From a virus: a DNA stretch of 58,390 bases. The notes beneath the pieces are model-generated. The model had not been told where the DNA came from and made no database searches. It saw nothing but the letters and a program-made list of their open reading frames with translations. Both the position numbers and the translations under genes were made by a program. Each line of letters begins with the position of its first letter. Position 1 is the stretch's first letter. The stretch is taken from positions 1-58,390 of IMG/VR virus record IMGVR_UViG_3300049259_000203. One strand, 5' to 3'. Of this stretch, positions 1 through 58,390 are shown piece by piece.

Positions 1-127
1 GGGGTCCCGCTGCGTACCAACGTCGGGCCCGACGTCGACCTTGTCCGCGCCGTACTCCAGGCAGTTCCCGCAGAGGGATGACTGGCTGCCACGGAACAGC
101 ACCTTCGACACGTCCACCACGTCACGG
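1..127. repeat. 127-bp terminal direct repeat, left copy (circular join)
   Basis: Bases 1-127 are identical to 58264-58390. An exact repeat of this length at both ends is what a de Bruijn assembler with k=127 leaves on a circular contig, so it is most simply an assembly overlap and not a packaged terminal repeat. The repeat interrupts one gene: the reading frame that ends the window begins with GTG at 58381-58383, equivalent to 118-120 here. Confidence 0.95.
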
Positions 128-550
128 CCCTTCGACGTCGAACGGCGCGGTTGCCAGCTTCGCGCGGACCGCCGCGACCTCCGGCTCAAGACACGGCTCG
201 GTGTCCGAGTGCTCATCCTCGTACCGCTCCAGCGCCGCTATGACCGGCTCGACGCGGACGGCAACGGGCCGCCGCGGTTCGGCCGGTCGGTGCCTGCGCT
301 CGTCGTCTGGCTCGACGCGACGGCGGCCGGCGTCGGTGTGCATGACGAGCATCAGCTCGTAGACGACGGCGTCGACGTCGATCAGCCGCTCGCCCTTGAC
401 GAGCGCCGCGTACGCGGCGGCGTACGCCCGCGCGACTCGGGTCTGCATCTCGCCGATGGGCGGGGACGTCTCTGGTGCCGACGTCATCGCGACCCGGATC
501 GGGTGCTCGGGATCGGCGTCGTCCTCGATCGACAGCGTGAACCGGATCAT
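122..550 (-). CDS. hypothetical protein, 142 aa
   Basis: I do not recognise this family. The protein opens with a short beta-like stretch (MIRFTLSIEDD), continues as an Ala/Arg-rich helical region and ends in an acidic segment (ERYEDEHSDTE). There is no signal peptide, membrane segment or cysteine cluster. The ATG at 548-550 is preceded by a purine-rich GAGAGGGG site. The TGA at 122-124 lies in the terminal repeat; on the circle the next gene starts GTG one base further on, so this gene belongs to the run of small genes between terminase and the cold-shock gene. Confidence 0.75.
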   Translation of the reverse strand: MIRFTLSIEDDADPEHPIRVAMTSAPETSPPIGEMQTRVARAYAAAYAALVKGERLIDVDAVVYELMLVMHTDAGRRRVEPDDERRHRPAEPRRPVAVRVEPVIAALERYEDEHSDTEPCLEPEVAAVRAKLATAPFDVEGP

Positions 551-590
551 CGGTCGTGTCCCCTCTCGCGTTGGGGCGCGTACGTGCGGC

Positions 591-1038
591 TCACCTGTTC
601 CGGCCGCGGGTCTGCGTGATCGTACGCTCGCCGACCCACCAGACCCGGGACTTCGGCACCCTGCCGTGCACGCGGACTTCCTGGACCTCCGTGCCCCACA
701 TCGGGAGGACGTGCACGTTGTCGACGGCGGCGAGCTGCACCATCCACAGGTCCCACGTCTGCCCGACCTGGCCGACGACCTGCCCGCAGAGCTGCCACGC
801 GATCGACGGCGTCGGCGACAAGCACACGTACGGCGCGCGCCACGCGTTGAACTCGGCGATCTCCTCCGGCGTCGCCTGCCGGCGCACGATCCCGTCCTCG
901 CTCTCGTCCGTGACCTGCACGTCGGCCCGGCTTGAGCAGGCTGCGCGTCGACGCGCGCCGGCCGGGGACCAGCCCGAGGCGCTCGATCGACGCGCGGCGG
1001 TCCCTCGGGCTCCAGTGGTACTGCGCGTCGAGCCTCAT
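591..1038 (-). CDS. hypothetical protein split by an apparent +1 frameshift (possible ADP-ribosyltransferase-like fold)
   Basis: The start ATG (1036-1038) overlaps the upstream stop as TGATG and begins MRLDAQYHWSPRDRR. This frame stays gene-like through SLLKPG near position 925-945 and then becomes Arg-rich nonsense. The +1 frame picks up with DVQVTDESEDG and runs to the stop at 591. Together they give about 148 residues. The YHWSP...SIE..GL.PGR opening and the later YVCLSP...AW block recall small phage proteins with an ART/KptA-like architecture; that comparison is from memory and weak. The break could be an assembly indel, a real mutation or recoding. The downstream frame has its own GTG at 918-920. 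Confidence 0.6.
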
Positions 1039-1370
1039 CAGAACAACGCCTCCTGTCGGTCCGCGAGCAGGTCGACCCACTCGTCGCCCGCCGGCCCCAT
1101 GTCGTGCACGCTCATCGCCCCGCACGCCGGGCAGTACGTCGCCGAGACGCGCAGCGTCGGCCACCGCGCGTCGTGCAGCCGCGGCACGTCGCCGCGCGGG
1201 TCCGGGGCGACCATCCCGACGTTCATCAGCGACTCGCCGTGCCCGCACGCCTCGCACAGCACCTGCCCGCCCGGGCAGAGGAACGCGATGCCGCGCTTCC
1301 ACCCGCGCCAGACGATCGGCCGGCCGTCGAGCTCGGCGACCGGCGGCGCGTCGGGAACGGGCTCGATCAT
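1038..1370 (-). CDS. zinc-ribbon hypothetical protein, 110 aa
   Basis: The 110-residue protein has two CxxC knuckles: CEAC near residues 39-42 and CPAC near 80-83. These could bind one zinc ion. The first pair is preceded by FLCPGGQVL and the second follows an SATY strand, a zinc-ribbon layout. The ATG at 1368-1370 overlaps the TGA of the upstream nuclease gene. I do not know its function; small zinc ribbons in phages are often adaptor or regulatory proteins. Confidence 0.75.
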   Translation of the reverse strand: MIEPVPDAPPVAELDGRPIVWRGWKRGIAFLCPGGQVLCEACGHGESLMNVGMVAPDPRGDVPRLHDARWPTLRVSATYCPACGAMSVHDMGPAGDEWVDLLADRQEALF

Positions 1371-1765
1371 CGGCCGCTCGTCCCCGGCACCCACGGCGGC
1401 ACGTCGTCGCCGTGCAGCAGGACCCGCTCCATCAGCGCCTGGTCGCGCGGCCGCCACAGCGCGACGTCGTGCCCGGCGGTGGCGAGCGCGTCGAGCCAGC
1501 GGAGCTGCTCGGGCGCCACCCGCCCGGTCTCCGTCTTGAGCTCGACGCACAGCGACCGGCGGCCCTTCACGAGGACCAGGTCGGGGAAGCCCGCGCGGAT
1601 CGCCTGCACGTACGACGTCCCGCGCCGGCTCACGCGCGGCATGTTGTCCGGCGCGTGGAACCAGAGCCACCCGCCGACGTGCGCAACGCCCTCGACGATG
1701 CGCTGCCACTGCGCCTCGGTCCACGAGCGGAGGTACATCTGGTCGGGCGTCAGTCGGGCAGGCAT
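1367..1765 (-). CDS. VRR-NUC-type nuclease (PD-(D/E)XK fold)
   Basis: The 132-residue protein carries the hallmarks of the VRR-NUC family: AGFPDLVLV near residues 58-66 supplies the catalytic Asp, and CVELKTETG near 73-81 supplies the E-x-K pair, followed by the helix with QLRWLDAL and the AGHDVALWRP strand. Stand-alone VRR-NUC proteins are structure-specific nucleases resembling Holliday-junction resolvases. It lies just downstream of terminase, where branch-clearing or packaging-linked nucleases are common. The ATG at 1763-1765 overlaps the end of the previous gene. Confidence 0.88.
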   Translation of the reverse strand: MPARLTPDQMYLRSWTEAQWQRIVEGVAHVGGWLWFHAPDNMPRVSRRGTSYVQAIRAGFPDLVLVKGRRSLCVELKTETGRVAPEQLRWLDALATAGHDVALWRPRDQALMERVLLHGDDVPPWVPGTSGR

Positions 1766-2025
1766 GGCTCTCCTCCATCGGTCGGCAGGTCGGTGACCGC
1801 CGTGTTCAGCGCGTACCGCTCCCACAGGATCAGCGGGTCGGGGTAGCCGCGGTCCTCCGCGACCTGGCGGACGTACCGCGCGCCCATGACCGCGACCCAC
1901 ACGCACGTCCGCCGGTCGGCGGCGTTGAGCAGCCGCATCGCCAGGTCGGTGTCGTCGGCGAGCAGCGCCGTGTAGATCGCGAGCGCGGCGTCGCGGGCGT
2001 CCTTCGACTCGGGCGGCAGCGTCAT
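1750..2025 (-). CDS. hypothetical protein, 91 aa
   Basis: This is a small soluble helical protein beginning MTLPPESKDARDAALAIY. No family is recognised. Its ATG (2023-2025) forms a 4-base overlap with the terminase large-subunit stop and its stop overlaps the VRR-NUC start by 16 bases, so it is translated as part of the terminase-nuclease operon. Confidence 0.75.
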   Translation of the reverse strand: MTLPPESKDARDAALAIYTALLADDTDLAMRLLNAADRRTCVWVAVMGARYVRQVAEDRGYPDPLILWERYALNTAVTDLPTDGGEPCLPD

Positions 2026-3515
2026 CGGCGGCGCTGCCCACGTCGGGCGGCGCGGCCGCGGGACTGCACGCTCGCCTCGGGCATCACGTCGATGAACAGG
2101 TCGGTCAGCGCCCACACCAGCGAGTCCATCTCGTCGGGGGAGCCGCCGTCCTTCGAGCCCGGCACCCAGGTCTTCATCTGGTCCTCGACGGCCTCGTACA
2201 GCTCGACGGGCCCGACGTGGTGCACCAGGACCTTCTCGTACAGCGTCGACACCGGCTCGGCGCGGGTGATCTTGCCGCGGGTGGCGGTGACGTTGCGTAC
2301 GACGACGCTCGGGTCGATGAGGTTGATGACGGCCGGAATCCAGTCACCGCCGTTGTTGTCCTCGACGATGATCGCGTCGGCCAGCTCGTCGTGGTAGAGC
2401 TGGATCGCCCGCGCCGCGGCCTGCTCAGGGCGTCCGTGCAGCCCCTCGTTGTGCAGCACGTACCCGTGCGGGCGTCCGGTGCCGAACGTGCGGGACCGTC
2501 CGCCGTCGCGGCCGGCGACGGTGATGCCGTGGTTGTCGCTCGTCTCCTTCGACTTCGCCGCCGGGTCGATCGCGACGACGACACGCGTCAGGTCGGGCAC
2601 CTGGTCGCGGTTGAGCCGGAACCCGGGCTGGTCGAACATCGCCTGCACCCACAGCGCGCCCTCGACGTCTTCGAGCAGCTCGCCGGCGAGCTCCTGCCGG
2701 CCGACGCGGGTGCCGGCGTACGTGCCCTCCAGCTCCTCCAGGACGGCCCGCGACAGGTTCGCGATGTTGTCGCGCATGTGGCCGCGGGTGATCGCGATGC
2801 GGCCGTCGGGCTTGTCGGCGCGCCGGAGCAGCGCCTTGACGTGCTTGAGCGGCTTCGGCGTGGTCGTGACGACGATCTGCATCTCGTCGGACTCGCGCAT
2901 CGCGAACATCAGGTTGTCCCACACGTCGAACGCGTCGGTCTCGGCGCAGGCGGCGTACTCGTCGAGCCACGCCTTGTCGAACGCGTAGCCGCGGATCGCC
3001 TCCGGGCTCGCGGCGGCGAACCCGCGGATCGTCGACCCGTTCCGCAGCGTGATCGACAGGTCGCCGGCCGACCGGTTGTAGACCAGGACCTCCTCGGGCG
3101 GGATGACGCGGATGATCCCGGCCTTCGGCGCCTCGAAGCAGACGTTCCGGCACTCGCGGTGCGTCGGCGCGATCACCGCCACCGCGCGCGGCCGCTCGCT
3201 GGTCCACTTCTTCACCGTCTCGGCGCCGGTGCGGGTCTTCCCCCAGCCTCGGCCGGTGAGGATCAGCCAGATGATCCACAGCAGCGGCACGACGGGGAGG
3301 CGCTGCGTCGCGCGGGCGTGCTTGTGCGTGAAGCCGGCGTGCGGCAGCCCGTCGCAGTCCGGGACGTCGCACTCCCAGCGGTAGCCGTCGCGCCTGATCT
3401 GCCGGTTCAGCTCCTCGCTTTCGAGGATGAGCTCCTCGGTGGTGAGCTCGCCGGGGTCGGCCAGCGCGAGCAGCTCCGCTGGTATCCGCGCCCCGCCGTG
3501 GTCGACGACCTTCAC
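2022..3515 (-). CDS. terL: terminase large subunit
   Basis: This ATP-driven DNA packaging motor and nuclease has 497 residues. The ATPase half has a Walker A (TGRGWGKTRTGAE, about residues 87-99), a Walker B (WLDEY, about 183-187) and a coupling TTTPKP segment (about 217-222). The RNase-H-like nuclease half shows the metal ligands AIDPAA (about 315-320), VEDNN (about 384-388) and DEMDSLVWA (about 461-469). I chose the GTG at 3513-3515 because GAGGAG lies 9 bases upstream and it begins 4 bases after the terS stop. A longer start at 3560 would overlap terS by 41 bases. It acts with TerS and docks on the portal. Confidence 0.96.
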   Translation of the reverse strand: MKVVDHGGARIPAELLALADPGELTTEELILESEELNRQIRRDGYRWECDVPDCDGLPHAGFTHKHARATQRLPVVPLLWIIWLILTGRGWGKTRTGAETVKKWTSERPRAVAVIAPTHRECRNVCFEAPKAGIIRVIPPEEVLVYNRSAGDLSITLRNGSTIRGFAAASPEAIRGYAFDKAWLDEYAACAETDAFDVWDNLMFAMRESDEMQIVVTTTPKPLKHVKALLRRADKPDGRIAITRGHMRDNIANLSRAVLEELEGTYAGTRVGRQELAGELLEDVEGALWVQAMFDQPGFRLNRDQVPDLTRVVVAIDPAAKSKETSDNHGITVAGRDGGRSRTFGTGRPHGYVLHNEGLHGRPEQAAARAIQLYHDELADAIIVEDNNGGDWIPAVINLIDPSVVVRNVTATRGKITRAEPVSTLYEKVLVHHVGPVELYEAVEDQMKTWVPGSKDGGSPDEMDSLVWALTDLFIDVMPEASVQSRGRAARRGQRRR

Positions 3516-3519
3516 CGGG

Positions 3520-4146
3520 CTACTCCTCGTCCATGATCCCGGCGACGCCGGCGAGGACACCGGACGACCCGGACTGCTCGTCGGCGATCCGCGCGTTCAG
3601 CTCCCGCATGACGGCGCGCGCCCGCTCGACCCGCTCCTCCGGGGACAGCGCCGCCAGGTCCTCCCGCGGCGCCGGCGCGCCACCCGGGCCGCCCGCGCTG
3701 GTCTTCCCGCTGCCCTGCTTCGGCGGGGGCTCGACGCCGTGCATCTTGTCGTCGCCGAGCGCCTTCCGTTCGAGCATGATGCCGAGCTCGAGGAAGATCG
3801 CGAGCTGGTTCGGGGACAGCTTCGTGGCGTCGAGGTTCTGGAGCCGCTCGACGACCTTGTTCTGGACGACGCCGGCGATGTTGGCGTGCCGCTCGGCGGC
3901 TTTGCGTCGCTTGGCGGCGAGCGCGATGCGGTACTCGCGTTCCTCGTTGCGGTCCCACGCTTCGGCTCGGGCGACCCAGCGGTGGTCTTTGGACCAGCGG
4001 GCGAGGAGCTGCGGGGACTTGCCCAACTCTCGCGCTACCTTCACCTGGCTGCGGGACGGCCCCATGTCGCGGTAGGCGGTGAAGGCTTCGTAGGCTCTCG
4101 CGCTCTCGCCTGGGCGTCGGTCCCAGGGGTGCGCGGGCGGGGGCAT
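3520..4146 (-). CDS. terS: terminase small subunit
   Basis: The 208-residue protein lies directly upstream of TerL and has the small-subunit layout. It has an N-terminal helix-turn-helix (SRSQVKVARELGKSPQLLARWSKDHRW, roughly residues 31-57, in two parts either side of the turn) with a W...R.EAWD continuation typical of phage TerS. A long basic helical oligomerisation region (about 70-130) and an acidic Pro/Gly-rich tail follow. It would recognise the packaging site and load TerL. GAGGAGA precedes the ATG at 4144-4146. The 244-bp gap upstream holds a parS-like palindrome and a terminator. Confidence 0.9.
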   Translation of the reverse strand: MPPPAHPWDRRPGESARAYEAFTAYRDMGPSRSQVKVARELGKSPQLLARWSKDHRWVARAEAWDRNEEREYRIALAAKRRKAAERHANIAGVVQNKVVERLQNLDATKLSPNQLAIFLELGIMLERKALGDDKMHGVEPPPKQGSGKTSAGGPGGAPAPREDLAALSPEERVERARAVMRELNARIADEQSGSSGVLAGVAGIMDEE

Positions 4147-4316
4147 TCGAGTCTCCTCGTCCGCGGTGGTGCTCGGTGTCCGGTGCCGCGCGGTCGGCGT
4201 TCCGGCGGGGTCAGGCTACGTGCGTGGGGGCGGTTGTCCGGGGATCGACGTGCGTGTCGGCCCGTCGTTGTCACTCTCTGTGGTGTTGTGACGGGTGTTG
4301 TCTACGGTGTGTGACG

Positions 4317-4332
4317 TGTTTCATGTGAAACA
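4317..4332. promoter_or_regulatory. parS-like 16-bp palindrome
   Basis: The sequence is TGTTTCATGTGAAACA: two perfect 7-base arms (TGTTTCA and TGAAACA) around a TG centre. The bacterial chromosomal parS consensus is TGTTTCACGTGAAACA (actinobacterial core GTTTCACGTGAAAC), so this differs at one central base. The same genome encodes a ParB with a GERR box at 24347-25264. I found no second copy by reading. Binding is inferred. Confidence 0.65.
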
Positions 4333-4336
4333 TGGT

Positions 4337-4371
4337 GCGGCCCCTCCCGTTGAGCGTCCGGGAGGGGCCGC
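4337..4371 (-). terminator. strong hairpin terminator after 4391-4828
   Basis: It has 13-bp perfect arms (4337-4349 and 4359-4371, GCGGCCCCTCCCG) around a 9-base loop, starting 19 bases downstream of the stop at 4391. A clear U-tract is lacking, as in many actinobacterial terminators. Confidence 0.85.
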
Positions 4372-4390
4372 GCGGCCTGCGGGGGCCGGT

Positions 4391-4828
4391 CTAGGTCTCG
4401 AACTCGGTCGGTCCGTCGGGCGTTTCGGCGAGATGGTTGAGGCCGGGGTGTGGGAACGGCCGGACGCACGGCGTTCGGATCGTGCGCATCTCCACGTCGG
4501 CGGTCGAGCCTCCGTAGCCGTACTCGGGGAACGCGTACTCGGTTGTGGCGTCGCAGCGGCGCGGCGCGAGCGGGAACGTCTTCTCGACGTAGGTCGGCGA
4601 CTCGTAGGGCTTGGCGCGCGCCACGAGCAGCTCGTCGGCGAGGCCGACGATGTCGCAGTACGGGAGCCGATTCCACTCGCCGACCGCGGCGACGCGCGGC
4701 TCGTACAGACCGCGCATCGTCTCCGGTCGCGCAGGGTTCACGTACAGCCAGTCGGTCGTCGGGATGCGCTCGTCGTCTGCGAACCGCTGCGCTATCGCCG
4801 AGTTCGTGGCGACGATCAGGACCTTCAT
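4391..4828 (-). CDS. hypothetical protein, 145 aa
   Basis: The protein begins with a hydrophobic beta strand and a small-residue turn (MKVLIVATNSAIAQRF), as in Rossmann-like folds. A TDWLYVNPARPETMRGL segment follows, and the C-terminus is Pro/Gly-rich. I do not recognise the family and see no catalytic signature. It is the last gene of its transcript: a strong hairpin follows, and it sits 9 bases below the gene at 4838. Confidence 0.75.
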   Translation of the reverse strand: MKVLIVATNSAIAQRFADDERIPTTDWLYVNPARPETMRGLYEPRVAAVGEWNRLPYCDIVGLADELLVARAKPYESPTYVEKTFPLAPRRCDATTEYAFPEYGYGGSTADVEMRTIRTPCVRPFPHPGLNHLAETPDGPTEFET

Positions 4829-4837
4829 GCGGGCTCC

Positions 4838-5470
4838 CTAGAACGGCGGGTAGTCGGTCCAGTCGGTGACGGGGTTGAGGTTCCAGGTCAGCCGCCCTTC
4901 CGGGTCGTACTCGGCGGGCACGGTCGGCGACTCGGCTGCGGGGTCGACGGGCTTGAGCTCGTTGCCCATGACGATGACGGCGAGGCCGGGCGGGTCGAAC
5001 CTCGGCTCGATGCGGAGGACGGTCAGGCCGTCGGGAAGCCCGAGCAGGCGCAGGAGCTGGTCGGGCCCGACGACGAGCCGCGCGCGGCGGTCGAGCGGCG
5101 ACGGCACCGCGTCGGCGGCCGCGCATCCGGGTCGGAGCGGCGCCGGCGTGGCCGGGAGCGGCTTCCACGGGTCGCCCGCAGCCGAGGACGTCGGCGGTGG
5201 AGTGCCGGGTGGCGCCGTGAGGACCTGCGCGCTGTCGGCATCGCGCGCGGCCTGGTCCTCGGCCGCGGCTTCGGCGGCCAGGTCCGGGTCGTAGCCGGCG
5301 TCGTCCTTCTCCTGCTGGATGCGCAGGTCGGCCTCGCGCTCCTCGTCGCGGGTCGGGAAGTGCCCGCCGCGCTGCTCGGCGTAGTGCGCGTGCGGCTCGG
5401 ACATGAGCAAGTCGCTCAGGTCCTCCGGGCCGCCGGGGTCGGTCGCTCCTGGGCTGGTGGCGCTGTCCAT
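4838..5470 (-). CDS. hypothetical protein, 210 aa, acidic/proline-rich linker
   Basis: The N-terminal third is acidic and charged (RDEEREADLRIQQEKDDAG). A Pro/Ala-rich linker follows (residues about 85-115), and then a more ordered C-terminal part with alternating hydrophobic strands (LLRLLGLPDGLTVLRIEPRF) and a W/P-rich end. No family is recognised. The ATG at 5468-5470 has AGAGGA 7 bases upstream. The terminator at 5495-5525 separates it from the previous gene, so it may have its own promoter or depend on readthrough. Confidence 0.75.
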   Translation of the reverse strand: MDSATSPGATDPGGPEDLSDLLMSEPHAHYAEQRGGHFPTRDEEREADLRIQQEKDDAGYDPDLAAEAAAEDQAARDADSAQVLTAPPGTPPPTSSAAGDPWKPLPATPAPLRPGCAAADAVPSPLDRRARLVVGPDQLLRLLGLPDGLTVLRIEPRFDPPGLAVIVMGNELKPVDPAAESPTVPAEYDPEGRLTWNLNPVTDWTDYPPF

Positions 5471-5494
5471 CGGGTTCCTCTCGGTCGTGGTGAA

Positions 5495-5525
5495 GCCCGG
5501 CCGGCGTCCCGTACGCCGGCCGGGC
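5495..5525 (-). terminator. hairpin terminator after 5535-5807
   Basis: The 13-bp perfect stem (5495-5507 with 5513-5525, GCCCGGCCGGCGT) closes on a 5-base loop and begins 10 bases after the stop at 5535. It isolates the gene 5535-5807 as a short transcript driven by the promoter at 5850-5878. Confidence 0.85.
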
Positions 5526-5534
5526 GGTCAGCGG

Positions 5535-5807
5535 CTACTCGTCGGTGACCTGGACCTCCACCAGGTCGTACGCCTGCCGGGAGACGGTCTTGCCGTCGAT
5601 GTGCTGGTCGGCGCCGGACTCGACGATCGCCTCGTGGGTGAGGCTGATCGCGTCGCCGCCCTGCGTGGTCTCGACGCTGGCGACGCGCCGCCACTCGGCC
5701 TTCGTGAGCGCGGCCGGGGTGGAGGCGAGCTCGCCGAGCCGGACGATGTCGCCCTGCTCCAGGTCGGCGATGCGGGCGAGCTTGATGTGAACGTACTTGC
5801 GGGCCAT
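5535..5807 (-). CDS. hypothetical protein, 90 aa, single-gene transcription unit
   Basis: This compact 90-residue protein (MARKYVHIKLARIADLEQGD) has several predicted beta strands and an acidic end. No family is recognised. It is notable for its setting. It has a complete member of the phage promoter family upstream (5850-5878), the consensus start-associated leader AGGAGGACCCGC before the ATG at 5805-5807, and its own terminator. That suggests a product made on its own, probably early. Confidence 0.8.
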   Translation of the reverse strand: MARKYVHIKLARIADLEQGDIVRLGELASTPAALTKAEWRRVASVETTQGGDAISLTHEAIVESGADQHIDGKTVSRQAYDLVEVQVTDE

Positions 5808-5849
5808 GCGGGTCCTCCTGTGAGAGAGACGGATGGTGCCTGTACATAC

Positions 5850-5878
5850 ATTATGTACGTTCGACGGGTCGGCGTACA
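5850..5878 (-). promoter_or_regulatory. phage-family promoter (TGTACG-17-CATAAT)
   Basis: Read on the minus strand: -35 TGTACG (5873-5878), 17-bp spacer, -10 CATAAT (5850-5855), then GTATGTACAG around the expected start point and a GAAACC element just upstream of the -35. The start region also forms a perfect inverted repeat GTACATA-CAT-TATGTAC (5842-5858 on the plus strand), a likely operator. It drives 5535-5807. Confidence 0.8.
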
Positions 5879-5908
5879 CGGTTTCGGGCAAGAAGACCGG
5901 CGCGTCCT

Positions 5909-6097
5909 CTACCGGCCAGCGTGCGCGAGCAGCATGACGAGGATCAGCGCCTTCACGCACGACGCGGCGACGATCAGCGTGCAGCCGACGAGCAGGCCGA
6001 CGGTGCGACGCTCGGCGACAAGCGGGAACGCGGCCGCGGTGACGATGATGCTGCCCTCCAGCGCGAGGCCGGCGACCGCGAGCACGTCCGCGCTCAA
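5909..6097 (-). CDS. small membrane protein, 62 aa, two TM segments
   Basis: The 62-residue protein has two hydrophobic helices, about residues 4-26 (ADVLAVAGLALEGSIIV) and 33-57 (VGLLVGCTLIVAASCVKALILV), separated by ERRT. The start is TTG at 6095-6097, overlapping the upstream TGA as TTGA; a GTG four codons later is the alternative. It could be a holin-like or superinfection-type membrane protein, but it lies far from the lysin, so I leave the role open. Confidence 0.65.
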   Translation of the reverse strand: MSADVLAVAGLALEGSIIVTAAAFPLVAERRTVGLLVGCTLIVAASCVKALILVMLLAHAGR

Positions 6098-6852
6098 CGG
6101 CCGTCCCCGTCCGGCTCCGGGGTGTTCTCGTACTCGACGCGCCAGCCGGGGTACCGCTCCGGGCCGTACTGCGCGCGCAGCTCGGCGAGCGCCTCGGGCG
6201 TCATCCACGGCGGCGTGCTGGCGTGGACGGCGCGCTGCTGCGCGAACAGGTCGGCGACGTGTTGCTCGAGCCGCCGCTGGAGGTCCGGCGGCGCGAAGTC
6301 GCGGACGATCGACGTGACGTCGATCGGGCCGAACTCGGTCTGCATCACCGCCACGGCGCGTATCCGGTGATCGGCGGCGGGGTCGACGGCGACCGCCGCA
6401 CAGCGCGTGCGGTACTCGGCCGCGGCGTCGTCCAGGCCGGCGTTCAGGAACGCGTCCCTCGTCGCGTCCCGCCGGGCTCGCGCGGTGGCGAGCTGCTCGT
6501 CGAGCGTGTCCTGGATGCGGCGTACGGCGTCGCGGGCGGCCTCGGGTGACCAGCCGGTAGCCACGGTGGTCCACGGGCCGCCGTCGACGGGGCCCACGCC
6601 TGGGCGGTGCGGCGTCGGCGGCTCGTACATCGCGAGCTGGCGCATCAGGTCGTCGAGGCGCTGCTGCGGGTCGTACACGCGGCCGGCGGCGAACAGCGCG
6701 CGGAGCCGCTCGGTGCGCTTGGGCGTCGCGGTCGTCCACTCCTCGAAGCCCGGTGGCGGCTCGGTGCGCGGTTCGCGGGTCAGCCCCTCGACCATGCGCT
6801 GCACGGCGTCGACGGCCTGCGTGGGACGCGCGCGGCGGTGTTCGTGCGTCAT
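6094..6852 (-). CDS. hypothetical protein, 252 aa
   Basis: This largely helical, charged protein has no recognisable domain. The N-terminal 60 residues are Arg/Pro-rich, the centre (about 100-150) is an Ala/Arg/Glu helix with coiled-coil character (RRIQDTLDEQLATARARRD), and the C-terminus ends in an acidic tail (NTPEPDGDGR). A DPAADHRIRAVAVMQ segment near 157-171 may be an ordered strand-helix unit. The ATG at 6850-6852 overlaps the stop of the gene at 6849-7400. Confidence 0.75.
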   Translation of the reverse strand: MTHEHRRARPTQAVDAVQRMVEGLTREPRTEPPPGFEEWTTATPKRTERLRALFAAGRVYDPQQRLDDLMRQLAMYEPPTPHRPGVGPVDGGPWTTVATGWSPEAARDAVRRIQDTLDEQLATARARRDATRDAFLNAGLDDAAAEYRTRCAAVAVDPAADHRIRAVAVMQTEFGPIDVTSIVRDFAPPDLQRRLEQHVADLFAQQRAVHASTPPWMTPEALAELRAQYGPERYPGWRVEYENTPEPDGDGR

Positions 6853-7400
6853 CGGGTCTCCACGTCCAGCGTCAGTTGCTCGGCGGCCTGGCGCTGGTAC
6901 CAGGCTAGCTGCTCGCCGATGCCGAGCCCGCGCAGCGGCCGGTACACGGTCGCCCACCCTTCGATGCCCCGGTCGTACAGCGGCCCGGCGTAGTCCGAGC
7001 CGGCGTGCAGGAACAGCTCCACCTTCCCGCCGGCCATCGTGAACCGGCCGAGGAACGGGCCATCCTCGGGCGCGTTGCGTCGGGTGCGGTAGTCCTCGTC
7101 GATGCCGGTGTTCCGGCCGCAGCGCAGCGCGATGTCGACGTGGAGCGCCCACTGCAACCGGACGACGTGCATCAGCCCGGCCAGCGACACGTCGTACGGC
7201 TCCAGCACGTCGTCCGGGTGCACCAGGTGGTGCTTCGCGCTCAGGACGAACCAGGCGTCGTACGTCCGCTCGGCGTACGCCGACGCCGCCCGGAACAGCG
7301 GCCCCGTGTACAGGTCGCGCGCCGGCGCCGCGTGGTCGAGCTTCGACTTGCCGCACGCGACCAGCCCGACGCGGAGCAGCTCCCCGGTGTGCGTCGTCAT
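6849..7400 (-). CDS. DUF6884-family protein
   Basis: The 183-residue protein has the recognisable DUF6884 pattern: an N-terminal VGLVACGKSKLD strand-turn (about residues 11-22), the LYTGPLFRAASAYAE block (about 30-44) and WFVLSAKHHLVHPDDVLEPYD (in two pieces about 50-70). Members occur in phages and bacteria; the fold resembles YaaA/TGT-type nucleotide-binding modules, but no activity is established that I can cite. The start ATG at 7398-7400 overlaps the upstream small gene. Confidence 0.82.
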   Translation of the reverse strand: MTTHTGELLRVGLVACGKSKLDHAAPARDLYTGPLFRAASAYAERTYDAWFVLSAKHHLVHPDDVLEPYDVSLAGLMHVVRLQWALHVDIALRCGRNTGIDEDYRTRRNAPEDGPFLGRFTMAGGKVELFLHAGSDYAGPLYDRGIEGWATVYRPLRGLGIGEQLAWYQRQAAEQLTLDVETR

Positions 7401-7552
7401 CGCGGGTCCCGCGGGACGGGCTCGCCGAGCCAGCGGGCGACCGACCGGTCCAGCGCGAGCGCGGCGTCGCGGGCCTTCTCGGCGCGCCGCCGGCACCAGG
7501 TCGCGTACGCCGCGGCCGAGAGCGCCAGCACCGGCGCGATCACGCGGATCAC
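7397..7552 (-). CDS. small N-terminally anchored protein, 51 aa
   Basis: This is a 51-codon gene with a GTG start (7550-7552) and 4-base overlaps at both ends. Residues 2-19 are hydrophobic (IRVIAPVLALSAAAYATW), then comes a basic RRRAEK cluster. This is the layout of a single-pass membrane peptide with a cytoplasmic helix. It is too short for a family call; the tight overlaps and consistent codon use support it as real. Confidence 0.65.
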   Translation of the reverse strand: MIRVIAPVLALSAAAYATWCRRRAEKARDAALALDRSVARWLGEPVPRDPR

Positions 7553-7794
7553 GACGCGGCCTCGAGGAACTCGTTCCAGCGGCCCACCGGCGGGTCAGCC
7601 GTCACCTGGTACGCGACGCCGACCCGGTCGAAGCCGTCGACGTCGGTGCGGCGGGTGTCGATGATCGTGCGCAGTCGCGGGAGCGTCTTCGCGGCGTCCG
7701 AGTGGTTCGGGAAGGGACCGAACGCTAGCGCGACCCTACGGCCACGCTGGACCGCCGCGTAGTAGTGCTCGTCGGAGCGAGTCGGGTACGTCAT
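7549..7794 (-). CDS. hypothetical protein, 81 aa
   Basis: This small mixed alpha/beta protein (MTYPTRSDEHYYAAVQ) has GPFPNHSDAAKTLPRL in the middle and ends WNEFLEAAS. No family is recognised. The ATG at 7792-7794 is chosen; a GTG at 7801-7803 three codons upstream is possible. Its TGA overlaps the next GTG start. Confidence 0.7.
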   Translation of the reverse strand: MTYPTRSDEHYYAAVQRGRRVALAFGPFPNHSDAAKTLPRLRTIIDTRRTDVDGFDRVGVAYQVTADPPVGRWNEFLEAAS

Positions 7795-7799
7795 CACCG

Positions 7800-8073
7800 T
7801 CACCCGACCGGGTGCAGGCGGGCGTCGAGCTCGTCCCGGTCGAAGTACAGGTCGTACGCCGCGGCGAGCCAGTCCCGGACCTCGTCGCGGCAGTCGTCGC
7901 GGCCGCACACGCCGGCGCGGATCGTGCCCGGGATGCCGGCGGGCGCCTTGTCGTCGTGCCCGCCGGTGTCGACGTAGGGCGGCATCGCGGTGGAAGCCCG
8001 CGCAGAGGCCGGGGATGTGGTCGTCGCTCGTGACGAACGCCTCGTCGGGCAGCACGGTCGCCACGTCAGACAC
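7800..8073 (-). CDS. hypothetical protein split by an apparent +1 frameshift
   Basis: The frame starting at 8071-8073 reads MSDVATVLPDEAFVTSDD and continues sensibly through CAGFHRDA to about 7981, where it turns Arg-rich and does not stop before 7549. The +1 frame continues PPYVDTGGHDDKAPAG and ends VG at 7800, with an ATG of its own at 7983-7985. Read together they give about 91 residues, with a CGRDDC pair near the C-terminal helix. The parts look like one protein interrupted by a one-base change, or two products with re-initiation. No family is known to me. Confidence 0.55.
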
Positions 8074-8539
8074 CGGCCTTCGCGGCGAGGTCCGCGACCG
8101 TCGGCGCGTACTCGCACCCGTCGCCCGCCTCCAGGAGGTAGCACTCGACGTCGTCGTCGTGCTGGTAGTCCCGGGCGGTCTCGTCGTAGTGCGCCGGCCG
8201 CTTGCAGTGGCCGCAGATCATCGGCTTCTGCTGCCCGTCGGGGAGCTCGCCGCCGTCCCCGTCCTGCGTCGTGAAGTGGTCGTGGGTCTTCTTCACGCAG
8301 AACCGCGTGGCGCCGCCCTCCGACGGCCGCGTCCGCGGCGCGTTGTTCTCGAGCCAGCCGACGACCGCCGCGTTCCGCGCGTCCTCCCAGGCGACCGTCT
8401 GGTCCGGGCCGAAGTCGCCCGGGAAGCCGGGGAACGCCGCGGCGATCGCGGACCAGAACGCCAGGTCGGCGGCCTCGATCGCGGCGACGATCCGCTCCTT
8501 GTCGATGCCGGCGTGGTCGGTGATCTCGTGGGTCCACAT
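8066..8539 (-). CDS. zinc-ribbon hypothetical protein, 157 aa
   Basis: A helical N-terminal region (about 1-70) with WEDARNAAVVGWLENN is followed by a C-terminal part with MICGHCKRP (about 107-115) and later cysteines (ECYLLEAGDGCEY), a plausible zinc site. The gene starts with ATG 8537-8539 as TGATG with the upstream stop, and its end overlaps the next start by 8 bases. Function unknown. Confidence 0.75.
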   Translation of the reverse strand: MWTHEITDHAGIDKERIVAAIEAADLAFWSAIAAAFPGFPGDFGPDQTVAWEDARNAAVVGWLENNAPRTRPSEGGATRFCVKKTHDHFTTQDGDGGELPDGQQKPMICGHCKRPAHYDETARDYQHDDDVECYLLEAGDGCEYAPTVADLAAKAGV

Positions 8540-9399
8540 CACTCGCTCACCGCCCCGACGAGCCGCGCGTACCCGGTGATCTTGTTCCAGTCGACGGGCT
8601 TGCCGTCGACCTCGATCCACGGGCTCGTGCCCTCCTTGACCGGCAGCGGGTCCATGTCCGTGCGGTCGTACGTCACGGCGTTGGGGTGCTCGCCGTCGGT
8701 GAACCACTCGACCTTCGTCGGGTCGATCTCGTAGCGGATGGCGACGTCGTCGTGGACCGCGCCGTTGACGACGACGGCGGCGACGATCGTGGCGAACAGG
8801 TCGTCCTCGTACCGCTCGCAGGTCTCGCACCGCTGGATGCGGCTGCCGTCGCCCATGCCGACGACGACGCCCTCCGCGGGGCCGTCGAGGCACGCGTCGC
8901 AGCCGATCCACACGCCGTCGGTCTTGAGCATCGCGTCGACGGCGTCCATCAGGGCGCCGAGCGCGTCGGTCGTGTCGGTCCAGCCGTCGGAGCAGCGGGC
9001 GCGGGCGGCGCGCAGGTCACGCCAGAACATCGGGTCGGCCGGCCCGTCGTGCAGCCCGCCGACGAAGCGGCGCGGCAGGTAGCTCGTGGGGTCGGCGAGC
9101 ACGCCGCGGATGCGCTCGAAGTCGACGCCGACCGGCAGGAACTTGTCGCCGGCGGCGGTCAGCAGGCGGCGCACGTAGACGACGTCGGCCGGGGTGAGCG
9201 CGGCGGCGATCTTGCAGGTGTCGCGCAGCTCCGCGAGCGCCGTCACCGCGGCGTCGGTGTTCGCGTCCAGCTCGTCGACGTCGTCCTGGCTCGACGCCGA
9301 CGGCTCGGCCATCGTGTTCAGGGCGAAGATGCCGAACGTCAGCGCCCTCACCGGTGTCAGCGGGCGCTCCACGGCCCGGTCGGTCTGCTCGTCGTTCAT
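8539..9399 (-). CDS. hypothetical protein, 286 aa, first gene after a start-associated leader
   Basis: The 286-residue protein (MNDEQTDRAVERPLTPV) has an acidic helical N-terminal domain and a central tryptophan-containing helix region. A four-cysteine knuckle follows near 185-225 (CDACLDG and CETCERYED, with an intervening GMGDGS turn), likely zinc-binding. The C-terminus (WFTDGEHPNAVTYDRTD) looks like a beta-rich module. The ATG at 9397-9399 has the consensus AGGAGGACCCGC leader, the phage's standard strong start. Function not recognised. Confidence 0.78.
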   Translation of the reverse strand: MNDEQTDRAVERPLTPVRALTFGIFALNTMAEPSASSQDDVDELDANTDAAVTALAELRDTCKIAAALTPADVVYVRRLLTAAGDKFLPVGVDFERIRGVLADPTSYLPRRFVGGLHDGPADPMFWRDLRAARARCSDGWTDTTDALGALMDAVDAMLKTDGVWIGCDACLDGPAEGVVVGMGDGSRIQRCETCERYEDDLFATIVAAVVVNGAVHDDVAIRYEIDPTKVEWFTDGEHPNAVTYDRTDMDPLPVKEGTSPWIEVDGKPVDWNKITGYARLVGAVSE

Positions 9400-9917
9400 G
9401 CGGGTCCTCCTGTGGTGGTCGGGTTGTCGTTCTCGGCGAACGCGACGTCGTAGCCGAGCGCGTGGCCGAGCATCACGAACGCCTCGCGGGCGTCCGGCAG
9501 CCCGAGCAGCGCAGCCTCGGCCTTGAGCCGGTCGCACTCCTCCTCCAGCGCGTCCTCGTCCGGGCCGATCAGCTCGACATCGTGCGAGGCGCGAATCGTC
9601 TTGTCGGCGTCACCAGGGCACGTCGCCTCGCCGGCGGCGTTGACGTAGTCGCCGCCGACGACACGCTGCTCCGGGGTGAACAGGTCCGCGCCGCAGCGGC
9701 GGCAGCGGCGGTGCGGCTCGTGCTCGCACGCCTCGTTCAGCGGGCCGTCGTCGTAGCCGTACAGCGAGTGCCCGTCCACCGTGGGACCGTCAACGACCCA
9801 GCCGTCGGAACGCAGCACCAGGTACACGCCGACGCGTTCCTCGATGCCCGGGTGGCGGTGCACCGCGTCGCGGATGAACTCCATGTCCGGCGTCGTGCGG
9901 CCGGTCGGCTCGGTCAC
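9396..9917 (-). CDS. hypothetical protein with zinc knuckle, 173 aa
   Basis: The protein contains CEHEPHRRCRRCGADLF (about residues 62-78), a treble-clef-like cluster, then a C-terminal helical half with EEECDRLKAEAALLGL and LGHALGYDVAF. The start is GTG 9915-9917, four-base overlap (GTGA) with the upstream stop. No family is recognised; the cluster would fit an RNA/DNA-binding adaptor. Confidence 0.75.
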   Translation of the reverse strand: MTEPTGRTTPDMEFIRDAVHRHPGIEERVGVYLVLRSDGWVVDGPTVDGHSLYGYDDGPLNEACEHEPHRRCRRCGADLFTPEQRVVGGDYVNAAGEATCPGDADKTIRASHDVELIGPDEDALEEECDRLKAEAALLGLPDAREAFVMLGHALGYDVAFAENDNPTTTGGPA

Positions 9918-10684
9918 GACGCGACCCGGGTCGCGATGCGCACCGCGTCGTACTCGTCGGCGGCGTACACGGTCTCGCAGAAGACCGGGTTGCCGTTCGT
10001 CCACGTCATCTCGTGGTGCCCGGGCAGGACCGCGCGGGCCAACGACGGCTCGCCCGAGTCGACGTCGGCGTCGCCGAGCACCGTGAACGGGTGCAGCTCC
10101 GTCCAGCACCAGCCGAAGCCGACCAGCCACAGCGGACGGCCGATCTCGTCGAACCGCGGCTCCACCCGCTCCGTCTCCCCGTCGTCGGTGCGGTGCAGGA
10201 CCAGGACGTCGCCCTCCCATGTCAGCAGGTCCACCGAGCCCTCGGCGCCGGTGGCGACGTCGCGGCGGTGCTCGCGGGCGAGCAGGCCGATGAGGACGTT
10301 CACGCCGCGACGGTCCAGCCACGGGCACTCCCAGCCGTTCCACCGCTCCCCGTCGGTGAACGCGAGCAGCGGCAGCGTGCGCCCGGTCGAGTCCAGCCAG
10401 TCGCCGGTCACGGCGATCGACGTGAAGCCCGGCGGCTCGTCGACCACGACCTCACCCGCCTGCGGGCTGGTCGAGACGACCTCCCACGCCAGGCCGGTCA
10501 GGTCCGCGACCAAGCGGTCGCCGGACGACACGTCCGCGAGCTCGTGGTCGGTGAACGTCAGGATGAACGGGCTGTCGTCGCCGGCGCGCACGATGCGCGG
10601 CCCGACGACGCGGTAGTCGCGGCCGGTCGCGGTGTTGCGCACCAGCGACCCGCCGGGCAGCTCCTGGAGGAGATCGACCGTCAT
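9914..10684 (-). CDS. hypothetical protein, 256 aa, beta-rich
   Basis: This soluble, beta-rich protein has several W/G-containing strands (LAWEVVSTS, RWNGWECPWLDRRG, LWLVGFGWCWTELHPF) and a GVNVLIGLLAREHR helix. No catalytic motif is visible. The ATG at 10682-10684 overlaps the upstream TGA by four bases. It belongs to the operon beginning at 10914. Confidence 0.75.
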   Translation of the reverse strand: MTVDLLQELPGGSLVRNTATGRDYRVVGPRIVRAGDDSPFILTFTDHELADVSSGDRLVADLTGLAWEVVSTSPQAGEVVVDEPPGFTSIAVTGDWLDSTGRTLPLLAFTDGERWNGWECPWLDRRGVNVLIGLLAREHRRDVATGAEGSVDLLTWEGDVLVLHRTDDGETERVEPRFDEIGRPLWLVGFGWCWTELHPFTVLGDADVDSGEPSLARAVLPGHHEMTWTNGNPVFCETVYAADEYDAVRIATRVAS

Positions 10685-10914
10685 CGGGTCGCCTCCACCG
10701 CGTACCCGCTGCCGTCGACGCGGACCGCGTTCTCCAGCGCCTCGGCGATGCGGTCGATGTCGTCGGCCTGGCCGGCGAGGTACGGCTCGTCGGGCGCGGT
10801 GACGTCGCGGAGGCGACGGGCCGCACCGCGAAGGCGCTGCGACAGCGTGGGGAGCCCGTTCGGCGGCTCGGTGTCGATCGACACCAGCTCGACGGGCAGA
10901 GTGACGTGGCTCAT
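10681..10914 (-). CDS. small hypothetical protein, 77 aa, operon leader gene
   Basis: This short helical protein (MSHVTLPVELVSIDTEPPNG, then LSQRLRGAARRLRD) has no known family. It is the first gene downstream of a complete family promoter (10951-10979) and carries the start-associated leader GGAGGACCCGC before the ATG at 10912-10914. It opens the long coupled run that continues leftwards through 5909. Confidence 0.75.
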   Translation of the reverse strand: MSHVTLPVELVSIDTEPPNGLPTLSQRLRGAARRLRDVTAPDEPYLAGQADDIDRIAEALENAVRVDGSGYAVEATR

Positions 10915-10950
10915 GCGGGTCCTCCAGTGAGAGGTTGTGTCTGTACATAC

Positions 10951-10979
10951 ATTATGAACATCGGGCCGGTCGGCGTACA
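10951..10979 (-). promoter_or_regulatory. phage-family promoter (TGTACG-17-CATAAT)
   Basis: Minus strand: -35 TGTACG (10974-10979), 17-bp spacer, -10 CATAAT (10951-10956), then GTATGTACAGAC at the likely start. An AAACC element sits just upstream of the -35. The plus-strand start region GTACATA-CAT-TATGAAC is a near-perfect inverted repeat. It drives the operon from 10914. Confidence 0.8.
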
Positions 10980-11007
10980 GGGGTTTGGGCAGAAAGACCC
11001 GTCGATT

Positions 11008-11244
11008 TCAGCGCACGGCGGTCAGCCGGACGGCCTGCTGCGCGCGCTGCGAGAGCCGGTACGTCGTCTCCGCGCCACCGCCCTCCGCGATCAGCAGCCC
11101 GCGCTTCACCAGCGCGAACACCGCGACGTCGGCGCCGTGCCCTTCGCCGAGCACCGCGACGACGTCGGCAAGCCGCAGCGGGCCGCCCTCCAGGGTGCGA
11201 AGGACGGCCCGCTGCTTCGGGGTGAGCCTCACCGGCCGAGCCAC
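11008..11244 (-). CDS. winged-helix DNA-binding protein, 78 aa
   Basis: It has the layout of a MarR-like minimal winged helix: LTPKQRAVLRTL helix 1, LADVVAVL helix 2, VAVFALVKRGLLI recognition helix, then a GGGAETTYRLS wing. It resembles two other small winged-helix proteins of this phage (20964-21206 and 57268-57447), so it may be a paralogous regulator. The ATG is at 11242-11244, 10 bases downstream of the previous stop. Confidence 0.8.
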   Translation of the reverse strand: MARPVRLTPKQRAVLRTLEGGPLRLADVVAVLGEGHGADVAVFALVKRGLLIAEGGGAETTYRLSQRAQQAVRLTAVR

Positions 11245-11254
11245 GAGTTGCCGC

Positions 11255-11872
11255 TCACGGGACCGCCGCCTCGGCCGCGGCGAGTTCGGCCTCCAGCGCC
11301 TCGGCCTTGCTGCGGTCGTGCAGGTTCCCCGGGGTCACGCCGGCGCGGTCGAGCTCGGCGCACACGAGCGCGACGCCCTTCACGAGCATCACGCCGGGCA
11401 GTACGTCGTCCGGCTTCCACGCGTCGACGCCCCACGGCCAGGCCGTCGGGATCAGGTCGGCGTCGGCGGTGCCGTCGGTGCCCGGCCGGCGGTAGTGGTG
11501 GTCCGGGTCCAGCGGGAAGCCGCCGAGGATCGTGACCGCACGGTCGATGTAGCAGGCGCCGGCGTGCGCCAGCTCGCCCGGCTGGTGCTCGCGGTCGTGC
11601 TCGGCGTCGTAGCCCTCCTCGAGGACCTGGCGGGCGCGTTCCATCGCGACGCACGCGATCGACGGGAAGCCCTCACCGGCGAACGCGGCCGCGCCGGCGA
11701 GCTCCTGGAGCGCGACGATGCGGTCGGCGGCGACGGTCAGCAGCGACGCCTCCCGCGTCGGGCAGGTGTCGGCCTCGCCGAGGGCGCTCCGCTGCGCGGC
11801 CGCGGCGTCGAGCAGCTCGGCCGCTACCTGGTCGGACGCGGTGCGTGCGGCGGCCGCTTCGGGTTCGGTCAT
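11255..11872 (-). CDS. hypothetical protein, 205 aa (MazG-like context unclear)
   Basis: This mostly helical protein has an Ala-rich N-terminus. Its middle section carries FPSIACVAMERARQVLEEGYDAEHDREH, best read as a helix-turn-helix pair with conserved E/D/H residues. HAGACYIDRAV and HYRRPGTDG...WPWGVDAWKPDD follow. The ARQVLEEGYDAEHDREH-like helix and the WPWG..WKP segment resemble a phage family with MazG-type acidic helices, but I would not assign pyrophosphatase activity. The ATG at 11870-11872 has an AGGAGAACCCGC leader variant. Confidence 0.75.
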   Translation of the reverse strand: MTEPEAAAARTASDQVAAELLDAAAAQRSALGEADTCPTREASLLTVAADRIVALQELAGAAAFAGEGFPSIACVAMERARQVLEEGYDAEHDREHQPGELAHAGACYIDRAVTILGGFPLDPDHHYRRPGTDGTADADLIPTAWPWGVDAWKPDDVLPGVMLVKGVALVCAELDRAGVTPGNLHDRSKAEALEAELAAAEAAVP

Positions 11873-12237
11873 GCGGGTTCTCCTGTCTGGACGGGCGTCG
11901 CGGCGGGGAGCCGCGACGAGTCGGCGGGCACGGTCGCCGCGACGAGCGCGCCGTGCGGGTTGTCGCGCAGGAACCGGAGCAGCTTCGCGCGCTGGTCGTT
12001 CGCGGCGACCTTGTCGGTGAGCAGCTCGATCCCCTCGCGGGCGGCGTACACGCGGACGGTGATCGGCCCGGCGATCGCCGCGCCGACGAGCTTCGCCGCG
12101 TGGTCGCCGGCCAGGGACTTCGCGCGGGCGGTCGCCTCCGCGTCGTCCGCGTCCGCGACGACGGCGAACGACGTGCCGAGCGTGATCTTCCGGCGCGGCC
12201 GCCGGTCCCGGTTCTTGAGCCGCTTCCCCTTGCCCAT
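11869..12237 (-). CDS. hypothetical basic protein, 122 aa
   Basis: The N-terminus is strongly basic (MGKGKRLKNRDRRPRRK), followed by an ordered alpha/beta region. A basic tail preceding a folded domain suggests nucleic-acid contact. No family is recognised. The ATG at 12235-12237 shares a base with the upstream TGA (TGATG). Confidence 0.72.
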   Translation of the reverse strand: MGKGKRLKNRDRRPRRKITLGTSFAVVADADDAEATARAKSLAGDHAAKLVGAAIAGPITVRVYAAREGIELLTDKVAANDQRAKLLRFLRDNPHGALVAATVPADSSRLPAATPVQTGEPA

Positions 12238-12566
12238 CAGCAGTCCCGGCCGGCGCGGGCGGCGTCGACGACCGCGACGACGACACCGGCGATCGGTACG
12301 CCGTGCACCGCGCCGAGCACGAGGCCCTCGACCATGTGCTCCAGGACCTCGCGGCAGTGGCAGCCGGGCTGGTGGACGGCGTGGTCGGTGTCCGCGTCGA
12401 ACGCGTCCTGTAGCGCGGCCGGGTCGGTGACGAAGTCGAGGCGCTCCACCGCCCGCAGGCGCATCCCGCGGCTGATGAGGATGTTCGGCAGCCGGTCCCG
12501 GACGTACGTCTCGTCGTACGGCGCGAGGTACACGGGCAGCGGCAGCAGCATGGTCGGGTGCGGCAT
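12237..12566 (-). CDS. hypothetical protein, 109 aa
   Basis: The small protein has MPHPTMLLPLPVYLAPYD at the N-terminus, a HQPGCHCREVLEHMVEGL segment that could bind metal, and a C-terminal hydrophobic stretch of about 18 residues (VLGAVHGVPIAGVVVAVV) that could be a membrane helix. The ATG is at 12564-12566. Function unknown. Confidence 0.72.
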   Translation of the reverse strand: MPHPTMLLPLPVYLAPYDETYVRDRLPNILISRGMRLRAVERLDFVTDPAALQDAFDADTDHAVHQPGCHCREVLEHMVEGLVLGAVHGVPIAGVVVAVVDAARAGRDC

Positions 12567-12574
12567 CGGCCCTC

Positions 12575-14143
12575 CTAGCCGAACAGCGTCGTGCCGGCGG
12601 CGCCCGTGACGAACGCGTCCGGGTCCGGCGCGGCCGCCACGAGCGGGTCGAGGGTAGCCGCAGCGGGCTCGGCCTGCTCGCGCGCCCACGCCCCGCCGTC
12701 CGGGTTCTCGAGCCGGTGCTGCGTCAGCAGCCGGTTCACGAACGACAGGCCGCCGACGTCGAGGACGTGCATCGCCCGGGTGACGCTCACGTACGCGAGC
12801 ATCTGCTCCTCGCGGGTCATCGCCCGGTCGCTGTGGTCCGGGTCCTGAAAGTCGTTGCCGATCGCGACCGACGACCACTCCCGGCCCTTCGCCTTGTGCG
12901 CCGTCGACACGACCAGGTCGGCGTCCTTCTCCTCGATCAGCCGCGACGTCGCGCGGATCACCGCCTCCGGCCCGTGCTCGTCGATCAGCTTCACGAACAC
13001 CGCGAGGTCGCGGCCGCCGTGGTCCTCCCCCACGTACTGCTGGACCTCGCCCCACGTCTGGAACGCGAACAGCTCCGGGTGCGAGCAGCCGCGGCCCGCC
13101 TTGAGCTCGATCGACGCCTCGGCGAGCGCCTTCGCCTGCTCGCCGCCGCCGACCAGCGCCACCTTCCGTCCCTGCGCGTGCGCCTCCATCACCCGCGCGA
13201 TCGCGCCGGCGTTCGTGCGGCACAGCACCGCGTCGGTGTCGCCGAGGCCGACGCCGACGACGGACTCGATCGGCGGGTGGCCCTCGACCCGCAGCCGCGC
13301 GTCGAGCAGCTCCAGCCACTTGTTCGCCTCGCCGGCGATGCGCGGCCCGAACCGGAACGAGCGGGTCAGCGCGAGCCGGCGGTCCGCGACGAACGTGCTC
13401 ATCGCGTCCTGCGCGCCGCGCCACCCGTAGATCGCCTGGCACGCGTCGCCGACCATCACCTGCTGCGCGTGGTCCTGGCTCTGCACGATGTAGGCGATGA
13501 CCGGGTTGGCGTCCTGCGCCTCGTCGAGCAGCACGAAGTCGAACGGCAGGTGCGGGTCGGTGAGCGACCACAGCTTGAGGTACACGTCGTGGTCGAACCG
13601 CAGCGACCCGCCTGGGTTCCGCAGGTCCAGCCACGCCCGCTCCGCGAGCGGCAGCACCAGGTCGGCGACCTCCCGCGCCAGGTCCGACTCCTCGAGGCCG
13701 TTGACGCCGGGGACGTGCCGCACCGCGAGCTCGCGGTCAGCGGAGTTGCAGAACCGGCCCACCGTCTCCATGACGAGCCGCGCGACCCGCGGCGGTGGGA
13801 TCGCCCGCCCGCCGATCCGCGCCGAGGAGTTGATCCGCAGCAGCTCGGCGGTCTTCCACGTCGGCTGCCGGCCCGCGTTCAGCCGGTGCTTGTACGGCCC
13901 GGCGACGGCCCGGTAGGCGAGCGAGTGCGCGGTCGCGCACTCCACGTTCGGCGGGAACGACCTCTTGGCGTCCGTCGCGATCGCCCGGTTGTACGCGACG
14001 TACACGCCGCGGCGGTGCGGCGTCGCCTTCGCCAGGAGCTTGAGCGTCGTCGTCTTCCCGGACCCGGCCGCGGCCTCCAGGACGAGCGACCCGCCCGTCC
14101 TGAACGCGTCGACCGCGGCCTGCTGCTCGGCGGTGGGCTGCAT
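12575..14143 (-). CDS. UvrD/Rep-type superfamily 1 DNA helicase
   Basis: The 522-residue helicase has the SF1A motif set. Q-motif PTAEQQAAVDAF is at the N-terminus, Walker A AAAGSGKTTT is near residues 24-33, and motif II LLDEAQDANP is near 210. Motif III VGDACQAIYGWRGA and the motif IV arginine region SFRFGPRIA follow. Motif V STAHKAKGREW is near 420 and motif VI YVSVTRAM near 463. It translocates on ssDNA 3'-5' with ATP; in phages such helicases serve replication or recombination. It is shorter than cellular UvrD (about 700) and lacks large 1B/2B insertions. The ATG at 14141-14143 shares a base with the previous stop. Confidence 0.93.
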   Translation of the reverse strand: MQPTAEQQAAVDAFRTGGSLVLEAAAGSGKTTTLKLLAKATPHRRGVYVAYNRAIATDAKRSFPPNVECATAHSLAYRAVAGPYKHRLNAGRQPTWKTAELLRINSSARIGGRAIPPPRVARLVMETVGRFCNSADRELAVRHVPGVNGLEESDLAREVADLVLPLAERAWLDLRNPGGSLRFDHDVYLKLWSLTDPHLPFDFVLLDEAQDANPVIAYIVQSQDHAQQVMVGDACQAIYGWRGAQDAMSTFVADRRLALTRSFRFGPRIAGEANKWLELLDARLRVEGHPPIESVVGVGLGDTDAVLCRTNAGAIARVMEAHAQGRKVALVGGGEQAKALAEASIELKAGRGCSHPELFAFQTWGEVQQYVGEDHGGRDLAVFVKLIDEHGPEAVIRATSRLIEEKDADLVVSTAHKAKGREWSSVAIGNDFQDPDHSDRAMTREEQMLAYVSVTRAMHVLDVGGLSFVNRLLTQHRLENPDGGAWAREQAEPAAATLDPLVAAAPDPDAFVTGAAGTTLFG

Positions 14144-14601
14144 CAGTCGTCGTCCCCCTGCGCGAAGTCGTGAGGCTGGTTGCCCTGGCACAGCGGCGCC
14201 GCGACGTCGCCCGGCGTGTCCCCGCAGGTTCGGCAGACCGGCGCCGGCGCGACCGCGTCGATGATCGTCGCCAGCGCGTCCGGGATCGTGGAGTGGTCGA
14301 TCGCGCCGGCGATGCGCTGCACCTGGTCGTCGGTCAGCGTCCGGCCGGCCTGCGCCTCCAGGTCGCCCACCGTCCGGCGGTACACGATCTCGTCCTCGCG
14401 GCGGCCGCACTTCTCGACCACCGCGGCGCGGACCCGGTCCGACCAGGCGATCAGCTCCTCGGGGGTGCCCTCCACGACGACGCCGTCGCCGAGGCACAGG
14501 CCGAAGCGGCCCGGGTCCAGCCGCGTCCCGTGGTCGTCGACGACGTCGTCGGTGACGTACAGCACCTGGGTCGCGTCGACCCACTCGATCCGGTTGCTCA
14601 T
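14143..14601 (-). CDS. hypothetical protein, 152 aa, with C-terminal zinc knuckle
   Basis: The protein begins with a beta-rich part (VDATQVLYVTDDVVDDHGTR) and ends with CRTCGDTPGDVAAPLCQG, a likely zinc site. The middle helices carry RREDEIVYRRTVGDLEAQAG. No family is recognised. The ATG at 14599-14601 has the consensus AGGAGGACCCGC leader. It lies immediately upstream of the helicase and might be a loader or partner, which is inference from position only. Confidence 0.75.
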   Translation of the reverse strand: MSNRIEWVDATQVLYVTDDVVDDHGTRLDPGRFGLCLGDGVVVEGTPEELIAWSDRVRAAVVEKCGRREDEIVYRRTVGDLEAQAGRTLTDDQVQRIAGAIDHSTIPDALATIIDAVAPAPVCRTCGDTPGDVAAPLCQGNQPHDFAQGDDD

Positions 14602-15119
14602 GCGGGTCCTCCTGTGGGAGTCGGGTCGGGCGCGAACGCGCCCTCGTGCAACGTGCGCGCGGCCCAGCCGGCGCAGTAGTCGGCGGGGGTGCCGTCGGCA
14701 CGGTACGGCACGCCGTCCCGGGTCGGCGGCGTGTACTCCAGGCCGCTCGCGAGTATGCCAACGCCGGCCGGGTGCAGGTAGCCGACCGGGCGGCGGATGC
14801 CCTGGTGGCACCAGAACGGCGTGCCGTCGCGCACGAGCTGGTCGAGCAGGTCCTGATCTCCGGCCGCCTGCGGGTGGCCGCTGCGCTCCGGGCTGCCCGG
14901 CCGGTACGCGCAGTCGACGCACATCGCGTCCGCGACCGTCGGCGAGAGCCCGTCGACGATCGGGCGCTGCTCCTCGGCGAACACCGGCTCCCAGCAGGTG
15001 CAGCGCCCGGCGCCGCCCATCGCCATGCCGGCGCAGCAGTACACGTCGCCGAGGTCGGGCAGCCGCGAGTCGCTCACCGCGACGTGCACCGGTCGTTCTC
15101 CGTTCGGGCCGCGTCGCAC
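14598..15119 (-). CDS. cysteine-rich hypothetical protein, 173 aa
   Basis: This protein has many cysteines in pairs: YCCAGMAMGG...CTCWEPVF (about 27-45), MCVDCAYRPG (about 64-73), FWCHQGIRRP (about 103-112) and DYCAGWA. That is enough for one or two zinc or Fe-S sites. The start is GTG 15117-15119, two bases after the preceding stop. The family is not known to me. Confidence 0.72.
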   Translation of the reverse strand: MRRGPNGERPVHVAVSDSRLPDLGDVYCCAGMAMGGAGRCTCWEPVFAEEQRPIVDGLSPTVADAMCVDCAYRPGSPERSGHPQAAGDQDLLDQLVRDGTPFWCHQGIRRPVGYLHPAGVGILASGLEYTPPTRDGVPYRADGTPADYCAGWAARTLHEGAFAPDPTPTGGPA

Positions 15120-15121
15120 CG

Positions 15122-15517
15122 TCAGCCGATCCCCTCGGGCGCCTGCTCGGCCCAATCGCCGGCCGTGCTCAACACACCCGGCCGGGTGCCGAGCGTCGAG
15201 CACATCGCGCGGGCCCGCACCGTCGCCGTCGCCAGGTCCTCCGCCCGGAACGAGATGTGCAGCGCGGGCTCGTCGTACGGCCCGCCGGAGAGCGGCTCGC
15301 ACCACTGCTGCCACGAGTCGCCGCCGATGACCTCGTACACACCGAGGCAGGTCACCGCCGCGTCGCGGAGCTCCTCGATCGAGCGCCGGCCGGTCGCCGC
15401 GACGTGCAGCGTCCACACCTTCGCGGTCTCAAGCGCGTCGTCGCCGGGGCCGTCGCCGCGGGTCTCGCCGTCGTAGAAGCCGTCGAGCGTGAACCGCTCC
15501 CGGTCGGTGGCCGGCAT
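15122..15517 (-). CDS. hypothetical protein, 131 aa
   Basis: The alpha/beta protein (MPATDRERFTLDGFYDGE) has a beta strand pair around KVWTLHVAATGRR and ALHISFRAEDLATATVRARA, and a W-Q-Q-W-C segment. No motif is recognised. The ATG at 15515-15517 forms TGATG with the stop of the previous gene. Confidence 0.72.
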   Translation of the reverse strand: MPATDRERFTLDGFYDGETRGDGPGDDALETAKVWTLHVAATGRRSIEELRDAAVTCLGVYEVIGGDSWQQWCEPLSGGPYDEPALHISFRAEDLATATVRARAMCSTLGTRPGVLSTAGDWAEQAPEGIG

Positions 15518-15666
15518 CACGACGTCACCCGGGCGGTGAGGTCCGCCGCGCGCTGCCGCAGCATCGTCGCGGCGTCGCGCTGGCCGGTGCGGTCGGCGAG
15601 GGCCGCCGCGGCGCGGAGCTCGTCGGCTTCGCGTGTGAGCTGCTCGCGGGTCGGTCGGTTGCTCAT
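15517..15666 (-). CDS. small helical protein, 49 aa
   Basis: The 49-residue protein is almost entirely helical (REQLTREADELRAAAALAD) with heptad-like hydrophobics, so it is likely a coiled-coil peptide. I chose the ATG at 15664-15666 because the start-associated leader CACAGGAGGACCCG lies just upstream. It is the first gene of its operon, under the promoter at 15740-15768. A second copy of AGGAGGACCCG lies farther up the leader (15702-15712). Confidence 0.72.
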   Translation of the reverse strand: MSNRPTREQLTREADELRAAAALADRTGQRDAATMLRQRAADLTARVTS

Positions 15667-15739
15667 CTTCGGGTCCTCCTGTGAGAGGGGCTCGGACCCC
15701 ACGGGTCCTCCTCGTTAGTCGTGCAAGGTCTGTACATAC

Positions 15740-15768
15740 ATTATGAACGACGGGGCGGGCGGCGTACA
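15740..15768 (-). promoter_or_regulatory. phage-family promoter (TGTACG-17-CATAAT)
   Basis: Minus strand: -35 TGTACG (15763-15768), 17-bp spacer, -10 CATAAT (15740-15745), then GTATGTACAGAC. GGAAACC precedes the -35. The leader of about 75 bases carries two copies of the AGGAGGACCCG element. It drives 15666 leftwards. Confidence 0.8.
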
Positions 15769-15789
15769 TGGTTTCCGGCAGATAGGCTG

Positions 15790-16161
15790 TCAGTATTCGA
15801 CGGTCCGGGTCGGCGGGCCAAGGCCGCCCCCCTCGGCGTCGACGGCGAACGCAGCCTCGTCGCCGAGCTCGATCGCCTCGTACGCGAACGCCCGGTCGGC
15901 GTCGCCGACGAAGCAGCACAGCGGGTACCACTCGACCAGCACCGCGGCCGCCATGCGCATGTCCGCCTTCGTGCCGCGCGCCGGGTCGTGCCCGACGGCC
16001 CGCGCGAACCGCGCGTCGAGCAGCGTCCGCTCGAACAGCCGCGCGGTGCCCGCCCCGACACCGCGCGGGTACCGCGCCCGGAACGGCTCCAGATGCCGCG
16101 GGCACCACACCTTGAGCACGTCGAGCTGGACGTTCGGGCGGTCAGGCGGCGAGCCGCTCAT
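15790..16161 (-). CDS. hypothetical protein, 123 aa
   Basis: The helical protein has VWCPRHLEPFRARYPRG near the N-terminus and VEWYPLCCFVGDADRAF towards the C-terminus, and ends TRTVEY. It might bind metal through the C/H residues. Its ATG (16159-16161) lies inside the end of the Dam methylase frame, which overlaps it by 20 bases because of the G15 tract just upstream. It is the last gene before promoter 15740-15768. Confidence 0.75.
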   Translation of the reverse strand: MSGSPPDRPNVQLDVLKVWCPRHLEPFRARYPRGVGAGTARLFERTLLDARFARAVGHDPARGTKADMRMAAAVLVEWYPLCCFVGDADRAFAYEAIELGDEAAFAVDAEGGGLGPPTRTVEY

Positions 16162-17029
16162 CTACTCGCCCCCCCCCCCCCCCGGCTTCGAGTCGGAGCT
16201 GCGTCATCAGCGGACGGTTGCACCAGAGGACCTCCGTCGCGCGGATCGTCGGCTGCCCGCGGCGGTTCCCGGCCGACGCGGTGACCTGCCGCTCGGAGAC
16301 GGACCACCCTTCGTACAGCTCGTCGTAGAGCGGCGAGTGGTACCCGGACAGCATCACCGTCGCTGGCGTCGCAGCGAGAGCCGCGGCGAGCTCGCGGTGC
16401 TGCTCCTCGGTGCTCATGTCGTGCAGGTAGTCGTTCGCGCGGAACCGCCGGCTCGACTGCGTACGCCGTCGCGTCGACGCCAGATACGGCGGGTCGATGT
16501 ACATGAGCACGTCGGAGCGCCGCCCGTACAGCTCGATCGCCTCGATCGCCGGCCGGTTGTCGATGATGACCCCGCGCAGACGCTCGGCGGCCTCGTGCAT
16601 CCGGTCGACCATCCGCTGCACCGCCCACGCGTCCGACCCGCCGTTGCGGATACTCGCCGACCAGGAGCTCCGGTGGCTGTCGGACGTCGCGCCGGAGAAC
16701 GCCTGCACGATGCGGACCCACGTCCGACGCGCCCGCTCGACGTCGTCCTCGACGTCGCGGTCGTCGCACGCGGCGAACTCGTCGCGGGCGTACGGCGTGA
16801 GCCGGCAGACGCGGACCAGGTCGTCCGGCCGGTCGCGGAGCACCCGCAGGAACGTCACCAGGTGCCCGTCGATGTCGTTCACGACCTCATGCGCCACCGG
16901 CCGCTTCGCGAACAGCACCGACGCCGCGCCGCAGAACGGCTCGACGTACGCGTCGTGCGGCGGCATCAGCGACACGATCCACGGCGCGATACGCGTCTTC
17001 CCGCCGTAGTAGTTGATCGGCGGCTTCAT
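16142..17029 (-). CDS. dam: DNA adenine methyltransferase, Dam (D12 class)
   Basis: The 295-residue N6-adenine methylase uses S-adenosylmethionine. Order alpha is clear: motif X YYGGKTR (about 7-13), motif I EPFCGAASV (about 30-38) and motif IV DPPY (about 178-181), followed by target-recognition segments and the terminal VLWCNRP strand. Phage Dams protect viral DNA from host restriction. The C-terminus is unusual: a run of 15 G (16169-16183) encodes Gly5 and puts the last eight codons over the start of the next gene. In either other phase the frame would stop at the next ATG. The start is ATG 17027-17029. Confidence 0.93.
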   Translation of the reverse strand: MKPPINYYGGKTRIAPWIVSLMPPHDAYVEPFCGAASVLFAKRPVAHEVVNDIDGHLVTFLRVLRDRPDDLVRVCRLTPYARDEFAACDDRDVEDDVERARRTWVRIVQAFSGATSDSHRSSWSASIRNGGSDAWAVQRMVDRMHEAAERLRGVIIDNRPAIEAIELYGRRSDVLMYIDPPYLASTRRRTQSSRRFRANDYLHDMSTEEQHRELAAALAATPATVMLSGYHSPLYDELYEGWSVSERQVTASAGNRRGQPTIRATEVLWCNRPLMTQLRLEAGGGGGRVDERLAA

Positions 17030-17268
17030 GTCTCGTCGCCGTGCCCGATCGAGAGGACCGCCCCGTCCGGGAACACGACGCTCGTGCGGGGCGGCCCGGT
17101 CGCGGTCATCACGGTGTGCAGGACGGCCCCGTCGGCGAGCGCGATCAGTCCCTCACCGGTGGCGAGCACTTGACCGACCAGGTCGGCGTGCGCCTCACGG
17201 ACCCGGGCGATCAGCTCGGGATCGTTCGTCGCCCGCTCGACGAACTCGGCGCGCTCCTCCGGCGTCAC
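17026..17268 (-). CDS. hypothetical protein, 80 aa
   Basis: The first half is helical (VTPEERAEFVERATNDPEL, IARVREAHADLVGQVLA) and the second half has beta hairpins (ALADGAVLHTVMT, SVVFPDGAVLSIG). No family is recognised. The start is GTG 17266-17268 with a GTGA overlap, and the stop overlaps the dam start. Confidence 0.7.
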   Translation of the reverse strand: MTPEERAEFVERATNDPELIARVREAHADLVGQVLATGEGLIALADGAVLHTVMTATGPPRTSVVFPDGAVLSIGHGDET

Positions 17269-17456
17269 GACGCCGACCCTCCCCACATCTTGATGCACCG
17301 CCGGCATGAGGCGCTGCCGTCGACCTCGCGGATGCGTCGCGTCCTCGGGTGGCCGGCGCCGCACAGCGGCCAGAGCCCGCCGCCGAGCAGCGACCGCGCG
17401 TAGTGCCGCGCGCCACCGGTGCGCACGGTGACGACGATGCGCGGCAACCTCAGCAC
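17265..17456 (-). CDS. small zinc-binding hypothetical protein, 63 aa
   Basis: The basic 63-residue protein has LCGAGHPRTRR near residues 31-41 and SCRRCIKMW near 50-58, consistent with a single zinc site (C, H, C, C). The GTG start at 17454-17456 overlaps the end of the Gp37/Gp68 gene by 7 bases. Function unknown. Confidence 0.68.
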   Translation of the reverse strand: MLRLPRIVVTVRTGGARHYARSLLGGGLWPLCGAGHPRTRRIREVDGSASCRRCIKMWGGSAS

Positions 17457-18463
17457 GGACGTCCGGCCGGGCGCATCGCGTCGAGGCGCGCGCCCGCGAT
17501 CGCGAGGTCCGGCAGCTCATCCCAGGTGCGGCCGTCGAGCTCGCGGCCGGCGACCTTCTTACCGACCCGGATGACCGGCGTCACGTTCGCGCCCTCGGGC
17601 AGGTGGTCGTACGTGCAGTGCACGTTCCCGGACCGGTCGATCAGGTACGCCGGCGGCTTCCCGCCCTGACCGTGCAGCGTGTTGAACTCCTCCCCGGGCA
17701 GCGGCGGCCGCCACTCGCCCCACTGCTTGAACAGGAAGGGGACGCCAGCGGCGCCAGCATCGTTGCGCAGGTCCCGGAACCATCCCGGGTGCGGCGGGCG
17801 CGCGTGCGGCCCCGACTCGCCGCCCGCGATGATCCAGCCGATGCCGTCTCGCCGCGGGACGAAGACGGCGCAGTCGGGCGCGTGCTGGCCGGCACCCTCG
17901 AACGTAGGCACGAGGCACCGGCACTCGCCGAACAGGAACGGAGCGAGGTCGACGCCGCCGATCAGCGGCTCGCAGCTCAAGAACCGCAGCCGCGCCGGCA
18001 CCGCGAGGAGATCGGCGATGCGGCCAATCACCCGTTCGCTCTCGACGGTCGTCCCGAGCCACACGTTCACCGGCCACGCGTCGCCCCACGGCGCCATGTC
18101 GGCGACGTTCTCGGGTCGCTTCGTGAGGAGCATCCAGATCAGCCACGGCGTGTCGGCGATGAGCTGCCAGAGCCGCTCGCGGAGCGGGTCCAGCGCCGGG
18201 TGCAGCTCGAAGACGTCGCACATGCTCCCGCTGAACACGCGCGCGATCGTCCCGGCCTGCTCGGCGTCAGCGTTCCACTTGAGCGGCTTCCGCCAGTTGG
18301 CGTCGCTCAACTCGCGGCGCGGCCCGTTCTTGCCCCACACGTCGTGGCCGTACCGCTTCGCCTGCGCCTCGGCGTAGCAGCCGTCGCAGCCTGCCGAGAC
18401 GCGCGCGCAGCCCCACCACGGGTTGAAGCTGTAGTCCGCCCACTCGATCTTGGTCAGTCCCAC
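17450..18463 (-). CDS. phage Gp37/Gp68-family protein (DUF5131)
   Basis: The 337-residue protein carries the family signature IEWADYSFNPWWGC (residues about 6-19), the three cysteines of CARVSAGCDGCYAEA (CX6CX2C, about 19-33) and further blocks SGSMCDVFE, WLIWMLLTKRPEN, WLGTTVESE, LRFLSCEPL and WIIAGGESG. The cysteine triad and TIM-barrel-like order resemble radical-SAM proteins related to SplB, so Fe-S chemistry on nucleic acid is plausible but unproven. The start is GTG 18461-18463 with AGGAGG 6 bases upstream. It overlaps the homing endonuclease end by 10 bases. Confidence 0.88.
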   Translation of the reverse strand: MGLTKIEWADYSFNPWWGCARVSAGCDGCYAEAQAKRYGHDVWGKNGPRRELSDANWRKPLKWNADAEQAGTIARVFSGSMCDVFELHPALDPLRERLWQLIADTPWLIWMLLTKRPENVADMAPWGDAWPVNVWLGTTVESERVIGRIADLLAVPARLRFLSCEPLIGGVDLAPFLFGECRCLVPTFEGAGQHAPDCAVFVPRRDGIGWIIAGGESGPHARPPHPGWFRDLRNDAGAAGVPFLFKQWGEWRPPLPGEEFNTLHGQGGKPPAYLIDRSGNVHCTYDHLPEGANVTPVIRVGKKVAGRELDGRTWDELPDLAIAGARLDAMRPAGRPC

Positions 18464-18960
18464 CCGTACCTCCTGCGTAGGTGTTCCAGCGCGTCGTCGG
18501 CGTCGTCGCCCTTGACGACGAGCCGCGGCCGCACCGCGACGAGCAGCGCGTAGACGTCCCGCGCGCCCTGGATCGTCCACGCGAACACCTGCTCGCGTCC
18601 GAGGTTGCCGCGGCTCACGCAGCCGTGCCCGAACGTGGCGACGAGCCACTCGATGAGCGGGACGCTGGTGTTGTAGATCGACACGAACGGGCGCCTCACC
18701 TTGGCGCTGGTCGAGTGGTCGGTCTTGAAACGCACCGAGCCGTCCGCGTCGATCAGGCCCGCGACGTACGCCAGCGTTACCTCGTCCGGCAGCGTGATCC
18801 GTTGTGGCGCCGGCTCGTACGTCCGCGAGCGGTTCCGGTGCGTCGCCGCCGCGCTGATGCGGGCGCGGGCGTCAGCGGTGTGGGTCTTGCCGTAGAACGG
18901 GTTCGCGGCGCCCGTCCTCGCCACCGAGAGCGCCGAGCGCGTCGCGGCGGTGTGCCTCAC
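18454..18960 (-). CDS. LAGLIDADG homing endonuclease with NUMOD3 motif
   Basis: This free-standing 168-residue protein has an N-terminal NUMOD3-type DNA-binding element (TGAANPFYGKTHTADARARIS, in two parts about residues 16-36), followed by a single LAGLIDADG motif (YVAGLIDADGSVRF, about 65-78) and the usual strands to FAWTIQGARDVYALL. One-motif enzymes act as homodimers. NUMOD3 usually accompanies GIY-YIG or HNH enzymes, so this pairing is uncommon. The GTG at 18958-18960 overlaps the ASCH gene stop; the tight fit suggests an old, domesticated insertion. Confidence 0.88.
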   Translation of the reverse strand: MRHTAATRSALSVARTGAANPFYGKTHTADARARISAAATHRNRSRTYEPAPQRITLPDEVTLAYVAGLIDADGSVRFKTDHSTSAKVRRPFVSIYNTSVPLIEWLVATFGHGCVSRGNLGREQVFAWTIQGARDVYALLVAVRPRLVVKGDDADDALEHLRRRYGWD

Positions 18961-19391
18961 GCGGCCTTCCTGCTCTCGTTGATCGCGCGCAGGACGGCGG
19001 TCGGCGCGAGCCAGAGCCCGAGCTGCCCGCGCTCGGGGATGTGCGCGTCCAGCGCGACGACGTCGTCGATGAGCCAGTGGCACTGCTCGGCGGCGGCCCA
19101 CGCCGGGTCGCACGCGCACTGGAGCGTCGCCGTACGGCGCGACTCCTCGCAGACGCCGACGAGGCGGAACGACCCGACGAACACGCCCGCGGGCATCGCG
19201 TCCTTCGGCGGCACGTCGACGCCGGCGAGGATCATCGCCCGGTAGCCCGCCTTGTCGAACGACTTCGCCGCGTGCATCGCGACCACGTTGCCGATCTGGT
19301 CCCGCGGCGGCGACCAGAGTCGGTTCTCGATGCGCTTGCCGGCGTGCAGGATCGCCCACCACCACGGCTGCGAACCGGAGAGGGCCTTCAC
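18957..19391 (-). CDS. ASCH-domain protein
   Basis: The 144-residue protein begins VKALSGSQPWWWAILHAGKRIENR, the classic ASCH opening (SxxQPWAxxIxxGxKxxENR), followed by NVVAMHAAKSFD, AGVFVGSFRLVGV, CHWLIDD and GQLGLWLAP. ASCH domains bind RNA or modified nucleosides; some are N4-acetylcytidine amidohydrolases. It lies among DNA-modification genes. The start is GTG 19389-19391 (GTGA overlap). Confidence 0.88.
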   Translation of the reverse strand: MKALSGSQPWWWAILHAGKRIENRLWSPPRDQIGNVVAMHAAKSFDKAGYRAMILAGVDVPPKDAMPAGVFVGSFRLVGVCEESRRTATLQCACDPAWAAAEQCHWLIDDVVALDAHIPERGQLGLWLAPTAVLRAINESRKAA

Positions 19392-19714
19392 AGCCGGGCC
19401 CGCAGGCCGCCGTGCGCGTTGGCGTGCTCGGCGAGGGCCGCGCCGCGCTCCCACGGCCGAGACGTCGGGACGACCTCTGCGACGACCGCGGGGCCGTCGG
19501 GCTTGAGCGCGGCGACGAGCCGGTCCGTCGCGTCGAGCACGACGACAGCGAGCGTGGCGAGGCCCCATCCGACGACGACGGCGTAGTCGTAGCCGGCGAC
19601 GATGAGCACGAGCTCGACCGCGACCGCGGCGTACGACAGGCCGCGGCGGGTCATCACCGCGTCGACGAGAGCCAGCGCCGCCAGCACGGGCAGGGCGGCG
19701 ATCAGGAACGCCAG
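19388..19714 (-). CDS. membrane protein, about 108 aa (start uncertain)
   Basis: Three hydrophobic stretches are visible: LAFLIAALPVLAALALVDAV, SYAAVAVELVLIVAGY and YAVVVGWGLATLAVVVL. They are followed by a cytosolic tail with SRPWERGAALAEHANAHGG. The start is unclear. A CTG at 19712-19714 lies one base after the previous stop, a GTG at 19685-19687 would remove half the first helix, and a GTG at 19826-19828 would overlap the previous gene by 113 bases. The function is not recognised. Confidence 0.6.
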   Translation of the reverse strand: MAFLIAALPVLAALALVDAVMTRRGLSYAAVAVELVLIVAGYDYAVVVGWGLATLAVVVLDATDRLVAALKPDGPAVVAEVVPTSRPWERGAALAEHANAHGGLRARL

Positions 19715-19715
19715 G

Positions 19716-20033
19716 TCACCGACGCCGCCGGCGTACCGCCGGATGACGGCGGACGTACGACGGCGCCGGCTTGGCGACGGCGTCGTCGGGGTCGCTGGTC
19801 GGCGCCTTCCGCGGGTCCACACCTTCACCTGGCAGCCCTCCGGTCTGCTCGAGGACCGCCGTGTGCCGGCGTATCCGTTCCTGCTCCTTCATCACCGCGA
19901 CGCGCAGGTCGCGGGCGTTCTGGCTGGTGGCGCCCCACCGCTCCTCGGCCCTGGCGAGGCGCTCGTATAGCTCGACGATCCTGCGCTCGGCTCGGCGCAG
20001 CCCGGTCCACGCGCGGTAGCGGTCCCATCTCAC
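19716..20033 (-). CDS. coiled-coil hypothetical protein, 105 aa
   Basis: Residues about 10-70 are a single charged helix with heptads (AERRIVELYERLARAEERW, ARDLRVAVMKEQERIRRH), then a Pro-rich linker and a very basic end (HPAVRRRRR). This is typical of a nucleic-acid-binding accessory protein. The GTG at 20031-20033 overlaps the ParB-like gene stop by four bases. Confidence 0.7.
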   Translation of the reverse strand: MRWDRYRAWTGLRRAERRIVELYERLARAEERWGATSQNARDLRVAVMKEQERIRRHTAVLEQTGGLPGEGVDPRKAPTSDPDDAVAKPAPSYVRRHPAVRRRRR

Positions 20034-20971
20034 CGGCCCGCCAGGTACTCGGCGGCCATGACCTCCAGCACCTTCCACGTTGGCGTCTCCGGGTCGACGT
20101 CGCCGCAGTCGCGGGCCCGGTCGATCGCCTGCGCGACGACGGCGGCCGCGTCGGCGGGGATCGCCCGGGTGCCGAACAGCGTCTCCAGCGGCGCGGAGCC
20201 CTTGTGCCTGGGCAGGCCGGTGTGCTCGTCGAACCAGCCGGCGCGCAGGTCCTCCAGGTGCCGCTCGCCGAGCGCGATGAGCAGCATCACGGCGGTCGCG
20301 ACGTTCGCGACGTCGTACGCGGTGTGCGTCGTCTCGATGAGGTCCAGCATCGGGTCGTACTCGCGCATCGCGACGAGCCACCGCGAGTCGGCGGGGACGC
20401 TGCGCAGCATCGTCGTGAACGCCTCGCGGGCCCGCTCGACCTCGGCAGGCAGGAACACGAGGCTGATCGTCGTGAAGTCGAGGTTGGCCTCGCCGAGCGC
20501 CCCGACCTCGACCTGCGACAGCAGCTCCAGCACCTTGTCGTCGAGCCCGGAGTATTGCCGCAGGTCGATCTCGGCGATCTCGTCGTAGAGCTGCTTGAGG
20601 ACGCCCGGGTCGTCCTCGCCCTCGATCGCGTTGTGCGAGAGCTGGATCGCGATGCGCCGGTCCTTCGGGATCGGGTCGAGCGCCACCATGACGTAGATCA
20701 CGTCGAGGCCCGCGTCGATCGACGCCCTGATGCGGTGGTTGCCGGAGAGGACCTCCAGCGCGCCGGCGTGCTCGCCTTCGTCGATCGTCCAGCAGAACGG
20801 CGTGCTCGTCAGGCACCCGTCCGCCTTGATGTTCGCGACGAGCTGCCGGTACCGCTCGTTGCGCATGTACCGGGCGTTGAGCTCCAACAGCCGCACGTCG
20901 CGCGGGTTGACCTGCCGGACCTCGGTGCGCAGCTTCCCGAACACGCCGACCGGGTCGAAGACGTCACCCAC
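20030..20971 (-). CDS. ParB/sulfiredoxin-fold protein, 313 aa
   Basis: The N-terminal 110 residues follow the ParB N-domain pattern: REVRQVNPRDVRLLELNAR-like opening, RYRQLVANIKADGCLTSTPF (near 40-60), and LEVLSGNHRIRASIDAG (near 72-88), with GNHR in place of the GERR of true ParB. A conserved QLSHNAIEGEDD segment follows and the C-terminal 180 residues are helical with no known domain. Such GNHR proteins include ATP/CTP-using enzymes and nucleases found beside DNA-modification genes. Its role here is unknown; it lies in one operon with the methyltransferase-like/GNAT fusion. Confidence 0.85.
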   Translation of the reverse strand: MGDVFDPVGVFGKLRTEVRQVNPRDVRLLELNARYMRNERYRQLVANIKADGCLTSTPFCWTIDEGEHAGALEVLSGNHRIRASIDAGLDVIYVMVALDPIPKDRRIAIQLSHNAIEGEDDPGVLKQLYDEIAEIDLRQYSGLDDKVLELLSQVEVGALGEANLDFTTISLVFLPAEVERAREAFTTMLRSVPADSRWLVAMREYDPMLDLIETTHTAYDVANVATAVMLLIALGERHLEDLRAGWFDEHTGLPRHKGSAPLETLFGTRAIPADAAAVVAQAIDRARDCGDVDPETPTWKVLEVMAAEYLAGR

Positions 20972-21206
20972 GGGCCCGCTCCCGCCCCTGGTCGGTGAGC
21001 GCGTACCCGACGAGCGTCGACGTGAGCGGCTCGGTGCGCACCAGCCCCTCGTGGATGAGGCGCATCAGCCGGCCGCGCACCGCCCGCCCGTTCGCGTCGC
21101 CGAGCTCGTGACGGACCGCGGTGATCGTCGCCTTCCCGTCGCCGGCGGCCTGCGCCGCGGCGTCGACCGCCCGCAGCACCGCCCGGTCGGTGTCCTCGAT
21201 GGTCAC
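20964..21206 (-). CDS. winged-helix protein, 80 aa
   Basis: This winged helix has a TDRAVLRAVDAAAQAAG helix, ATITAVRHELG, then VRGRLMRLIHEGLV as recognition helix and a YALTDQGRERA end. The layout matches 11008-11244 and 57268-57447. The start is GTG 21204-21206, overlapping the previous stop as GTGA. It is probably a DNA-binding regulator or adaptor. Confidence 0.77.
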   Translation of the reverse strand: MTIEDTDRAVLRAVDAAAQAAGDGKATITAVRHELGDANGRAVRGRLMRLIHEGLVRTEPLTSTLVGYALTDQGRERARG

Positions 21207-21898
21207 GCCGACTCCCGGTGATGACGGTCCAGCACAGCCCACGCCTCGTTCACCCGCTGCATCGCCTCGGTCGTGCCGCCGGCGTCCGGGTGCGCGACCC
21301 GCGACGCGTTGACCTTGATCGTGCGGGCGTACTTGGCGTCGGCGAGCATCCCGTCGATGTCGTTGTCGGTCGGCTCCCGGTCGCCCCACAGCCGGAACAG
21401 CAGCAGCGCCGCGTCCCGCGCGGTGAGCCCGGCACCGATCGCCGTCGCCTGCCCGGGCAGCGCCTTGAAGCCTTGGTACTGCTGCCGGCGCTTCGTCACG
21501 CCGTAGTCGTCGAGGCGCCGCAGCATGACGAGCGCGAGCGCGACGGCGCGGACGTTGTGCTGCCACGACGGCGCCCTGCTCGTTGCCCACTGCGGCCGCC
21601 GGAACGCGTCGCACGGGTACACGTACTCGCCGTCGCTGCCGGTGTTGAACCGGACGACGACCCCGCCGTGCACGAACCGCGCGTCGGCGCGCAGCCCGCC
21701 GTCCTGGCGGATGCCCCGCTCGTCGACCGCCACCTGGATGACGACGATCTTCGCGCCGAGGCGTCCGGCTTCCTTGAGCAGCAGCGTCTTCGTGTCGTCC
21801 CACGACGCGGTGAACGCGCTGTCGGTCACCTTCTCCCCGGCGACGCCGTCCGGCCAGAACACCAGCCGCTCGAACCGCAGGACCGGCAGGTCGCTCAC
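21203..21898 (-). CDS. protein with C-terminal J-domain-like HPD motif, 231 aa
   Basis: Residues 1-150 form an unrecognised alpha/beta domain (LRFERLVFWPDG, DTKTLLLKEAGRLGAKIVVI). The last 40 residues read KVNASRVAHPDAGGTTEAMQ then RVNEAWAVLDRHHRES, a good match to helices II-III of DnaJ: the HPD triad (about residues 202-204) followed by the helix with VNEAW.VL. A C-terminal J-like module suggests recruitment of the host DnaK chaperone, as some phages do at replication. The GTG start at 21896-21898 overlaps the previous stop. Confidence 0.8.
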   Translation of the reverse strand: MSDLPVLRFERLVFWPDGVAGEKVTDSAFTASWDDTKTLLLKEAGRLGAKIVVIQVAVDERGIRQDGGLRADARFVHGGVVVRFNTGSDGEYVYPCDAFRRPQWATSRAPSWQHNVRAVALALVMLRRLDDYGVTKRRQQYQGFKALPGQATAIGAGLTARDAALLLFRLWGDREPTDNDIDGMLADAKYARTIKVNASRVAHPDAGGTTEAMQRVNEAWAVLDRHHRESA

Positions 21899-22185
21899 GA
21901 GCCCGCGGGGAGCGCGGGCGCGGTGCCGCCGTACGCCTCGATGACGTCGCCGAAGCCGACGCCGGCGTCGACGGCGGTGCGCGCGATCGCGCCGCGCACC
22001 CGGGCGAGCTCGCGCCGGAGGTCGTCGAGCTCGTCGGCGACCTGGTCCCGCTCCAGCTCGGCGGCGGCCGCCCGCTCGTTGGCTTCCTCGACCATCGCCC
22101 AGGTCGCGCGCCCGCGCTTGTCGCCCTCGTCGGTGGGCGCGGCCGGGGTGGCGGTCTCGGCGGCGCGGGTGTCCAGCTCGGTCAT
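21895..22185 (-). CDS. coiled-coil hypothetical protein, 96 aa
   Basis: An Ala/Thr-rich N-terminus leads into a coiled coil (MVEEANERAAAAELERDQVA, DELDDLRRELARVRG) and a C-terminal GVGFGDVIEAYGG segment. No family is recognised. The ATG at 22183-22185 overlaps the fusion gene stop by four bases, so it is translated together with it. Confidence 0.72.
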   Translation of the reverse strand: MTELDTRAAETATPAAPTDEGDKRGRATWAMVEEANERAAAAELERDQVADELDDLRRELARVRGAIARTAVDAGVGFGDVIEAYGGTAPALPAGS

Positions 22186-23513
22186 GCGGCGCTCCTCTGT
22201 CCGTGTCGGGTCTTCCACTGCTCCAGACCCTCGGCGAGGGTCCAGCGGCCGGCGGCGCTCGTGTAGTTGAGCATCGTCGTGAACTCGGGGTATGGGCTCG
22301 GCTTCCGGCTCGCCAGGTCGAACAGCCCGCGGTACTTCATCGACACCGGCTTGTTCGTGAACGCGGTCGTGTTCACGGTGCGGATGCGGCGGCTCGCCGC
22401 GCGCTGCATCAGCGCCTGCGCCTCGGTCGACAGCGCGGCCGTCAGGACGAGCTTCGACAGCCGCGGGTACCCGGTCGGCGCCACCGCGAAATCACTCAGG
22501 AGATACGCGCTGTACCGGTCGAACTTCGGCGCGCCGACGGCGAACGCGCCGACGAGCAGCCCGTCGACGAGGACGGCGTACGCGTTCATCGGCTGCGCCG
22601 GCGCGATCTTCGGGTCGAGGAAGCGGGAGCGCAGCGTCGCGAACTGCGGCAGCCGCAGCTCGGCGATCTGGAGCCGCTCGCCGATCTCGTCACCAGGCCC
22701 CAGGCAGGGGTTGAGCACCGGCTCGGTCTTCTGGCTCGGCCGGACGACGCGCGCGCCGCGCTCCGAGCTGTACACGTAGATCGTGCGGGCCCGCGCGGTC
22801 TCCTGCACGGTGCCCCGCAGGTACGACCCGAGCTCGGGGTGCGGGACGTTCGTGCCGGTGATCCAGTGCGGCCGGTCGGTGATCGTCTCGATCAGCGCGG
22901 CCACGCCCTCCTCGTCGAGGACCTCGTACTCCGGCGCGGGCCAGTCGAACGCCTCGTGCAGCGCCGCGAACATCGTCTCGTACCCGCCGGTGTCGAACGG
23001 CGGGAACGACGCGACGATGCCGTCGCGGGGGACCTCGCTCATCAGCCACTCGCCGGCGTCGCCGGCGTAGAACGACTCGAGCCGCACCGTCAGCTTCGCG
23101 AGCTTCGCGACCGTCGAGTCGTACAGCCGCGTCCACTGCTCGCGGTACGCCGTCGCCATCCGGTCGAAGTAGGCGTTGCCGGGGCGGTCGATCGCCGGCA
23201 GGAGCCGCGTGCACAGCAGCAGCGTCGCCACCGTGCCGGGGCCGCCGTCGAGGTACGGCCGCAGCCACTCCAGGTCCTCCCGGTCGGGCTTCACGTCGAC
23301 CGGGACCGGCGTGCGGCCGGACAGCCACCAGCCGATCGCGCAGGTGTAGAGCTGGACGTCGTTGCCGTGCAGCCGGCGGCCGGTGGGGGCGAGGGTCCGC
23401 TCGATCGTGAAGTTGCCGGAGCAGGCGACGTACACGTCCTGGTCGGCCGGCCACGACAGCGCGTGCTCGGCGATAATCGCGCGGAGCGGCTGCGGGAGGC
23501 TACCGAGAAACAT
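22182..23513 (-). CDS. putative DNA-modification fusion: adenine-methyltransferase-like N-domain + GNAT-like C-domain
   Basis: The 443-residue protein has an N-terminal half resembling a D12-type N6-adenine methyltransferase that has drifted. VYVACSGNFTIE (about residues 27-38) sits where motif I binds cofactor, and VASFPPFDTGGYE (about 175-187) where the DPPY catalytic loop would be. The C-terminal 130 residues (AYAVLVDGLLVGAFAVG, YLLSDFAVAP, YPRLSKLVLTAAL, IRTVNTTAFTNKPVSMKYRG in part) read like a GNAT fold with Mom-like features. Mu Mom is a GNAT enzyme that hypermodifies adenine. I infer a base-modifying role; neither domain is proven. The ATG at 23511-23513 overlaps the next gene by 14 bases. 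Confidence 0.7.
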   Translation of the reverse strand: MFLGSLPQPLRAIIAEHALSWPADQDVYVACSGNFTIERTLAPTGRRLHGNDVQLYTCAIGWWLSGRTPVPVDVKPDREDLEWLRPYLDGGPGTVATLLLCTRLLPAIDRPGNAYFDRMATAYREQWTRLYDSTVAKLAKLTVRLESFYAGDAGEWLMSEVPRDGIVASFPPFDTGGYETMFAALHEAFDWPAPEYEVLDEEGVAALIETITDRPHWITGTNVPHPELGSYLRGTVQETARARTIYVYSSERGARVVRPSQKTEPVLNPCLGPGDEIGERLQIAELRLPQFATLRSRFLDPKIAPAQPMNAYAVLVDGLLVGAFAVGAPKFDRYSAYLLSDFAVAPTGYPRLSKLVLTAALSTEAQALMQRAASRRIRTVNTTAFTNKPVSMKYRGLFDLASRKPSPYPEFTTMLNYTSAAGRWTLAEGLEQWKTRHGQRSAA

Positions 23514-23736
23514 CGACCACGTCGAAGCCGTCGGAGCGCAGGTGGTCGAGGACCTCGTCGACGTCGACGTGCGGGGGGCGCACGTACAGGAGGCCGATCG
23601 TGACGATCGGCGACTCGTTGCCGACGCCGTACTCGGTGCACACACTCGCGACCTGCTCGTACTGGCTGCGCAGCGCGCGCAGCGCGACCTCGTCGGCGGT
23701 CGACCGCGGCCGTACCGTGATCGTCGGGTAGTGCAT
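23500..23736 (-). CDS. hypothetical protein, 78 aa
   Basis: The small alpha/beta protein (MHYPTITVRPRSTADEVAL) has an ALRALRSQYEQVASV helix and PIVTIGLLYVRPP strands, ending in DEVLDHLRSDGFDVVDVS, a ferredoxin-like order. No family is recognised. The ATG at 23734-23736 has AAGGAGG 7 bases upstream; this ribosome site follows the tRNA-like element by only two or three bases. Confidence 0.72.
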   Translation of the reverse strand: MHYPTITVRPRSTADEVALRALRSQYEQVASVCTEYGVGNESPIVTIGLLYVRPPHVDVDEVLDHLRSDGFDVVDVSR

Positions 23737-23751
23737 CGTCGTACCTCCTTG

Positions 23752-23822
23752 AGCGCCGGGGAGGACTCGAACCTCCGCACCACGACTGGTCGCCGTGGGA
23801 GTGCCCGCTGCACTGCCGACGC
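23752..23822 (-). tRNA. tRNA-like element with enlarged anticodon loop
   Basis: On the minus strand a cloverleaf can be drawn over 71 nt. The acceptor is GCGTCGG with CCGGCGC (one G-T pair), the D arm GTGC-AGCGG-GCAC, the anticodon stem CCACG with CGTGG, and a 3-nt variable region. The T arm is GGAGG-TTCGAGT-CCTCC, with a perfect GGTTCGAGTCC B-box. The anticodon loop is 9 nt (GCGACCAGT; 7 nt if an inner G-T pair forms), lacks T33 and centres on ACC (glycine if functional). CCA is not encoded. It lies between a terminator and the ribosome site of the next gene, so it may be a degenerate tRNA or a structured leader. Confidence 0.55.
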
Positions 23823-23825
23823 GGG

Positions 23826-23854
23826 ACCGGGCCCCACCCCTCGCGGGGCCCGGT
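23826..23854 (-). terminator. hairpin terminator after 23858-24271
   Basis: It has a 10-bp perfect stem (23826-23835 with 23845-23854, ACCGGGCCCC) and a 9-base loop, starting 4 bases after the stop at 23858. The tRNA-like element follows directly. Confidence 0.82.
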
Positions 23855-23857
23855 GGT

Positions 23858-24271
23858 CTAGCGGCCGAGCGGTAGTGCGTCCCGTTCGGCGTCGCGGCCG
23901 AGCTCGGGCACCGGCTCGCCGGTGTTCTGCGTCCACCACTCGGCGAAGATGCGGCGGTGGCACCACAGGTCCGGCTTGCCGAGGTCCTCGAAGCAGAGCA
24001 GGACGAGGGTCTCCTCGCCGGCCTGGTCGGCGACCGCCTGGCACTCGGCCGCGATGCGGGCGACGCCGGCGGCGTCGAGCCGGGCGACGTAGAGCTTGGT
24101 GTAGGCCGGCCGCTCCAGCCGGAGCCACGCCCGGTCGGGGTAGAGGGTCGGGAGCGCGTGGACGAGCGGGTACTTGGTGCCGTACCGGGGTGCTCCGATG
24201 CTCGTCCTGACGGGCACGCCCATCGGCTCGCGGAACTGCGAGTACGAGCAGGTGCGTAGGTCGAAAGCCAC
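23858..24271 (-). CDS. DUF488-family protein
   Basis: The 137-residue protein has the family core: an N-terminal YSQFREPMGVPVRTSIGAPR, LYPDRAWLRLERPAYTK-like middle, and the diagnostic TLVLLCFEDLGKPDLWCHRR (about 89-108), with Cys and CHR as in DUF488 proteins. Function of the family is not established. The start is GTG 24269-24271 behind the leader CACAGGAGGACCGACCA. It has a weak family promoter upstream (24317-24345) and its own terminator, so it is a single-gene unit. Confidence 0.82.
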   Translation of the reverse strand: MAFDLRTCSYSQFREPMGVPVRTSIGAPRYGTKYPLVHALPTLYPDRAWLRLERPAYTKLYVARLDAAGVARIAAECQAVADQAGEETLVLLCFEDLGKPDLWCHRRIFAEWWTQNTGEPVPELGRDAERDALPLGR

Positions 24272-24316
24272 TGGTCGGTCCTCCTGTGAGAGGTTGGTGT
24301 GCTGATCCCAATGTAC

Positions 24317-24345
24317 ATGATGTAGGCACAGAGAGTGCGGGTTTG
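24317..24345 (-). promoter_or_regulatory. candidate promoter, divergent member of the family
   Basis: Minus strand: -10 CATCAT (24317-24322) followed at once by GTACATT; at 17 bp upstream is CAAACC (24340-24345) and not TGTAC. The leader ends in CCTCTCACAGGAGGACCG like the other family members. The position fits 24271, but the -35 is poor. Confidence 0.45.
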
Positions 24346-24346
24346 G

Positions 24347-25264
24347 TCAGGTGGTCGGCGTGTCGCCGCGGGCGTCCTCCAACCTCGCCGTCGCGAGCGA
24401 CAGCGCCTTCGCGCGGCGCATCGTGCGCCGCGCCCTGAGCATCTGCTGGTACACGGCCTCGAACCGCTCGGCGTGCAGCCCGAGCTCCCCGGACAGCGCG
24501 CTGGCGAGGTCCTCCGGCCGCAGGATCGCGATGTCGGCGAGGAGCGCGCTCACGCCGTACAGCCGCTCGATCGCGTGCCGCGTCTCCTTCCGGCGCCGCC
24601 GCTGCTGCTCGACCTGCTCGGGTGTGCGGTCGTCCGGCCAGAACGCCGTCTGCTGCTCGCCGAGCTTGAGCGCCCGCGCGAAGTCGACGGCGTCGGTCTC
24701 GGTGGGGAAGTCGCCGCGGACGTACCGCGCGACGGCGTGCCGCTGGCTCGCCGGCGAGAGCTGCGCGATGTAGTACGCCGGCGTGATCTTCAACGCGCCG
24801 GCGTCGACGAGCGGCCAGAAGTCCTCGCGCAGCGTGAGCAGCCCCATCCGCCAGTGCACGTACTCGGTGCTCTTGCCGAACCGCTTCGCGATCGTTGCGA
24901 CGTCGCGGCCGGCGGCGTGCAGGAAGCCGTACGCCGCGACCTCCTCCATGATCGTCATGTCGGCGCGGTTGACGTTCTCGGCGACGCTCGCCTCGAACGC
25001 CTCGACGTCGTCGGTGAGCCCGTCGAACACGATCGACGGGATGTCGGTCACGTCGGCGAGCCGGGCAGCGCGCCAGCGGCGCTCGCCGGCGACGATCAGG
25101 TAGCGGCCCTCGTCGGCCGGGCGGACAAGGATCGGCTCGAGGACGCCGAGCTCGGCGATCAACGCGGCCAGCTCCGCGAGCTTCGCCTCGTCGAAGTGCT
25201 TGCGCGGCTGCCGCGGGTCCCGGTCGATCTGGTCGAGCGGGAGGACGTCGTACCGGGGGCGCAT
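24347..25264 (-). CDS. parB: ParB/Spo0J-type partition protein
   Basis: The 305-residue protein has ParB order. The N-domain opens with LPLDQIDRDPRQPRKHFDE (about 8-26). The CTP/arginine box VAGERRWRAARLA spans about 58-70 and ENVNRADMTIMEEVAAY about 96-112. A helix-turn-helix DVATIAKRFGKSTEYVHWRM spans about 121-140, and a helical C-terminal region with EQVEQQRRRRKETR follows. True ParB proteins load as CTP-dependent clamps at parS and work with ParA. No ParA is encoded here, so the phage may use the host one or use ParB for regulation. The ATG at 25262-25264 overlaps the previous stop. Confidence 0.9.
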   Translation of the reverse strand: MRPRYDVLPLDQIDRDPRQPRKHFDEAKLAELAALIAELGVLEPILVRPADEGRYLIVAGERRWRAARLADVTDIPSIVFDGLTDDVEAFEASVAENVNRADMTIMEEVAAYGFLHAAGRDVATIAKRFGKSTEYVHWRMGLLTLREDFWPLVDAGALKITPAYYIAQLSPASQRHAVARYVRGDFPTETDAVDFARALKLGEQQTAFWPDDRTPEQVEQQRRRRKETRHAIERLYGVSALLADIAILRPEDLASALSGELGLHAERFEAVYQQMLRARRTMRRAKALSLATARLEDARGDTPTT

Positions 25265-25866
25265 CACGACACGGCCTCCGCGGTGGCGCACCGCTCGCAC
25301 TCCCGGCCGTCGCGCACCGCGTCGACGTCGGTCAGGACGCGCCGGCAGCCTGCCCGCACGCAGCAGAGCTGGAGGGCCACCCAGCGGCCGATGTCCACGA
25401 GCAGGTCCCGTACGACGTCGTCGGCGGCGTCCTGGACGCTGGCCGGCGCGGTGTCGACCGGTGCCTGCCACGTTCCGGTCTCCAGCACGACCCGCAGCGC
25501 GTGGTCACCGGTGAGCGTCCCGACGATGCCGAGCGCCTGGGTGGCGAGCGTCGCGACGATGTCCGCGAAGTCGTCCGCCGACCGGGCGGTCATGTCGAGG
25601 GACTCGACCAGGTCGCTGATCGCGGTGATCGACACCAGCTCGGCGGGGTCGTCACCGTCGAGGACGCCGGCGAGGTAGTCCCCCGCGCGCGAGCGCCAGG
25701 CGGTGTCGGCACCGCGCCATGCCGGCCAGACGTACTGGATGAGCGTCGCGCGCGTCACGTCGACGTCGCCCTTGTCGGCGGCCGGCGCCCACAGCGCCTC
25801 GGGCACGTCGAGCGCGGCGGCGGTCCGGCGCGTGAGCAGCACCGTCGCGTCTTCCGGCCCGGTCAC
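25264..25866 (-). CDS. hypothetical protein, 200 aa, with C-terminal zinc ribbon
   Basis: A helical body (about 1-150, with ADDFADIVATLATQALGIVG and AADDVVRDLLVDIGRWVALQ) ends in LCCVRAGCRRVLTDVD...ECERCATAEA, a four-cysteine ribbon. No family is recognised. The GTG at 25864-25866 overlaps upstream; the stop overlaps parB as a shared base, so the two are co-translated and may interact. Confidence 0.72.
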   Translation of the reverse strand: MTGPEDATVLLTRRTAAALDVPEALWAPAADKGDVDVTRATLIQYVWPAWRGADTAWRSRAGDYLAGVLDGDDPAELVSITAISDLVESLDMTARSADDFADIVATLATQALGIVGTLTGDHALRVVLETGTWQAPVDTAPASVQDAADDVVRDLLVDIGRWVALQLCCVRAGCRRVLTDVDAVRDGRECERCATAEAVS

Positions 25867-26063
25867 CGATCGCTCCGGTAGCCCTCGGTGTCGATGCAGT
25901 CGTCGTCGTGGTCCTTCGGCAGGACGCACGGGCTACTCGGGTCGCCGTCGCGGTGCACCCGTCGCGGGCACGCGCCGGGCGGCAGGTCCTCCGGCTCGAT
26001 GTCTCGCACGTCGCCGGGGTACGCGCTGAACCACGCCCGGAGCGCGGTCGCGGAGCCGTCCAT
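25863..26063 (-). CDS. small hypothetical protein, 66 aa, operon leader gene
   Basis: The 66-residue protein has an N-terminal helix (ATALRAWFSAYPGDV) and a C/H/D-rich C-terminus (ACPRRVHRD, SPCVLPKDHDDDCIDTEGY) that resembles a small metal-binding module seen in many actinophages. The ATG at 26061-26063 has the AGGAGGACCCGAC leader. It opens the parB operon under the promoter at 26102-26130. Confidence 0.75.
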   Translation of the reverse strand: MDGSATALRAWFSAYPGDVRDIEPEDLPPGACPRRVHRDGDPSSPCVLPKDHDDDCIDTEGYRSDR

Positions 26064-26101
26064 GTCGGGTCCTCCTGTGAGAGGTAGATGTGTCTGTACA
26101 C

Positions 26102-26130
26102 ATCTTAGTGACAGTCGCTCCGGTTGTACA
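26102..26130 (-). promoter_or_regulatory. phage-family promoter (TGTACA-17-TAAGAT)
   Basis: Minus strand: -35 TGTACA (26125-26130), 17-bp spacer, -10 TAAGAT (26102-26107), then GTGTACAGACACA at the likely start. It drives 26063 and, by coupling, the parB gene. Confidence 0.8.
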
Positions 26131-26147
26131 CAGAAGGACCCGATTGG

Positions 26148-26447
26148 TCAGGCGCCGAGCGGCAGCGGCTGGGGCGCCGGCGCCGGGCGCTTCACCGGCC
26201 GGTGCCGCTGGCCGAGCCGGCCGCCCGGGGACACGAGCTCACCGCGGCAGGAGGCGCACTCGGCGGTGAAGAACCGGACCCGCCCGGTGTCGTCGGTCGC
26301 CCCGCCGCGCGGGCCCGGCTGGACGAACAGCTCCGCGCCGCAGCCGCACCGGCCGACAGCCAGACGCTCCCGGTGGCAGGCACGCCAGCGATCGACGTCG
26401 ATCGCCCCGTCGGCGATGACGTCCGCGTAGAGCCCGCTCGCGATCAT
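26148..26447 (-). CDS. zinc-ribbon hypothetical protein, 99 aa, possibly leaderless
   Basis: CGCGAELFV near residues 34-42 and CASCRGELV near 65-73 form a four-cysteine zinc ribbon. The tail is basic and Pro-rich. The ATG at 26445-26447 is chosen; an ATG three codons upstream (26454-26456) falls inside the candidate -10 at 26455-26460, and transcription from that promoter would begin at about 26447-26449. The message may therefore be leaderless. Function unknown. Confidence 0.7.
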   Translation of the reverse strand: MIASGLYADVIADGAIDVDRWRACHRERLAVGRCGCGAELFVQPGPRGGATDDTGRVRFFTAECASCRGELVSPGGRLGQRHRPVKRPAPAPQPLPLGA

Positions 26448-26454
26448 GCTGTAC

Positions 26455-26483
26455 ATGATGCCTGTACATTCCCGCGTCTGTCA
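26455..26483 (-). promoter_or_regulatory. candidate promoter for a leaderless transcript
   Basis: Minus strand: TGACAG (26478-26483; GTGACA one base up), 17-bp spacer, -10 CATCAT (26455-26460), then GTACAG. The next ATG (26445-26447) would be at or within two bases of the start point. Confidence 0.5.
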
Positions 26484-27200
26484 CGCACCTAACGGCACGT
26501 TCTCCACAGGGTTGTCAACAGGCAGTGCACAAGAGCACCTTCGGACAGGGTCCTTGGTCACAGGGTCCTCGACCATCCGCGTGTCCGGGTGGCACGACCC
26601 GCACCAGGGCGCACGCCGCGGCTTCGCGTCGTCGAGGACCGCGCGGGTGTTCGTCCGGCAACCGCGACAGGACGCGTGCGGCTTGTCCCGATGCCTCGGG
26701 CACGCCCCTGGCGCGCGAGCGCCGGGGGCTACGGGGGAACTCCTTTGGTCCGTCTTGGGGTCCGTCTTTGTAGAGAGGGCCTGACTGTCCGACGACCGGT
26801 CAGCCGACGCCCGGTCCACCGACGACTGGAAACCCGTCGTCGGTTCCTCGGCCTCGTCCGCCCGGACCCGTTCGAGCACCGCGACCGCCTCCGGCGGCTC
26901 GACCTCGGCCGGCTCGTCGGTCACGTAGCAGACCGTCGTCCAGTGGCCGCGGGTGTTCTGGAGCCGGAAGCGGTGCAGGTACCGCAGCTCCTCCAGCTCG
27001 CGCAGCGCCCGCCGGACCGCGTCGCGACCCTCCCGCTTCTCACCGTCGGCGAGCGAGTCGCTGTCGGTCTCCCACCCGTCCGGCCGCGACACCAGGTACG
27101 TCAGCACGCCGAGCGCCCGGTAGCTCAGGCGCTCATCGGTGATCGTCGCGTTCGGCATGATCGTGAACTCGCGGCGGTGCTGGTGCCGGACGATCCTCAC
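26481..27200 (-). CDS. winged-helix protein, candidate replication initiator
   Basis: The 239-residue protein has an N-terminal winged helix (NATITDERLSYRALGVLTYL, VSRPDGWETDSDSLADGEKR, VRRALRELEELRYLHRFR) typical of phage replication-organiser and plasmid RepA-like N-domains. A Ser/Asp/Pro linker follows. The C-terminus carries cysteine pairs (CPRHRDK, CRGCRTN, CGSCHPD, CSC) suggesting two zinc sites. It sits beside a 260-bp non-coding gap. The initiator role is inference from the domain and position. The start is GTG 27198-27200. Confidence 0.72.
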   Translation of the reverse strand: MRIVRHQHRREFTIMPNATITDERLSYRALGVLTYLVSRPDGWETDSDSLADGEKREGRDAVRRALRELEELRYLHRFRLQNTRGHWTTVCYVTDEPAEVEPPEAVAVLERVRADEAEEPTTGFQSSVDRASADRSSDSQALSTKTDPKTDQRSSPVAPGARAPGACPRHRDKPHASCRGCRTNTRAVLDDAKPRRAPWCGSCHPDTRMVEDPVTKDPVRRCSCALPVDNPVENVPLGA

Positions 27201-27460
27201 GGCGCACCGACGTCGCGTCGTTCACGGAAACTGTCACAGGGCGGTCGTAGCATCCCGGTCAACGCGGTCTTCCTGTCGCATCAGGTAGCCGTGAGCGTCG
27301 CCCTCGGGATTCCGGCCCGGGGGCATCGCGCTTTTCAGGGACCGTACAGCCGACCGAACGACAACGGTGTAACTCCTGCCCGGCCCGGCGTGTCGTGGTC
27401 CGTCCCGGGACGCGCCGACGCCCCCCGGTCGGAACCGGAGGGCGTCGGGTGTCGGGCAGG
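27201..27460. other. 260-bp non-coding region (candidate replication origin or regulatory region)
   Basis: No credible gene is present. The right end holds the terminator 27416-27447. The rest contains a TTGACC on the minus strand (near 27260) with no good -10, and TGTACGG near 27345. It is the largest non-coding gap in the early region and adjoins the winged-helix gene, so origin or control functions are plausible. I see no obvious iterons. Confidence 0.5.
27416..27447 (-). terminator. hairpin terminator after 27461-28987
   Basis: CGACGCCC pairs with GGGCGTCG, then after one C-A mismatch CCGGT pairs with ACCGG around a CGGA tetraloop. It starts 13 bases beyond the stop at 27461. Confidence 0.82.
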
Positions 27461-28987
27461 TCAGCCGACCGCCTGCTGCCCTCCCTCGTCGCTGTCCGAC
27501 TCCACCGGCGCGGTGGCGGCAGCCGCAGCGGCGTCCTCCAAGGCGTCGGCCTCCTGCGCCTCCCGGACTGCGTCCGCCTCTGCCCCCTCGTCGCCTGTCG
27601 GCTGCGCCCGTACGTCGGCGGCGACGCGCGCAGCAACCTCCTCCGACGCGGCGTCGACCCCGACCTCCGCGACCCGGAGCGGGCTCGCCGCAACAGCCGC
27701 CTCCTCGGCCAGCTTCATCGCCAGCCGACGCTTGAGCAGCTCCGGCGTCCCGTTCGTCGGCAGCTCGCAGCGCCGCAGCTCGGCGACGAGCATCGGCCTG
27801 GGCATCTTCGACACCGCGGCGACGATCGTCGGCGGAAGCCCGTGCGACCACCCCTCCGAGCCGCCTGATTCGGCCGCAGGCGCCTCAGCGGCCCCAGGAG
27901 CCGCGCCGCCCTCGTCCGTCGCGGCAGCGGCCGGGCTGGACGCCTCCCCGGCGGCCTCCTGCGCCGGCGACTCCCCGCTGGCCGCCGCACTCGCGGCCGC
28001 CGTCGCGGCGGCGTAGTCGGTGAGCGCGACCTGCACGACCGCCTCGACGGTGTCGAACGGGACCTCGACCGGGTCGCCGAGCCCGTGCTTCACCCACGCC
28101 GCCTTGCCGAGCTCGCGCGCCTCCTGCTGCCCGATACCGAGCCGCGCCTCCAGCATCGACACGACCTCGGCGGCGGCCTGCCGGCCGGACATGCCGTTGT
28201 CCGGCTTCACTCCCTGCGCCTGCGAGAACGCGCGGCCGGCGCCGAGCCGCTCGAACACCAGCCGGTCGAGCAGGTCGAAGTCCAGCGGCTCGAGCTTCTG
28301 CGGCTTGCCGGTCGAGTCGTCGCCGCCGTGCAGCGACCTGGTGCGGATCAGCTCGGCGGTGCGCGGGTCGCGGCGTAGCCGCAGCCACACCCGCGCGTCG
28401 AACGTGAGGTTCTTCTGCCCCTCGACCTTCCACACCCGCTGGTTCGCGACGATCTGGCCGTCCTCGAACTTCACGACCTCCTTGCCGCGGGCCGTGACCA
28501 CGACGATGCCGTTGTACGTCGACAGCGCCGTGATGAGCCAGTCCCACCGCTCGTTGGCGTCGTTCCAGTAGTTGCTCGGCACCGAGATCGCCGCGTCCGG
28601 GTCGCTCGCGAGGACCCGCTTCGCCTGCACGCTGTTCATCGCGCGCCGCGTCGTCCAGTCCTTGAGCGCGTCCCACAGCAGGTGCACGTTGTCGACGCCG
28701 ATGACGTTCGGCCGGCCGTCGACCTGCGGCTCGCGCATCGCGAGCTCCATCTGCTCGCGGAAGTCCGACCACATGCCGTTGTGGTCGATGATCTCGTACG
28801 GGCCGATCGGGCCGTACTCGTCGAGCACGCCGGCGTCGCCGAAGCCCGCGACGAACATGCGGCCGATGCGCGGCGACCGCGACAGCTCCAGCATCTGCCG
28901 GGTCTTGCCGGCGCCCTCGTCGCCCTCCACCAGGATGAACGGGTACGCCACCTGCCCGGTCGGCTTCCGGGTCCGCAGGCCGCTCAC
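27461..28987 (-). CDS. RecA/Sak4-like ATPase with C-terminal SAP-like domain
   Basis: The 508-residue protein has a P-loop VEGDEGAGKTRQ (about residues 20-31), a Walker B strand NVIGVDNVHLLW (about 92-103) and IVVVTARGKEVV (about 160). This is the compact RecA-like core of phage Sak4-type recombinases that anneal ssDNA. A long Ala/Glu-rich linker (about 340-390) leads to MPRPMLVAELRRCELPTNGT (about 396-415), a SAP-type DNA-binding helix pair, and an acidic tail. The GTG at 28985-28987 overlaps the upstream gene. It is the last gene before a strong terminator. Confidence 0.82.
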   Translation of the reverse strand: MSGLRTRKPTGQVAYPFILVEGDEGAGKTRQMLELSRSPRIGRMFVAGFGDAGVLDEYGPIGPYEIIDHNGMWSDFREQMELAMREPQVDGRPNVIGVDNVHLLWDALKDWTTRRAMNSVQAKRVLASDPDAAISVPSNYWNDANERWDWLITALSTYNGIVVVTARGKEVVKFEDGQIVANQRVWKVEGQKNLTFDARVWLRLRRDPRTAELIRTRSLHGGDDSTGKPQKLEPLDFDLLDRLVFERLGAGRAFSQAQGVKPDNGMSGRQAAAEVVSMLEARLGIGQQEARELGKAAWVKHGLGDPVEVPFDTVEAVVQVALTDYAAATAAASAAASGESPAQEAAGEASSPAAAATDEGGAAPGAAEAPAAESGGSEGWSHGLPPTIVAAVSKMPRPMLVAELRRCELPTNGTPELLKRRLAMKLAEEAAVAASPLRVAEVGVDAASEEVAARVAADVRAQPTGDEGAEADAVREAQEADALEDAAAAAATAPVESDSDEGGQQAVG

Positions 28988-29844
28988 CGACGACGCCCCG
29001 GCTTGAACACGTCGCGCTCGACCTTGATGTCGGCGCCGGTCGGGACCTGCTGCTCGTCCAGCGCGCGGTTCAGGATGCCCGCGAGCGCGTCCTCCCCGTT
29101 CGCCATCAGCGCGCCCTTCCACGCGTCGACCGCCGTCTTGCGCCACTCCACCCGGCCCAGCTCGAGGACCCGCTCGAAGCCGCGCCGCACGCCGACGTCG
29201 ACGCCGGCGAGGTAGTCGGAGCGGCGCATCGCGGCGAGCTCGGACCCGACGATCACGGCGTCCGGCTGCTCGACGTCGGGCAGGCCCTTGTACTCGTCGG
29301 GGTGCTCGATCGCGCGCGCGACCTCGATGCGCGCGGCGACGGACGCGAGCCGGTCCGGGTGCCAGGTCTTCTCCTTCTTCGTCGGCTGCGTCGCGATGAT
29401 CTCCGTGTCGCCGTCCGGCACGACCAGGCGCGGGATGATCCCGTTCTCGCCGGCCTTCGGCTCGCCGACGGTCCGCGCCTCCTCGGCGATCTCGGCGCGG
29501 CACCGCGCGGCGGCCGCTTTGAAGTCGTCGCCGATGCGGTCCAGCACGTCGCCGGCGTCCATCAGCACCCGGACCAGCGGCGCGACGTCGGTGTCGGCGA
29601 GGTCCTCGGTGCCGACCTCGCTCGTCCGCTGGTCGCGGACCTTCTGCGCGGCGGTGATGACGGCCAGCTCCAGCGCGCGGCCGATGCCGCGGGTCGCCTT
29701 GTCGAGTTCGTACACATCGACGGTGCCGGAGATCGCCGCCTCCAGCAGCGTCACGGGCACGGTGACGGGCGGCGGCATCTCGGCCGGTACGGGAGGCTCG
29801 GGCGGTGCCGCGAGGGCGACTGCCGAGCCGGTGTCGTCGGTCAT
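28984..29844 (-). CDS. hypothetical protein, 286 aa, partner of the RecA-like gene
   Basis: This helical protein has a Pro-rich N-terminus (about 10-30) and a central coiled region (ALELAVITAAQKVRDQRTSE, VLMDAGDVLDRIGDDFKAAA). A more structured C-terminal half follows with VVPDGDTEIIATQPTKKEK and SELAAMRRSDYLAGVDVGVR. I do not recognise it. It starts with the consensus leader AGGAGGACCCGC (ATG 29842-29844) and is four-base-coupled to the Sak4-like gene, so a recombination or replication partner is likely. Confidence 0.75.
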   Translation of the reverse strand: MTDDTGSAVALAAPPEPPVPAEMPPPVTVPVTLLEAAISGTVDVYELDKATRGIGRALELAVITAAQKVRDQRTSEVGTEDLADTDVAPLVRVLMDAGDVLDRIGDDFKAAAARCRAEIAEEARTVGEPKAGENGIIPRLVVPDGDTEIIATQPTKKEKTWHPDRLASVAARIEVARAIEHPDEYKGLPDVEQPDAVIVGSELAAMRRSDYLAGVDVGVRRGFERVLELGRVEWRKTAVDAWKGALMANGEDALAGILNRALDEQQVPTGADIKVERDVFKPGRRR

Positions 29845-29868
29845 GCGGGTCCTCCTGTGAAGGGATCG

Positions 29869-29887
29869 GGTACGACCTCATCGTACC
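29869..29887. repeat. inverted repeat in leader of 28984-29844
   Basis: GGTACGA-CCTCA-TCGTACC is a perfect 7-bp hairpin or operator between the candidate promoter 29902-29930 and the ribosome site. Other leaders of the family lack it. Confidence 0.5.
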
Positions 29888-29901
29888 GTGTCTGTGCAGA
29901 C

Positions 29902-29930
29902 ATTGTGTACAGACCTAGAGCACGGCCTTG
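29902..29930 (-). promoter_or_regulatory. candidate promoter, divergent member of the family
   Basis: Minus strand: -10 CACAAT (29902-29907) followed by GTCTGCACAGACAC, clearly alignable to CATAAT-GTATGTACAGAC of the strong members. The -35 position (29925-29930) reads CAAGGC, which is poor and lies in the end of the methyltransferase gene. Confidence 0.45.
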
Positions 29931-31660
29931 ACCGCCGCGCCGAGCCACTGAGCGACGTTCGAGGACACCGCGTTGCCCGCCTGCATCGTCTGTTCGCCGA
30001 GGTTGCCGTGCACGATGTAGTCGTCGCGGAACCGCTGCGCGCGCAGGTGCTCCCGCGGCTTGAGCATCCTGAACATGCAATCGTCGACGTCGATCGCGGG
30101 CTGCACCAGCGCCGCGCTGTCGTGCGTCGTCATCGTGTGCATCGGCTCACCGGTCGTCTTCGCCTTCGCCCGCCGGTACGGGATCACCAGCGACAAGTTC
30201 GGCCGGGCCACGACACCCGGCATCGCGTCCGACGCCGCGTCCTTCGTCATGTGCCCGATCGGGCCGTAGCCGAGCCCGCCGTGATGCTTCTGGATGAACG
30301 CCCCCGGCGGCACCGTCAGCGCATGATGCCGGGCCGTACGGACCGCGCCGAGCGGACCCTCGTCGACCGGCACCGGCCCGTCGTGCGCCTGGAGCGTCGT
30401 CACGTACGGCACCGCCAGGCCCAAGTTCGTGCCCGTCGTCAGCGGCGGCAACGCGTCGTCGACGCCGCGGGGAAGGTTGTGCGTCCGGTTCGGCACCACG
30501 AACGGCGGCGCGACGAGCGAGTGGCTGTCGTGCACCGTCACCGACCCGAGCGGGTCGTCGATCGAGCACGCCCGGTACTTCGCCTCGTCGGCGTTGCCGT
30601 AGTTCTTCACGTAGAACGGCGGGCACGCGACACCGTCGCCGATCTTCGTCGTGCGCGGCGGCAGCGGCGCACCCGACGCCGGGTACCAGCGCCCGTCGTC
30701 GTCGCGGCCGTGCGTCACGGTCGTCATCACCGGCTCGTCGTACGAGAACAGCTCGAGGCCGGCGCGGATGCGTCGCACCGTCGCCGGCGCGAGCGGCCGC
30801 TTCCGGTCCCCGATCCGCTGCCCCAAGTCGCTCCAGTCGATCGCCGCCGCGGCCGGCCGGACCCACGGCTCCACCACGTCGCCGCAGCCGCTGTTCGGGC
30901 ATACGTACACGTACTGCGACCGGTACTTTCCGATCCGCCGACTGCTCGGGTTCTTCCACGCCTGCCGAGCGCCGACGTTGGCCCCGCATCTGGCGCACCA
31001 GGCCAGCGGCCGCGGCTCGACGTCGGGCAGCGGGATGCCCTTGCGGGTGAACACCATGTACATCCGGTCGCGCCACTGCGGCGCGTGCGGGTTGTCGTCG
31101 TCGCCGACGTGCGCCGAGCTGACGCAGACGATCTGCACGTTGTAGCCGAGCGTCTTCATGCCGTTGAGCCACCACTCGAACAACACCCAGCGGGCGGCCT
31201 CGACGACGTTCTCGACGATCACCGCCTGGTAGCGGTGAACCTCCGTCGCGCGGATCACGTCGTGGAACGTCGTCCTGGTCCGCTCAAGGGCTGCCTTGGG
31301 GACGTGGCCGAACTCCTGGAGCATGTCGAGCTGACCATCGTCGATGACGTTCCCGCCGGCGGGCGACAGCTCGGTGCAGATCGGCGAGAACCAGGCGATC
31401 GTGGTCCGCGGCCACCGCCGAAGGTCGTACTGGCTGATGTCGGCGCACAGGTGCTCGGTGTCGGGGAAGTTGGCCGAGTGCGTCTCGATCGCCCGTTCCC
31501 AATGGTTCGCCGCTAGCACGATGCGGAAGCCGGCCGCTTTCAGGCCAGAGCTGCTGCCCCCCGCGCCGCAGAACCCGTCCGTGGCGGTGTGGTCGCCGTC
31601 GTGCTTGAACTTTCGTCGCGCCGACCTGGGGCCAGCGGTCGTCCGGTGGCTCGCGCCCAC
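29915..31660 (-). CDS. C5-cytosine DNA methyltransferase with variant motif IV
   Basis: The 581-residue enzyme has motif I TDGFCGAGGSSSGL (about 27-40), motif VI VIVENVVEA (about 148-156), QWRDRMYMVF and the motif X-type QAGNAVSSN near the C-terminus. The catalytic loop reads WFSPICTELSPAG (about 90-102): the Cys is at 95, but the usual PPC/PC is S-P-I-C-T, as in some phage enzymes with SPECT. A four-cysteine insert (CARCGANVG...CPNSGCGD, about 225-270) is extra to small C5-MTases. The only nearby start is GTG 31658-31660, giving a 121-base overlap with the HTH gene. Confidence 0.88.
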   Translation of the reverse strand: MGASHRTTAGPRSARRKFKHDGDHTATDGFCGAGGSSSGLKAAGFRIVLAANHWERAIETHSANFPDTEHLCADISQYDLRRWPRTTIAWFSPICTELSPAGGNVIDDGQLDMLQEFGHVPKAALERTRTTFHDVIRATEVHRYQAVIVENVVEAARWVLFEWWLNGMKTLGYNVQIVCVSSAHVGDDDNPHAPQWRDRMYMVFTRKGIPLPDVEPRPLAWCARCGANVGARQAWKNPSSRRIGKYRSQYVYVCPNSGCGDVVEPWVRPAAAAIDWSDLGQRIGDRKRPLAPATVRRIRAGLELFSYDEPVMTTVTHGRDDDGRWYPASGAPLPPRTTKIGDGVACPPFYVKNYGNADEAKYRACSIDDPLGSVTVHDSHSLVAPPFVVPNRTHNLPRGVDDALPPLTTGTNLGLAVPYVTTLQAHDGPVPVDEGPLGAVRTARHHALTVPPGAFIQKHHGGLGYGPIGHMTKDAASDAMPGVVARPNLSLVIPYRRAKAKTTGEPMHTMTTHDSAALVQPAIDVDDCMFRMLKPREHLRAQRFRDDYIVHGNLGEQTMQAGNAVSSNVAQWLGAAVKAVL

Positions 31661-31869
31661 TGTTCGATCCGTCCTTCTCTCCAGAGTGGCGAGCCGGACA
31701 GGAGAGCGTCCGGCTCGGGAAGCACATTGCGAACCCGCCAGCGGTACACCGTGGCGGACTTCACGCCGAGCAGGTCGGCGACCTCGACGAGGCCGAGGAT
31801 GCCCGTCAGGGGCTCCAGCGGCGGGTCCGTGGCGTCGTGGTCGACGGCGACAGCGGCGCTACTCGTCAT
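31540..31869 (-). CDS. AlpA/excisionase-like helix-turn-helix protein
   Basis: Residues 24-85 form a MerR/AlpA-type HTH: GILGLVEVADLLGVKSATVY, RWRVRNVLPEPDALLSGSP and LWREGRIEQWARATGRP, the standard excisionase and AlpA arrangement. The 25 residues after that are Ser/Thr/Arg-rich and lie wholly inside the methyltransferase gene, so the tail may be forced by the overlap. It may regulate the methyltransferase translated from the same message. The ATG is at 31867-31869. Confidence 0.78.
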   Translation of the reverse strand: MTSSAAVAVDHDATDPPLEPLTGILGLVEVADLLGVKSATVYRWRVRNVLPEPDALLSGSPLWREGRIEQWARATGRPLAPGRRDESSSTTATTPPRTGSAARGAAALA

Positions 31870-32044
31870 GCGAACTGACCTCCTCGTGATGCAGCAGCAG
31901 CACCAGTACGACCGCTGCGGTGAACGCGCCCACCAAGCCCCACCAGGCGACGACCAGACGGCCGTGCCGGAGGCCGAGAACGACGACGAGCAGCGCGAGC
32001 ACGGTCGTCCAGCCGAGGCAGACGATCGTCCTGCGGTGCGTCAT
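31859..32044 (-). CDS. small membrane protein, 61 aa, two TM segments
   Basis: The protein begins MTHRRTIVCLGWTTVLALLV and has two hydrophobic helices (about 7-24 and 30-51) joined by RHGR, with an acidic tail EEVSSHDE. The ATG at 32042-32044 has GGGAGGG close upstream and a family-like promoter element at 32076-32081. Function unknown. Confidence 0.68.
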   Translation of the reverse strand: MTHRRTIVCLGWTTVLALLVVVLGLRHGRLVVAWWGLVGAFTAAVVLVLLLHHEEVSSHDE

Positions 32045-32075
32045 CGAGGCCCTCCCGTGGGCGGTCACTGTACAT

Positions 32076-32081
32076 GTTCTA
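32076..32081 (-). promoter_or_regulatory. candidate -10 element of the promoter family
   Basis: On the minus strand TGTCAC-TAGAAC-ATGTACAGTGAC aligns with the -10/start region of the TAAGAT-type members (CACTAAGAT...TGTACAG). No TGTAC is present 17 bp upstream, so this may be only an operator-like half. Confidence 0.4.
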
Positions 32082-32088
32082 GTGACAC

Positions 32089-32664
32089 CTATCCGGGAGG
32101 CGCGGGCAGGAGCTCGGCGGCGCGCACGGGGGTCCAGAAGCAGTCCCGCTCGACGACCCACTGGAGCGTCCCGGAGCCGACGTGAACGACGGCCTGCGGC
32201 GCGACGCGATGCGCGCCCACGCCCGGCTTCCCGTACGGATGCCCGTCCTCCGGGTGCTCGAAGTAGCCGTGCTGGACCGCGCCGAACTCGTGCGTGTGGT
32301 GAAGCGTCTGGCCTTCGTAGGGGTGCTCGTGGGCGACCGGCTCCGACAGCGGCTTGGCCGGCGTCGCGGTGAACGTGCTGCGCGGACGGATCGCCTCCAG
32401 CTCGCCGAGCCAGAAGTAGCCCCACTCGACGTCGCCGTTGTGCTTGACGAGCCCGAACGCCTCGCCGGTCGTCCAGTCGGCCTCGACGACGTACCAGTCG
32501 AACCCGCCGGCGAAGTAGTGCGCGACGACCAGCTTGTCCGCGAGGGGCACAGCCTCCGTCGCGTACAGCGCCGGCGTCTTCCGCCGTACCACCTGGGGCG
32601 GCAGGAACGCGTGCCCGCGGGTCCGGCGCTGCGTCTCGTTGAACACCGTGTCGGTGGCGGTCAC
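32089..32664 (-). CDS. DUF2958-family protein
   Basis: The 191-residue protein shows the family core: FLPPQVVRRKTPALYATE (about 20-37), VAHYFAGGFDWYVVEAD (about 46-62), GEAFGLVKHNGDVEWGYFWL (about 67-86) and GELEAIR. DUF2958 proteins are widespread on plasmids and phages with no known activity. The extra C-terminal half (about 95-191) is His-rich (HEHPYEGQTLHHTHEFG) and may bind metal. The start is ATG 32662-32664, overlapping the previous stop. Confidence 0.84.
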   Translation of the reverse strand: MTATDTVFNETQRRTRGHAFLPPQVVRRKTPALYATEAVPLADKLVVAHYFAGGFDWYVVEADWTTGEAFGLVKHNGDVEWGYFWLGELEAIRPRSTFTATPAKPLSEPVAHEHPYEGQTLHHTHEFGAVQHGYFEHPEDGHPYGKPGVGAHRVAPQAVVHVGSGTLQWVVERDCFWTPVRAAELLPAPPG

Positions 32665-33308
32665 GACGTCACCGCCGCGGCAGGCAGCAGGTCGAGGACG
32701 TACTCGGCGTCGTACGGGCTGGTGCGGCGGATGACGTACTCGCTGCCGTCGATCAGGAGCCGCGTCCCCGGCTTGGCGGCGATCTCCTCGTCGCCCTCAC
32801 CCGGGATCGTGTCGAGCGGGTACAGGAACGCCGCCGGCGCCCGGGTCGACGGGGCGCTCCCGGCGTCCGCGTTCGGGCCGAGGTAGCCGACGCCGAACCG
32901 CGCGCCGAAGATGACCACGACCTCGGTCGACGTGGCCGCCACCTGCCCGTCGTCCGGCGGGACGAGGCTGATCTCGCGGGGCAGCGACCGGCGGACGAGC
33001 TCGGTGAGCACGTCGACGGCCTGCGGGAGGACGAGGGACATCTCCGCGGCGAGGTCGCTGGTGCGCTCCCACACGGTGAGGTCGTCGGTCGACCACACCA
33101 GGTGGATGACGCCGTCGCGCTGCCGGCTGGTGACCTGCGACGCGACGCCGGCGGCCTTGTCGTCGCCGACGAGCACGAGCACCGGCCCGTACCAGTCGGG
33201 GTCCTCGGCGGGGACCGTGTCGAGCACGGTGACACCGCCGAGGCTATCGGTGGCCGCCGTGACGATGTCGCGCAGCGCGTCGTCGGCGGTGATGAGAACG
33301 GGGATCAC
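32661..33308 (-). CDS. hypothetical protein, 215 aa, operon leader gene
   Basis: The alpha/beta protein (VIPVLITADDALRDIVTAA) has strands like YGPVLVLVGDDK and DGVIHLVWST, reminiscent of a receiver-like or Rossmann-type fold. The C-terminal half contains VVVIFGARFGVGYLG and a SEYVIRRTSPYDAEYVLDLL segment. No family is assigned. The GTG at 33306-33308 is supported by CACAGGAGGGCCC immediately upstream and the promoter at 33346-33374. It is the first early gene after the lysis cassette. Confidence 0.75.
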   Translation of the reverse strand: MIPVLITADDALRDIVTAATDSLGGVTVLDTVPAEDPDWYGPVLVLVGDDKAAGVASQVTSRQRDGVIHLVWSTDDLTVWERTSDLAAEMSLVLPQAVDVLTELVRRSLPREISLVPPDDGQVAATSTEVVVIFGARFGVGYLGPNADAGSAPSTRAPAAFLYPLDTIPGEGDEEIAAKPGTRLLIDGSEYVIRRTSPYDAEYVLDLLPAAAVTS

Positions 33309-33345
33309 GGGCCCTCCTGTGAGGTCGGGTTGGTTGCCTGTACAT

Positions 33346-33374
33346 ATCTTAGTGACAGACAGCCTCTCTGTACA
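33346..33374 (-). promoter_or_regulatory. phage-family promoter (TGTACA-17-TAAGAT)
   Basis: Minus strand: -35 TGTACA (33369-33374), 17-bp spacer, -10 TAAGAT (33346-33351), then ATGTACAGGC. CAGAAACCA precedes the -35, matching the GAAACC element of other members. It drives the operon from 33308. Confidence 0.8.
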
Positions 33375-33395
33375 TGGTTTCTGCACAGAAGCCAA

Positions 33396-33424
33396 AGCCC
33401 GCCCCGCGCGAGACGGGACGGGCT
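33396..33424 (-). terminator. hairpin terminator after the lysis cassette
   Basis: AGCCCG pairs with CGGGCT, then after one C-A mismatch CCCG pairs with CGGG around a 7-base loop. It lies about 40 bases beyond the stop at 33465 and just before the next promoter. Confidence 0.72.
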
Positions 33425-33464
33425 CTGGTTCACAGGAGAACCCGACCCTAGGGCCGTGTTCCGC

Positions 33465-33770
33465 CTACGACGGTACCCGCTTGCGCTTGTGCTGTCCACG
33501 AGCGCGCCGCTTCGGCCGCGGCGCCGCGTCGGGCTCCTCCGGCGGCGCGACAGGGGCGACGCTGGCGGGCAGCAGCGCCGCCGTCGCGACGCCCTCGTGC
33601 CGGCTGCGTACGCCCGCCGCGAGCGCCTTCACCACAGCCAGGCCGCCCGCCCCGGCGGCGGTCAGGCTGGCGGCCTTGATGCCGCTCACCAGGTACGCCG
33701 CGAGGAACGTCTGAGCGGCCGTCGACACGGCCCGCTCGGTGAGGTCCGCCAGGAACGCCTTCGTGAACAT
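33465..33770 (-). CDS. holin-like membrane protein (r1t-type layout)
   Basis: The 101-residue protein begins MFTKAFLADLTERAVSTAAQ and continues TFLAAYLVSG...LTAAGAGGLAVVKALAAG. This is the arrangement of r1t/LL-H-type holins: a charged start, one amphipathic and one hydrophobic helix, and a basic tail (RPKRRARGQHKRKRVPS). It would permeabilise the inner membrane for the amidase encoded upstream. AGGAGGAAGCGG precedes the ATG at 33768-33770. It is the last gene before the terminator. Confidence 0.75.
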   Translation of the reverse strand: MFTKAFLADLTERAVSTAAQTFLAAYLVSGIKAASLTAAGAGGLAVVKALAAGVRSRHEGVATAALLPASVAPVAPPEEPDAAPRPKRRARGQHKRKRVPS

Positions 33771-33780
33771 CCGCTTCCTC

Positions 33781-34284
33781 CTAGAGCTGGCACTTGCCGG
33801 TGAGCGGGTTGTACAGCGTGCACCGCGGCGTCGGGGTCGCCGTCGGGCTCGAGCTCGGGGGGCCGCTCGGCGACGGGCGTGCGGTCCGCGACGGCGACGG
33901 CGAGCCAGGGGAGACGGTGGCGCCGTCGCGGCCGCGCGCTCCGCGCGAGCCAGGGGCACCAGGCGCGGGCGACACCGGCGTCCCTGACGAAGCGGGTCGG
34001 CCCGCGGGCCCGGCCGGCCCGGGCGGGCCACTCGCCCCGATGCAGGGCGGCGCCGGCGTGGTCGTGACGCCGCCGGATGTCGCGGTCGGCGTCGGCGACA
34101 GGCAGGTGGCGGGCAGCCGGTGGATGACGTCGCGGTTGTCCCTGGCGTAGTACCAGCCGAACACCGCGAACGCGCCGACGACGAGCAGCGAGACGTACAG
34201 CGCGATCCGCTTCGGGAGAGGGAGCTCGGCTACCGCCACACCAGCGACGATACGGCCCCGAGGGCCGCCCAGGCCGCGAGCCAC
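33781..34284 (-). CDS. membrane-anchored collagen-like protein
   Basis: A hydrophobic helix (ALYVSLLVVGAFAVFGWYYA, about residues 28-47) is followed by an extracytoplasmic Thr/Pro/Ser-rich region. It contains G-X-Y repeats (GASGPPGPAGPAGRP, GAPGSRGARGRDG) and ends with a two-cysteine cap (CTLYNPLTGKCQL). Collagen-like triplets are known in phage tail fibres, but here they are attached to a membrane anchor inside the lysis cassette. The start is uncertain: GTG 34282-34284 or GTG 34237-34239. It could be a spanin-like or surface-exposed protein; the role is unknown. Confidence 0.68.
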   Translation of the reverse strand: MARGLGGPRGRIVAGVAVAELPLPKRIALYVSLLVVGAFAVFGWYYARDNRDVIHRLPATCLSPTPTATSGGVTTTPAPPCIGASGPPGPAGPAGRPASSGTPVSPAPGAPGSRGARGRDGATVSPGSPSPSRTARPSPSGPPSSSPTATPTPRCTLYNPLTGKCQL

Positions 34285-34353
34285 GCGCAGGACCGGGGAT
34301 ACGCCGCGACGATCACCCGGGACCTCATCGCTACGCAGCCTAACCCTCGCACG

Positions 34354-34593
34354 TCAGCGTGTCCCCGACCGCGGCGGCTTCTTTGCAGGCGGCCGTCGCT
34401 TCGGTGGCTCCGGGTCGGGACGGCGATGCCGGTTCTTCCGCTCGTCGGCGTTCAGCAGCACCGGGAGCCCCATCATCGCGAGCAGCGCGTAGATGATGAG
34501 CGGCCGCGCCTGGTTGTCGTAGGCGACCTCGTACGCCATGCCGGCCATGCCTCCGACCAGCAGCGCCGTGTCCCTCGTCACCCTGGCCCGCAT
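34354..34593 (-). CDS. small membrane protein of the lysis cassette, 79 aa
   Basis: The protein begins MRARVTRDTALLVGGMAGMA and has a second hydrophobic stretch, PLIIYALLAMMGLPVLL, then a long basic Pro-rich tail (RRPDPEPPKRRPPAKKPPRS). This is similar in plan to two-TM holins or membrane partners next to actinophage endolysins. The ATG is at 34591-34593. It is the gene after the endolysin. Confidence 0.7.
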   Translation of the reverse strand: MRARVTRDTALLVGGMAGMAYEVAYDNQARPLIIYALLAMMGLPVLLNADERKNRHRRPDPEPPKRRPPAKKPPRSGTR

Positions 34594-34662
34594 GGCGTCG
34601 AGTCTGACGCGCGGCACGCAGCGCGCGCGGTAGGACACGAACGGTGCCCGGCGCGCCGCCGG

Positions 34663-35499
34663 TCAGCGGGTCACGGAGGCGGTCCACGCGGCGTCCCACA
34701 GCGCGCGGTTCACGGCGACGTACGAGTGGCCGCGGTACGACGTGCGCGTGACGGCGATCCGCTTCTCCTTCGCGAACGCCTCCGCGACTGCCGCCGAGTC
34801 CGGGCCGTACGCGCCGTCGACGCCGATCTTCCACCCGCGCTTGTGCATCTGGTCCTGCCAGACGCGCTGCGGGTGCCCGCTGGTGAGGACGGTCAGCGGG
34901 TGGCCCGGGTACACCGGGTGCGCCGGCGGCTTCGGCGGGGTGGCCGGCTTCACGGCCGACGGGTGCGGCGGCACGATCAGGCCGCTGTGCACGAACGCGC
35001 GGAGCTCGTCGCCCGGGCACGCCGTCTGGCCGGTCGCCGAGTGCGGGAACGGCTCGAGCCGGTTCCCGTGCCGCCGGCTGCCCTCGTTGACGACCCACAG
35101 GATGCCGCGGCGGGCGCCGGGCGTGACGTCCGCGCGGCCGGGGTCGTCGTCGCCCAGGAACACGACGCCGAGGCCCGCCGTGTTGTGACCCTCGGTGTGC
35201 GCGCCGACGCCGTACCAGCCGCGGCCTTCGAGGATGTGGCACGCCTGCGGGTCGTGCAGGTCGATCGCGACGCCGAAGTTGTAGCCGACTCCGTGCTCCC
35301 AGTGCTTCTCCTCGCGGTGGAACCGGTCGATCGCGCGCCACCAGGCCCGGAAGTCCGGCTGCCCGAGCTCCTCGCCGGTCGTGTAGTGGATGCGGCTGTC
35401 GGTCTTCCCGCCGGTGCCGACCCGAGCGCCGTCGAAGGGCCGCAGCCCGATCTCGGCGCGGGACCAGAGGGTGACGCCTGGGGCGACGGTGAGCGGCAT
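34663..35499 (-). CDS. endolysin: N-acetylmuramoyl-L-alanine amidase (PGRP/Amidase_2) with peptidoglycan-binding domain
   Basis: The 278-residue lysin has an N-terminal Amidase_2/PGRP zinc amidase (about 20-175) with IHYTTG, WGVGYNFGVA-like GVGYNFGVAID, GVGAHTEGHNTAGLGVVF and the zinc/loop PHSATGQTACPGDEL. The C-terminal half carries a PG_binding_1 domain (about 210-262) with VWQDQMHKRGWKIGVDGAYG and SAAVAEAFAKEK. It cleaves the amide bond between muramic acid and the stem peptide. The ATG at 35497-35499 is set by AGGAGG 6 bases upstream. There is no signal peptide, so a holin is needed. Confidence 0.92.
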   Translation of the reverse strand: MPLTVAPGVTLWSRAEIGLRPFDGARVGTGGKTDSRIHYTTGEELGQPDFRAWWRAIDRFHREEKHWEHGVGYNFGVAIDLHDPQACHILEGRGWYGVGAHTEGHNTAGLGVVFLGDDDPGRADVTPGARRGILWVVNEGSRRHGNRLEPFPHSATGQTACPGDELRAFVHSGLIVPPHPSAVKPATPPKPPAHPVYPGHPLTVLTSGHPQRVWQDQMHKRGWKIGVDGAYGPDSAAVAEAFAKEKRIAVTRTSYRGHSYVAVNRALWDAAWTASVTR

Positions 35500-35574
35500 G
35501 GCGGGCCTCCTGAGCAAGGGCGGGTCGTCGCGGTCACTGTACAGCGACGTGGCGGCCTCTCCTGACGCCTCGTA

Positions 35575-35592
35575 GCGTCGGCGCGCCGACGC
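35575..35592 (-). terminator. 18-bp perfect palindrome after the tail genes
   Basis: GCGTCGGCG/CGCCGACGC is a perfect palindrome that directly abuts the stop codon at 35593-35595. As RNA it can fold into a hairpin, so it probably attenuates transcription between tail and lysis genes. Confidence 0.6.
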
Positions 35593-36312
35593 CTAGATGC
35601 CGACGTCTTCGACGTGCAGCCAGCCGTACGAGTTGCCCTGCGTCATCAGCACGTCGCCGGCGCCCGCCGTGCGCTTGATCGTCATGGCGAGCACCGTGAC
35701 CCCGGTGGCGGCGGCGACGAACGGCCGCATCGTGATGTTCGTCTCGGCACCTGCGCCGGCGTTGACGTCGATCCTCATGTCGGACGTGCTCACCATCGCA
35801 CTCGACGTCGTCGGGAGGGCCGCCGACCCGGACGAGCGGATGATGACGCCGATCGTCGCCGGGCCCGCTGCGGCCTGCACGCGCCCGTACCCGGTCACCC
35901 GGTACCGGCGTCCGGCGATCAGCGTCACCGTCGCGTAGATCGGGACGACGGTCTCCGCGCCACCGACCGCGGTTATCGAGAACGACGCGTTCTCGACGTA
36001 GCCGCCGGGCACGGTGCCGAGCATCCCGCCGCTGCGCTTCGTGCCCAGCACGAGCAGCGAGGCGCCCGATTGCGCGACCCACACGTCGTCGCCGACGACC
36101 GGCGAGTACCAGCCCAGGCACGGCACCCCGAGGATCACGACGGCCGACCCGGCGTAGGAGATGCCGACGGTGAGCTGGTTCGCCGCGACGGACTGCACCG
36201 TCGCCTCCCGGAACGCCGCCTGCGGCGCGCCGGGGCGCCCCGTGCCGAGAAGCCTCGCCGCCTCGTCGACCCGGTCGAGACCAGCCAGCAGTGCGTCCTC
36301 CGCTGCCGTCAT
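35593..36312 (-). CDS. minor tail protein, 239 aa
   Basis: It lies at the distal end of the tail module. An N-terminal helix leads to a beta-rich middle with LTVGISYAGSAVVILGVPCL and VVGDDVWVAQSGASLLVLGT, an OB-like insertion seen in phage baseplate proteins. A jelly-roll-like C-terminal domain (ASFSITAVGGAETVVPIY, IGVIIRSSGSA) ends GWLHVEDVGI, as in receptor-binding or tail-tip proteins. The family is not named with certainty. The ATG at 36310-36312 shares a base with the previous stop. Confidence 0.75.
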   Translation of the reverse strand: MTAAEDALLAGLDRVDEAARLLGTGRPGAPQAAFREATVQSVAANQLTVGISYAGSAVVILGVPCLGWYSPVVGDDVWVAQSGASLLVLGTKRSGGMLGTVPGGYVENASFSITAVGGAETVVPIYATVTLIAGRRYRVTGYGRVQAAAGPATIGVIIRSSGSAALPTTSSAMVSTSDMRIDVNAGAGAETNITMRPFVAAATGVTVLAMTIKRTAGAGDVLMTQGNSYGWLHVEDVGI

Positions 36313-37418
36313 CACGCCACCCGCCGGCGTCGTACCGTGCCCGGCATCTTGCCGTCGACGGTGAGCGGGATGGTGAACTGCTGCAACAGCCCGATCTCGT
36401 TGATCTTCGCGGCGGCGCGCTGCACGAGCACGGAGTCGCCGCCCTCGTGCGCTGGGTTCGGCGCGGCGACGAACCGCACCGTCTCCGTGCCGCCGAGGTT
36501 CTTCCGCATCAGCCCGGTCGCCATCGCCACCGCCTGCGACGTCGTCGTCACGAACTCCGACCGCTCCACGACCGGCCGCTTGCCGTACGGGCCCAGGTAG
36601 TACGTCGGGCTCGTCGGGTCGGTGTCCCACGCCTCGCCGCGGACGGGCACGCTGTTCGACGTCGACTCGCCGAAGACGATCGCGCCGTTGCTGCCGTCCT
36701 CCGTCGAGTACGTCTTGCCGGCGCTCGCGATGACCGACGCTGCGCCCTCGGCGTACGTGAAGTCCGCGACGGCGGCGGCCGTCGGCTCCTCCTCGATCAC
36801 GCACACCCCGTCGGCGTCGAAGTACAGCGTGCAGCCGACGCTCTCGGCGAGCTTCTGCGCCGCCTCCCAGCGGTCGGTCCCGGCGTCGAAGATCAGCAGC
36901 GGCGTGACGTCCGCGACGGCCTGGATCGAGAACGTCGTGCCCGGCCGGCCGTCGAGGATGAGCGCCTGGATCGCGGTGCCGACGTTCGTGCCGGCCGCCA
37001 CGATCCACACGTCGGTCAGCTTCGCCGCGGACACCGCGGCCGCGCGGTCCTTGCCGGCGCAGGTGAGCACCAGCCGGTCGTCCTCCTCGGCGATGTCGGT
37101 CGTCGTGAGCCCGAACACCCCGATCGGCATGTACTCGTCGCCGGCCGACGTCGTGAAGCCGCGGTACAGCTTGACCTCGTTGCCGTACGGCGTCATCGGG
37201 TCACCGGCCTGCCCGGGGATCAGCGTGCCGGTCGGATCGGCCAGGACCAGGGTCGGGCAGGTGCGCCGCACAGCGGCGGTCACGTCGACGTTGACGGAGC
37301 CGTCGAGCACCGGCAGGCCGCCCACGAGGAGCTGGTCGCCGCGGTACAGGTCGGCCTTCGTGATGACCCGGCCGCCGTTGAGCAGCGCGTCGCGGAACGT
37401 CGCGGTCATCGCCCTCAT
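36312..37418 (-). CDS. tail protein, DUF5047 family
   Basis: The 368-residue protein opens FRDALLNGGRVITKADLYRG...LLVGGLPVLDGSVNVDVTAA, the DUF5047 signature, and continues with PYGNEVKLYRGF, IGVFGLTTTDI and GRRWE-type blocks. In actinophages DUF5047 proteins are distal/minor tail proteins equivalent to part of the tail-tip ring. The ATG at 37416-37418 overlaps the stop of the large minor tail gene. Confidence 0.88.
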   Translation of the reverse strand: MRAMTATFRDALLNGGRVITKADLYRGDQLLVGGLPVLDGSVNVDVTAAVRRTCPTLVLADPTGTLIPGQAGDPMTPYGNEVKLYRGFTTSAGDEYMPIGVFGLTTTDIAEEDDRLVLTCAGKDRAAAVSAAKLTDVWIVAAGTNVGTAIQALILDGRPGTTFSIQAVADVTPLLIFDAGTDRWEAAQKLAESVGCTLYFDADGVCVIEEEPTAAAVADFTYAEGAASVIASAGKTYSTEDGSNGAIVFGESTSNSVPVRGEAWDTDPTSPTYYLGPYGKRPVVERSEFVTTTSQAVAMATGLMRKNLGGTETVRFVAAPNPAHEGGDSVLVQRAAAKINEIGLLQQFTIPLTVDGKMPGTVRRRRVA

Positions 37419-39490
37419 GCCGGCGCGTCCACCTCGACGAGCTGGACGGCGAGGCGCCGGTAGGGCTTCGTCAGCCGCTCGACGGACCGGGCGAGCGTGC
37501 GGGACAGCTCAGGCCCGAAGCGCACCCACCACTGCTGGCCCGGCATGTCGGTCTGGAGCAGCAGCGTCCGCCCGGACTCGCGGAGCAGCTCGATCGCCTG
37601 CCACTCGGCCTCGCTGAACGCCTGGATGACGACGGGGAACACGTTGCCGAGCATCCCGCCGCTGTACGGCACCGGCTTCGTACGCCCGAGGAACTCGAAG
37701 AACACCACCCGCTCGCGCTTCGACGACTCCCACGCGTCGCCGGTCAGGCTGACGTGCCGGTTGCGGGTCGGGTCGGTGATGTCCTTGAGCCACGTCACCC
37801 CGGCGGTCGCCGCCAGCGTCACCGTGGCGACGGCGCTCGGGTCGCTCGTCAGCGTGTACGCGCCGTCGGTGCCGTACGACGACGCCCGGTACCGCGGCGA
37901 GCCGTACGGCGCGGTGTAGTCGACGACGACGAGCTGCTGCGTCGCGTCGGTCAGGTCGACCGCCGACAGCCCGGGCACGGTGGCCCAGGTGACGCCGCCG
38001 TCGTCGGACCGCTCGACCTTGATCCGCTGCGTGGCGGTGATCCCGCCCCGCGTCCACGAGGCGGGCAGCGTGCCGGCCATCTTCGCCGGCGTCAACCCGA
38101 TCTGGTCGATGCGCCACTGCTCGTTCAGCGCGGGCCCGACGACCTCGACGTACGGCGCGCACTTCGTCGCGCCCGCCGGCGCGACCGCGAGGATCGTGGC
38201 CTCGGAGAAGCCGCCAGCACCGGGCGTGATGACCCCGCCCGCCGACGTCGACAGCAGCGCCCCCGCCGCGTTGAACCAGCGGATGCCGACCCGCGTGTTC
38301 CGCGCCAACCCGACGGCCTGCTTGAACGACGCCCGCGCCGCGTACGTCACGCCCGCCAGGCACGGCACCTGCGCGGGGACGGCGACCGTCGCCGTCATCG
38401 TGCCGCCGCCGGTCGACGTCATGCGCAGCGCACCGGCCACCCCGAGGTCGCCGGCGACGGTGTCGACGGCGAGGGTGCAGTTCAGCAGCACGATCCAGTC
38501 GGCGACGCCGACCGTCGTGTCGAGGTCCGCGCTCGTCTTCGACAGCCCGTTATCGAGCCCCTGGATCGTGAGCGTCACCTTGCTGTTGACCGCGTCGGCG
38601 ACCGCGGTCAGCTCCGGCGTCGCGGGCAGCGGTACGGCGGGTACGAAGTCGGCGGCCGCGACCCACGGGCTCCAGTTGTGCGAGCCTGCGTCCTTCGCCC
38701 GCGCGTACGCCCGGTAGGTGACCCCGTTCGCCAGGTCGGTGCCGACGCGCGCCGACGTCGCGCTGCCCGCGACCTGGCCGCTCGTCCACAGCGGCGACGA
38801 CGTGTCGGGGCTGAACCCGGCCGCGCCGAACTGCGCCGCCGTGAAGACCTTGACCTCGTACGCCTCCTGCGCCTCGCCTTCGGTGTCGGCGTACACCCAC
38901 GACACGAGAGGCCGCGGCGCGATCGTCGTCTCCGAGACGGTCGTGACGACCGTCGGCGGCATGTTGTAGTACACGTTCACGTACGCGCGGACGATGAACC
39001 ACTCGCCGGTGCCCGGCACCGGGCCCTGCGGCGTGAGGACGAGCTGGAGCGCGTTCAGGTCCGCGACGGTGAGCGCCCGCTGCACCGGCGTCGACCCGTT
39101 CGTCGGGACCGGGGTGCGCGTCGTCACCACCGGGCCGGACTTGTCGATCGGCAGCCCGCCGGAGATCGCCGGCGTCGTCGCGCCGAGCTCCTCCGCAAGC
39201 TCCGTCGACGTGGCGGGGATCAGCAGCGCGGCCTTGATCGCGCTGCCGTTGAACGCGGGGTAGCCGCGGATGACGAGGTTGACCTTCGTGATGACCGCAC
39301 CGGCGGGGATGACCGGGTTGGCGAGGCTCACGTACAGCGCCGTCGCACCGGCCGTGCCGCCGGACCACGCGTACGTCGAGTCGAGCGCGTCGGCGAGGTT
39401 CGCCTGGATCGTGCCGCCGGACGCGCCGACGGTCCACCCGTTCGCGGCGACGACCGCGTCCGGCGCGATCGTGACGAGCGTGTCGGTCAT
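37415..39490 (-). CDS. large minor tail protein, 691 aa, beta-sandwich and fibronectin-like repeats
   Basis: The 691-residue protein lies directly after the tape measure, where distal tail or tail-spike proteins are encoded. The N-terminal region (about 1-190) is a beta-sandwich; VVTTVSETTIAPRPLVSWVY to VAGSATSARVG (about 185-270) and TPELTAVADAVNSKVTLTI (about 290-305) look like fibronectin-III modules. A carbohydrate-binding-like sandwich follows, and the C-terminal region has FFEFLGRTKPVPYSGG and a distal-tail-type end. Binding of the host wall is likely. The start is ATG 39488-39490. Confidence 0.85.
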   Translation of the reverse strand: MTDTLVTIAPDAVVAANGWTVGASGGTIQANLADALDSTYAWSGGTAGATALYVSLANPVIPAGAVITKVNLVIRGYPAFNGSAIKAALLIPATSTELAEELGATTPAISGGLPIDKSGPVVTTRTPVPTNGSTPVQRALTVADLNALQLVLTPQGPVPGTGEWFIVRAYVNVYYNMPPTVVTTVSETTIAPRPLVSWVYADTEGEAQEAYEVKVFTAAQFGAAGFSPDTSSPLWTSGQVAGSATSARVGTDLANGVTYRAYARAKDAGSHNWSPWVAAADFVPAVPLPATPELTAVADAVNSKVTLTIQGLDNGLSKTSADLDTTVGVADWIVLLNCTLAVDTVAGDLGVAGALRMTSTGGGTMTATVAVPAQVPCLAGVTYAARASFKQAVGLARNTRVGIRWFNAAGALLSTSAGGVITPGAGGFSEATILAVAPAGATKCAPYVEVVGPALNEQWRIDQIGLTPAKMAGTLPASWTRGGITATQRIKVERSDDGGVTWATVPGLSAVDLTDATQQLVVVDYTAPYGSPRYRASSYGTDGAYTLTSDPSAVATVTLAATAGVTWLKDITDPTRNRHVSLTGDAWESSKRERVVFFEFLGRTKPVPYSGGMLGNVFPVVIQAFSEAEWQAIELLRESGRTLLLQTDMPGQQWWVRFGPELSRTLARSVERLTKPYRRLAVQLVEVDAPA

Positions 39491-42400
39491 CGGCTCCCGC
39501 TCCCTGCCTGGAGGCGGTCGACGAGCCTGTCGAACGCCGCGCCGACGGTGGCGCCGACCTGCTCCCCGATCGCGTCCGCGTCGGGGTTGCCCCGGGCGTC
39601 GACCTCGACCTTGAGCGCGCCGGCCGCGATGTACGTCCCGCCGCGCGACCCGGCGGGGATGAGCCGGTAGCCGAAGCCACCCGCGAGCTGGTGCATCAGC
39701 GCGACCGTCCCGGCCCGCTTGCTGCGGCCGAGCGGCAGGTACGCCTCCCCGCCGGTCTCCGGCTCGGCCCACTGCCGCGGCGAGTACGCCACCTGCGGGC
39801 CGTGCCACTCGATGCCGCCCTGCGCGTACGCCCGCGGCTGCTCCCCGCGCGCGATCGCGGCCAGGTCGGCGCGCAGCGCGGTCATCGACCCGGCCGGGAC
39901 CTTCGAGAACAGGTCCTTGAACCGGTCGAGCAGCGTCAGCACCGTCGGGATGTCCATGCCGGACCCGGCGGCCAGGCCCCTCAGGCCGATGTTCTTCTGC
40001 CCGGTGAGCACGCCGATGAGCTTGAGCGCGTCGGTGAGCTGCGGGCCGGCGAGCCCGCCCTGCGCCTTGAGGTCCTTCTCGATGCCGGCGAGCTGCGCCT
40101 TGTTCGCCCCGGCGGCCTGGTGCGCGATCGCGCCGCCCTGCTCGACCCCCATCTCGCCGAGCTGCGCCGCGAGCGCGGCGTGGCCGGTCTTGACGAGCTT
40201 CACCAGGTCGGCCTCGAACTGCTGCTGCTCCTTCACGCCGACGTGCAGCTCGTCGGCGTACGACGCGAGCGCGCTCCTGGCCGCCGGCGCGATCTTCCGC
40301 AGCTCCCGGGTGAGCGCCTTGAGCTGCGCCCCGGTGGCGTGCGCGAACTTCTCGACGAGCGGCACGCCCTCCTCGCCCATGTCGGCGAGCGCCTGCGCGA
40401 CGTCGTCGCCGGCGGTCCTGGCGATCCGCGCGAGGTTCTTCCGCCACCGCTCCTGCACCGCGACGGACTTCGCGAGTTCGGCCTGGAACGTCTTGATGTC
40501 GACGTGCGGCGCGACGTAGTAGTCGTCGACGGTGCGCTGCGTCTTGGCCTTCGGGTGGGCGGTGTTCCACGCGTCGGCCTGCTTCTGCGCCTTGTCCTGC
40601 GCGGCGGCCTCCAGCCGCGACATCAGGTCGCTGTACACCTTCGACGCGCTTGTGAACGTCGGCACGGTCGTCCCGCCGGCCGCAGCGGGTACGACGGCCA
40701 TCCCGAACTGCTCGGCGACGGCCTTGAGGATCGCCGTCGACCGGCCGCGCTTCATCGGCGACATCGGGATGAACGCCTCGCCGCCGGTGCCCGGCTCGGC
40801 CCACTGGATCAGCGTGCCTTCGGGCCGGATCGTCGCCTGCCCGGGCAGCCGCAGCCCGCCGTCCGCGCGGGTCTCGTCGGCGCGCGCGCGGCCGCCGCTC
40901 GGCGGGACGAACGTGATCGTCGCGCTGCCACCCGTCGCGCCGATCTGCTGCCGGAACTTGTTGAGCTCGCGCTGCGCCTCCTCCTGGCCGGCGATCTCCA
41001 GCCGCAGCACGGTGTTACGGGGCAGCGCGTCCAGCACCGAGCCGAGCTCGCCGAGCGCGTCGTTGACCTCGGTGACGGTCCGCCCGATCGACGTCGCGAT
41101 CTGCTCGGCGGTGGCGTTGCCGTGGGTGCGGGCGATCTCCTGCGTGACGAGGAGCTGCGTCTCCAGCTCGCGGCCGGACTCGGGGATCGCCGTCCGGTAC
41201 GCGTTCGTCAGCCGGTCCAGCAGCGCGTTCCCGGCGGCGGTTCCGATCGACCCTGCGGCCTTCGCGACGATCGACGCCCCCTCCGGTCCGAGCTGCGCGA
41301 GCTGGATCGCCAGGTCACCGCGGCCGGCGGCGGCGAGCTTCCCGAGGTTCGCGGCCCACGCCGCCTGGTCGGCGACCTGCTTCTCGAGGATGCGGGTGAA
41401 CTCCGCGAGGCTCTGCTCCGTCTCGTCGGGCAGCCGCTTGAACTCGGCGGTGATCTTGTCGACTTCCCGCTGGCTGCCCGTCGCCATCGCGTGCATCAGC
41501 GCGATGCCGTCGTCGCCCATGTCCTTGATCGCCGACGCGACCTCCGGGCCGGCGCGGCGCACGACGGTCGCGTAGTCCCGTTCCCACTGCAACGTCGCGT
41601 CGACGCTCTTGTGCAGCTCGCGGGACACCGAGTGCAGGGACGCCTTGCCCTTCTCGTTGAACGACGCGAGCGCGTCGCTGGCGGGCCCGGTGAGGCCGAG
41701 GATCGAGTCGCGCGCCGCGGAGCCCTGGTCGACGAACGACTCCAGCGCCTTGCCGAGCGCCTTCTGCGCCTCGGTGAGCTTGTCGTCGGCGGTGGCGGCG
41801 CCGGTCGTTGCCGCGCCGAGCTGCGCGAGCTGCTTGCGCTGCTCCCCGGTCGCCGCGTTCGTCCGGTCGATGACCCCCTGCTTCTCCAGCTCGGCGGCCG
41901 TCTTCTTCTTGTCCGCCTCGACGGCGTCGTTGTACTGGCCGGTCAGGTCGCCGAGGATGCCGCCCTGGTTGACCAGGGTGCCGCTCGTGTTCCCGGCCGC
42001 GTAGTTGACCCCGTCGAACGCGACCCCGAGCTCGCCAGCGATCTTCTCGACGTCCTTCATCCGCTGGCTGTCGGAGCCGAAGAAGTCCGTCGATTTCGAC
42101 AGGTCCTTCTTGAACGCCGGGCTGTTCACGATCGCCTCAAGCGCCGACTTGAGGCGCGCAGCGGCCTCCTCGTTGCCGAGGATCGACCCGACCATGTCGT
42201 CGAGGCTCAGACCGAGCCGCTTCGCGACGTCGGCGGCGCCGCTCTTGACGAGTTGGTCGACGGCCCACGCCTTCGTTGCGTCCTCGACGCCGTCCCGTTC
42301 GGCCTTGAGCGCGTCGGCGAGCGCGAGCTTCTGCGCGGTGACCTTCTTCTCCTCGCGGACGTGCAGCGTCCAGATCACCGTCGCCGCGGTGATCGCGAGC

Positions 42401-43743
42401 ATCAGCGGACCCATCGCCGACTGCACGATACCCAACGCGCCGGCCACCGCGGGGGCCTGCGCCTGGAGCAGCGTGAACTCGGCGCGCATCGCGGCGATCC
42501 GCGGCGCTGCGATGAGGTACGCGCCACCGAGCAGCGTGATCCCGGCGATCAGCACGGTCGTCAACGTCGCGACGGTCTTCACCGGTCCCGGCAGCGCGGA
42601 GAACGCGTCGGCGACGCTCGTGATGAGCGCGACGAGCGGCCGCAGGACCGGCAGCAGCGCCCGCCCGAACTCGATCGCCATAGCGCCGACGGACGCCTTC
42701 GCCTGGTCGATCTGGAACCCGAGCGAGCGGCTCTGGATTTCGAGGGCCTTCTGCGCCGCGCCGGCGCGCACCGTCTCGTCGGCGACCCCGGCGAACACCC
42801 GCTCGTAGTTCGCGCCGTCGCCGGACATGAGCGCCAGCGCACCGCGCGCCGCCCTGATCTCCGGGAACAGCTTGATGAGCTCCTCGACCTGGCCGCCGGT
42901 CGACTCGCGCAGCAGGTCGATGACGCCCTTGAGGCCGAGCGCGTCGAGCGCGGCCTTCCCGGACTCGTAGCCCATCCCGGCGAGCTGGCTCTTGAGCTCG
43001 TCCGACGGGTCGATCAGCGCCTGGAGGACCCGGTTCAGGCTGGTGCCCGCCTCGGCGGCGCTCACACCGGACAGCGTCATCGTCGCGATCGCCGCGCCGA
43101 GCTCGTCGAACTGCACGCCCGCCTGCGACCCGAGACCGACGAAGTCGCCGACGGTGCCCGCGAGCTCGTCGAACGTGACGACGCCCAGGTTGACCGTCTG
43201 GAACATGACGTCGGACACGTCGCCGGCGTCGGCGGCCGTCAGCCCGTACGCGTTCAGGACCGCGGTGAGACCTCTGGCGGCGGTCGCGGTGTTGCTCAGG
43301 CCGGCGCGGGCGTCGGTGCCCGCGGCGTTGAGCACGGTGAGCCCGTCGGCGCCGGCGAATCCCGACGACGCGACGTCGTACAGCCCGGATGCGAGGTCGC
43401 CGGCGCCGACGCCGAGCTTCCGCGACATGTCCAGGACGGCGTCGCCAGCGGCGGTCGTGTTGTCGCGGACGTAGTCGCTGATCGTCGCGACGTTCGCCAT
43501 CTTGCGTTCGAAGCTGATCGCCGCACCGCCGCCGAACACGAGCGCAGCGGACAGGCCGACACCGACCGCGGTCGTCAGGCGCCCGACGCCGCCGTAGAGC
43601 TGCTTCGCCTGCGTCGACGCGTCCTGCACGTCCCGCGCGAACTTCTTGACGTCGCGGCCGCCCGACGACATGTCGCGGGAGAACGACCCGATGTTCGTGC
43701 GGAACTGGACGCCGATGACGCGGGCGAGCCCCGCCCCTAGCAC
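39487..43743 (-). CDS. tail tape measure protein, 1418 aa
   Basis: This is the longest gene in the genome, immediately after the chaperones. The N-terminal 400 residues carry the phage tail tape measure core (RLTTAVGVGLSAALVFGGGA, AGLSNTATAARGLTAVLNAY, GVSAAEAGTSLNRVLQALID), followed by two hydrophobic stretches (about 375-420 and 440-470) and long helices. At roughly 0.15 nm per residue it predicts a tail of about 210 nm. The C-terminal half contains an internal duplication (see findings). The start GTG (43741-43743) is 6 bases from the chaperone stop. Confidence 0.95.
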   Translation of the reverse strand: MLGAGLARVIGVQFRTNIGSFSRDMSSGGRDVKKFARDVQDASTQAKQLYGGVGRLTTAVGVGLSAALVFGGGAAISFERKMANVATISDYVRDNTTAAGDAVLDMSRKLGVGAGDLASGLYDVASSGFAGADGLTVLNAAGTDARAGLSNTATAARGLTAVLNAYGLTAADAGDVSDVMFQTVNLGVVTFDELAGTVGDFVGLGSQAGVQFDELGAAIATMTLSGVSAAEAGTSLNRVLQALIDPSDELKSQLAGMGYESGKAALDALGLKGVIDLLRESTGGQVEELIKLFPEIRAARGALALMSGDGANYERVFAGVADETVRAGAAQKALEIQSRSLGFQIDQAKASVGAMAIEFGRALLPVLRPLVALITSVADAFSALPGPVKTVATLTTVLIAGITLLGGAYLIAAPRIAAMRAEFTLLQAQAPAVAGALGIVQSAMGPLMLAITAATVIWTLHVREEKKVTAQKLALADALKAERDGVEDATKAWAVDQLVKSGAADVAKRLGLSLDDMVGSILGNEEAAARLKSALEAIVNSPAFKKDLSKSTDFFGSDSQRMKDVEKIAGELGVAFDGVNYAAGNTSGTLVNQGGILGDLTGQYNDAVEADKKKTAAELEKQGVIDRTNAATGEQRKQLAQLGAATTGAATADDKLTEAQKALGKALESFVDQGSAARDSILGLTGPASDALASFNEKGKASLHSVSRELHKSVDATLQWERDYATVVRRAGPEVASAIKDMGDDGIALMHAMATGSQREVDKITAEFKRLPDETEQSLAEFTRILEKQVADQAAWAANLGKLAAAGRGDLAIQLAQLGPEGASIVAKAAGSIGTAAGNALLDRLTNAYRTAIPESGRELETQLLVTQEIARTHGNATAEQIATSIGRTVTEVNDALGELGSVLDALPRNTVLRLEIAGQEEAQRELNKFRQQIGATGGSATITFVPPSGGRARADETRADGGLRLPGQATIRPEGTLIQWAEPGTGGEAFIPMSPMKRGRSTAILKAVAEQFGMAVVPAAAGGTTVPTFTSASKVYSDLMSRLEAAAQDKAQKQADAWNTAHPKAKTQRTVDDYYVAPHVDIKTFQAELAKSVAVQERWRKNLARIARTAGDDVAQALADMGEEGVPLVEKFAHATGAQLKALTRELRKIAPAARSALASYADELHVGVKEQQQFEADLVKLVKTGHAALAAQLGEMGVEQGGAIAHQAAGANKAQLAGIEKDLKAQGGLAGPQLTDALKLIGVLTGQKNIGLRGLAAGSGMDIPTVLTLLDRFKDLFSKVPAGSMTALRADLAAIARGEQPRAYAQGGIEWHGPQVAYSPRQWAEPETGGEAYLPLGRSKRAGTVALMHQLAGGFGYRLIPAGSRGGTYIAAGALKVEVDARGNPDADAIGEQVGATVGAAFDRLVDRLQAGSGSR

Positions 43744-43749
43744 GGCCGG

Positions 43750-44744
43750 CTACCCGTCGGCGCTGGCGTCGGCGGTCGGCTCGTCGTACGACAGGCCCGC
43801 CCGCTCCTCGTCGGTCGGCGGCCGCAGGTACGCGTGCACCCCGCGCTCGTCGTCGCCGACGCTCGCGTACGCCTGCTCGACCCGCTCGCAGCCGAGGCAG
43901 CGGTGCGTGTCCGCGAGGTACGCGTCAGGGTCACGCTCCCACTCCTCCGGCAACGTCCGGCACTTCGGGCACCGCCGGGCTTCCCGGCGGGTCCACGCGA
44001 GCGCCTTGTCCTGGTCGTCGTCGAGCCAGTACGGCTCGTTCGGGCCCGGGACCCGCCCCAGGAAGATCGAGTGCGGGATGCCGAGCGGCACGCAGTACGC
44101 GAGCTCCTCTCGTAGCCGGTCGTCGGTCTCTAGGCGTTTCCCACTGCCCTCCGGCTGGTGCACAGCAGGTAGGCGGTGTTGAACAGCTCGATCGCGTCGG
44201 CGCCGCCCCACGAGTTCATCAGGTCGCTCACGTCGGCCTCGGTCATCTCCGGGTCGACGGCGCACGCGGCGACGAGCGCCGACGGGAACGTCGCCGGGTT
44301 GAACTCGAGCTCGGGCCCGACCTCCTCCTTCTGCTCCTTCGTCGGCTTGTGATCGGCGATGAGAGCGTCGTAGCGGTCCCGGGGGATCGCGCGGAGCAGG
44401 ATGTGTGACGTCGCGGCCTGGAGCGCCTCCTGGGCGGCCGCAACGGCCGCCTCCGCGGCATTGACTTCCTCGTCCGGCGCGTCGAACAGGCTCGCGGCCT
44501 GCGTGAGCGCGTCGTCGCCGCTGCCCTTCACGAGCGGCAGCAGCGCGTCGAGGCGCTTCTTCCGCCGCGCCTGCGCCTCCTGGAGCTCACGGCGGGCCAC
44601 GGCCAGCGCGCGGATGATGTCGTCGTTGTCGACGACGGCGTACCGCGCCTCGCGCGGCTTGATCGCACGGAGCCGCTCCAGCGTGGCGGCCTGCCCGAGC
44701 CGCGCGTCGGTGGGGCTGATCTGCTGCTTCTGGCGCCCTGGCAT
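43750..44744 (-). CDS. tail assembly chaperone, -1 frameshift product (gpG-T)
   Basis: Ribosomes that slip -1 at GGGAAAC (44136-44142) leave the first chaperone frame 1-4 codons before its TAG and continue KRLETDDRLREELAYC to the stop at 43750. This adds about 129 residues with two CxxC pairs (CPKCRTL, CLGCERV). As in lambda G/GT, the extended form would link the tape measure and the major tail protein. The frame has no good start of its own in this region. The coordinates span both frames. Confidence 0.88.
44130..44744 (-). CDS. tail assembly chaperone (gpG-like)
   Basis: The 204-residue protein lies between the major tail protein and the tape measure. A basic helical N-terminal half (VARRELQEAQARRKKRLDA) is followed by a LEFNPATFPSALVAACAVDP, EMTEADVSDLMNSW segment and TAYLLCTSRR. 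This helical C-terminal part, with the MTEADVSDL..W pattern, is typical of actinophage tail chaperones. I chose the ATG at 44742-44744 behind CACAGGAGGACTCGACCAC. The slippery heptamer lies in codons just before the stop. Confidence 0.9.
   Translation of the reverse strand: MPGRQKQQISPTDARLGQAATLERLRAIKPREARYAVVDNDDIIRALAVARRELQEAQARRKKRLDALLPLVKGSGDDALTQAASLFDAPDEEVNAAEAAVAAAQEALQAATSHILLRAIPRDRYDALIADHKPTKEQKEEVGPELEFNPATFPSALVAACAVDPEMTEADVSDLMNSWGGADAIELFNTAYLLCTSRRAVGNA
44136..44142 (-). promoter_or_regulatory. programmed -1 frameshift slippery site GGGAAAC
   Basis: The zero frame reads GTG-GGA-AAC, so the heptamer G-GGA-AAC fits the X-XXY-YYZ rule; after slippage the codons are GGG-AAA-CGC. 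The stop of the zero frame (44130-44132) follows two codons later. Confidence 0.9.
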
Positions 44745-44779
44745 GTGGTCGAGTCCTCCTGTGTGTGCCACCTACGACG

Positions 44780-44810
44780 GGAGCCGGCCTGCTGTCACCA
44801 GGCCGGCTCC
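44780..44810 (-). terminator. hairpin terminator after the major tail protein gene
   Basis: The 12-bp perfect stem (GGAGCCGGCCTG, 44780-44791 with 44799-44810) has a 7-base loop, 33 bases after the stop at 44843. It would keep major tail protein mRNA in excess over chaperone mRNA. Confidence 0.85.
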
Positions 44811-44842
44811 TGCACGGTAGCGGAGAACCGCCCCGATTCCCG

Positions 44843-45316
44843 TTAGGGGATCGTCACGTCGAGCGCGGGCGCGGCGGTGATGCCGAACTGCACGCGGTAG
44901 CGCGCCGGGTCGTTGCCCATCGTGTACACGTTGCCGCGGGACGTCACGACGCACGGGAACACGTCGGCCTTGCGGGTCGCGACGTCGCCCTGGCTCGCGA
45001 CGAACATGAACCCGACGGTGTTCTTGGCGAGCGCGGTGCGGATCGCCTGCGAGCCCGGCGTGAGCCGCTCGAACATCGTCAGCGACGAGTCGTCGGCGTT
45101 GTCGATGCCGGCGATCGAGGAGTCGAACGTCTCGTCGAGGGCGGGCGTCGGGATGCGCGAGTTGGCGAGCAGCCACCCGTCGATGTCGGCGACGTCGGGC
45201 GAGAGGTCCGTCCCGGCGACGATCTCGGGGCGCGTCGGCGTCAGGTTCGCGGCCGCGATCGCGGGCAGGAACTTGAACTTCGTCACGCCGCGTCGGAAGA
45301 AGCGGTCGGCACCCAT
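44843..45316 (-). CDS. major tail protein
   Basis: The 157-residue protein is in the usual place, upstream of the chaperones and downstream of tail-completion genes. It begins MGADRFFRRGVTKFKFLPAI and shows a beta-sandwich pattern (VGFMFVASQGDVATRKADVF, PCVVTSRGNVYTMGND) with an ITAAPALDVTIP end like other tube proteins of the lambda gpV type. Followed by its own terminator, as expected for a highly expressed gene. The ATG is at 45314-45316. Confidence 0.85.
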   Translation of the reverse strand: MGADRFFRRGVTKFKFLPAIAAANLTPTRPEIVAGTDLSPDVADIDGWLLANSRIPTPALDETFDSSIAGIDNADDSSLTMFERLTPGSQAIRTALAKNTVGFMFVASQGDVATRKADVFPCVVTSRGNVYTMGNDPARYRVQFGITAAPALDVTIP

Positions 45317-45353
45317 CGTCGTCTCCTCGGGTCGGTCGGCCTAGCGGGCGGCG

Positions 45354-45947
45354 TTACGTGGTCTTGTCGGTCGCCTTCGCGGTCGGGGGCTTCGCGCCCG
45401 CCGGGGTCCCGGGCGCGCCGGTGCTGGGGGTCGTGCTGCCCGGCGCGGTCGTCGCAGGCGCGGTGGTGCTCGGCGACGCGGTCGCGCCCGGCGTCGTGCC
45501 GGCGGCGGTCGCGGTGCCCGCGGGCGGCACCGCGGCACCGCTGCTCGTCGTCGCCGCCGGAGCGGGCGCCTCGGCGGTCGACGTGCCCGGCTTCTCGGCG
45601 GTGCCGTCAACCGCGTGCCAGCCGAGCGCCTGGTAGCGGTCGAGCAGGTCGCCGCGCGTGACCTTCTTCGTCGCCTTCGTCTCGCCGTGGCGGACGGTGA
45701 CGACCTCGTCGCGGTTGATCTCGGTCGTCTCGGCGGTCGGCGCGGCCGCGGCGCTCTCGTCGATGACGAACCAGCCGCGCGGCTCGTGCACGATGTCGAA
45801 CTGCTCCCGCGTGCACGTCGCCGTGGCGGTCGTGTCCGGGTGACCGATGCGCAGGACGTCCGTCGGCTGCGGGCCGGTCGGCGCCGGCGTGTCGTCGATC
45901 GGGAGCGTCGCCCCGGTGGTCTCCGGGTTGATCGTGGTCTCGGTCAT
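45354..45947 (-). CDS. hypothetical structural protein, 197 aa, Thr/Ala/Pro-rich tail
   Basis: The N-terminal 110 residues have beta strands and a helix-loop (VTRGDLLDRYQALGWHAVDG) that resembles a SAP or Rho-N-like helical unit. The last 70 residues are low-complexity Thr/Ala/Pro/Gly (TTAPATTAPGSTTPSTGAPG). It sits between tail completion and the major tail protein in the structural operon. The role is not recognised; a virion-surface or assembly role fits. The ATG is at 45945-45947. Confidence 0.72.
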   Translation of the reverse strand: MTETTINPETTGATLPIDDTPAPTGPQPTDVLRIGHPDTTATATCTREQFDIVHEPRGWFVIDESAAAAPTAETTEINRDEVVTVRHGETKATKKVTRGDLLDRYQALGWHAVDGTAEKPGTSTAEAPAPAATTSSGAAVPPAGTATAAGTTPGATASPSTTAPATTAPGSTTPSTGAPGTPAGAKPPTAKATDKTT

Positions 45948-46411
45948 GGTGGGCCTCCAGCCGGGGTGACGGCGACGTAGAACTGCTCGACGACTTGGAA
46001 GATACCTTCGACGTAGTCCAACGAGCCGTACCCGGCCTGCAAGCCTCTGTCCGTGTCGCGCAGCCCCGCCGCGGCCAGGTCGAGCGGCGTGATGAACGCG
46101 GCGTCGCCGTCGCGGTCCAGCACCCGCCGCAGCACCCGCTTCGACACCCGGCGCGCCTGCGCGGCGGTGCGGCCGCAGCAGGTCACCTGGTAGCCGTACG
46201 CGACGTTCGCCGCGGCCTCGTCCAGCGACGCGGCGAACACGCCGCCGCCCTGCGGGTACAGGATCGCCCACCCGGCCTCGGCCGGGAGACTGTCGGGCAG
46301 CCGGCACATCTCGATCGGGTGCTGGTCGAGCGCCTCGGCGAGCCACGCCATGACGGCGTCGTCGACGAGCTCCTGGTCGGGCGGGCTGTTCCCCGGGTCG
46401 CGGTCAGGCAT
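45944..46411 (-). CDS. putative tail terminator/completion protein, 155 aa
   Basis: The small alpha/beta protein (QELVDDAVMAWLAEALDQHP) has YPQGGGVFAASLDEAAANVA and YGYQVTCCGRTAAQARRVSK, followed by a basic helix and EGIFQVVEQFYVAVTP. This is the strand-helix order of lambda gpU-type terminators, in the right position between the gp10-like protein and the major tail protein. The assignment is from position and predicted fold only. The ATG is at 46409-46411. Confidence 0.72.
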   Translation of the reverse strand: MPDRDPGNSPPDQELVDDAVMAWLAEALDQHPIEMCRLPDSLPAEAGWAILYPQGGGVFAASLDEAAANVAYGYQVTCCGRTAAQARRVSKRVLRRVLDRDGDAAFITPLDLAAAGLRDTDRGLQAGYGSLDYVEGIFQVVEQFYVAVTPAGGPP

Positions 46412-46809
46412 CAGGCGGCCAACCCTCCCAGCGCGTCCAGGTACTCCGGCACCGTCTGGTCGAACGCCGGAACGATGTGCGGGTACGCGGGCTGGTTGTA
46501 CACGCGGCCGAGCGAGTCGGTGCCGACGAACCCGTACTCGAGCCGCCGCCCCTGCGGCTTGTTCGTGCCCACCGTGGCGACGATCTCGTCGAGGGTGATC
46601 GACAGGTCGACCGCCCAGGAGCGGGCGTAGTCGCCGGTCACCCGGCGCGGGCCCGGCCGGCCGGACGCGTTCGCGACGATGCGCCGGCGCGCGACCTCCG
46701 CGTACATGCGGGTCACCGCGGCGGCCTTCCGGCGGGCGCGTACGCCGTCGAGCTCCATCGTGCGCCCGACCTCGCCGGCGTTCGTCTCGATCGCCGCGTG
46801 GACGGTCAC
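46411..46809 (-). CDS. HK97 gp10-like head-tail/tail completion protein
   Basis: The 132-residue protein (VTVHAAIETNAGEVGRTMEL) has a long basic helix (RARRKAAAVTRMYAEVARRR), RVTGDYARSWAVDL, TNKPQGRRLEYGFVG, and PHIVPAFDQTVPEYLDAL, matching the HK97-gp10 order including the RLEYG and R/H...A pattern. It joins head and tail. The GTG at 46807-46809 overlaps the previous stop. Confidence 0.8.
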   Translation of the reverse strand: MTVHAAIETNAGEVGRTMELDGVRARRKAAAVTRMYAEVARRRIVANASGRPGPRRVTGDYARSWAVDLSITLDEIVATVGTNKPQGRRLEYGFVGTDSLGRVYNQPAYPHIVPAFDQTVPEYLDALGGLAA

Positions 46810-47252
46810 GCCGGCGCCTCGGCGGGCGGCCGCCACCCGATCTCGGTGATCCGCACCGTCCGGGACACGAGCAGCGTCCTCCGCAGCACCGACCCGGTGA
46901 CGTACCGCCGGCCGAGGAGCGTCGCGTCGTGCTCGACAGCGGTGATGACCACCGTCGAGCCCTCCGGGACGTCCGGCGCGTCCCACGGCAGCTTGAGGCC
47001 GTACTGCACGGGCGGCTCCGGCTCGCTCGGACCGACCGGGTACACCTTGACGCGGCTCTCCGACTCGGGCTTGACCGCGCACGGTCCCAGGTACAGCGTC
47101 GCCGCGTCACCGGCGGGCCGCACCAGCAGGTCGGTGACGGGGTCGAGCTCGTCGTCGCGGGTGCCTTCCTGGTCGACGAGGATCGCGCACTCGTCGAGCA
47201 GCACGAGACCGGCCATCATGTCCCGCGCCCAACCCAGGTCGAGGCCCGCCAT
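46806..47252 (-). CDS. head-tail connector, DUF6093-like
   Basis: The 148-residue protein begins with DLGWARDMMAGLVLLDECAI, followed by DELDPVTDLLVRPAGDA, LYLGPCAVKPESESR, SEPEPPVQYGLKLPWDAPDV and a beta-rich end. This is a pattern of the actinophage DUF6093 connector family. It lies between minor head genes and the gp10-like gene. The ATG is at 47250-47252. Confidence 0.8.
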   Translation of the reverse strand: MAGLDLGWARDMMAGLVLLDECAILVDQEGTRDDELDPVTDLLVRPAGDAATLYLGPCAVKPESESRVKVYPVGPSEPEPPVQYGLKLPWDAPDVPEGSTVVITAVEHDATLLGRRYVTGSVLRRTLLVSRTVRITEIGWRPPAEAPA

Positions 47253-47256
47253 CGGA

Positions 47257-47640
47257 CTACCCGCCGCCGGCGAGCTTCTTGAGCACGTCGAGGATCAGGC
47301 GCGTCCCGCCGTAGTCGCCCATGTCGGCGTTCTCCAGCGCGAGCCGGTCGACCTCGTCGGGGTCCATCGCGTTGAGGAACCGCAGGACCTCGTCGCCGCC
47401 CGGCTCCTCCGGCTCGGTGACGACGATGCACTCCGGCAGCACGACGTGGTGGTCGCCGCGCGGCCGCATCGCGAGCACGAGCCGCGGCACGTCGCCGGGC
47501 CGCGCGCTCATGTCGAAGCGCAGTCCCTCGATCGCGGGTGCGACGTCGACGCCGTCCACGACGACGCGGCTCCGGCCATCCTTGAGCTCGATCTCGACTG
47601 CTCCGGTCGCCGCGATCTGGCGGCTATCGGTCTCGGTCAT
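47257..47640 (-). CDS. hypothetical protein, 127 aa, in the connector cluster
   Basis: A beta-rich N-terminal half (AVEIELKDGRSRVVVDGVDV, IEGLRFDMSARPGDV, PRLVLAMRP) is followed by a helical acidic half ending LILDVLKKLAGGG. No family is known. The ATG at 47638-47640 carries the early-type leader AGGAGGACCCGC, an unusual feature in the late region, which may allow independent strong translation. Confidence 0.74.
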   Translation of the reverse strand: MTETDSRQIAATGAVEIELKDGRSRVVVDGVDVAPAIEGLRFDMSARPGDVPRLVLAMRPRGDHHVVLPECIVVTEPEEPGGDEVLRFLNAMDPDEVDRLALENADMGDYGGTRLILDVLKKLAGGG

Positions 47641-47674
47641 GCGGGTCCTCCTGTGTCGGGGTGCTCCCGCGAGG

Positions 47675-48616
47675 CTACCTGCCGCGCCGCGCCGCGCGAC
47701 GCTGCGCGACCGCCTCCCGCCGCCGTGTCGCCGCCCGCACCCGGGCACGCGACGCCGTCGCGTCGAGCCGCGCCCGCTCGGCCTGCGCCGCGTCCGCCCG
47801 CTGCTCCGGCGTCGTCGTCGCGCCGGCGCCTTTCGCGTCCGCCTTCGTCCGCAGCTCCGGCCGCGCACCGAACGCCCGCTGGCACCGCGGGTGCGACAGC
47901 GGCGTCGCAGCGCACTCGTCGATGTGTCGGATCGTCCCGTCGGCGTGGTCGGTGTCGTCGTGCGACGTCCACCCGCACGACGGCCCGTCGAAGACCTCCA
48001 TGAACGACACGCCGGCCTCGCGGGACAGGTTGAGCGTGCCCTGGTTGTACGCGTCGGCGGTCTTCGTCCGCACCGCCATGTCGGCGTAGTCGGCGAGGCC
48101 GTGACGGGAGCCGTCCTTGTAGCGGACGGCGTACGCGCCGTGCTCGGCGAGCCACCTGGCCGCCTCGCGGGCGGCCTGCTGCGCCGTCTTCCCGGCGGTC
48201 AGCGCCGCGAACGACTGCCCGCCCACGACTTCCCGCACGAGCGCCTTCACGCTGCGCCGTACGCCGCGCGTCGCCCCCAGCAGGTCGTTGAACGTGTCCT
48301 GCGCGAGCTGCGTGACCGCCTGCCGGTGCAGCGACGTGTACACCAGGTCGTGCCCGGTCGCGCGGGTCGCGGCCGCAGCGCCGAGCTCGTACACCCGGAC
48401 GATGCCGCCCTCGGCCCACTCCCGCGCCAGCGCATCCAGCTCGTCCATCGCCGCCTCGACGGCCCGCTGGTACTCGCGGACCCGGCGGATCGCCCGCTCG
48501 TGGCGTACGGCGTCCGCGGCGAGCAGCGCCTCCCGCCGCTGGAGGTCCTCCCACACGGCCTCGAACCGGGCGCGGAGCGCCTCGCTCGCGCGCAGCGCCT
48601 CCGACGGCTGCGGCAC
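47675..48616 (-). CDS. phage minor head protein (minor capsid 2 / SPP1 gp7-like)
   Basis: The 313-residue protein is helical in its N-terminal two thirds, with AVTQLAQDTFNDLLGATRGV and KALVREVVGGQSF. It then shows the family core: YADMAVRTKTADAYNQGTLN, GPSCGWTSHDD and ATPLSHPRCQRAF, with conserved Cys, His and Asp as in Mu gpF/minor capsid 2 proteins. It lies downstream of the portal and capsid genes. The start is GTG 48614-48616. Confidence 0.85.
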   Translation of the reverse strand: MPQPSEALRASEALRARFEAVWEDLQRREALLAADAVRHERAIRRVREYQRAVEAAMDELDALAREWAEGGIVRVYELGAAAATRATGHDLVYTSLHRQAVTQLAQDTFNDLLGATRGVRRSVKALVREVVGGQSFAALTAGKTAQQAAREAARWLAEHGAYAVRYKDGSRHGLADYADMAVRTKTADAYNQGTLNLSREAGVSFMEVFDGPSCGWTSHDDTDHADGTIRHIDECAATPLSHPRCQRAFGARPELRTKADAKGAGATTTPEQRADAAQAERARLDATASRARVRAATRRREAVAQRRAARRGR

Positions 48617-48618
48617 CG

Positions 48619-48972
48619 CTACCTGGACCGGCGGGGCTTGAGCCTGGTCTGCGTGAGCTCCGGCATCGGCGTCGTCGTGTCACCCGTCGCGGCGCTCATC
48701 GCCGCGTCGAGCTCGGCCTGCACCCGCTTGATCTGGTTCTCGAGGCCGCGGATGTTGCCGTCCCAGTTCGCGGTGACCTCGCCGGCGATGCTGCCCGACG
48801 CGGGCCGGCCGCCGGTGAGCAGCTCGGCCAGCGCGGCGTTGAGGTACTCCAGCGCGACGGCTTCCCTGTACCCGAGCCGGTCGAACGCGGCGTCGAGGTC
48901 GACGTCGGCCGGCGGCACGCCCTTCCCGATGCGCGACCGCACGTACGCGAGTCCGTTGACGTCGAGCGGCAT
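48619..48972 (-). CDS. putative head-tail connector, 117 aa
   Basis: The small helical protein (MPLDVNGLAYVRSRIGKGVP) resembles gp6-type connectors in its helical N-terminus and in YREAVALEYLNAALAELL. A coiled-coil-like IRGLENQIKRVQAELDAAMS and a basic Pro/Arg tail follow. The assignment is from position between capsid and minor head genes. The ATG is at 48970-48972. Confidence 0.7.
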   Translation of the reverse strand: MPLDVNGLAYVRSRIGKGVPPADVDLDAAFDRLGYREAVALEYLNAALAELLTGGRPASGSIAGEVTANWDGNIRGLENQIKRVQAELDAAMSAATGDTTTPMPELTQTRLKPRRSR

Positions 48973-49025
48973 GTGCCAGACCCCTATCCCGCGGTGCCGA
49001 GACCGCGCTCACGGCGCCGAGCATG

Positions 49026-49068
49026 ACACGGCCCCGCAGGCCGTCGACGGACCTGCGGGGCCGTGTCG
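49026..49068 (-). terminator. very strong hairpin terminator after 49085-49759
   Basis: The 16-bp perfect stem (49026-49041 with 49053-49068, GACACGGCCCCGCAGG) has an 11-base loop, 16 bases after the stop at 49085. It separates capsid genes from connector and tail genes and sets their relative expression. Confidence 0.88.
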
Positions 49069-49084
49069 CCCCATGCCCAGGGGT

Positions 49085-49759
49085 CTACGTGGTGGCGCCC
49101 TCGGTGCCCGCCGGAGGAGCGCCCGCGGTGCCCGGGGCGGGGGTGCCCGCGTTCGGTTCCGGCGGCGTACCGCCACCGGGCGTCTCGGTCTCCGGCGCGG
49201 CCGGCGCGGCGTCGTGCAGCACCCGCACCCGCTCCGGCAGGTCGTCCGGGTCGACGAGCTCGCGCGCGACCAGGTCGCGGATGAACGCCCCGACCGCCTC
49301 GTCGAACGACTCCAGCGCCGCCTCGTAGTGCGGCTTGTTGCGGCCCTTCACGGTGATGTGCCGGCGCTCGGCCTCGTCCGCCAGCTCGGGCACCGTGTAG
49401 CGGCCGTACGGCGGGACGAGACCCTCGTCCTCGTCGAGGTCCGCGTCGAGCGCCCCCGCCGCGGTGCGCGCCGGGTCGGCGAGCCGCGCCGCACGACGCA
49501 GGTCCTCCTCGGCCGGCGGGGAGAACCCGGACAGGAACGCCGGGTCGCCCTCCGCGGTGCCCGGCACCGGCCGGTCCAGCGCGCTGCGGCGGCGGCCGCT
49601 CACCGGGTCGACGTCGCTGTCGGCGCCGCCGGCGTCGTACGTCGCGCCCGGGTTGGTCACCTTGCCCTCGGCCCACGGCGGGACGTCGTCGCCCCGGAGG
49701 AACGTGTGCGACACGCCGTTGCTGTCGTCGACGGTCACGGTCTTCGCGAACTTGCGCAT
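49085..49759 (-). CDS. hypothetical head protein, 224 aa, with SAP-like segment
   Basis: The N-terminus is beta-like (KTVTVDDSNGVSHTFLRGDD, VPPWAEGKVTNPG). A disordered acidic linker follows. A SAP/Rho-N-like helical unit spans about 118-150 (RYTVPELADEAERRHITVKG), and the tail is low complexity (GGGTPPEPNAGTPAPGTAGA). It lies immediately after the major capsid gene, where actinophages often encode a decoration or connector protein. It is unassigned. The ATG is at 49757-49759. Confidence 0.74.
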   Translation of the reverse strand: MRKFAKTVTVDDSNGVSHTFLRGDDVPPWAEGKVTNPGATYDAGGADSDVDPVSGRRRSALDRPVPGTAEGDPAFLSGFSPPAEEDLRRAARLADPARTAAGALDADLDEDEGLVPPYGRYTVPELADEAERRHITVKGRNKPHYEAALESFDEAVGAFIRDLVARELVDPDDLPERVRVLHDAAPAAPETETPGGGTPPEPNAGTPAPGTAGAPPAGTEGATT

Positions 49760-49801
49760 CGCTGCCCCTTCCGGGCCGGTCGGAGTGGTCGCGCCGGGCG
49801 C

Positions 49802-50848
49802 CTAGAACATCTCCAGGATCATGTGCGCCTCGGGCTGGCGGATGACCGGCATGATGATGCCGGCCGCGTTCGTCCACGTCTGGATCGGCGAGAACGTGCG
49901 CATGACGACCGCGACGATGCCGGGCGCGTCCTCGAGCTCGATGCGGCCCTGCTCGATCATCTCCGTCGCCTCGGCGGTGATGCCGTACTCCGTCGTCCCG
50001 AAGTCCTCGCTGGTCTCCGGGAGCCAGATCAGCAGGTCGTCGGGGATGACGCGGGTCTTGACCCGCGCACCGCCCGCGCCGCGGACCTGGACGGTCGTGT
50101 CGTACGTCTCCAGCGGCGGCAGACCGAACGACGCCAGCACCTGCGCGATCGTGTCGACGGTGACGAGGCTCGGGCCGCCGGCCATCGCGCCCGCGAGCTC
50201 GCGGATCGACTCGTTGCGCATCAGGTAGTTGACGACCTTCGTCGACGTGAGCCCCACCGCCGGCGGGCCGTCGGCGTCCTCGGCGTAGACCTCGGCCTGC
50301 GACCGGAGCCAGCCGACGACGTCGAACGTCGGGTCGGAGATCGGCGTCGGCGACGCGACGTCGTGCGTCGGGTCGAGACCGAACTCGACCTCGCCCTGCC
50401 CGCCGTTCTCCAGGATGGAGAACGTGCACGTCGACAGCGCCTGCCCGCGCGCCAGCTCGGCGCGCGCCTGGACGGCGCGGACCATCGCCCGCGCGTCGTT
50501 GAAGATCGCGCGGATGAGCTGCGCCCGGGCGCCGTCGCGGCCGCCGCCGCCGAGGATCGCGCGGAGACGCATCCGCTGCTCCTCGGTGAGCGGGATCATC
50601 CGGTTCACCGGCGGCAGCTCGCCGCGGACCACCGTGAGGCCCTCGCGCCGGCCGATCGTCGGCTCGGTGTCCCAGGCGCGGTAGTACGCGACCTCCTTGT
50701 CGGTGAAGCTGCCCTTCGTGAACTGGTACTCGATGTCGGGCGTCTCGACGTCCGGCAGGAACCTGTTCAGGTTGAACCGCGGGAACTCGAGGCCGCGGAC
50801 GAACCCGAGCATCTCCTCCGGGTCGATCAGGTCGTAGATGAGGTCCAT
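49802..50848 (-). CDS. major capsid protein (gpE family)
   Basis: The 348-residue protein has the gpE/HK97-fold phage signature seen in many actinophages: FNLNRFLPDVETPDIEYQFT, YYRAWDTEPTIGRREGLTVV, RGELPPVNRMIPLTEEQRMR, then DVVGWLRSQAEVYAEDADGP, SIRELAG, and the C-terminal WLPETSEDFGTTEYGITAEA. It forms the capsid shell after scaffold removal. The ATG is at 50846-50848. Confidence 0.93.
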   Translation of the reverse strand: MDLIYDLIDPEEMLGFVRGLEFPRFNLNRFLPDVETPDIEYQFTKGSFTDKEVAYYRAWDTEPTIGRREGLTVVRGELPPVNRMIPLTEEQRMRLRAILGGGGRDGARAQLIRAIFNDARAMVRAVQARAELARGQALSTCTFSILENGGQGEVEFGLDPTHDVASPTPISDPTFDVVGWLRSQAEVYAEDADGPPAVGLTSTKVVNYLMRNESIRELAGAMAGGPSLVTVDTIAQVLASFGLPPLETYDTTVQVRGAGGARVKTRVIPDDLLIWLPETSEDFGTTEYGITAEATEMIEQGRIELEDAPGIVAVVMRTFSPIQTWTNAAGIIMPVIRQPEAHMILEMF

Positions 50849-50869
50849 GACGCAGGCGCTCCCGTCGGC

Positions 50870-51265
50870 CTAGAGGAAGTGGATGAGCTTGAGGTCCGCC
50901 TTGGCGGCGGCGTTGATGCCGCTGCCCGCCGGCAGCCGGTCCTCGATGATCTGGCAGTGCCACAGACCCGCCGTGATGCACGGCTTCCCCGCGACCGCCT
51001 TGCACGGCGACAGGGTGACGTAGCGGGCGGTCTCGCGGCCGTCGACCGCGGCGTCGTCGTACCGCGCGTACCGCTGCGTCGCGGTGACGAGCCCGACGAC
51101 GACACCCGCCGGGACGTTCCCGTCGGGGAACGCGGCGATCAGCGCGTCGCCGTCGAGCGAGATCGTCTTGGCCGTGTCCACGCCGTGACGCGACGCGAGG
51201 AAGTCGGGGGTGTCGCTGGTGTAGTCGGTCGTCGTCGTGCCGAGCGTGATACCCGGACCGCCCAT
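50870..51265 (-). CDS. head decoration protein
   Basis: The 131-residue protein lies between scaffold and major capsid. It has the beta-tadpole pattern of HDPD/lambda gpD-type decoration proteins: ISLDGDALIAAFPDGNVPAG, VVVGLVTATQRYARYDD, TARYVTLSPCKAVAGKP and CITAGLWHCQIIEDRLP. It stabilises expanded capsids. The ATG is at 51263-51265. Confidence 0.88.
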   Translation of the reverse strand: MGGPGITLGTTTTDYTSDTPDFLASRHGVDTAKTISLDGDALIAAFPDGNVPAGVVVGLVTATQRYARYDDAAVDGRETARYVTLSPCKAVAGKPCITAGLWHCQIIEDRLPAGSGINAAAKADLKLIHFL

Positions 51266-51310
51266 CGTCTGCTCCCTCGGTCGTCGTCGTTGTCGCGTGG
51301 GGTTGCGGTG

Positions 51311-52120
51311 CTACGTCCTGGCGCCGTTCATCTTCTTCGCGAGCGCCTGCCCGGCCTCGAACTTCTCGCGGCCGCTCGGGCGGCGCGTGCTCCCGTGCCC
51401 GGCGCCGCCGGCGGGACCGCCGCTGGCCGCACCGCCGCCGTTCTCCTGCCGCCGGCGACGGTCCTCGCGCTCGCGCCGCTCGCGGTCCTCCCGGTCGCGC
51501 CGCTCGTCGTCGGTCTCGTCCTCGTGCTGCTGCGCCCACAGCGCGGGGACGGAGTCCTTGAGCTTCGCGACGGCCGCGGTGACGGCCGACTCGTCGAGGT
51601 TCTCCGCGGCGAGGTCGACGTCGACGAGCTTCGCGACCCGGGCCAGGTGCCCGGTCTCGCCCTTCGCGTCGGTGTCGCCGAGGCCCGCGGCCATGAGCGC
51701 GACGTGCACCCGGGAGACGTTGCGGTCGCGCAGCGCGTCGGCCTTGAGCCGCGCCGCCGTGGCGCGGTCCTCGTCGGCTGCGCGGCGGGCCGCCTCGGTG
51801 GCACCCAGCGTGCGCTCCTCCTCGGCGCGGCGGGCGGCGGTGGCGGCCTGGACCGCCGCCTTCGCCTCGTCTGCCGAGCCCACGCCGAGCTCCTCGAGGA
51901 TCGCCCGGCGACCCGCCCGCTCGCCCTGCTCACGTTCGGCGGTCGCGCGACGGGAGAGCTCGTCCTGCGTGAACAGCTTCTCGTCGCCCTTCCCGCCGCC
52001 ACCACTGCCCCCGCCGGAGCCGCCGCTGCCGCCCTGGCCGCCCGCCCCACCGTCGCCGCCCTCGTTGTCGAGGAAGCAGCGAGTCGGGTCTACGAGCCGA
52101 GGCAGGTGTCCACGGTTCAT
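51311..52120 (-). CDS. capsid scaffolding protein
   Basis: This 269-residue, highly charged helical protein lies directly upstream of decoration and capsid genes. After a Gly-rich linker (about 22-48, GGAGGQGGSGGSGGGSGGGG) it has KLFTQDELSRRATAEREQGE, the characteristic actinophage scaffold opening. An Ala/Arg/Glu coiled coil, VHVALMAAGLGDTDAK and VTAAVAKLKDSVPALWA follow, and it ends in an acidic-basic region. The ATG at 52118-52120 is preferred, with AAGGAG 6 bases upstream. Confidence 0.9.
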   Translation of the reverse strand: MNRGHLPRLVDPTRCFLDNEGGDGGAGGQGGSGGSGGGSGGGGKGDEKLFTQDELSRRATAEREQGERAGRRAILEELGVGSADEAKAAVQAATAARRAEEERTLGATEAARRAADEDRATAARLKADALRDRNVSRVHVALMAAGLGDTDAKGETGHLARVAKLVDVDLAAENLDESAVTAAVAKLKDSVPALWAQQHEDETDDERRDREDRERREREDRRRRQENGGGAASGGPAGGAGHGSTRRPSGREKFEAGQALAKKMNGART

Positions 52121-52196
52121 GCGGCGCTCCTTGAGGGACATCCGGCTACGGGCCGGTTCCGTCCCGGGTGAACGCCGGGTCGCGTCGCCGAGCGTA

Positions 52197-52242
52197 CGAC
52201 GGGCGCGGCCTGAGACCTCGGAAGGTCAGGCCGCGCCCGTCG
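52197..52242 (-). terminator. long hairpin terminator after 52262-52453
   Basis: The 17-bp perfect stem (52197-52213 with 52226-52242, CGACGGGCGCGGCCTGA) can extend to a CGGA tetraloop through CCT/AGG with a two-base bulge. It begins 19 bases after the stop at 52262, ending the portal transcript. Confidence 0.88.
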
Positions 52243-52261
52243 GCGTGTCGCGCGCTGTCGG

Positions 52262-52453
52262 CTACCGCTTGCGGCCGCCCAGGCGGCCACGCTGCGCGTG
52301 GGCGTGCGCGTAGCCGAGCCGGCCGGTCGGGCGGGGCACGCCGACCCCGGCCTGCGGGATCGTGAGCGGCAGCCGGCCGCGCGGCGTCGGCGTGTTCGTC
52401 AGCGTGATCCGCCCACCGCGCCGGCGGGTGAACGCCTTGTCCTTCATCGGCAT
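52262..52453 (-). CDS. small basic protein, 63 aa
   Basis: A very basic, Pro/Gly/Arg-rich peptide (KAFTRRRGGRITLTNTPTPR, HAHAQRGRLGGRKR). It lies between portal and scaffold and ends before a strong terminator. The composition suggests nucleic-acid or capsid-interior contact. GAGGAGGACCGCC precedes the ATG at 52451-52453. Family unknown. Confidence 0.72.
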   Translation of the reverse strand: MPMKDKAFTRRRGGRITLTNTPTPRGRLPLTIPQAGVGVPRPTGRLGYAHAHAQRGRLGGRKR

Positions 52454-52498
52454 GGCGGTCCTCCTCGTCAGGGTCGTCCCCCGGTCACGGTACCCGCC

Positions 52499-52756
52499 CT
52501 ACGGCCAGCAGTGCCCGCACGGGCGGGCGAAGCGGATCGCGTGGCGCAGCGGCAGCAGGTGACCGCCGGCGAACTCGATGCCGCTCCCGCGGTCGACCCA
52601 CACGGTGAGCCCGCAGTCGGTCCGCTCGCCGCGCGTCTGGGTGCGGTGGAACACCGGCTCGTCCTGCCACGCTGACGCCAGCCAGACGAGCTGCCCGGGA
52701 CGCTCGTCGTACACGCCGTCGCCGTCGTACGCCGGGATCGTGAGCAGCCGCGGCAT
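52499..52756 (-). CDS. hypothetical protein, 85 aa
   Basis: The small beta-rich protein (RLLTIPAYDGDGVYDERPGQ) has WLASAWQDEPVFHRTQ and DCGLTVWVDRGSGIEFAGGH, ending with RFARPCGHCWP, probably a zinc site with the earlier Cys and His. Similar small zinc-containing proteins follow portals in other actinophages; the role is unknown. The ATG at 52754-52756 is 4 bases from the portal stop. Confidence 0.74.
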   Translation of the reverse strand: MPRLLTIPAYDGDGVYDERPGQLVWLASAWQDEPVFHRTQTRGERTDCGLTVWVDRGSGIEFAGGHLLPLRHAIRFARPCGHCWP

Positions 52757-52759
52757 CGC

Positions 52760-54652
52760 TCACCCCCCGACGGGTGGCCGGAACTCCGGCGGCGTCGGCT
52801 CCGGGCCGGGCGGCGGCTGCGGACCCGGCGGCACGGGCACCGGCACCGGCTCGGGCTTCGGCGGCTCCGGTATCTCCACGCCGAGACGCTCGGCGGCGAG
52901 CTCCGGGGAGCCGGTGGCGTCGGCGAGCGCGTTCGCGCCGTCGAAGTCCTCCTGCTTGATGCGCTCCCACTCCTCGTCGACGTCGTCGATCGGGATGCCG
53001 AGCTCCATCAGCATCTGCAACGCGGTCAGCGTCGAGATCAGCCCGGCGTCGTGCAGCTCCTTGATCCGCTTGATGCCGGCGTCGACGTCGGTCGGGATGT
53101 ACGCGCCGAACCGCATGTCGGCCGCGAACACCGGCGCCTTCATCGACCCGCCGACGATCGCGAGGCGCTGCACGAACTTGACGAACAGCCGGTACTTCAC
53201 CTTGCGGATCAGCCGGGCGTCGCGCACCATCCCGGCGGTTGGCACGAACCCGAGCTCGAACGCGAACCCGGACGGGACCTCGCTCGGCTTCACCCGCCCG
53301 AGCGCCGAGTCGGAGAGCTGGATGTTCTGCGCCGCCAGGCTCCGCAGCCCGGCGGTGTGCTCGCGCAGCGCGCGGAGCTGGTTCGACGTGTCGAGCGTCT
53401 CCAGGTGCCCGTCCTCGCCGAGGCCCCACACCGCTCCCGGCTCGTTGTCGAGGGGCAGCGGCTCGCCGGTGACCTTGTCGGTCGGCGTCTTCACACCGGA
53501 CAGGCCGATCGGCGGGTTGCCGGCGAGCGCGCTGGACGAGTTGGTGTCGGTGTCGGCGCCGTGCAGGTCGTCGAGGACCTGGAGGATGTCGGCGAGCGAC
53601 GCCTGCCCGAAGTGCTCGCGGCCGGCGGGCGTGTTCGGGACGTGCACCACCGGCAGGAAGTCGATGCCCAGGTCGAAGCGGTCGAGCAGCTCCCCGTCCT
53701 CGTTGTAGCCGAACGTCGCGTCGGATCGGAGCAGGTCGTCGAGGGTGCCGGCGCGGGTCGCGTCGTCCAGGTCCCACGTCGCGTCGGACAGGTAGCACGT
53801 CACCGTCGCCGGGTCTTCGTCGGCGTCCTGGTACGGCAGCCGCCGCTCGATGCGCCCGTCTTCGCGTTCGACGTCGCCCTCGCGCAGCGGCGCCGGGCCG
53901 TGGTCGTCGGGGAAGTCGAACACCCGGCGCGGCCGGTTGTCGGCCTTCGGGTCGATCTCGACGCGGGTCTGCGGGCCGATCGCCGCGAGCTCGTAGGTGA
54001 TGCGCCGCACCCTCGTCGGCTCGCCGTCGACCGCCGGCGCGACCTCCCACGCGAAGTGCACCTTGCGCGGGTACTGCCGCGGGTTGTCCTCCAGCACCGG
54101 GAAGTAGAACCCCGGGTCGTACACGTCGACGCGGACCCGGTTGCTGCCGTTCGACCAGTACAGCAGGTACGCGCCGTCGCCGAGCTCGACGGAGTCGTTC
54201 TCGGCCTCGAACATCGCGAGCTCAAGGTTCTCGTCGTCGGCCCACTCGCGGAGCTCCTCCTGCCGCTCGAACGCGGGCTTGAGCTCGTCGTTGGCGGTCC
54301 GCTCCTCCTCGGTGGCGGTGTCCTTGAGGCGCTGCCGGTACCGGTCGGCGTCGCGGACGACGATCGTCTGGTCGTCGCCGAGGACCATCGCCTTGACGCG
54401 GCGCACGAACAACGCGGCGTCGCCGTACTCGCGGAGCTCCTTCGCGTCGCGGTCGCTGTGGTCGTGCAGCGTGCGCGCGCAGTTCTTCCGGTACGACTTG
54501 AGGACCTCGTACGCCTTGAGCCGCCGCTGGTCCGCCGGCGGCACCCAGCTACGGCCGCGGGTGCCGGCGTCGCCGCGCCCGGCGTCGCCGCCGAGCCGCT
54601 TCGTGAAGTTCAGCGGCGCCCACACGTCCAGGAAGACGTCGAACCAGGCCAC
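52760..54652 (-). CDS. portal protein (SPP1 gp6-like)
   Basis: The 630-residue protein has the portal layout. A basic N-terminus with VPPADQRRLKAYEVLKSYRK leads to a DAKELREYGDAALFVRRVKA wing region, then LGDGAYLLYWSNGSNRVRVD, a long stem segment with GFVPTAGMVRDARLIRKVKY (about 510-530) and YIPTDVDAGIKRIKELHDAG (about 565-585), and a Pro-rich end. It is larger than SPP1 gp6 (503) because of the insert around 190-330 and the tail. The start is GTG 54650-54652 with AAGGAG 5 bases upstream. Confidence 0.92.
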   Translation of the reverse strand: MAWFDVFLDVWAPLNFTKRLGGDAGRGDAGTRGRSWVPPADQRRLKAYEVLKSYRKNCARTLHDHSDRDAKELREYGDAALFVRRVKAMVLGDDQTIVVRDADRYRQRLKDTATEEERTANDELKPAFERQEELREWADDENLELAMFEAENDSVELGDGAYLLYWSNGSNRVRVDVYDPGFYFPVLEDNPRQYPRKVHFAWEVAPAVDGEPTRVRRITYELAAIGPQTRVEIDPKADNRPRRVFDFPDDHGPAPLREGDVEREDGRIERRLPYQDADEDPATVTCYLSDATWDLDDATRAGTLDDLLRSDATFGYNEDGELLDRFDLGIDFLPVVHVPNTPAGREHFGQASLADILQVLDDLHGADTDTNSSSALAGNPPIGLSGVKTPTDKVTGEPLPLDNEPGAVWGLGEDGHLETLDTSNQLRALREHTAGLRSLAAQNIQLSDSALGRVKPSEVPSGFAFELGFVPTAGMVRDARLIRKVKYRLFVKFVQRLAIVGGSMKAPVFAADMRFGAYIPTDVDAGIKRIKELHDAGLISTLTALQMLMELGIPIDDVDEEWERIKQEDFDGANALADATGSPELAAERLGVEIPEPPKPEPVPVPVPPGPQPPPGPEPTPPEFRPPVGG

Positions 54653-54870
54653 AGCGGCTCCTTGCCTCGCGATCCTGCGGCGAGCGTAGCCGCGGGGCGG
54701 CGTCGCGCCGTGGAGGCGCTCACGCGGTTGTACGTGCGACCTCGTCGCCGTCTTCTAGGTGCGGCCGCTGCGGCTACCCCTCACCGCCGGCCGGATCGTT
54801 ACCGACCCGTGACACACGAACGCCCCGGATGCGGGATGGTCCAGCGACCACCCGACGCCCGGGACGTCCG

Positions 54871-54928
54871 GTCCGACCCCGCGTTCGCTAGAGCTACTTC
54901 CGGCGGCACACCAGGTGCGGGGTCGGAC
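54871..54928. repeat. 12-bp perfect inverted repeat with 34-base spacer
   Basis: GTCCGACCCCGC (54871-54882) is repeated inverted as GCGGGGTCGGAC (54917-54928). The spacer contains CTAG and can form smaller hairpins. It is non-coding and could be a structured RNA or a protein-binding site. Confidence 0.65.
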
Positions 54929-54986
54929 TCCGCTACCTCCGCCGGACGGCCTCGGCCATATCCGGTCCTACTGCCGAGATGAGGTT

Positions 54987-55052
54987 CTAGAGCTCGTCGG
55001 CTTGCGCCATGAGCTCGGTGCCGGCCTCACCTGCCGCGCAGCGTAGCAGCAC
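54987..55052 (-). CDS. possible mini-gene, 21 codons
   Basis: The frame GTG (55050-55052) to TAG (54987-54989) encodes MLLRCAAGEAGTELMAQADE plus one residue, an amphipathic peptide. It has no clear ribosome site and may be chance. It is reported because it lies in an otherwise empty stretch right after a terminator. Confidence 0.25.
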   Translation of the reverse strand: MLLRCAAGEAGTELMAQADEL

Positions 55053-55066
55053 GCCCCGGGCAGGGC

Positions 55067-55098
55067 GAGACCCCCAGGCCGCACGCCCCGGGGGTCTC
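55067..55098 (-). terminator. hairpin terminator after the cold-shock gene
   Basis: The 9-bp perfect stem GAGACCCCC (55067-55075) pairs with GGGGGTCTC (55090-55098) around a 14-base loop, 54 bases after the stop at 55153. Confidence 0.72.
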
Positions 55099-55152
55099 CA
55101 GTGTGAGCGGGCCCTTGTCCGACTACGCGGCGCGCGGCGGGTCCATCGGAAG

Positions 55153-55371
55153 CTACGTGCCGGCGCCGTCCAGCACCCGGACGTTCTCGGCCTGCGGGCC
55201 CTTCTGGCCCTTCGTGATGTCGAACTCGACGCGCTGGTTCTCCAGCAGCTCCCGGTACCCGCTGCCCTGGATGCCGGAGAAGTGGACGAACACGTCCGCC
55301 CCGCCGCCGTCGACGGAGATGAAGCCGTAGCCCTTCTCCGCGTTGAACCACTTCACGGTGCCCTGCGACAC
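55153..55371 (-). CDS. cold-shock (CspA-like) single-strand nucleic-acid-binding protein
   Basis: The 72-residue OB-fold protein has a near-canonical sequence: [20 protein letters not shown] (RNP1 KGYGFI), [20 protein letters not shown] (RNP2 VFVHF), and [20 protein letters not shown]. Cellular CspA proteins are RNA chaperones of 65-70 residues; nothing is missing here. It is flanked by hairpins on both sides (55067-55098 and 55402-55438), so it is an independent unit probably captured from a host. The start is GTG 55369-55371 behind GGGAGAG. Confidence 0.95.
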
Positions 55372-55401
55372 GACGCTCTCCCTCGCTCGAACTAGGTCGG
55401 T

Positions 55402-55438
55402 GCGGGCCCGGGCTACGCCCAGCCAGGTCCGGGCCCGC
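55402..55438 (-). terminator. hairpin terminator after 55460-55690
   Basis: The 10-bp perfect stem GCGGGCCCGG (55402-55411) pairs with CCGGGCCCGC (55429-55438) around a 17-base loop, 21 bases after the stop at 55460. It ends the long terminase-side transcript. Confidence 0.8.
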
Positions 55439-55459
55439 TCCGCGGCACGCTACCGGTCG

Positions 55460-55690
55460 TCACGCGTCGGGGCCGAGCAGGACACGCCGCAGGGCCTCGT
55501 CGTCGCCGTACGGGCCGAGGAGCGCCTCCAGGTCCGGCGGCAGCGCCGGTCGGGCGCAGCGGTGCACGACCACGCCGAGCGGCCCGACGTCGGAGATCGT
55601 CTGGCACGTCGCGCAGTACGCGCCGGCGCGGCCGCCGTGCCCGAGCAGCGCGCCGCCGAGCGCCCACGCCCGGCGCAGCAGCCCCGTCAC
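55460..55690 (-). CDS. hypothetical protein, 76 aa
   Basis: The N-terminal helix (VTGLLRRAWALGGALLGHGG) is followed by AYCATCQTISDVGPLGVVVH and HRCARPALPPDLEALLG, a probable zinc ribbon (CATC...H.C). The GTG at 55688-55690 overlaps the previous stop. It is the last gene of the terminase-side operon. Confidence 0.7.
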   Translation of the reverse strand: MTGLLRRAWALGGALLGHGGRAGAYCATCQTISDVGPLGVVVHRCARPALPPDLEALLGPYGDDEALRRVLLGPDA

Positions 55691-55872
55691 GACTGCCCCA
55701 TCAGCGCGATCGCGAACAGCGGCCACACCGCGAACACCGCGGCGTACAGGCCGACCGTCACACCGTCGCGGTGCGGCTCCGAGAGGTCCCGCTGCACGAA
55801 CCGGTCCACGCGGCGGACGGTGAGACCCCCTGCGACGGCGTACGCCACACCGGCGGGCAGCCGGCCGGTCAC
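55687..55872 (-). CDS. small membrane protein, 61 aa
   Basis: The first half is mildly hydrophobic (PAGVAYAVAGGLTV). A basic stretch RRVDRFVQRDLSEPHRDG follows, and then a clear membrane helix VGLYAAVFAVWPLFAIALMG. The GTG at 55870-55872 overlaps the 53-codon gene upstream. Function unknown. Confidence 0.68.
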   Translation of the reverse strand: MTGRLPAGVAYAVAGGLTVRRVDRFVQRDLSEPHRDGVTVGLYAAVFAVWPLFAIALMGQS

Positions 55873-56030
55873 GTCCTCGCCTGCGCGATGCCCGTCTTGA
55901 ACGCGTCGGCGAGCTCGTACACCTGCCGGGCGTCGTCGGGCGGGATGACCTCCCCGCAGGACGCGGTACGCAGCGTCCGCTCGATCAGCTCGGCGTCCTC
56001 GACGCTGTCGACGCGCAGCACGACGGCCAT
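55869..56030 (-). CDS. small helical protein, 53 aa
   Basis: The 53-codon gene MAVVLRVDSVEDAELIERTL continues through CGEVIPPDDARQVYELADAF and ends AQART. The start ATG at 56028-56030 and the GTGA overlap with the following gene fit the genome's style. It is likely a small alpha/beta regulator; the family is unknown. Confidence 0.68.
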   Translation of the reverse strand: MAVVLRVDSVEDAELIERTLRTASCGEVIPPDDARQVYELADAFKTGIAQART

Positions 56031-56042
56031 GCGCCGATGGTG

Positions 56043-56885
56043 CTACCCGACCGGCTCGCCCTCGGCGCGACACGCCGCGACAGCGCGCGCCAGCTCGGAC
56101 GTCATCGCGCTCGCGCTGGCGTGCAGCCGTTCGAGCTGCACCCGCGCGTGGTGCTCGGCCAGCTCGGAGTCACGGACCCGCTTGATGCGCCCGCACAGCT
56201 CGGCGCGCTTGTCGGGGCTGCCCGTGTACCACGACTCGCCGAGCGCCGTCTTGATCGCCCGCAGCTCGTCGAGCGTCTCCTGGTGATGCCGCCGCTCCAG
56301 CGCGAGCGCCTCGGCGTCGGCTTCCCGCTGTTCGGCCTTCGCCCGGTCGATCGACGCCTCGTGGTCGGTGATCGACGCGCAGCCCGGCAGGTCCGAGCGG
56401 ACGGCCTTCACGCCGGCGGCGCGGAGCATCGACACCAGCACGCTGCGCGACACGGTCTTCCCGATCTCGCCGTGCAGCAGCGGCGCCTCCCGCACCCGCC
56501 GCGAGGTCTTCCCGGTCGCGGAGACCTCGATGTACCCCCACGTCTCCGGGACCTCGTGCACGTCCTTCACGACACCGACCGGGGCGACGAGCGTGAACCG
56601 GTCGACGAGCGACGCGACGTCGTCCATCTTGCGCGGGTCGCGGAGCTCGCGGAGCCAGTCCCGGCGGTCGACCTTGACCTCGAACCCCTCGATCGCCATG
56701 CCGCGGGACTTCCACAGCGACACGACGACGGCGTCTATCGTGCGCGTGGCGTCGAAGCCGGCGGCGTTGCGGACGTGCGTCATGTACGCGTACTCGGCGG
56801 CGCCACCGTTGCCGTCGCTCGTGTACTTGCGCTGGAGCAGGTCGAGGACGTCCTTCTCCGTCAGCTTCGGCGTCGTCGCAGTCAC
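56043..56885 (-). CDS. PD-(D/E)XK nuclease-like protein (MmcB-like), 280 aa
   Basis: The N-terminal domain fits the MmcB/DUF-type endonuclease fold. A helix KLTEKDVLDLLQRKYTSDGN leads to TRTIDAVVVSLWKSRGMAIE with the catalytic Asp, then GFEVKVDRRDWLRELRDPRK (E-x-K), VDRFTLVAP and WGYIEVSATG. A long charged coiled coil (about 185-275) follows. The family includes DNA-repair nucleases. The GTG at 56883-56885 overlaps the previous stop. Confidence 0.8.
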   Translation of the reverse strand: MTATTPKLTEKDVLDLLQRKYTSDGNGGAAEYAYMTHVRNAAGFDATRTIDAVVVSLWKSRGMAIEGFEVKVDRRDWLRELRDPRKMDDVASLVDRFTLVAPVGVVKDVHEVPETWGYIEVSATGKTSRRVREAPLLHGEIGKTVSRSVLVSMLRAAGVKAVRSDLPGCASITDHEASIDRAKAEQREADAEALALERRHHQETLDELRAIKTALGESWYTGSPDKRAELCGRIKRVRDSELAEHHARVQLERLHASASAMTSELARAVAACRAEGEPVG

Positions 56886-57268
56886 TCCAGGTCCTCTCCC
56901 GGCGCGTGGCACCTGGCCCGGTGCTTCTCGAGCCGTTCGTACGCGCAGTCGGCGGCCGCCTTCGCGTCGTCGATCGCGGTCAGCACCGCAGCCGCGACGA
57001 GCCCTAGCACGCCCGCCGCCTCCGCTGCCCCACCGAGACACCCGGGACACCACACGAGGCCCGCTGGCAGCTCGTACGGCGGCTCGATGACGGTCTTCGC
57101 CCCGTACGCCCCGACCCGGCAGAACGCGTAGCCCTCCTGCCGTTCACCGGGCCGGTACTGCGACCGCGGCCCGAACTCGACCGGGGCGACGATGTGCACC
57201 CGCCTCCGGTGCTGCGTCGCGTACGTGGAGTAGTACACCGCCCAAGGCAGCAGCGGCCGTCTGCCCAT
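56882..57268 (-). CDS. hypothetical protein, 128 aa
   Basis: The N-terminal half has YYSTYATQHRRRVHIVAPVE and QEGYAFCRVGAYGAKTVIEP. A VWCPGCLGG pair and a hydrophobic helix (AAGVLGLVAAAVLTAID) follow, then a basic helix and CHAP. The combination of CxxC and a possible membrane segment is unassigned. The ATG is at 57266-57268. Confidence 0.7.
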   Translation of the reverse strand: MGRRPLLPWAVYYSTYATQHRRRVHIVAPVEFGPRSQYRPGERQEGYAFCRVGAYGAKTVIEPPYELPAGLVWCPGCLGGAAEAAGVLGLVAAAVLTAIDDAKAAADCAYERLEKHRARCHAPGEDLE

Positions 57269-57447
57269 CAGGCGCGCCGCCACACGTTCGGCCGTACCTC
57301 GACCAGCAGCCCCTTCCGGTGCAGCGCGTTGATCGCCTGCGTGACGCCACCACGGCCACCGACGGTCGCCTTGATGACCTCGGTGCGCAGCGTCTCCAGG
57401 CCCACGGCCCGCAGGACGGCCTTCTGCGTCGGGCTGATCCCGCTCAC
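57268..57447 (-). CDS. winged-helix protein, 59 aa
   Basis: This minimal winged helix has ISPTQKAVLRAVGLETLRTE, VIKATVGGRGGVTQAINALH and RKGLLVEVRPNVWRR. It resembles the small winged-helix proteins at 11008-11244 and 20964-21206. I chose the GTG at 57445-57447 for its 4-base overlap with the DUF1643 stop; a longer start at 57465 is possible. Confidence 0.75.
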   Translation of the reverse strand: MSGISPTQKAVLRAVGLETLRTEVIKATVGGRGGVTQAINALHRKGLLVEVRPNVWRRA

Positions 57448-58142
57448 CGGAGCGGCCTCGGCCACGGCTCCAACGCGACGTCGTTACCGAGCCGCGACGG
57501 GTGCCGCGGCGACCCGTCAGCCGCGTAGCCGAGGCACAGCGTCGTCGCCGGCAGCATCGCCCGCACGTCACGGGCCCGCCAGCGCAGCGCCTTGTCGATC
57601 GACCCCCACGCGACGACCGGCGGCGGTCCCCCGTCCAGGGCCTCGCGGAGCGCGGTCGCGATCGCCGCGTCGTTCTCGGGCCCGGTCTTCGTCACCCGGT
57701 CGGTGAGCAGCTCGGACGGCTGCGTCGCACGCCACGCGAACAGGTTCACGACGACGATCCCGCCGGCGCCCTCCCGGTCGGCGAGGTCCATGCACCGTCG
57801 GATCGTCTGGTCGTCGGCCGTCGCGTCCGCCGTCGACGGGTTGAGCATCACGAACACCTGCGCCGGCGCGCTCCCCCACCGCCTCTCGAGCCGGTACCGG
57901 TACAGGCGGTCGTCGGACAGCGTCGCCGTGCACAGCGCGCCGCGTCGCACCTTCCGCCCGCCCGGCAGCACGCGCATCGGTCCGCTCGCGCCGTTGTGCG
58001 TCCAGCCGGCGTACCGGCCGAGTCCGCGCGCGTCGCCGCCGTGGAGGCTCAGGTGCGGGCAGACGCAGGACCGTGACTCGTCGTTGTAGCCGACACCGCA
58101 GCCGGTCCCGTCCGGCAGCCCGTCGGTGCAGGTGCGCAGCAC
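57444..58142 (-). CDS. DUF1643-family protein, 232 aa
   Basis: The C-terminal 150 residues match DUF1643: RYRLERRWGSAPAQVFVMLN, PSTADATADDQTIRRCMDLA, GGIVVVNLFAWRATQPSELL, PENDAAIATALREAL and VVAWGS. The N-terminal 65 residues carry several cysteines (CTDGLPDGTGCGVGYNDE, CVCPHLS), an added zinc-ribbon. The activity of the family is unknown; members occur in phages and toxin/defence neighbourhoods. The start is GTG 58140-58142. Confidence 0.87.
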   Translation of the reverse strand: MLRTCTDGLPDGTGCGVGYNDESRSCVCPHLSLHGGDARGLGRYAGWTHNGASGPMRVLPGGRKVRRGALCTATLSDDRLYRYRLERRWGSAPAQVFVMLNPSTADATADDQTIRRCMDLADREGAGGIVVVNLFAWRATQPSELLTDRVTKTGPENDAAIATALREALDGGPPPVVAWGSIDKALRWRARDVRAMLPATTLCLGYAADGSPRHPSRLGNDVALEPWPRPLR

Positions 58143-58143
58143 G

Positions 58144-58383
58144 TCAGCCCCTCGGCGGCCGGCGCACGGTGCGCTCGGCGACGTACCGCTCGTTGAGCAC
58201 GTCGAACGCACCTGTCAGCAGCGCGTCCCGGCAGGGCTGGCACAGCGCCACCGTGAGCCGCTCGGGGTCCCGCTGCGTACCAACGTCGGGCCCGACGTCG
58301 ACCTTGTCCGCGCCGTACTCCAGGCAGTTCCCGCAGAGGGATGACTGGCTGCCACGGAACAGCACCTTCGACACGTCCACCAC
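58144..58383 (-). CDS. small zinc-binding protein, 79 aa, spans the circular join
   Basis: The 79-residue protein has SLCGNCLEYGADKVDVGPDV and VALCQPCRDALL, two CxxC pairs as in HNH-like or zinc-finger adaptors. The start GTG at 58381-58383 lies in the terminal repeat and equals 118-120, one base after the stop of 122-550. No catalytic HNH residues are seen. Confidence 0.75.
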   Translation of the reverse strand: MVDVSKVLFRGSQSSLCGNCLEYGADKVDVGPDVGTQRDPERLTVALCQPCRDALLTGAFDVLNERYVAERTVRRPPRG

Positions 58384-58390
58384 GTCACGG
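58264..58390. repeat. 127-bp terminal direct repeat, right copy
   Basis: This is identical to 1-127 (see the left copy). On the closed circle base 58263 is followed by base 1, giving 58,263 bp. It carries the start and N-terminal codons of the leftward gene 58144-58383. Confidence 0.95.

Follow-up and report, generated by a model that had tools for sequence, protein, structure and literature searches.

Early genes of this phage, which is of the actinobacterial type, are preceded by a probable palindromic switch. A 19-bp dyad, TGTNCATA-N3-TATGTACA, which lies across the -10 and the point where transcription is predicted to start, stands in ten copies before nine early genes and most likely allows one regulatory protein to turn these genes on or off jointly. 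In our reading, to which we give a probability of about two in three, the elements are early promoters for the SigA-type polymerase of the host, each with a built-in operator at which a dimeric regulator, most probably a repressor, would bind. Directly visible in the sequence are the dyad, with its copy number, spacing and placement, and a repeated ribosome-binding site (RBS) downstream of it, as well as the lack of detectable sigma factor or WhiB genes. The window, that is, the whole stretch analysed, is the entire IMG/VR record IMGVR_UViG_3300049259_000203 of 58,390 bases, with a GC content of 72.7%. Both of its ends carry the same 127 bp (1-127 = 58264-58390), so the genome most likely measures about 58.26 kb and is complete in this record, having been assembled as a circle (or with terminal redundancy). 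In our gene models, where gene starts were assigned heuristically, the minus strand holds essentially all genes, and reading along it the structural genes (about 58-36 kb) are followed by the lysis genes for endolysin and holin, the non-structural genes (33.3-4.4 kb) and the terminases. Relatives are distant: the capsid protein has about 37% identity to those of Streptomyces phages, the portal is closest to that of phage ZL12 (40% identity), one early gene is about 49% identical to Northamptonvirus, and the DNA similarity to Microbacterium phages, based on the terminase, is confined to a local stretch. The genome also carries a DUF5131 gene (17450-18463), two DNA methyltransferase genes (16142-17029 and 29915-31660) and a cold-shock protein gene (55153-55371).

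A preliminary description of this DNA had proposed a promoter family preceding early operons and made of TGTACR as -35, an invariant 17-bp spacer, CATAAT or TAAGAT as -10 and a second TGTAC at the start point. On rechecking the coordinates we found all five listed sites on the minus strand, three of them TGTACG-N17-CATAAT (5850-5878, 10951-10979 and 15740-15768) and two TGTACA-N17-TAAGAT (26102-26130 and 33346-33374). The pattern TGTACR-N17-(CATAAT|TAAGAT) thus occurs five times on the minus strand, not at all on the plus strand and not once in 60 order-2 Markov genomes. The second TGTAC was also borne out, as TGTACAG lies 1 or 3 bp past the -10 form at all five sites, and AAACC, said to lie just above the -35 in most, does so at four of the five, the exception being 26130. 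TGTACA itself is found 22 times in the window against 1.8 to 4 copies expected, and 12 of the 22 lie in non-coding DNA, which amounts to 6.8% of the genome. Scans with consensus sigma-70 promoters miss this family. Position, statistics and the ribosome-binding sites downstream all give good support to a phage-specific promoter family ahead of early genes.

The internal geometry proposed for the family stood only in part. The 17-bp spacer holds if CATAAT is taken as the -10, but not when the promoters are aligned on the start-site TGTACA, as a TAANNT hexamer (TAATGT or TAAGAT) then lies at equal offset in both promoter types and the spacer becomes 19 or 17 bp; in the CATAAT promoters the choice of -10 is ambiguous, and hence the spacer too (17 or 19). 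Common to both types, relative to the first TGTACA base, are GT at -12, TAA at -7 and T at -2. The two TGTAC copies, supposed to lie at a fixed distance, are 32 or 30 bp apart depending on the promoter type. Four weaker relatives (24317, 26455, 29902 and 32076) are real, and all belong to the dyad set, but they have no TGTAC -35 in common. The invariant spacer was dropped as the defining feature, since the dyad unifies more sites; the five sites exist, but the invariant unit is the 19-bp dyad rather than TGTACR, 17 bp and a -10.

The dyad emerged from a spacing test of TGTACA against a TGTNCA-like partner, in which -13 was enriched together with -32, and the partner at -13 forms the dyad TGTACATA-N3-TATGTACA. 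With at least 12 of 16 arm positions matching around a 3-bp centre there are ten copies against 0.05 expected in order-3 Markov genomes, and other centre lengths from 0 to 11 give only 0-3 dyads each. All ten dyads ranked first in leave-one-out PWM scans (at least 18.6 bits), and in the full PWM scan the members reach at least 25 bits against 11.1 bits for the next non-member position; the model was built from these same ten sites, and leave-one-out scoring and the spacing control lessen this circularity and do not abolish it. Most dyads score high on the opposite strand too, and the motif is therefore symmetric. The related pattern YGT-N3-TA-N3-Y-N-TGTACA has seven matches on the minus strand, none on the plus strand and none in simulations. 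Nine of the ten dyads each mark a separate promoter or gene start, and the tenth is the upstream operator of the 33.3-kb promoter (Table 1). All are found between 5.8 and 33.4 kb, where they lie just 5' of an early gene or on its start, and the genome-wide scan found none in the structural-gene part. Their -10 hexamers TAAGAT, TAATGT, TAGAAC and TACATC look to be of the ordinary SigA-like TANNNY type. From the standard -10-to-start spacing, +1 would fall within the right-arm TGTACA or beside it at most dyad promoters. The dyad ends 24-64 nt ahead of the start codon, except for that at 26450-26468, which overlaps the predicted start codon; its want of a clear -10 counts against the promoter-operator reading.

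Table 1. Dyads, promoter-operators, RBS repeats and neighbouring features in the window.
Feature	Position	Strand	Sequence elements and context
Promoter-operator 1	5841-5878	minus	TGTACG; -10 CATAAT or TAATGT; dyad CGTACATAATGTATGTACA at 5841-5859
SAS-like RBS CACAGGAGGACCCGC	5808-5822	minus	directly 5' of ATG of gene 5535-5807
Promoter-operator 2	10942-10979	minus	dyad TGTTCATAATGTATGTACA at 10942-10960
SAS-like RBS, 1 mismatch	10915-10929	minus	ahead of gene 10681-10914
Promoter-operator 3	15731-15768	minus	dyad CGTTCATAATGTATGTACA at 15731-15749
SAS-like RBS, 1 mismatch	15669-15683	minus	ahead of in-frame ATG at 15666
RBS-like GAGGAGGACCCGTG		minus	ahead of upstream in-frame GTG at 15702
Dyad TGTGCCTACATCATGTACA	24312-24330	minus	-10 TACATC; 5' of gene 23858-24271; no TGTAC -35
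ParB-like gene (ParB_N + HTH_ParB)	24347-25267	minus	dyads at 26113 and 24330 on either side
Promoter-operator 4	26095-26130	minus	TGTACA; -10 TAAGAT; dyad TGTCACTAAGATGTGTACA at 26095-26113
SAS-like RBS, 1 mismatch	26065-26079	minus	ahead of gene 25863-26063
Dyad TGTACAGGCATCATGTACA	26450-26468	minus	over predicted start of gene 26148-26456; no clear -10 inside
Rep-like gene	26481-27200	minus	just ahead of dyad 26450-26468
Dyad TGTACACAATGTCTGCACA	29893-29911	minus	5' of gene 28984-29844
SAS-like RBS, exact	29845-29859	minus	ahead of ATG at 29844
Dyad TGTCACTAGAACATGTACA	32069-32087	minus	-10 TAGAAC; 5' of gene 31859-32044; no TGTAC -35
Promoter-operator 5, double	33339-33387	minus	two dyads 30 bp apart
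Promoter-operator 5, start-site dyad TGTCACTAAGATATGTACA	33339-33357	minus	-10 TAAGAT
Promoter-operator 5, upstream dyad TGTGCAGAAACCATGTACA	33369-33387	minus	over -35
SAS-like RBS, 2 mismatches	33307-33321	minus	ahead of gene 32661-33308
Terminator-like hairpin	33398-33417		ahead of promoter-operator 5, lysis/early gene boundary
Isolated TGTACA	35538-35543	minus	about 40 bp 5' of endolysin gene 34663-35499; without dyad or obvious -10

The three CATAAT promoters share a conserved block from about -48 to +10 around TGTACA (about 58 bp, 70-87% identity), outside which identity falls to the background of about 30%. The sharp edges of this common block could be taken to mean that a single promoter cassette was recently duplicated and that its copies persist by descent and not by function. 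But the remaining dyads are far more diverged and have nevertheless kept their arms and the exact 3-bp centre, and all dyads lie at gene starts in a single orientation, which leaves this explanation the faintest of chances. A reading of the promoter elements as RNA elements was likewise unsupported, as there was no match in Rfam.

Promoter status, use of host SigA, repression over activation, and the dimer and its identity are what we infer from this arrangement. The operator dyad would cover about -18 to +1, with the -10 inside it and the right-arm TGTACA on the start point. A further TGTACR near the -35 is present at five promoters only, separated by 30 or 32 bp, or about three helical turns, from the copy at the start site downstream, which suggests a second operator on the same face of the helix; at the 33.3-kb promoter this upstream element is a full dyad in its own right. 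One dimeric regulator may bind the start-site dyad, at times cooperatively with the upstream copy, and shut out the polymerase. If one regulator acts on all dyads, the early genes that bear them would be switched jointly. The transcript would start about 24-64 nt ahead of the gene and carry the extended RBS CACAGGAGGACCCGC. The upstream TGTACR is the dispensable part, because dyads without it exist (24330 and 32087), and its reading as the -35 for a new sigma factor was given up in favour of part of a second, weaker operator.

The preliminary description had left the choice between a dedicated phage activator or repressor and an alternative sigma factor. We favour a repressor operator because sigma and WhiB genes were not found, the -10s look SigA-like and a symmetric dyad sits on the -10 and the start; the site is repeated and so placed as to exclude polymerase from these putative promoters. 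A phage or phage-modified polymerase, or an alternative sigma factor, reading TGTACR-N17-CATAAT/TAAGAT would suit the -35/-10 layout of the five sites, which have a single spacer if CATAAT is the -10. We consider it very unlikely, since a six-frame search detected neither sigma region 2 (PF04542) nor region 4 (PF08281), although a highly diverged sigma could escape such a search, the -10s look SigA-like, the other dyads have no upstream box and the motif is symmetric. WhiB was also absent in a six-frame search of the genome. A phage activator, which would bind TGTACR and TGTACA and recruit the host polymerase to promoters without a consensus -35, would explain both the TGTACR at the position of the non-consensus -35 in five promoters and the conservation of the CATAAT promoters up to about -48. 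We hold it to be unlikely, as the element that is symmetric and best conserved covers the -10 and the start, an unusual position for an activator, and the upstream box is missing from two good dyad promoters.

Such repeats have a parallel in phiC31, a temperate actinophage with a known repressor, in which conserved inverted repeats are present in many copies at early promoters and are bound by this repressor; their sequence differs from that of our dyad. Among the larger early genes of the present phage we recognised neither an integrase nor a CI-like repressor, so a role in classical immunity is unsupported. The only HTH_3 match was sub-threshold and lay within the small terminase. Three small proteins of winged-helix-like type (11008-11232, 20964-21206 and 57268-57447), whose Pfam matches are sub-threshold, are candidate regulators. 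The ParB-like protein is a weak candidate as well. That it binds the dyads as a KorB-like global repressor, possibly also with a function in partition, has a rather slim chance in our estimate, and overlaps with the reading that we prefer. With its ParB_N and HTH_ParB domains it is a DNA-binding protein of the phage, its operon is headed by the dyad at 26113 and the dyad at 24330 follows its stop codon; besides, the genome has a Rep-like gene and its portal is nearest to that of ZL12, which we take to be a plasmid prophage. On the other hand, no ParA was recognised in the phage, and the dyad, of 19 bp with a 3-bp centre, differs in geometry from canonical parS. Phage homologues of the ParB-like protein are distant. 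If true, a partition-family protein would be the master repressor of early promoters, like plasmid KorB, and a phage-plasmid lifestyle would be implied.

A known operator of similar layout is that of yefM-yoeB. In Escherichia coli, YefM exerts repression at its pyy promoter through TGTACA palindromes that lie across the -10 and start site (PMC7730913), and, as here, the TGTACA cores cover the -10 and the start, where the polymerase is sterically excluded (PMC7730913, PMC4803016, PMC3303803). The Streptomyces yefM promoter has a similar, less perfect pair. A host YefM/Phd-type antitoxin might accordingly bind the paired TGTACA, so that a toxin-antitoxin regulator of the host would control the early promoters. 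However, YefM operators belong to a toxin-antitoxin locus and have a centre-to-centre distance of 12 bp, to which YefM cooperativity is sensitive, whereas there are ten phage sites here with 13 bp, the arms extend to TGTNCATA and an antitoxin gene is absent (a six-frame search for PhdYefM, PF02604, gave no match at E<=10). We therefore think this explanation highly improbable.

Most genes downstream of dyads carry the extended 15-bp RBS repeat CACAGGAGGACCCGC or a near copy of it. Five copies are exact and about seven have 1-2 mismatches; they lie at gene starts or close by, and the conservation goes beyond anti-SD pairing, as the flanks CAC and ACCCGC are kept around AGGAGG. Exact copies without a dyad promoter lie at 9400-9414, 14602-14616 and 47641-47655, ahead of genes starting at 9399, 14601 and 47640, one of which is in the structural region. 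At 15666-15702 a single gene has two in-frame start codons with an RBS-like repeat before each. A viral contig containing the RBS 21-mer was rejected as a relative, for it has the 21-mer once and TGTACA not at all.

The closest counterparts in layout are the SAS and ESAS of cluster K mycobacteriophages (TM4, Anaya and Adephagia). The SAS is a 13-bp sequence, GGGATAGGAGCCC, located 3-9 bp ahead of start codons in 11-19 copies (PMC3203893, PMC11373665). The ESAS is a SigA-like promoter with 17-18 bp spacing and an imperfect inverted repeat, for which its describers suggest repression by a bound regulator (PMC11373665); its 17-bp arms, 4-13 bp apart, reach from the TTGACA -35 to the start (PMC3203893, PMC11373665). 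As in cluster K, the present elements are multi-copy, have one orientation and mainly precede non-structural genes (PMC3203893, PMC11373665), with an over-conserved RBS repeat at the start codon, which stands alone at some genes, and a subset having a putative SigA-like promoter and inverted repeat upstream. Unlike the ESAS, the dyad has 8-bp arms and a 3-bp centre and covers the -10 and start only. The SAS sequence GGGATAGGAGCCC has no match within 2 mismatches in this genome, which has CACAGGAGGACCCGC instead, and the ESAS cores GCATACAG and CTGTATGC are not present in it; of ESAS-type hexamers there are SigA-like -10s, with a -35 that is non-consensus (TGTACR) or absent and a spacer of 17 or 19 depending on the choice of -10. 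Direct comparison with the Anaya elements gave the same result, namely equal layout with different sequences and dyad geometry. At about 51950 of the Anaya record the right arm of an ESAS, TACTGTATGTACATC, is close to TAATGTATGTACAGRC of the present genome, by chance or as a hint of related regulators.

Microbacterium phages offer two more comparisons. Cluster EF phages (AnnaSerena) have SAS/ESAS-like motifs with the consensus GGGAAAGGACCCC and a GTAGAG-centred block (PMC7302621), and share with our phage a repeat at the RBS position and a conserved upstream block, but no dyad is described there (PMC7302621). Cluster EG has 18-bp inverted repeats, GATCAACC-NN-GGTTGATC, 14-22 bp 5' of the start codons of right-end genes; these are likewise short dyads upstream of start codons, but differ in sequence and spacer and are not described as overlapping promoters (PMC7302621). 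Judged by its sequence, the present family would work like SAS/ESAS and is not a member by the defining sequences; its general kind appears to be that of the multi-copy operator-promoters of actinophages. Some mycobacterial phages are already known to have a promoter design of this sort, of which the present family is a new version in sequence; it is also the third sequence-unrelated case, after clusters K and EF, in which repeated operator-promoters are paired with an over-conserved RBS, which suggests that actinophages have arrived at such a design repeatedly. The elements would serve as promoters in high-GC hosts, and the 19-bp dyad could be used as a probe to fish out the regulator.

The exact promoter-type patterns were not found in other viral or bacterial contigs, save one cyanobacterial chance match, and searches for relatives by protein yielded either nothing or distant loci in which TGTACA is not enriched. 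The dyad family is a compact operator-promoter set in a phage without close sequenced relatives. The nearest cultured partial relatives, Taptic and Soos, were set aside, as they have only a few genes in common and their promoter repeats differ. Gordonia phage Soos has four copies of a promoter-like repeat, TTGCACACGGGTAC...TATAGACTG or close variants, with a near-consensus -35 (positions 2858, 5096 and 15029 of locus L013 and 27432 of locus L014), mostly followed by further GTAC boxes and an RBS; this repeat is another multi-copy promoter family. In Mycobacterium phage Taptic the palindrome GAAACCCCTTGCATTGCAAGGGGTTTC, with variants, precedes several genes and is followed by a TAGGTT-like -10 (positions 23601, 24214, 24940, 27936 and 28920 of locus L012), and is possibly an operator overlapping the -35.

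Follow-up and report, generated by a model that had tools for sequence, protein, structure and literature searches.

A noncanonical tRNA-Gly gene accompanies a phage methylase-like/GNAT fusion gene: a possible glycyl-tRNA-dependent modification of DNA

An association between a tRNA-Gly gene and a gene for a methylase-like/GNAT fusion protein is evident in a 58,390-nt viral sequence (IMG/VR record IMGVR_UViG_3300049259_000203, the whole of which was analysed and is called the window here). The tRNA gene, noncanonical in several positions, is the only one that ARAGORN finds in the window and lies upstream of the fusion gene; across homologous loci the association is shown statistically, on sequence evidence. 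We propose that the pair belongs to a glycyl-tRNA-dependent transferase system that would put glycine on a DNA base, and give this whole reading a probability of about 0.45. Within it, glycyl-tRNA is the probable donor, and DNA, if that donor is granted, is the somewhat favoured acceptor.

The preliminary description of this locus proposed a new methyltransferase-like/GNAT fusion enzyme, named no strand, and got the gene right while missing the adjoining tRNA-Gly. The gene is confirmed as a 443-residue ORF on the minus strand (Table 1); its product has CSGNFTIE at residues 31-38 and FPPF at residues 170-173, and its two halves match the Pfam families PF22555 (methyltransferase-like) and PF22559 (GNAT). 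The fusion is real, but its domains are not undescribed: both are already catalogued in Pfam, without known function, and by its sequence the protein is a clear member of each, as it is of phrog_7858, a PHROG family of unknown function; the GNAT part also matches an 'amidoligase' PHROG family. The Pfam and PHROG entries consist of names only and mention no tRNA partner, no NCBIfam family matches the protein, and sequence search returned no relative of solved structure. Homologues occur in 13 cultured phage records, and two collection scans gave 159 other loci; the phages and prophages concerned belong to at least six bacterial phyla. The cassette is carried by the cultured mycobacteriophages Argie, Taptic, Megabear and Cepens and the cultured Gordonia phages Soos, Sting, Jollymon and Clawz. 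An ordinary Dam and a C5 methylase are encoded separately in the window, as had been noted before; the C5 methylase match comprises two separate stretches in one 647-codon open frame, that is, a long insert or a divergent middle part.

Table 1. Cassette genes, domains and motifs, and the two ordinary methylases, with their positions in the window.
Feature	Position (nt)	Strand	Evidence or remarks
ParB-like gene, downstream cassette member	20030..20971	-	phrog_7405, E=3e-66
DAM-like/GNAT fusion gene, 443 aa	22182..23513	-	ORF; PF22555 + PF22559; AlphaFold2 pLDDT 94.6
Methyltransferase-like (DAM-like-phage1) domain, residues 2-269	22707..23510	-	PF22555, E=6.7e-86
Motif I region VACSGNFTIE, residues 29-38	23400..23429	-	Gly33 61/61, Cys31 60/61, Glu38 59/61
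Degenerate motif IV SFPPFDTGGYE, residues 169-179	22977..23009	-	61-homologue alignment
GNAT-phage-like domain, residues 279-438	22200..22679	-	PF22559, E=1.5e-50
Position of CoA pyrophosphate loop, Y-P-R-L-S-K-L, residues 349-355	22449..22469	-	Leu352 60/61, Lys354 61/61
Family signature TTAFTNKPVSMKYRG, residues 382-396	22326..22370	-	T382, S391, K393, Y394, R395, G396 invariant
tRNA-Gly, noncanonical: ACC anticodon, G33 for U33, 5-nt D-loop	23751-23822	-	ARAGORN
DUF488-like gene (C...CHR motif), upstream cassette member	23858..24271	-	phrog_2450
Ordinary Dam	16292-17011	-	PF02086, E=2.5e-24
C5 methylase	29930-31579	-	PF00145, E=1e-18

AlphaFold2 models the full fusion protein at a pLDDT of 94.6 (61-row alignment) and the N-half, folded alone, at 95.2. 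Predicting the fold of each half, as the preliminary description had proposed, bears out the GNAT fold of the C-half (Foldseek against the PDB, best E=2.6e-5, target TM about 0.5-0.6); for the N-half alone the support is weak, Rossmann methyltransferases coming top at E ~1e-3 and TM ~0.4; E. coli Dam stands second in the list and DpnM ninth, both scoring weakly. A PF02086 search of the window does not call the fusion ORF. In the D12 motifs, which were assigned by motif order and fold and not from a bound structure, the cofactor-site residues Gly33 (motif I), Asp52 (motif II) and Asp152 (motif III) are each present in 61/61 homologues. Residue 170, the catalytic D/N position of [DN]PPY, is F in 41, Y in 18, H in one and S in one, and D or N in none, giving a motif IV of the form [FY]PP[FT]; on this motif an ordinary m6A methylase was rejected. 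The N-half resembles D12-class adenine methylases (Dam, DpnM) in motif order and, weakly, in fold, and departs from them in that [DN]PPY is absent from all 61 homologues. The earlier suggestion of an altered cofactor or altered catalysis is upheld for catalysis and is not clearly right for the cofactor, whose site residues are invariant.

The C-half is altered at the corresponding functional site of its own fold. The R/Q-x-x-G-x-G/A pyrophosphate loop is absent, its G-x-G being replaced by L-[SA]-K among the 61 homologues; the register was set by eye, on beta4/alpha3 of the predicted structure. Since the catalytic D/N and the CoA loop are both lost, ordinary methyl transfer and ordinary acetyl-CoA use by the fusion protein both appear doubtful.

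Of the 90 tRNAs found near the 159 homologues, 74 are tRNA-Gly and three more have Gly-like anticodon loops. The Rfam tRNA model misses or under-scores these elements (those of the window and Argie fall below its gathering score, and those of the Gordonia phages give no tRNA match), and a custom covariance model was therefore needed. Model R1 places an element near 102 of 174 homologues, with 27.8 bits as the weakest counted match; 85 of these elements are upstream on the same strand, at a distance of 350 nt or less. Homologous loci counted in this way are not independent samples; grouped at ≤75% identity, 36 of 63 clusters have an element, and these span Actinomycetota, Bacillota, Chloroflexota, Planctomycetota and Bacteroidota. 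R1 detects no element in the other 27 clusters. Contig truncation affects some of these; the absence seems real in a Streptomyces clade and in the deepest proteobacterial/Nitrospirota branch, and such lineages would need host Gly-tRNA. ARAGORN at laxer settings gave no output on the upstream regions.

A second model, R2, served as an independence check and contained no sequence from the window, from Mycobacterium or from Gordonia. The window element scores 58.7 bits with R1 and 51.6 bits with R2, where it is the single match in 58 kb; R2 gives 66.2 bits for the Argie element and 42-45 for those of the Gordonia phages. When four whole phage records were searched with it, each gave exactly one match, just upstream of the fusion gene. 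A tRNA-Gly is annotated at this same place in Argie, Taptic, Megabear and Cepens, and an unannotated, degenerate tRNA-Gly occupies the gap before the fusion gene in Soos, Clawz and Jollymon. On whole bacterial genomes R2 also matches ordinary host tRNAs, as expected, so that bits alone are no marker; what marks the element is where it lies, its anatomy and its single copy in each phage genome. Its placement has exceptions: it is on the opposite strand in L064 and L133, downstream in L071 and L080, and 1.3-4.3 kb away elsewhere, which argues for a trans-acting RNA. A search of the open-licence PMC literature returned no report of the tRNA link, of glycyl-tRNA together with DNA modification, or of these Pfam accessions; a description elsewhere is possible.

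The window tRNA-Gly folds as a cloverleaf. We aligned 43 elements, the window's included, with rows trimmed to start at GCG and end at GCT; two further elements that did not fit GCG...GCT were set aside. Standard pairs fill 97.5% of the base-pair cells of the alignment, which scores 0.78 for covariation vs 0.18 when shuffled. G1:C72, C2:G71, G3:C70, U73, C35 and C36, the identity set known for bacterial GlyRS, are invariant in 43/43 rows, the rows having been trimmed on GCG...GCT. The features of a translating tRNA are less constant: U33 is missing in 11/43 and kept in 32/43, the D-loop GG is missing in 22/43, the T-loop start is altered in 13/43 and a normal TTC in 30/43, and the anticodon is ACC in 9/43 and the common GCC in only 1/43. 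About half of the tRNAs would pass as fairly normal on these features. The elements thus share an invariant identity set with elongator tRNA-Gly and differ from it where U33 is absent (G33 in the window, non-U in 11/43). That GlyRS identity elements are kept while translation features are lost in many lineages points to charging with glycine and exclusion from the ribosome.

The tRNA also accompanies a second protein architecture. In L006 and L177-L188 an Amidoligase_2 domain is fused ahead of a partial DAM-like region and the same GNAT, and a tRNA-Gly-like element is present in 8/12 loci of this kind, which indicates that the tRNA accompanies the GNAT whatever the N-terminus. The added amidoligase domain might extend the transferred group further.

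These observations support a mechanism of three steps. The first is strongly suggested: host GlyRS would charge the cassette tRNA-Gly, giving a glycine donor reserved from translation. The loss of the GNAT's CoA loop, together with the conserved noncanonical tRNA-Gly gene that accompanies the enzyme, makes acyl-CoA an unlikely donor, and in the second step the GNAT would instead bind the charged 3' end, take glycine off the tRNA ester and pass it to an amino group. In the third step, the weakest, the methylase-like domain, keeping a cofactor/adenosine-type site and not methyl-transfer catalysis, may bind DNA and present a flipped base, probably at adenine N6. Such a reaction would add +57.02 Da and leave a glycyl base or, if the group rearranges, a glycinamide base of the Mom kind; N6-glycyladenine would equal the Mom base in mass and could be converted to it by rearrangement. 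The modified base would protect phage DNA from restriction, and the ParB-like and DUF488-like proteins would act in the same pathway. The idea put forward earlier, of one polypeptide that both handles the base and transfers an acyl-type group, holds up as a reading of the sequence. We suggest, tentatively, that this would be the first DNA modification known to draw on an aminoacyl-tRNA, combining a translation-exempt phage tRNA-Gly, a CoA-independent GNAT and a catalytically dead methylase that flips the base.

The acceptor is where the strongest alternative arises. The cassette glycyl-tRNA may be used to glycylate a protein (capsid, terminase or a host factor), a small molecule or RNA, the methylase-like domain then acting as scaffold; we regard this as unlikely, though all of the evidence for a glycyl-tRNA donor fits it equally. 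Genes that read as terminase-like often follow or adjoin the cassette, and the known aminoacyl-tRNA-dependent enzymes of GNAT fold act on peptides or metabolites (PMC12945691). What speaks for DNA instead is the match of the N-domain to nucleic-acid methyltransferases, Dam and DpnM among them, and the ParB-like gene, which is linked in nearly all loci, belonging to the same BLAST homology component in 64/65. In the window this gene is 1.2 kb downstream; in most listed loci the two genes overlap or directly adjoin. Given the weak match to a Dam-like fold, the ParB-like neighbour and the phage context, DNA is a plausible candidate substrate.

Precedents for the proposed donor are FemXAB and related Fem-type transferases (FemX, Orf11, PacB, VlmA), which share the GNAT fold and glycine donor tRNA; Orf11 uses Gly-tRNA(Gly), and the group acts on peptidoglycan precursors or metabolites (PMC12945691). 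In S. aureus the Fem system likewise has a non-proteinogenic tRNA-Gly partner, without GG18-19 and binding EF-Tu weakly (PMC4052509), and the conserved noncanonical tRNA-Gly described here, as a putative donor, answers to that trait of a dedicated donor tRNA. Unlike those enzymes, which have two GNAT domains, the phage protein has one GNAT and a methylase-like domain; we found no sequence link between it and Fem-type transferases.

The DUF488-like family lies near the fusion gene in 38/65 loci, usually upstream; relatives match PF22751 (DUF488-N3a) and PF04343, and the window copy falls below the Pfam threshold (E=0.044). A 2023 survey of the rhodanese-phosphatase superfamily by Burroughs and Aravind reportedly predicts nucleic-acid-modifying phage systems with DUF488 proteins, and may include these fusion proteins, so that the protein part may already have been described.

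A second alternative, which we consider improbable, makes the enzyme a DNA base modifier dependent on acyl-CoA or SAM, Mom-like or methylase-like, with the tRNA-Gly an unrelated neighbour. The Pfam names, the folds and the retained SAM-site residues are as it predicts, as is the failure to detect an element in 27/63 clusters. It has to accommodate the loss of the catalytic D/N in 61/61 homologues and of the CoA loop, a tRNA link that recurs across phyla and is always to glycine, and the lack of a profile relation to Mom. On this last point the Mom-like features earlier claimed for the C-half were not borne out in the sequence: hhalign of 34 GNAT domains against the single Mu Mom sequence gave a probability of 0.9%, so homology to Mom was rejected at that level, and a phage Mom appears at rank 41 in a viral fold search, with only the general GNAT fold in common. 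The fusion protein is like phage Mu Mom in having a GNAT fold, in being phage-encoded and in a proposed product that is an isomer of the Mom base or the same; it is unlike Mom, a standalone protein, in having a methylase-like domain. Mom biosynthesis itself may use glycyl-tRNA. As a control, the surroundings of 32 Mu-type mom loci (197 kb) were found to hold no tRNA, a weak comparison because these loci are near-identical to each other.

Phages carry tRNAs to help translation or to replace tRNAs hit by host defences, and the element could be an ordinary tRNA-Gly of this kind, aiding translation or replacing host tRNA-Gly cut or modified by defences, and linked to the fusion gene by history. 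The 32/43 elements with U33 and the 30/43 with a normal T-loop start are in keeping with this, but it is quite improbable in view of the 11/43 without U33, the 9/43 with ACC and the single GCC. Searches of four phage records over their full length showed no other tRNA-like element, and the six host genomes examined carry canonical tRNA-Gly, the listed host sequences having U33 by inspection. In those six genomes the identity between prophage copies and host tRNA-Gly is about 55-70%; with canonical tRNA-Gly in the hosts, this means that the element is not an attachment site copied from the host, nor obviously a supplement for decoding.

Two further explanations have very little probability. The element is usually on the same strand and no more than 350 nt upstream, and tRNA genes are common attachment sites, but a cis-regulatory leader or integration site that is not a donor is hard to square with opposite-strand, downstream or 1.3-4.3 kb distant placement in some loci, the finding of no tyrosine or serine recombinase in the window, the finding that the element is no copy of host tRNA-Gly, and invariant GlyRS identity elements including U73, C35 and C36. 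A toxin that acetylates Gly-tRNA in the manner of AtaT/ItaT-type toxins, with the encoded tRNA as decoy or antidote, would account for the pairing of a GNAT with tRNA-Gly, but the CoA loop is lost, no antitoxin-like partner was recognised, and a fused methylase-like domain with ParB-like and DUF488-like partners does not resemble a toxin-antitoxin pair.

Glycine also ends a known phage DNA hypermodification, that of CmoA/CmoX/CmoY, which resembles the proposed one in its glycine amide and in the ParB-domain genes often nearby; there an ATP-dependent ligase adds glycine to carboxymethylcytosine, and no GNAT or tRNA is described (PMC12783734). The parts found here are combined in no known system, and each known kind that we considered fails at least one defining test. 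If glycyl-tRNA-dependent modification of DNA is the correct reading, it would connect DNA modification with the machinery of translation, phages diverting a charged tRNA by means of a dedicated gene; it would explain what two widespread Pfam domains without known function do, as well as why some phages have a single tRNA gene that seems useless for translation; and annotators should be aware that a solitary degenerate tRNA in a phage may belong to a modification system. The presence of the cassette in cultured mycobacteriophages and Gordonia phages makes the idea testable at once.

Several smaller features of these loci were recorded. Between the tRNA-Gly and the fusion gene of the window is a 78-aa ORF (23500-23736, minus strand) that overlaps the start of the fusion gene by 14 nt; a Shine-Dalgarno sequence, AAGGAGGT, comes directly after the tRNA-Gly. 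A 231-aa ORF (21203-21898, minus strand; phrog_9210) sits between the fusion gene and the ParB-like gene, and its C-terminal stretch HPDAGGTTEAMQRVNEAW resembles the HPD motif of J-domains. The window encodes another ParB protein, an ordinary one with ParB_N + HTH_ParB, immediately upstream of the cassette (24347-25471, minus strand), and similar genes recur in about 11 loci. In the Streptomyces clade that lacks the tRNA, the upstream regions align and no cloverleaf is readable in them; L019, L021-L030, L108-L125 and similar Streptomyces loci have conserved stretches, ATAGGTGACAT and GGTTCCAGCGCAGCGCCCGGCC, about 100-180 nt upstream of the gene, which might be a further degenerate RNA. Two tandem tRNA-Gly-like elements (3245-3314 and 3335-3405) precede one homologue in L062. 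Another unusual tRNA-Gly, with anticodon UCC, is found in a Streptomyces genome (L235, ~1500-1570) with no DAM-like/GNAT gene nearby, and adjoins ORFs that read as serine hydroxymethyltransferase-like and glutathionylspermidine-synthase-like.
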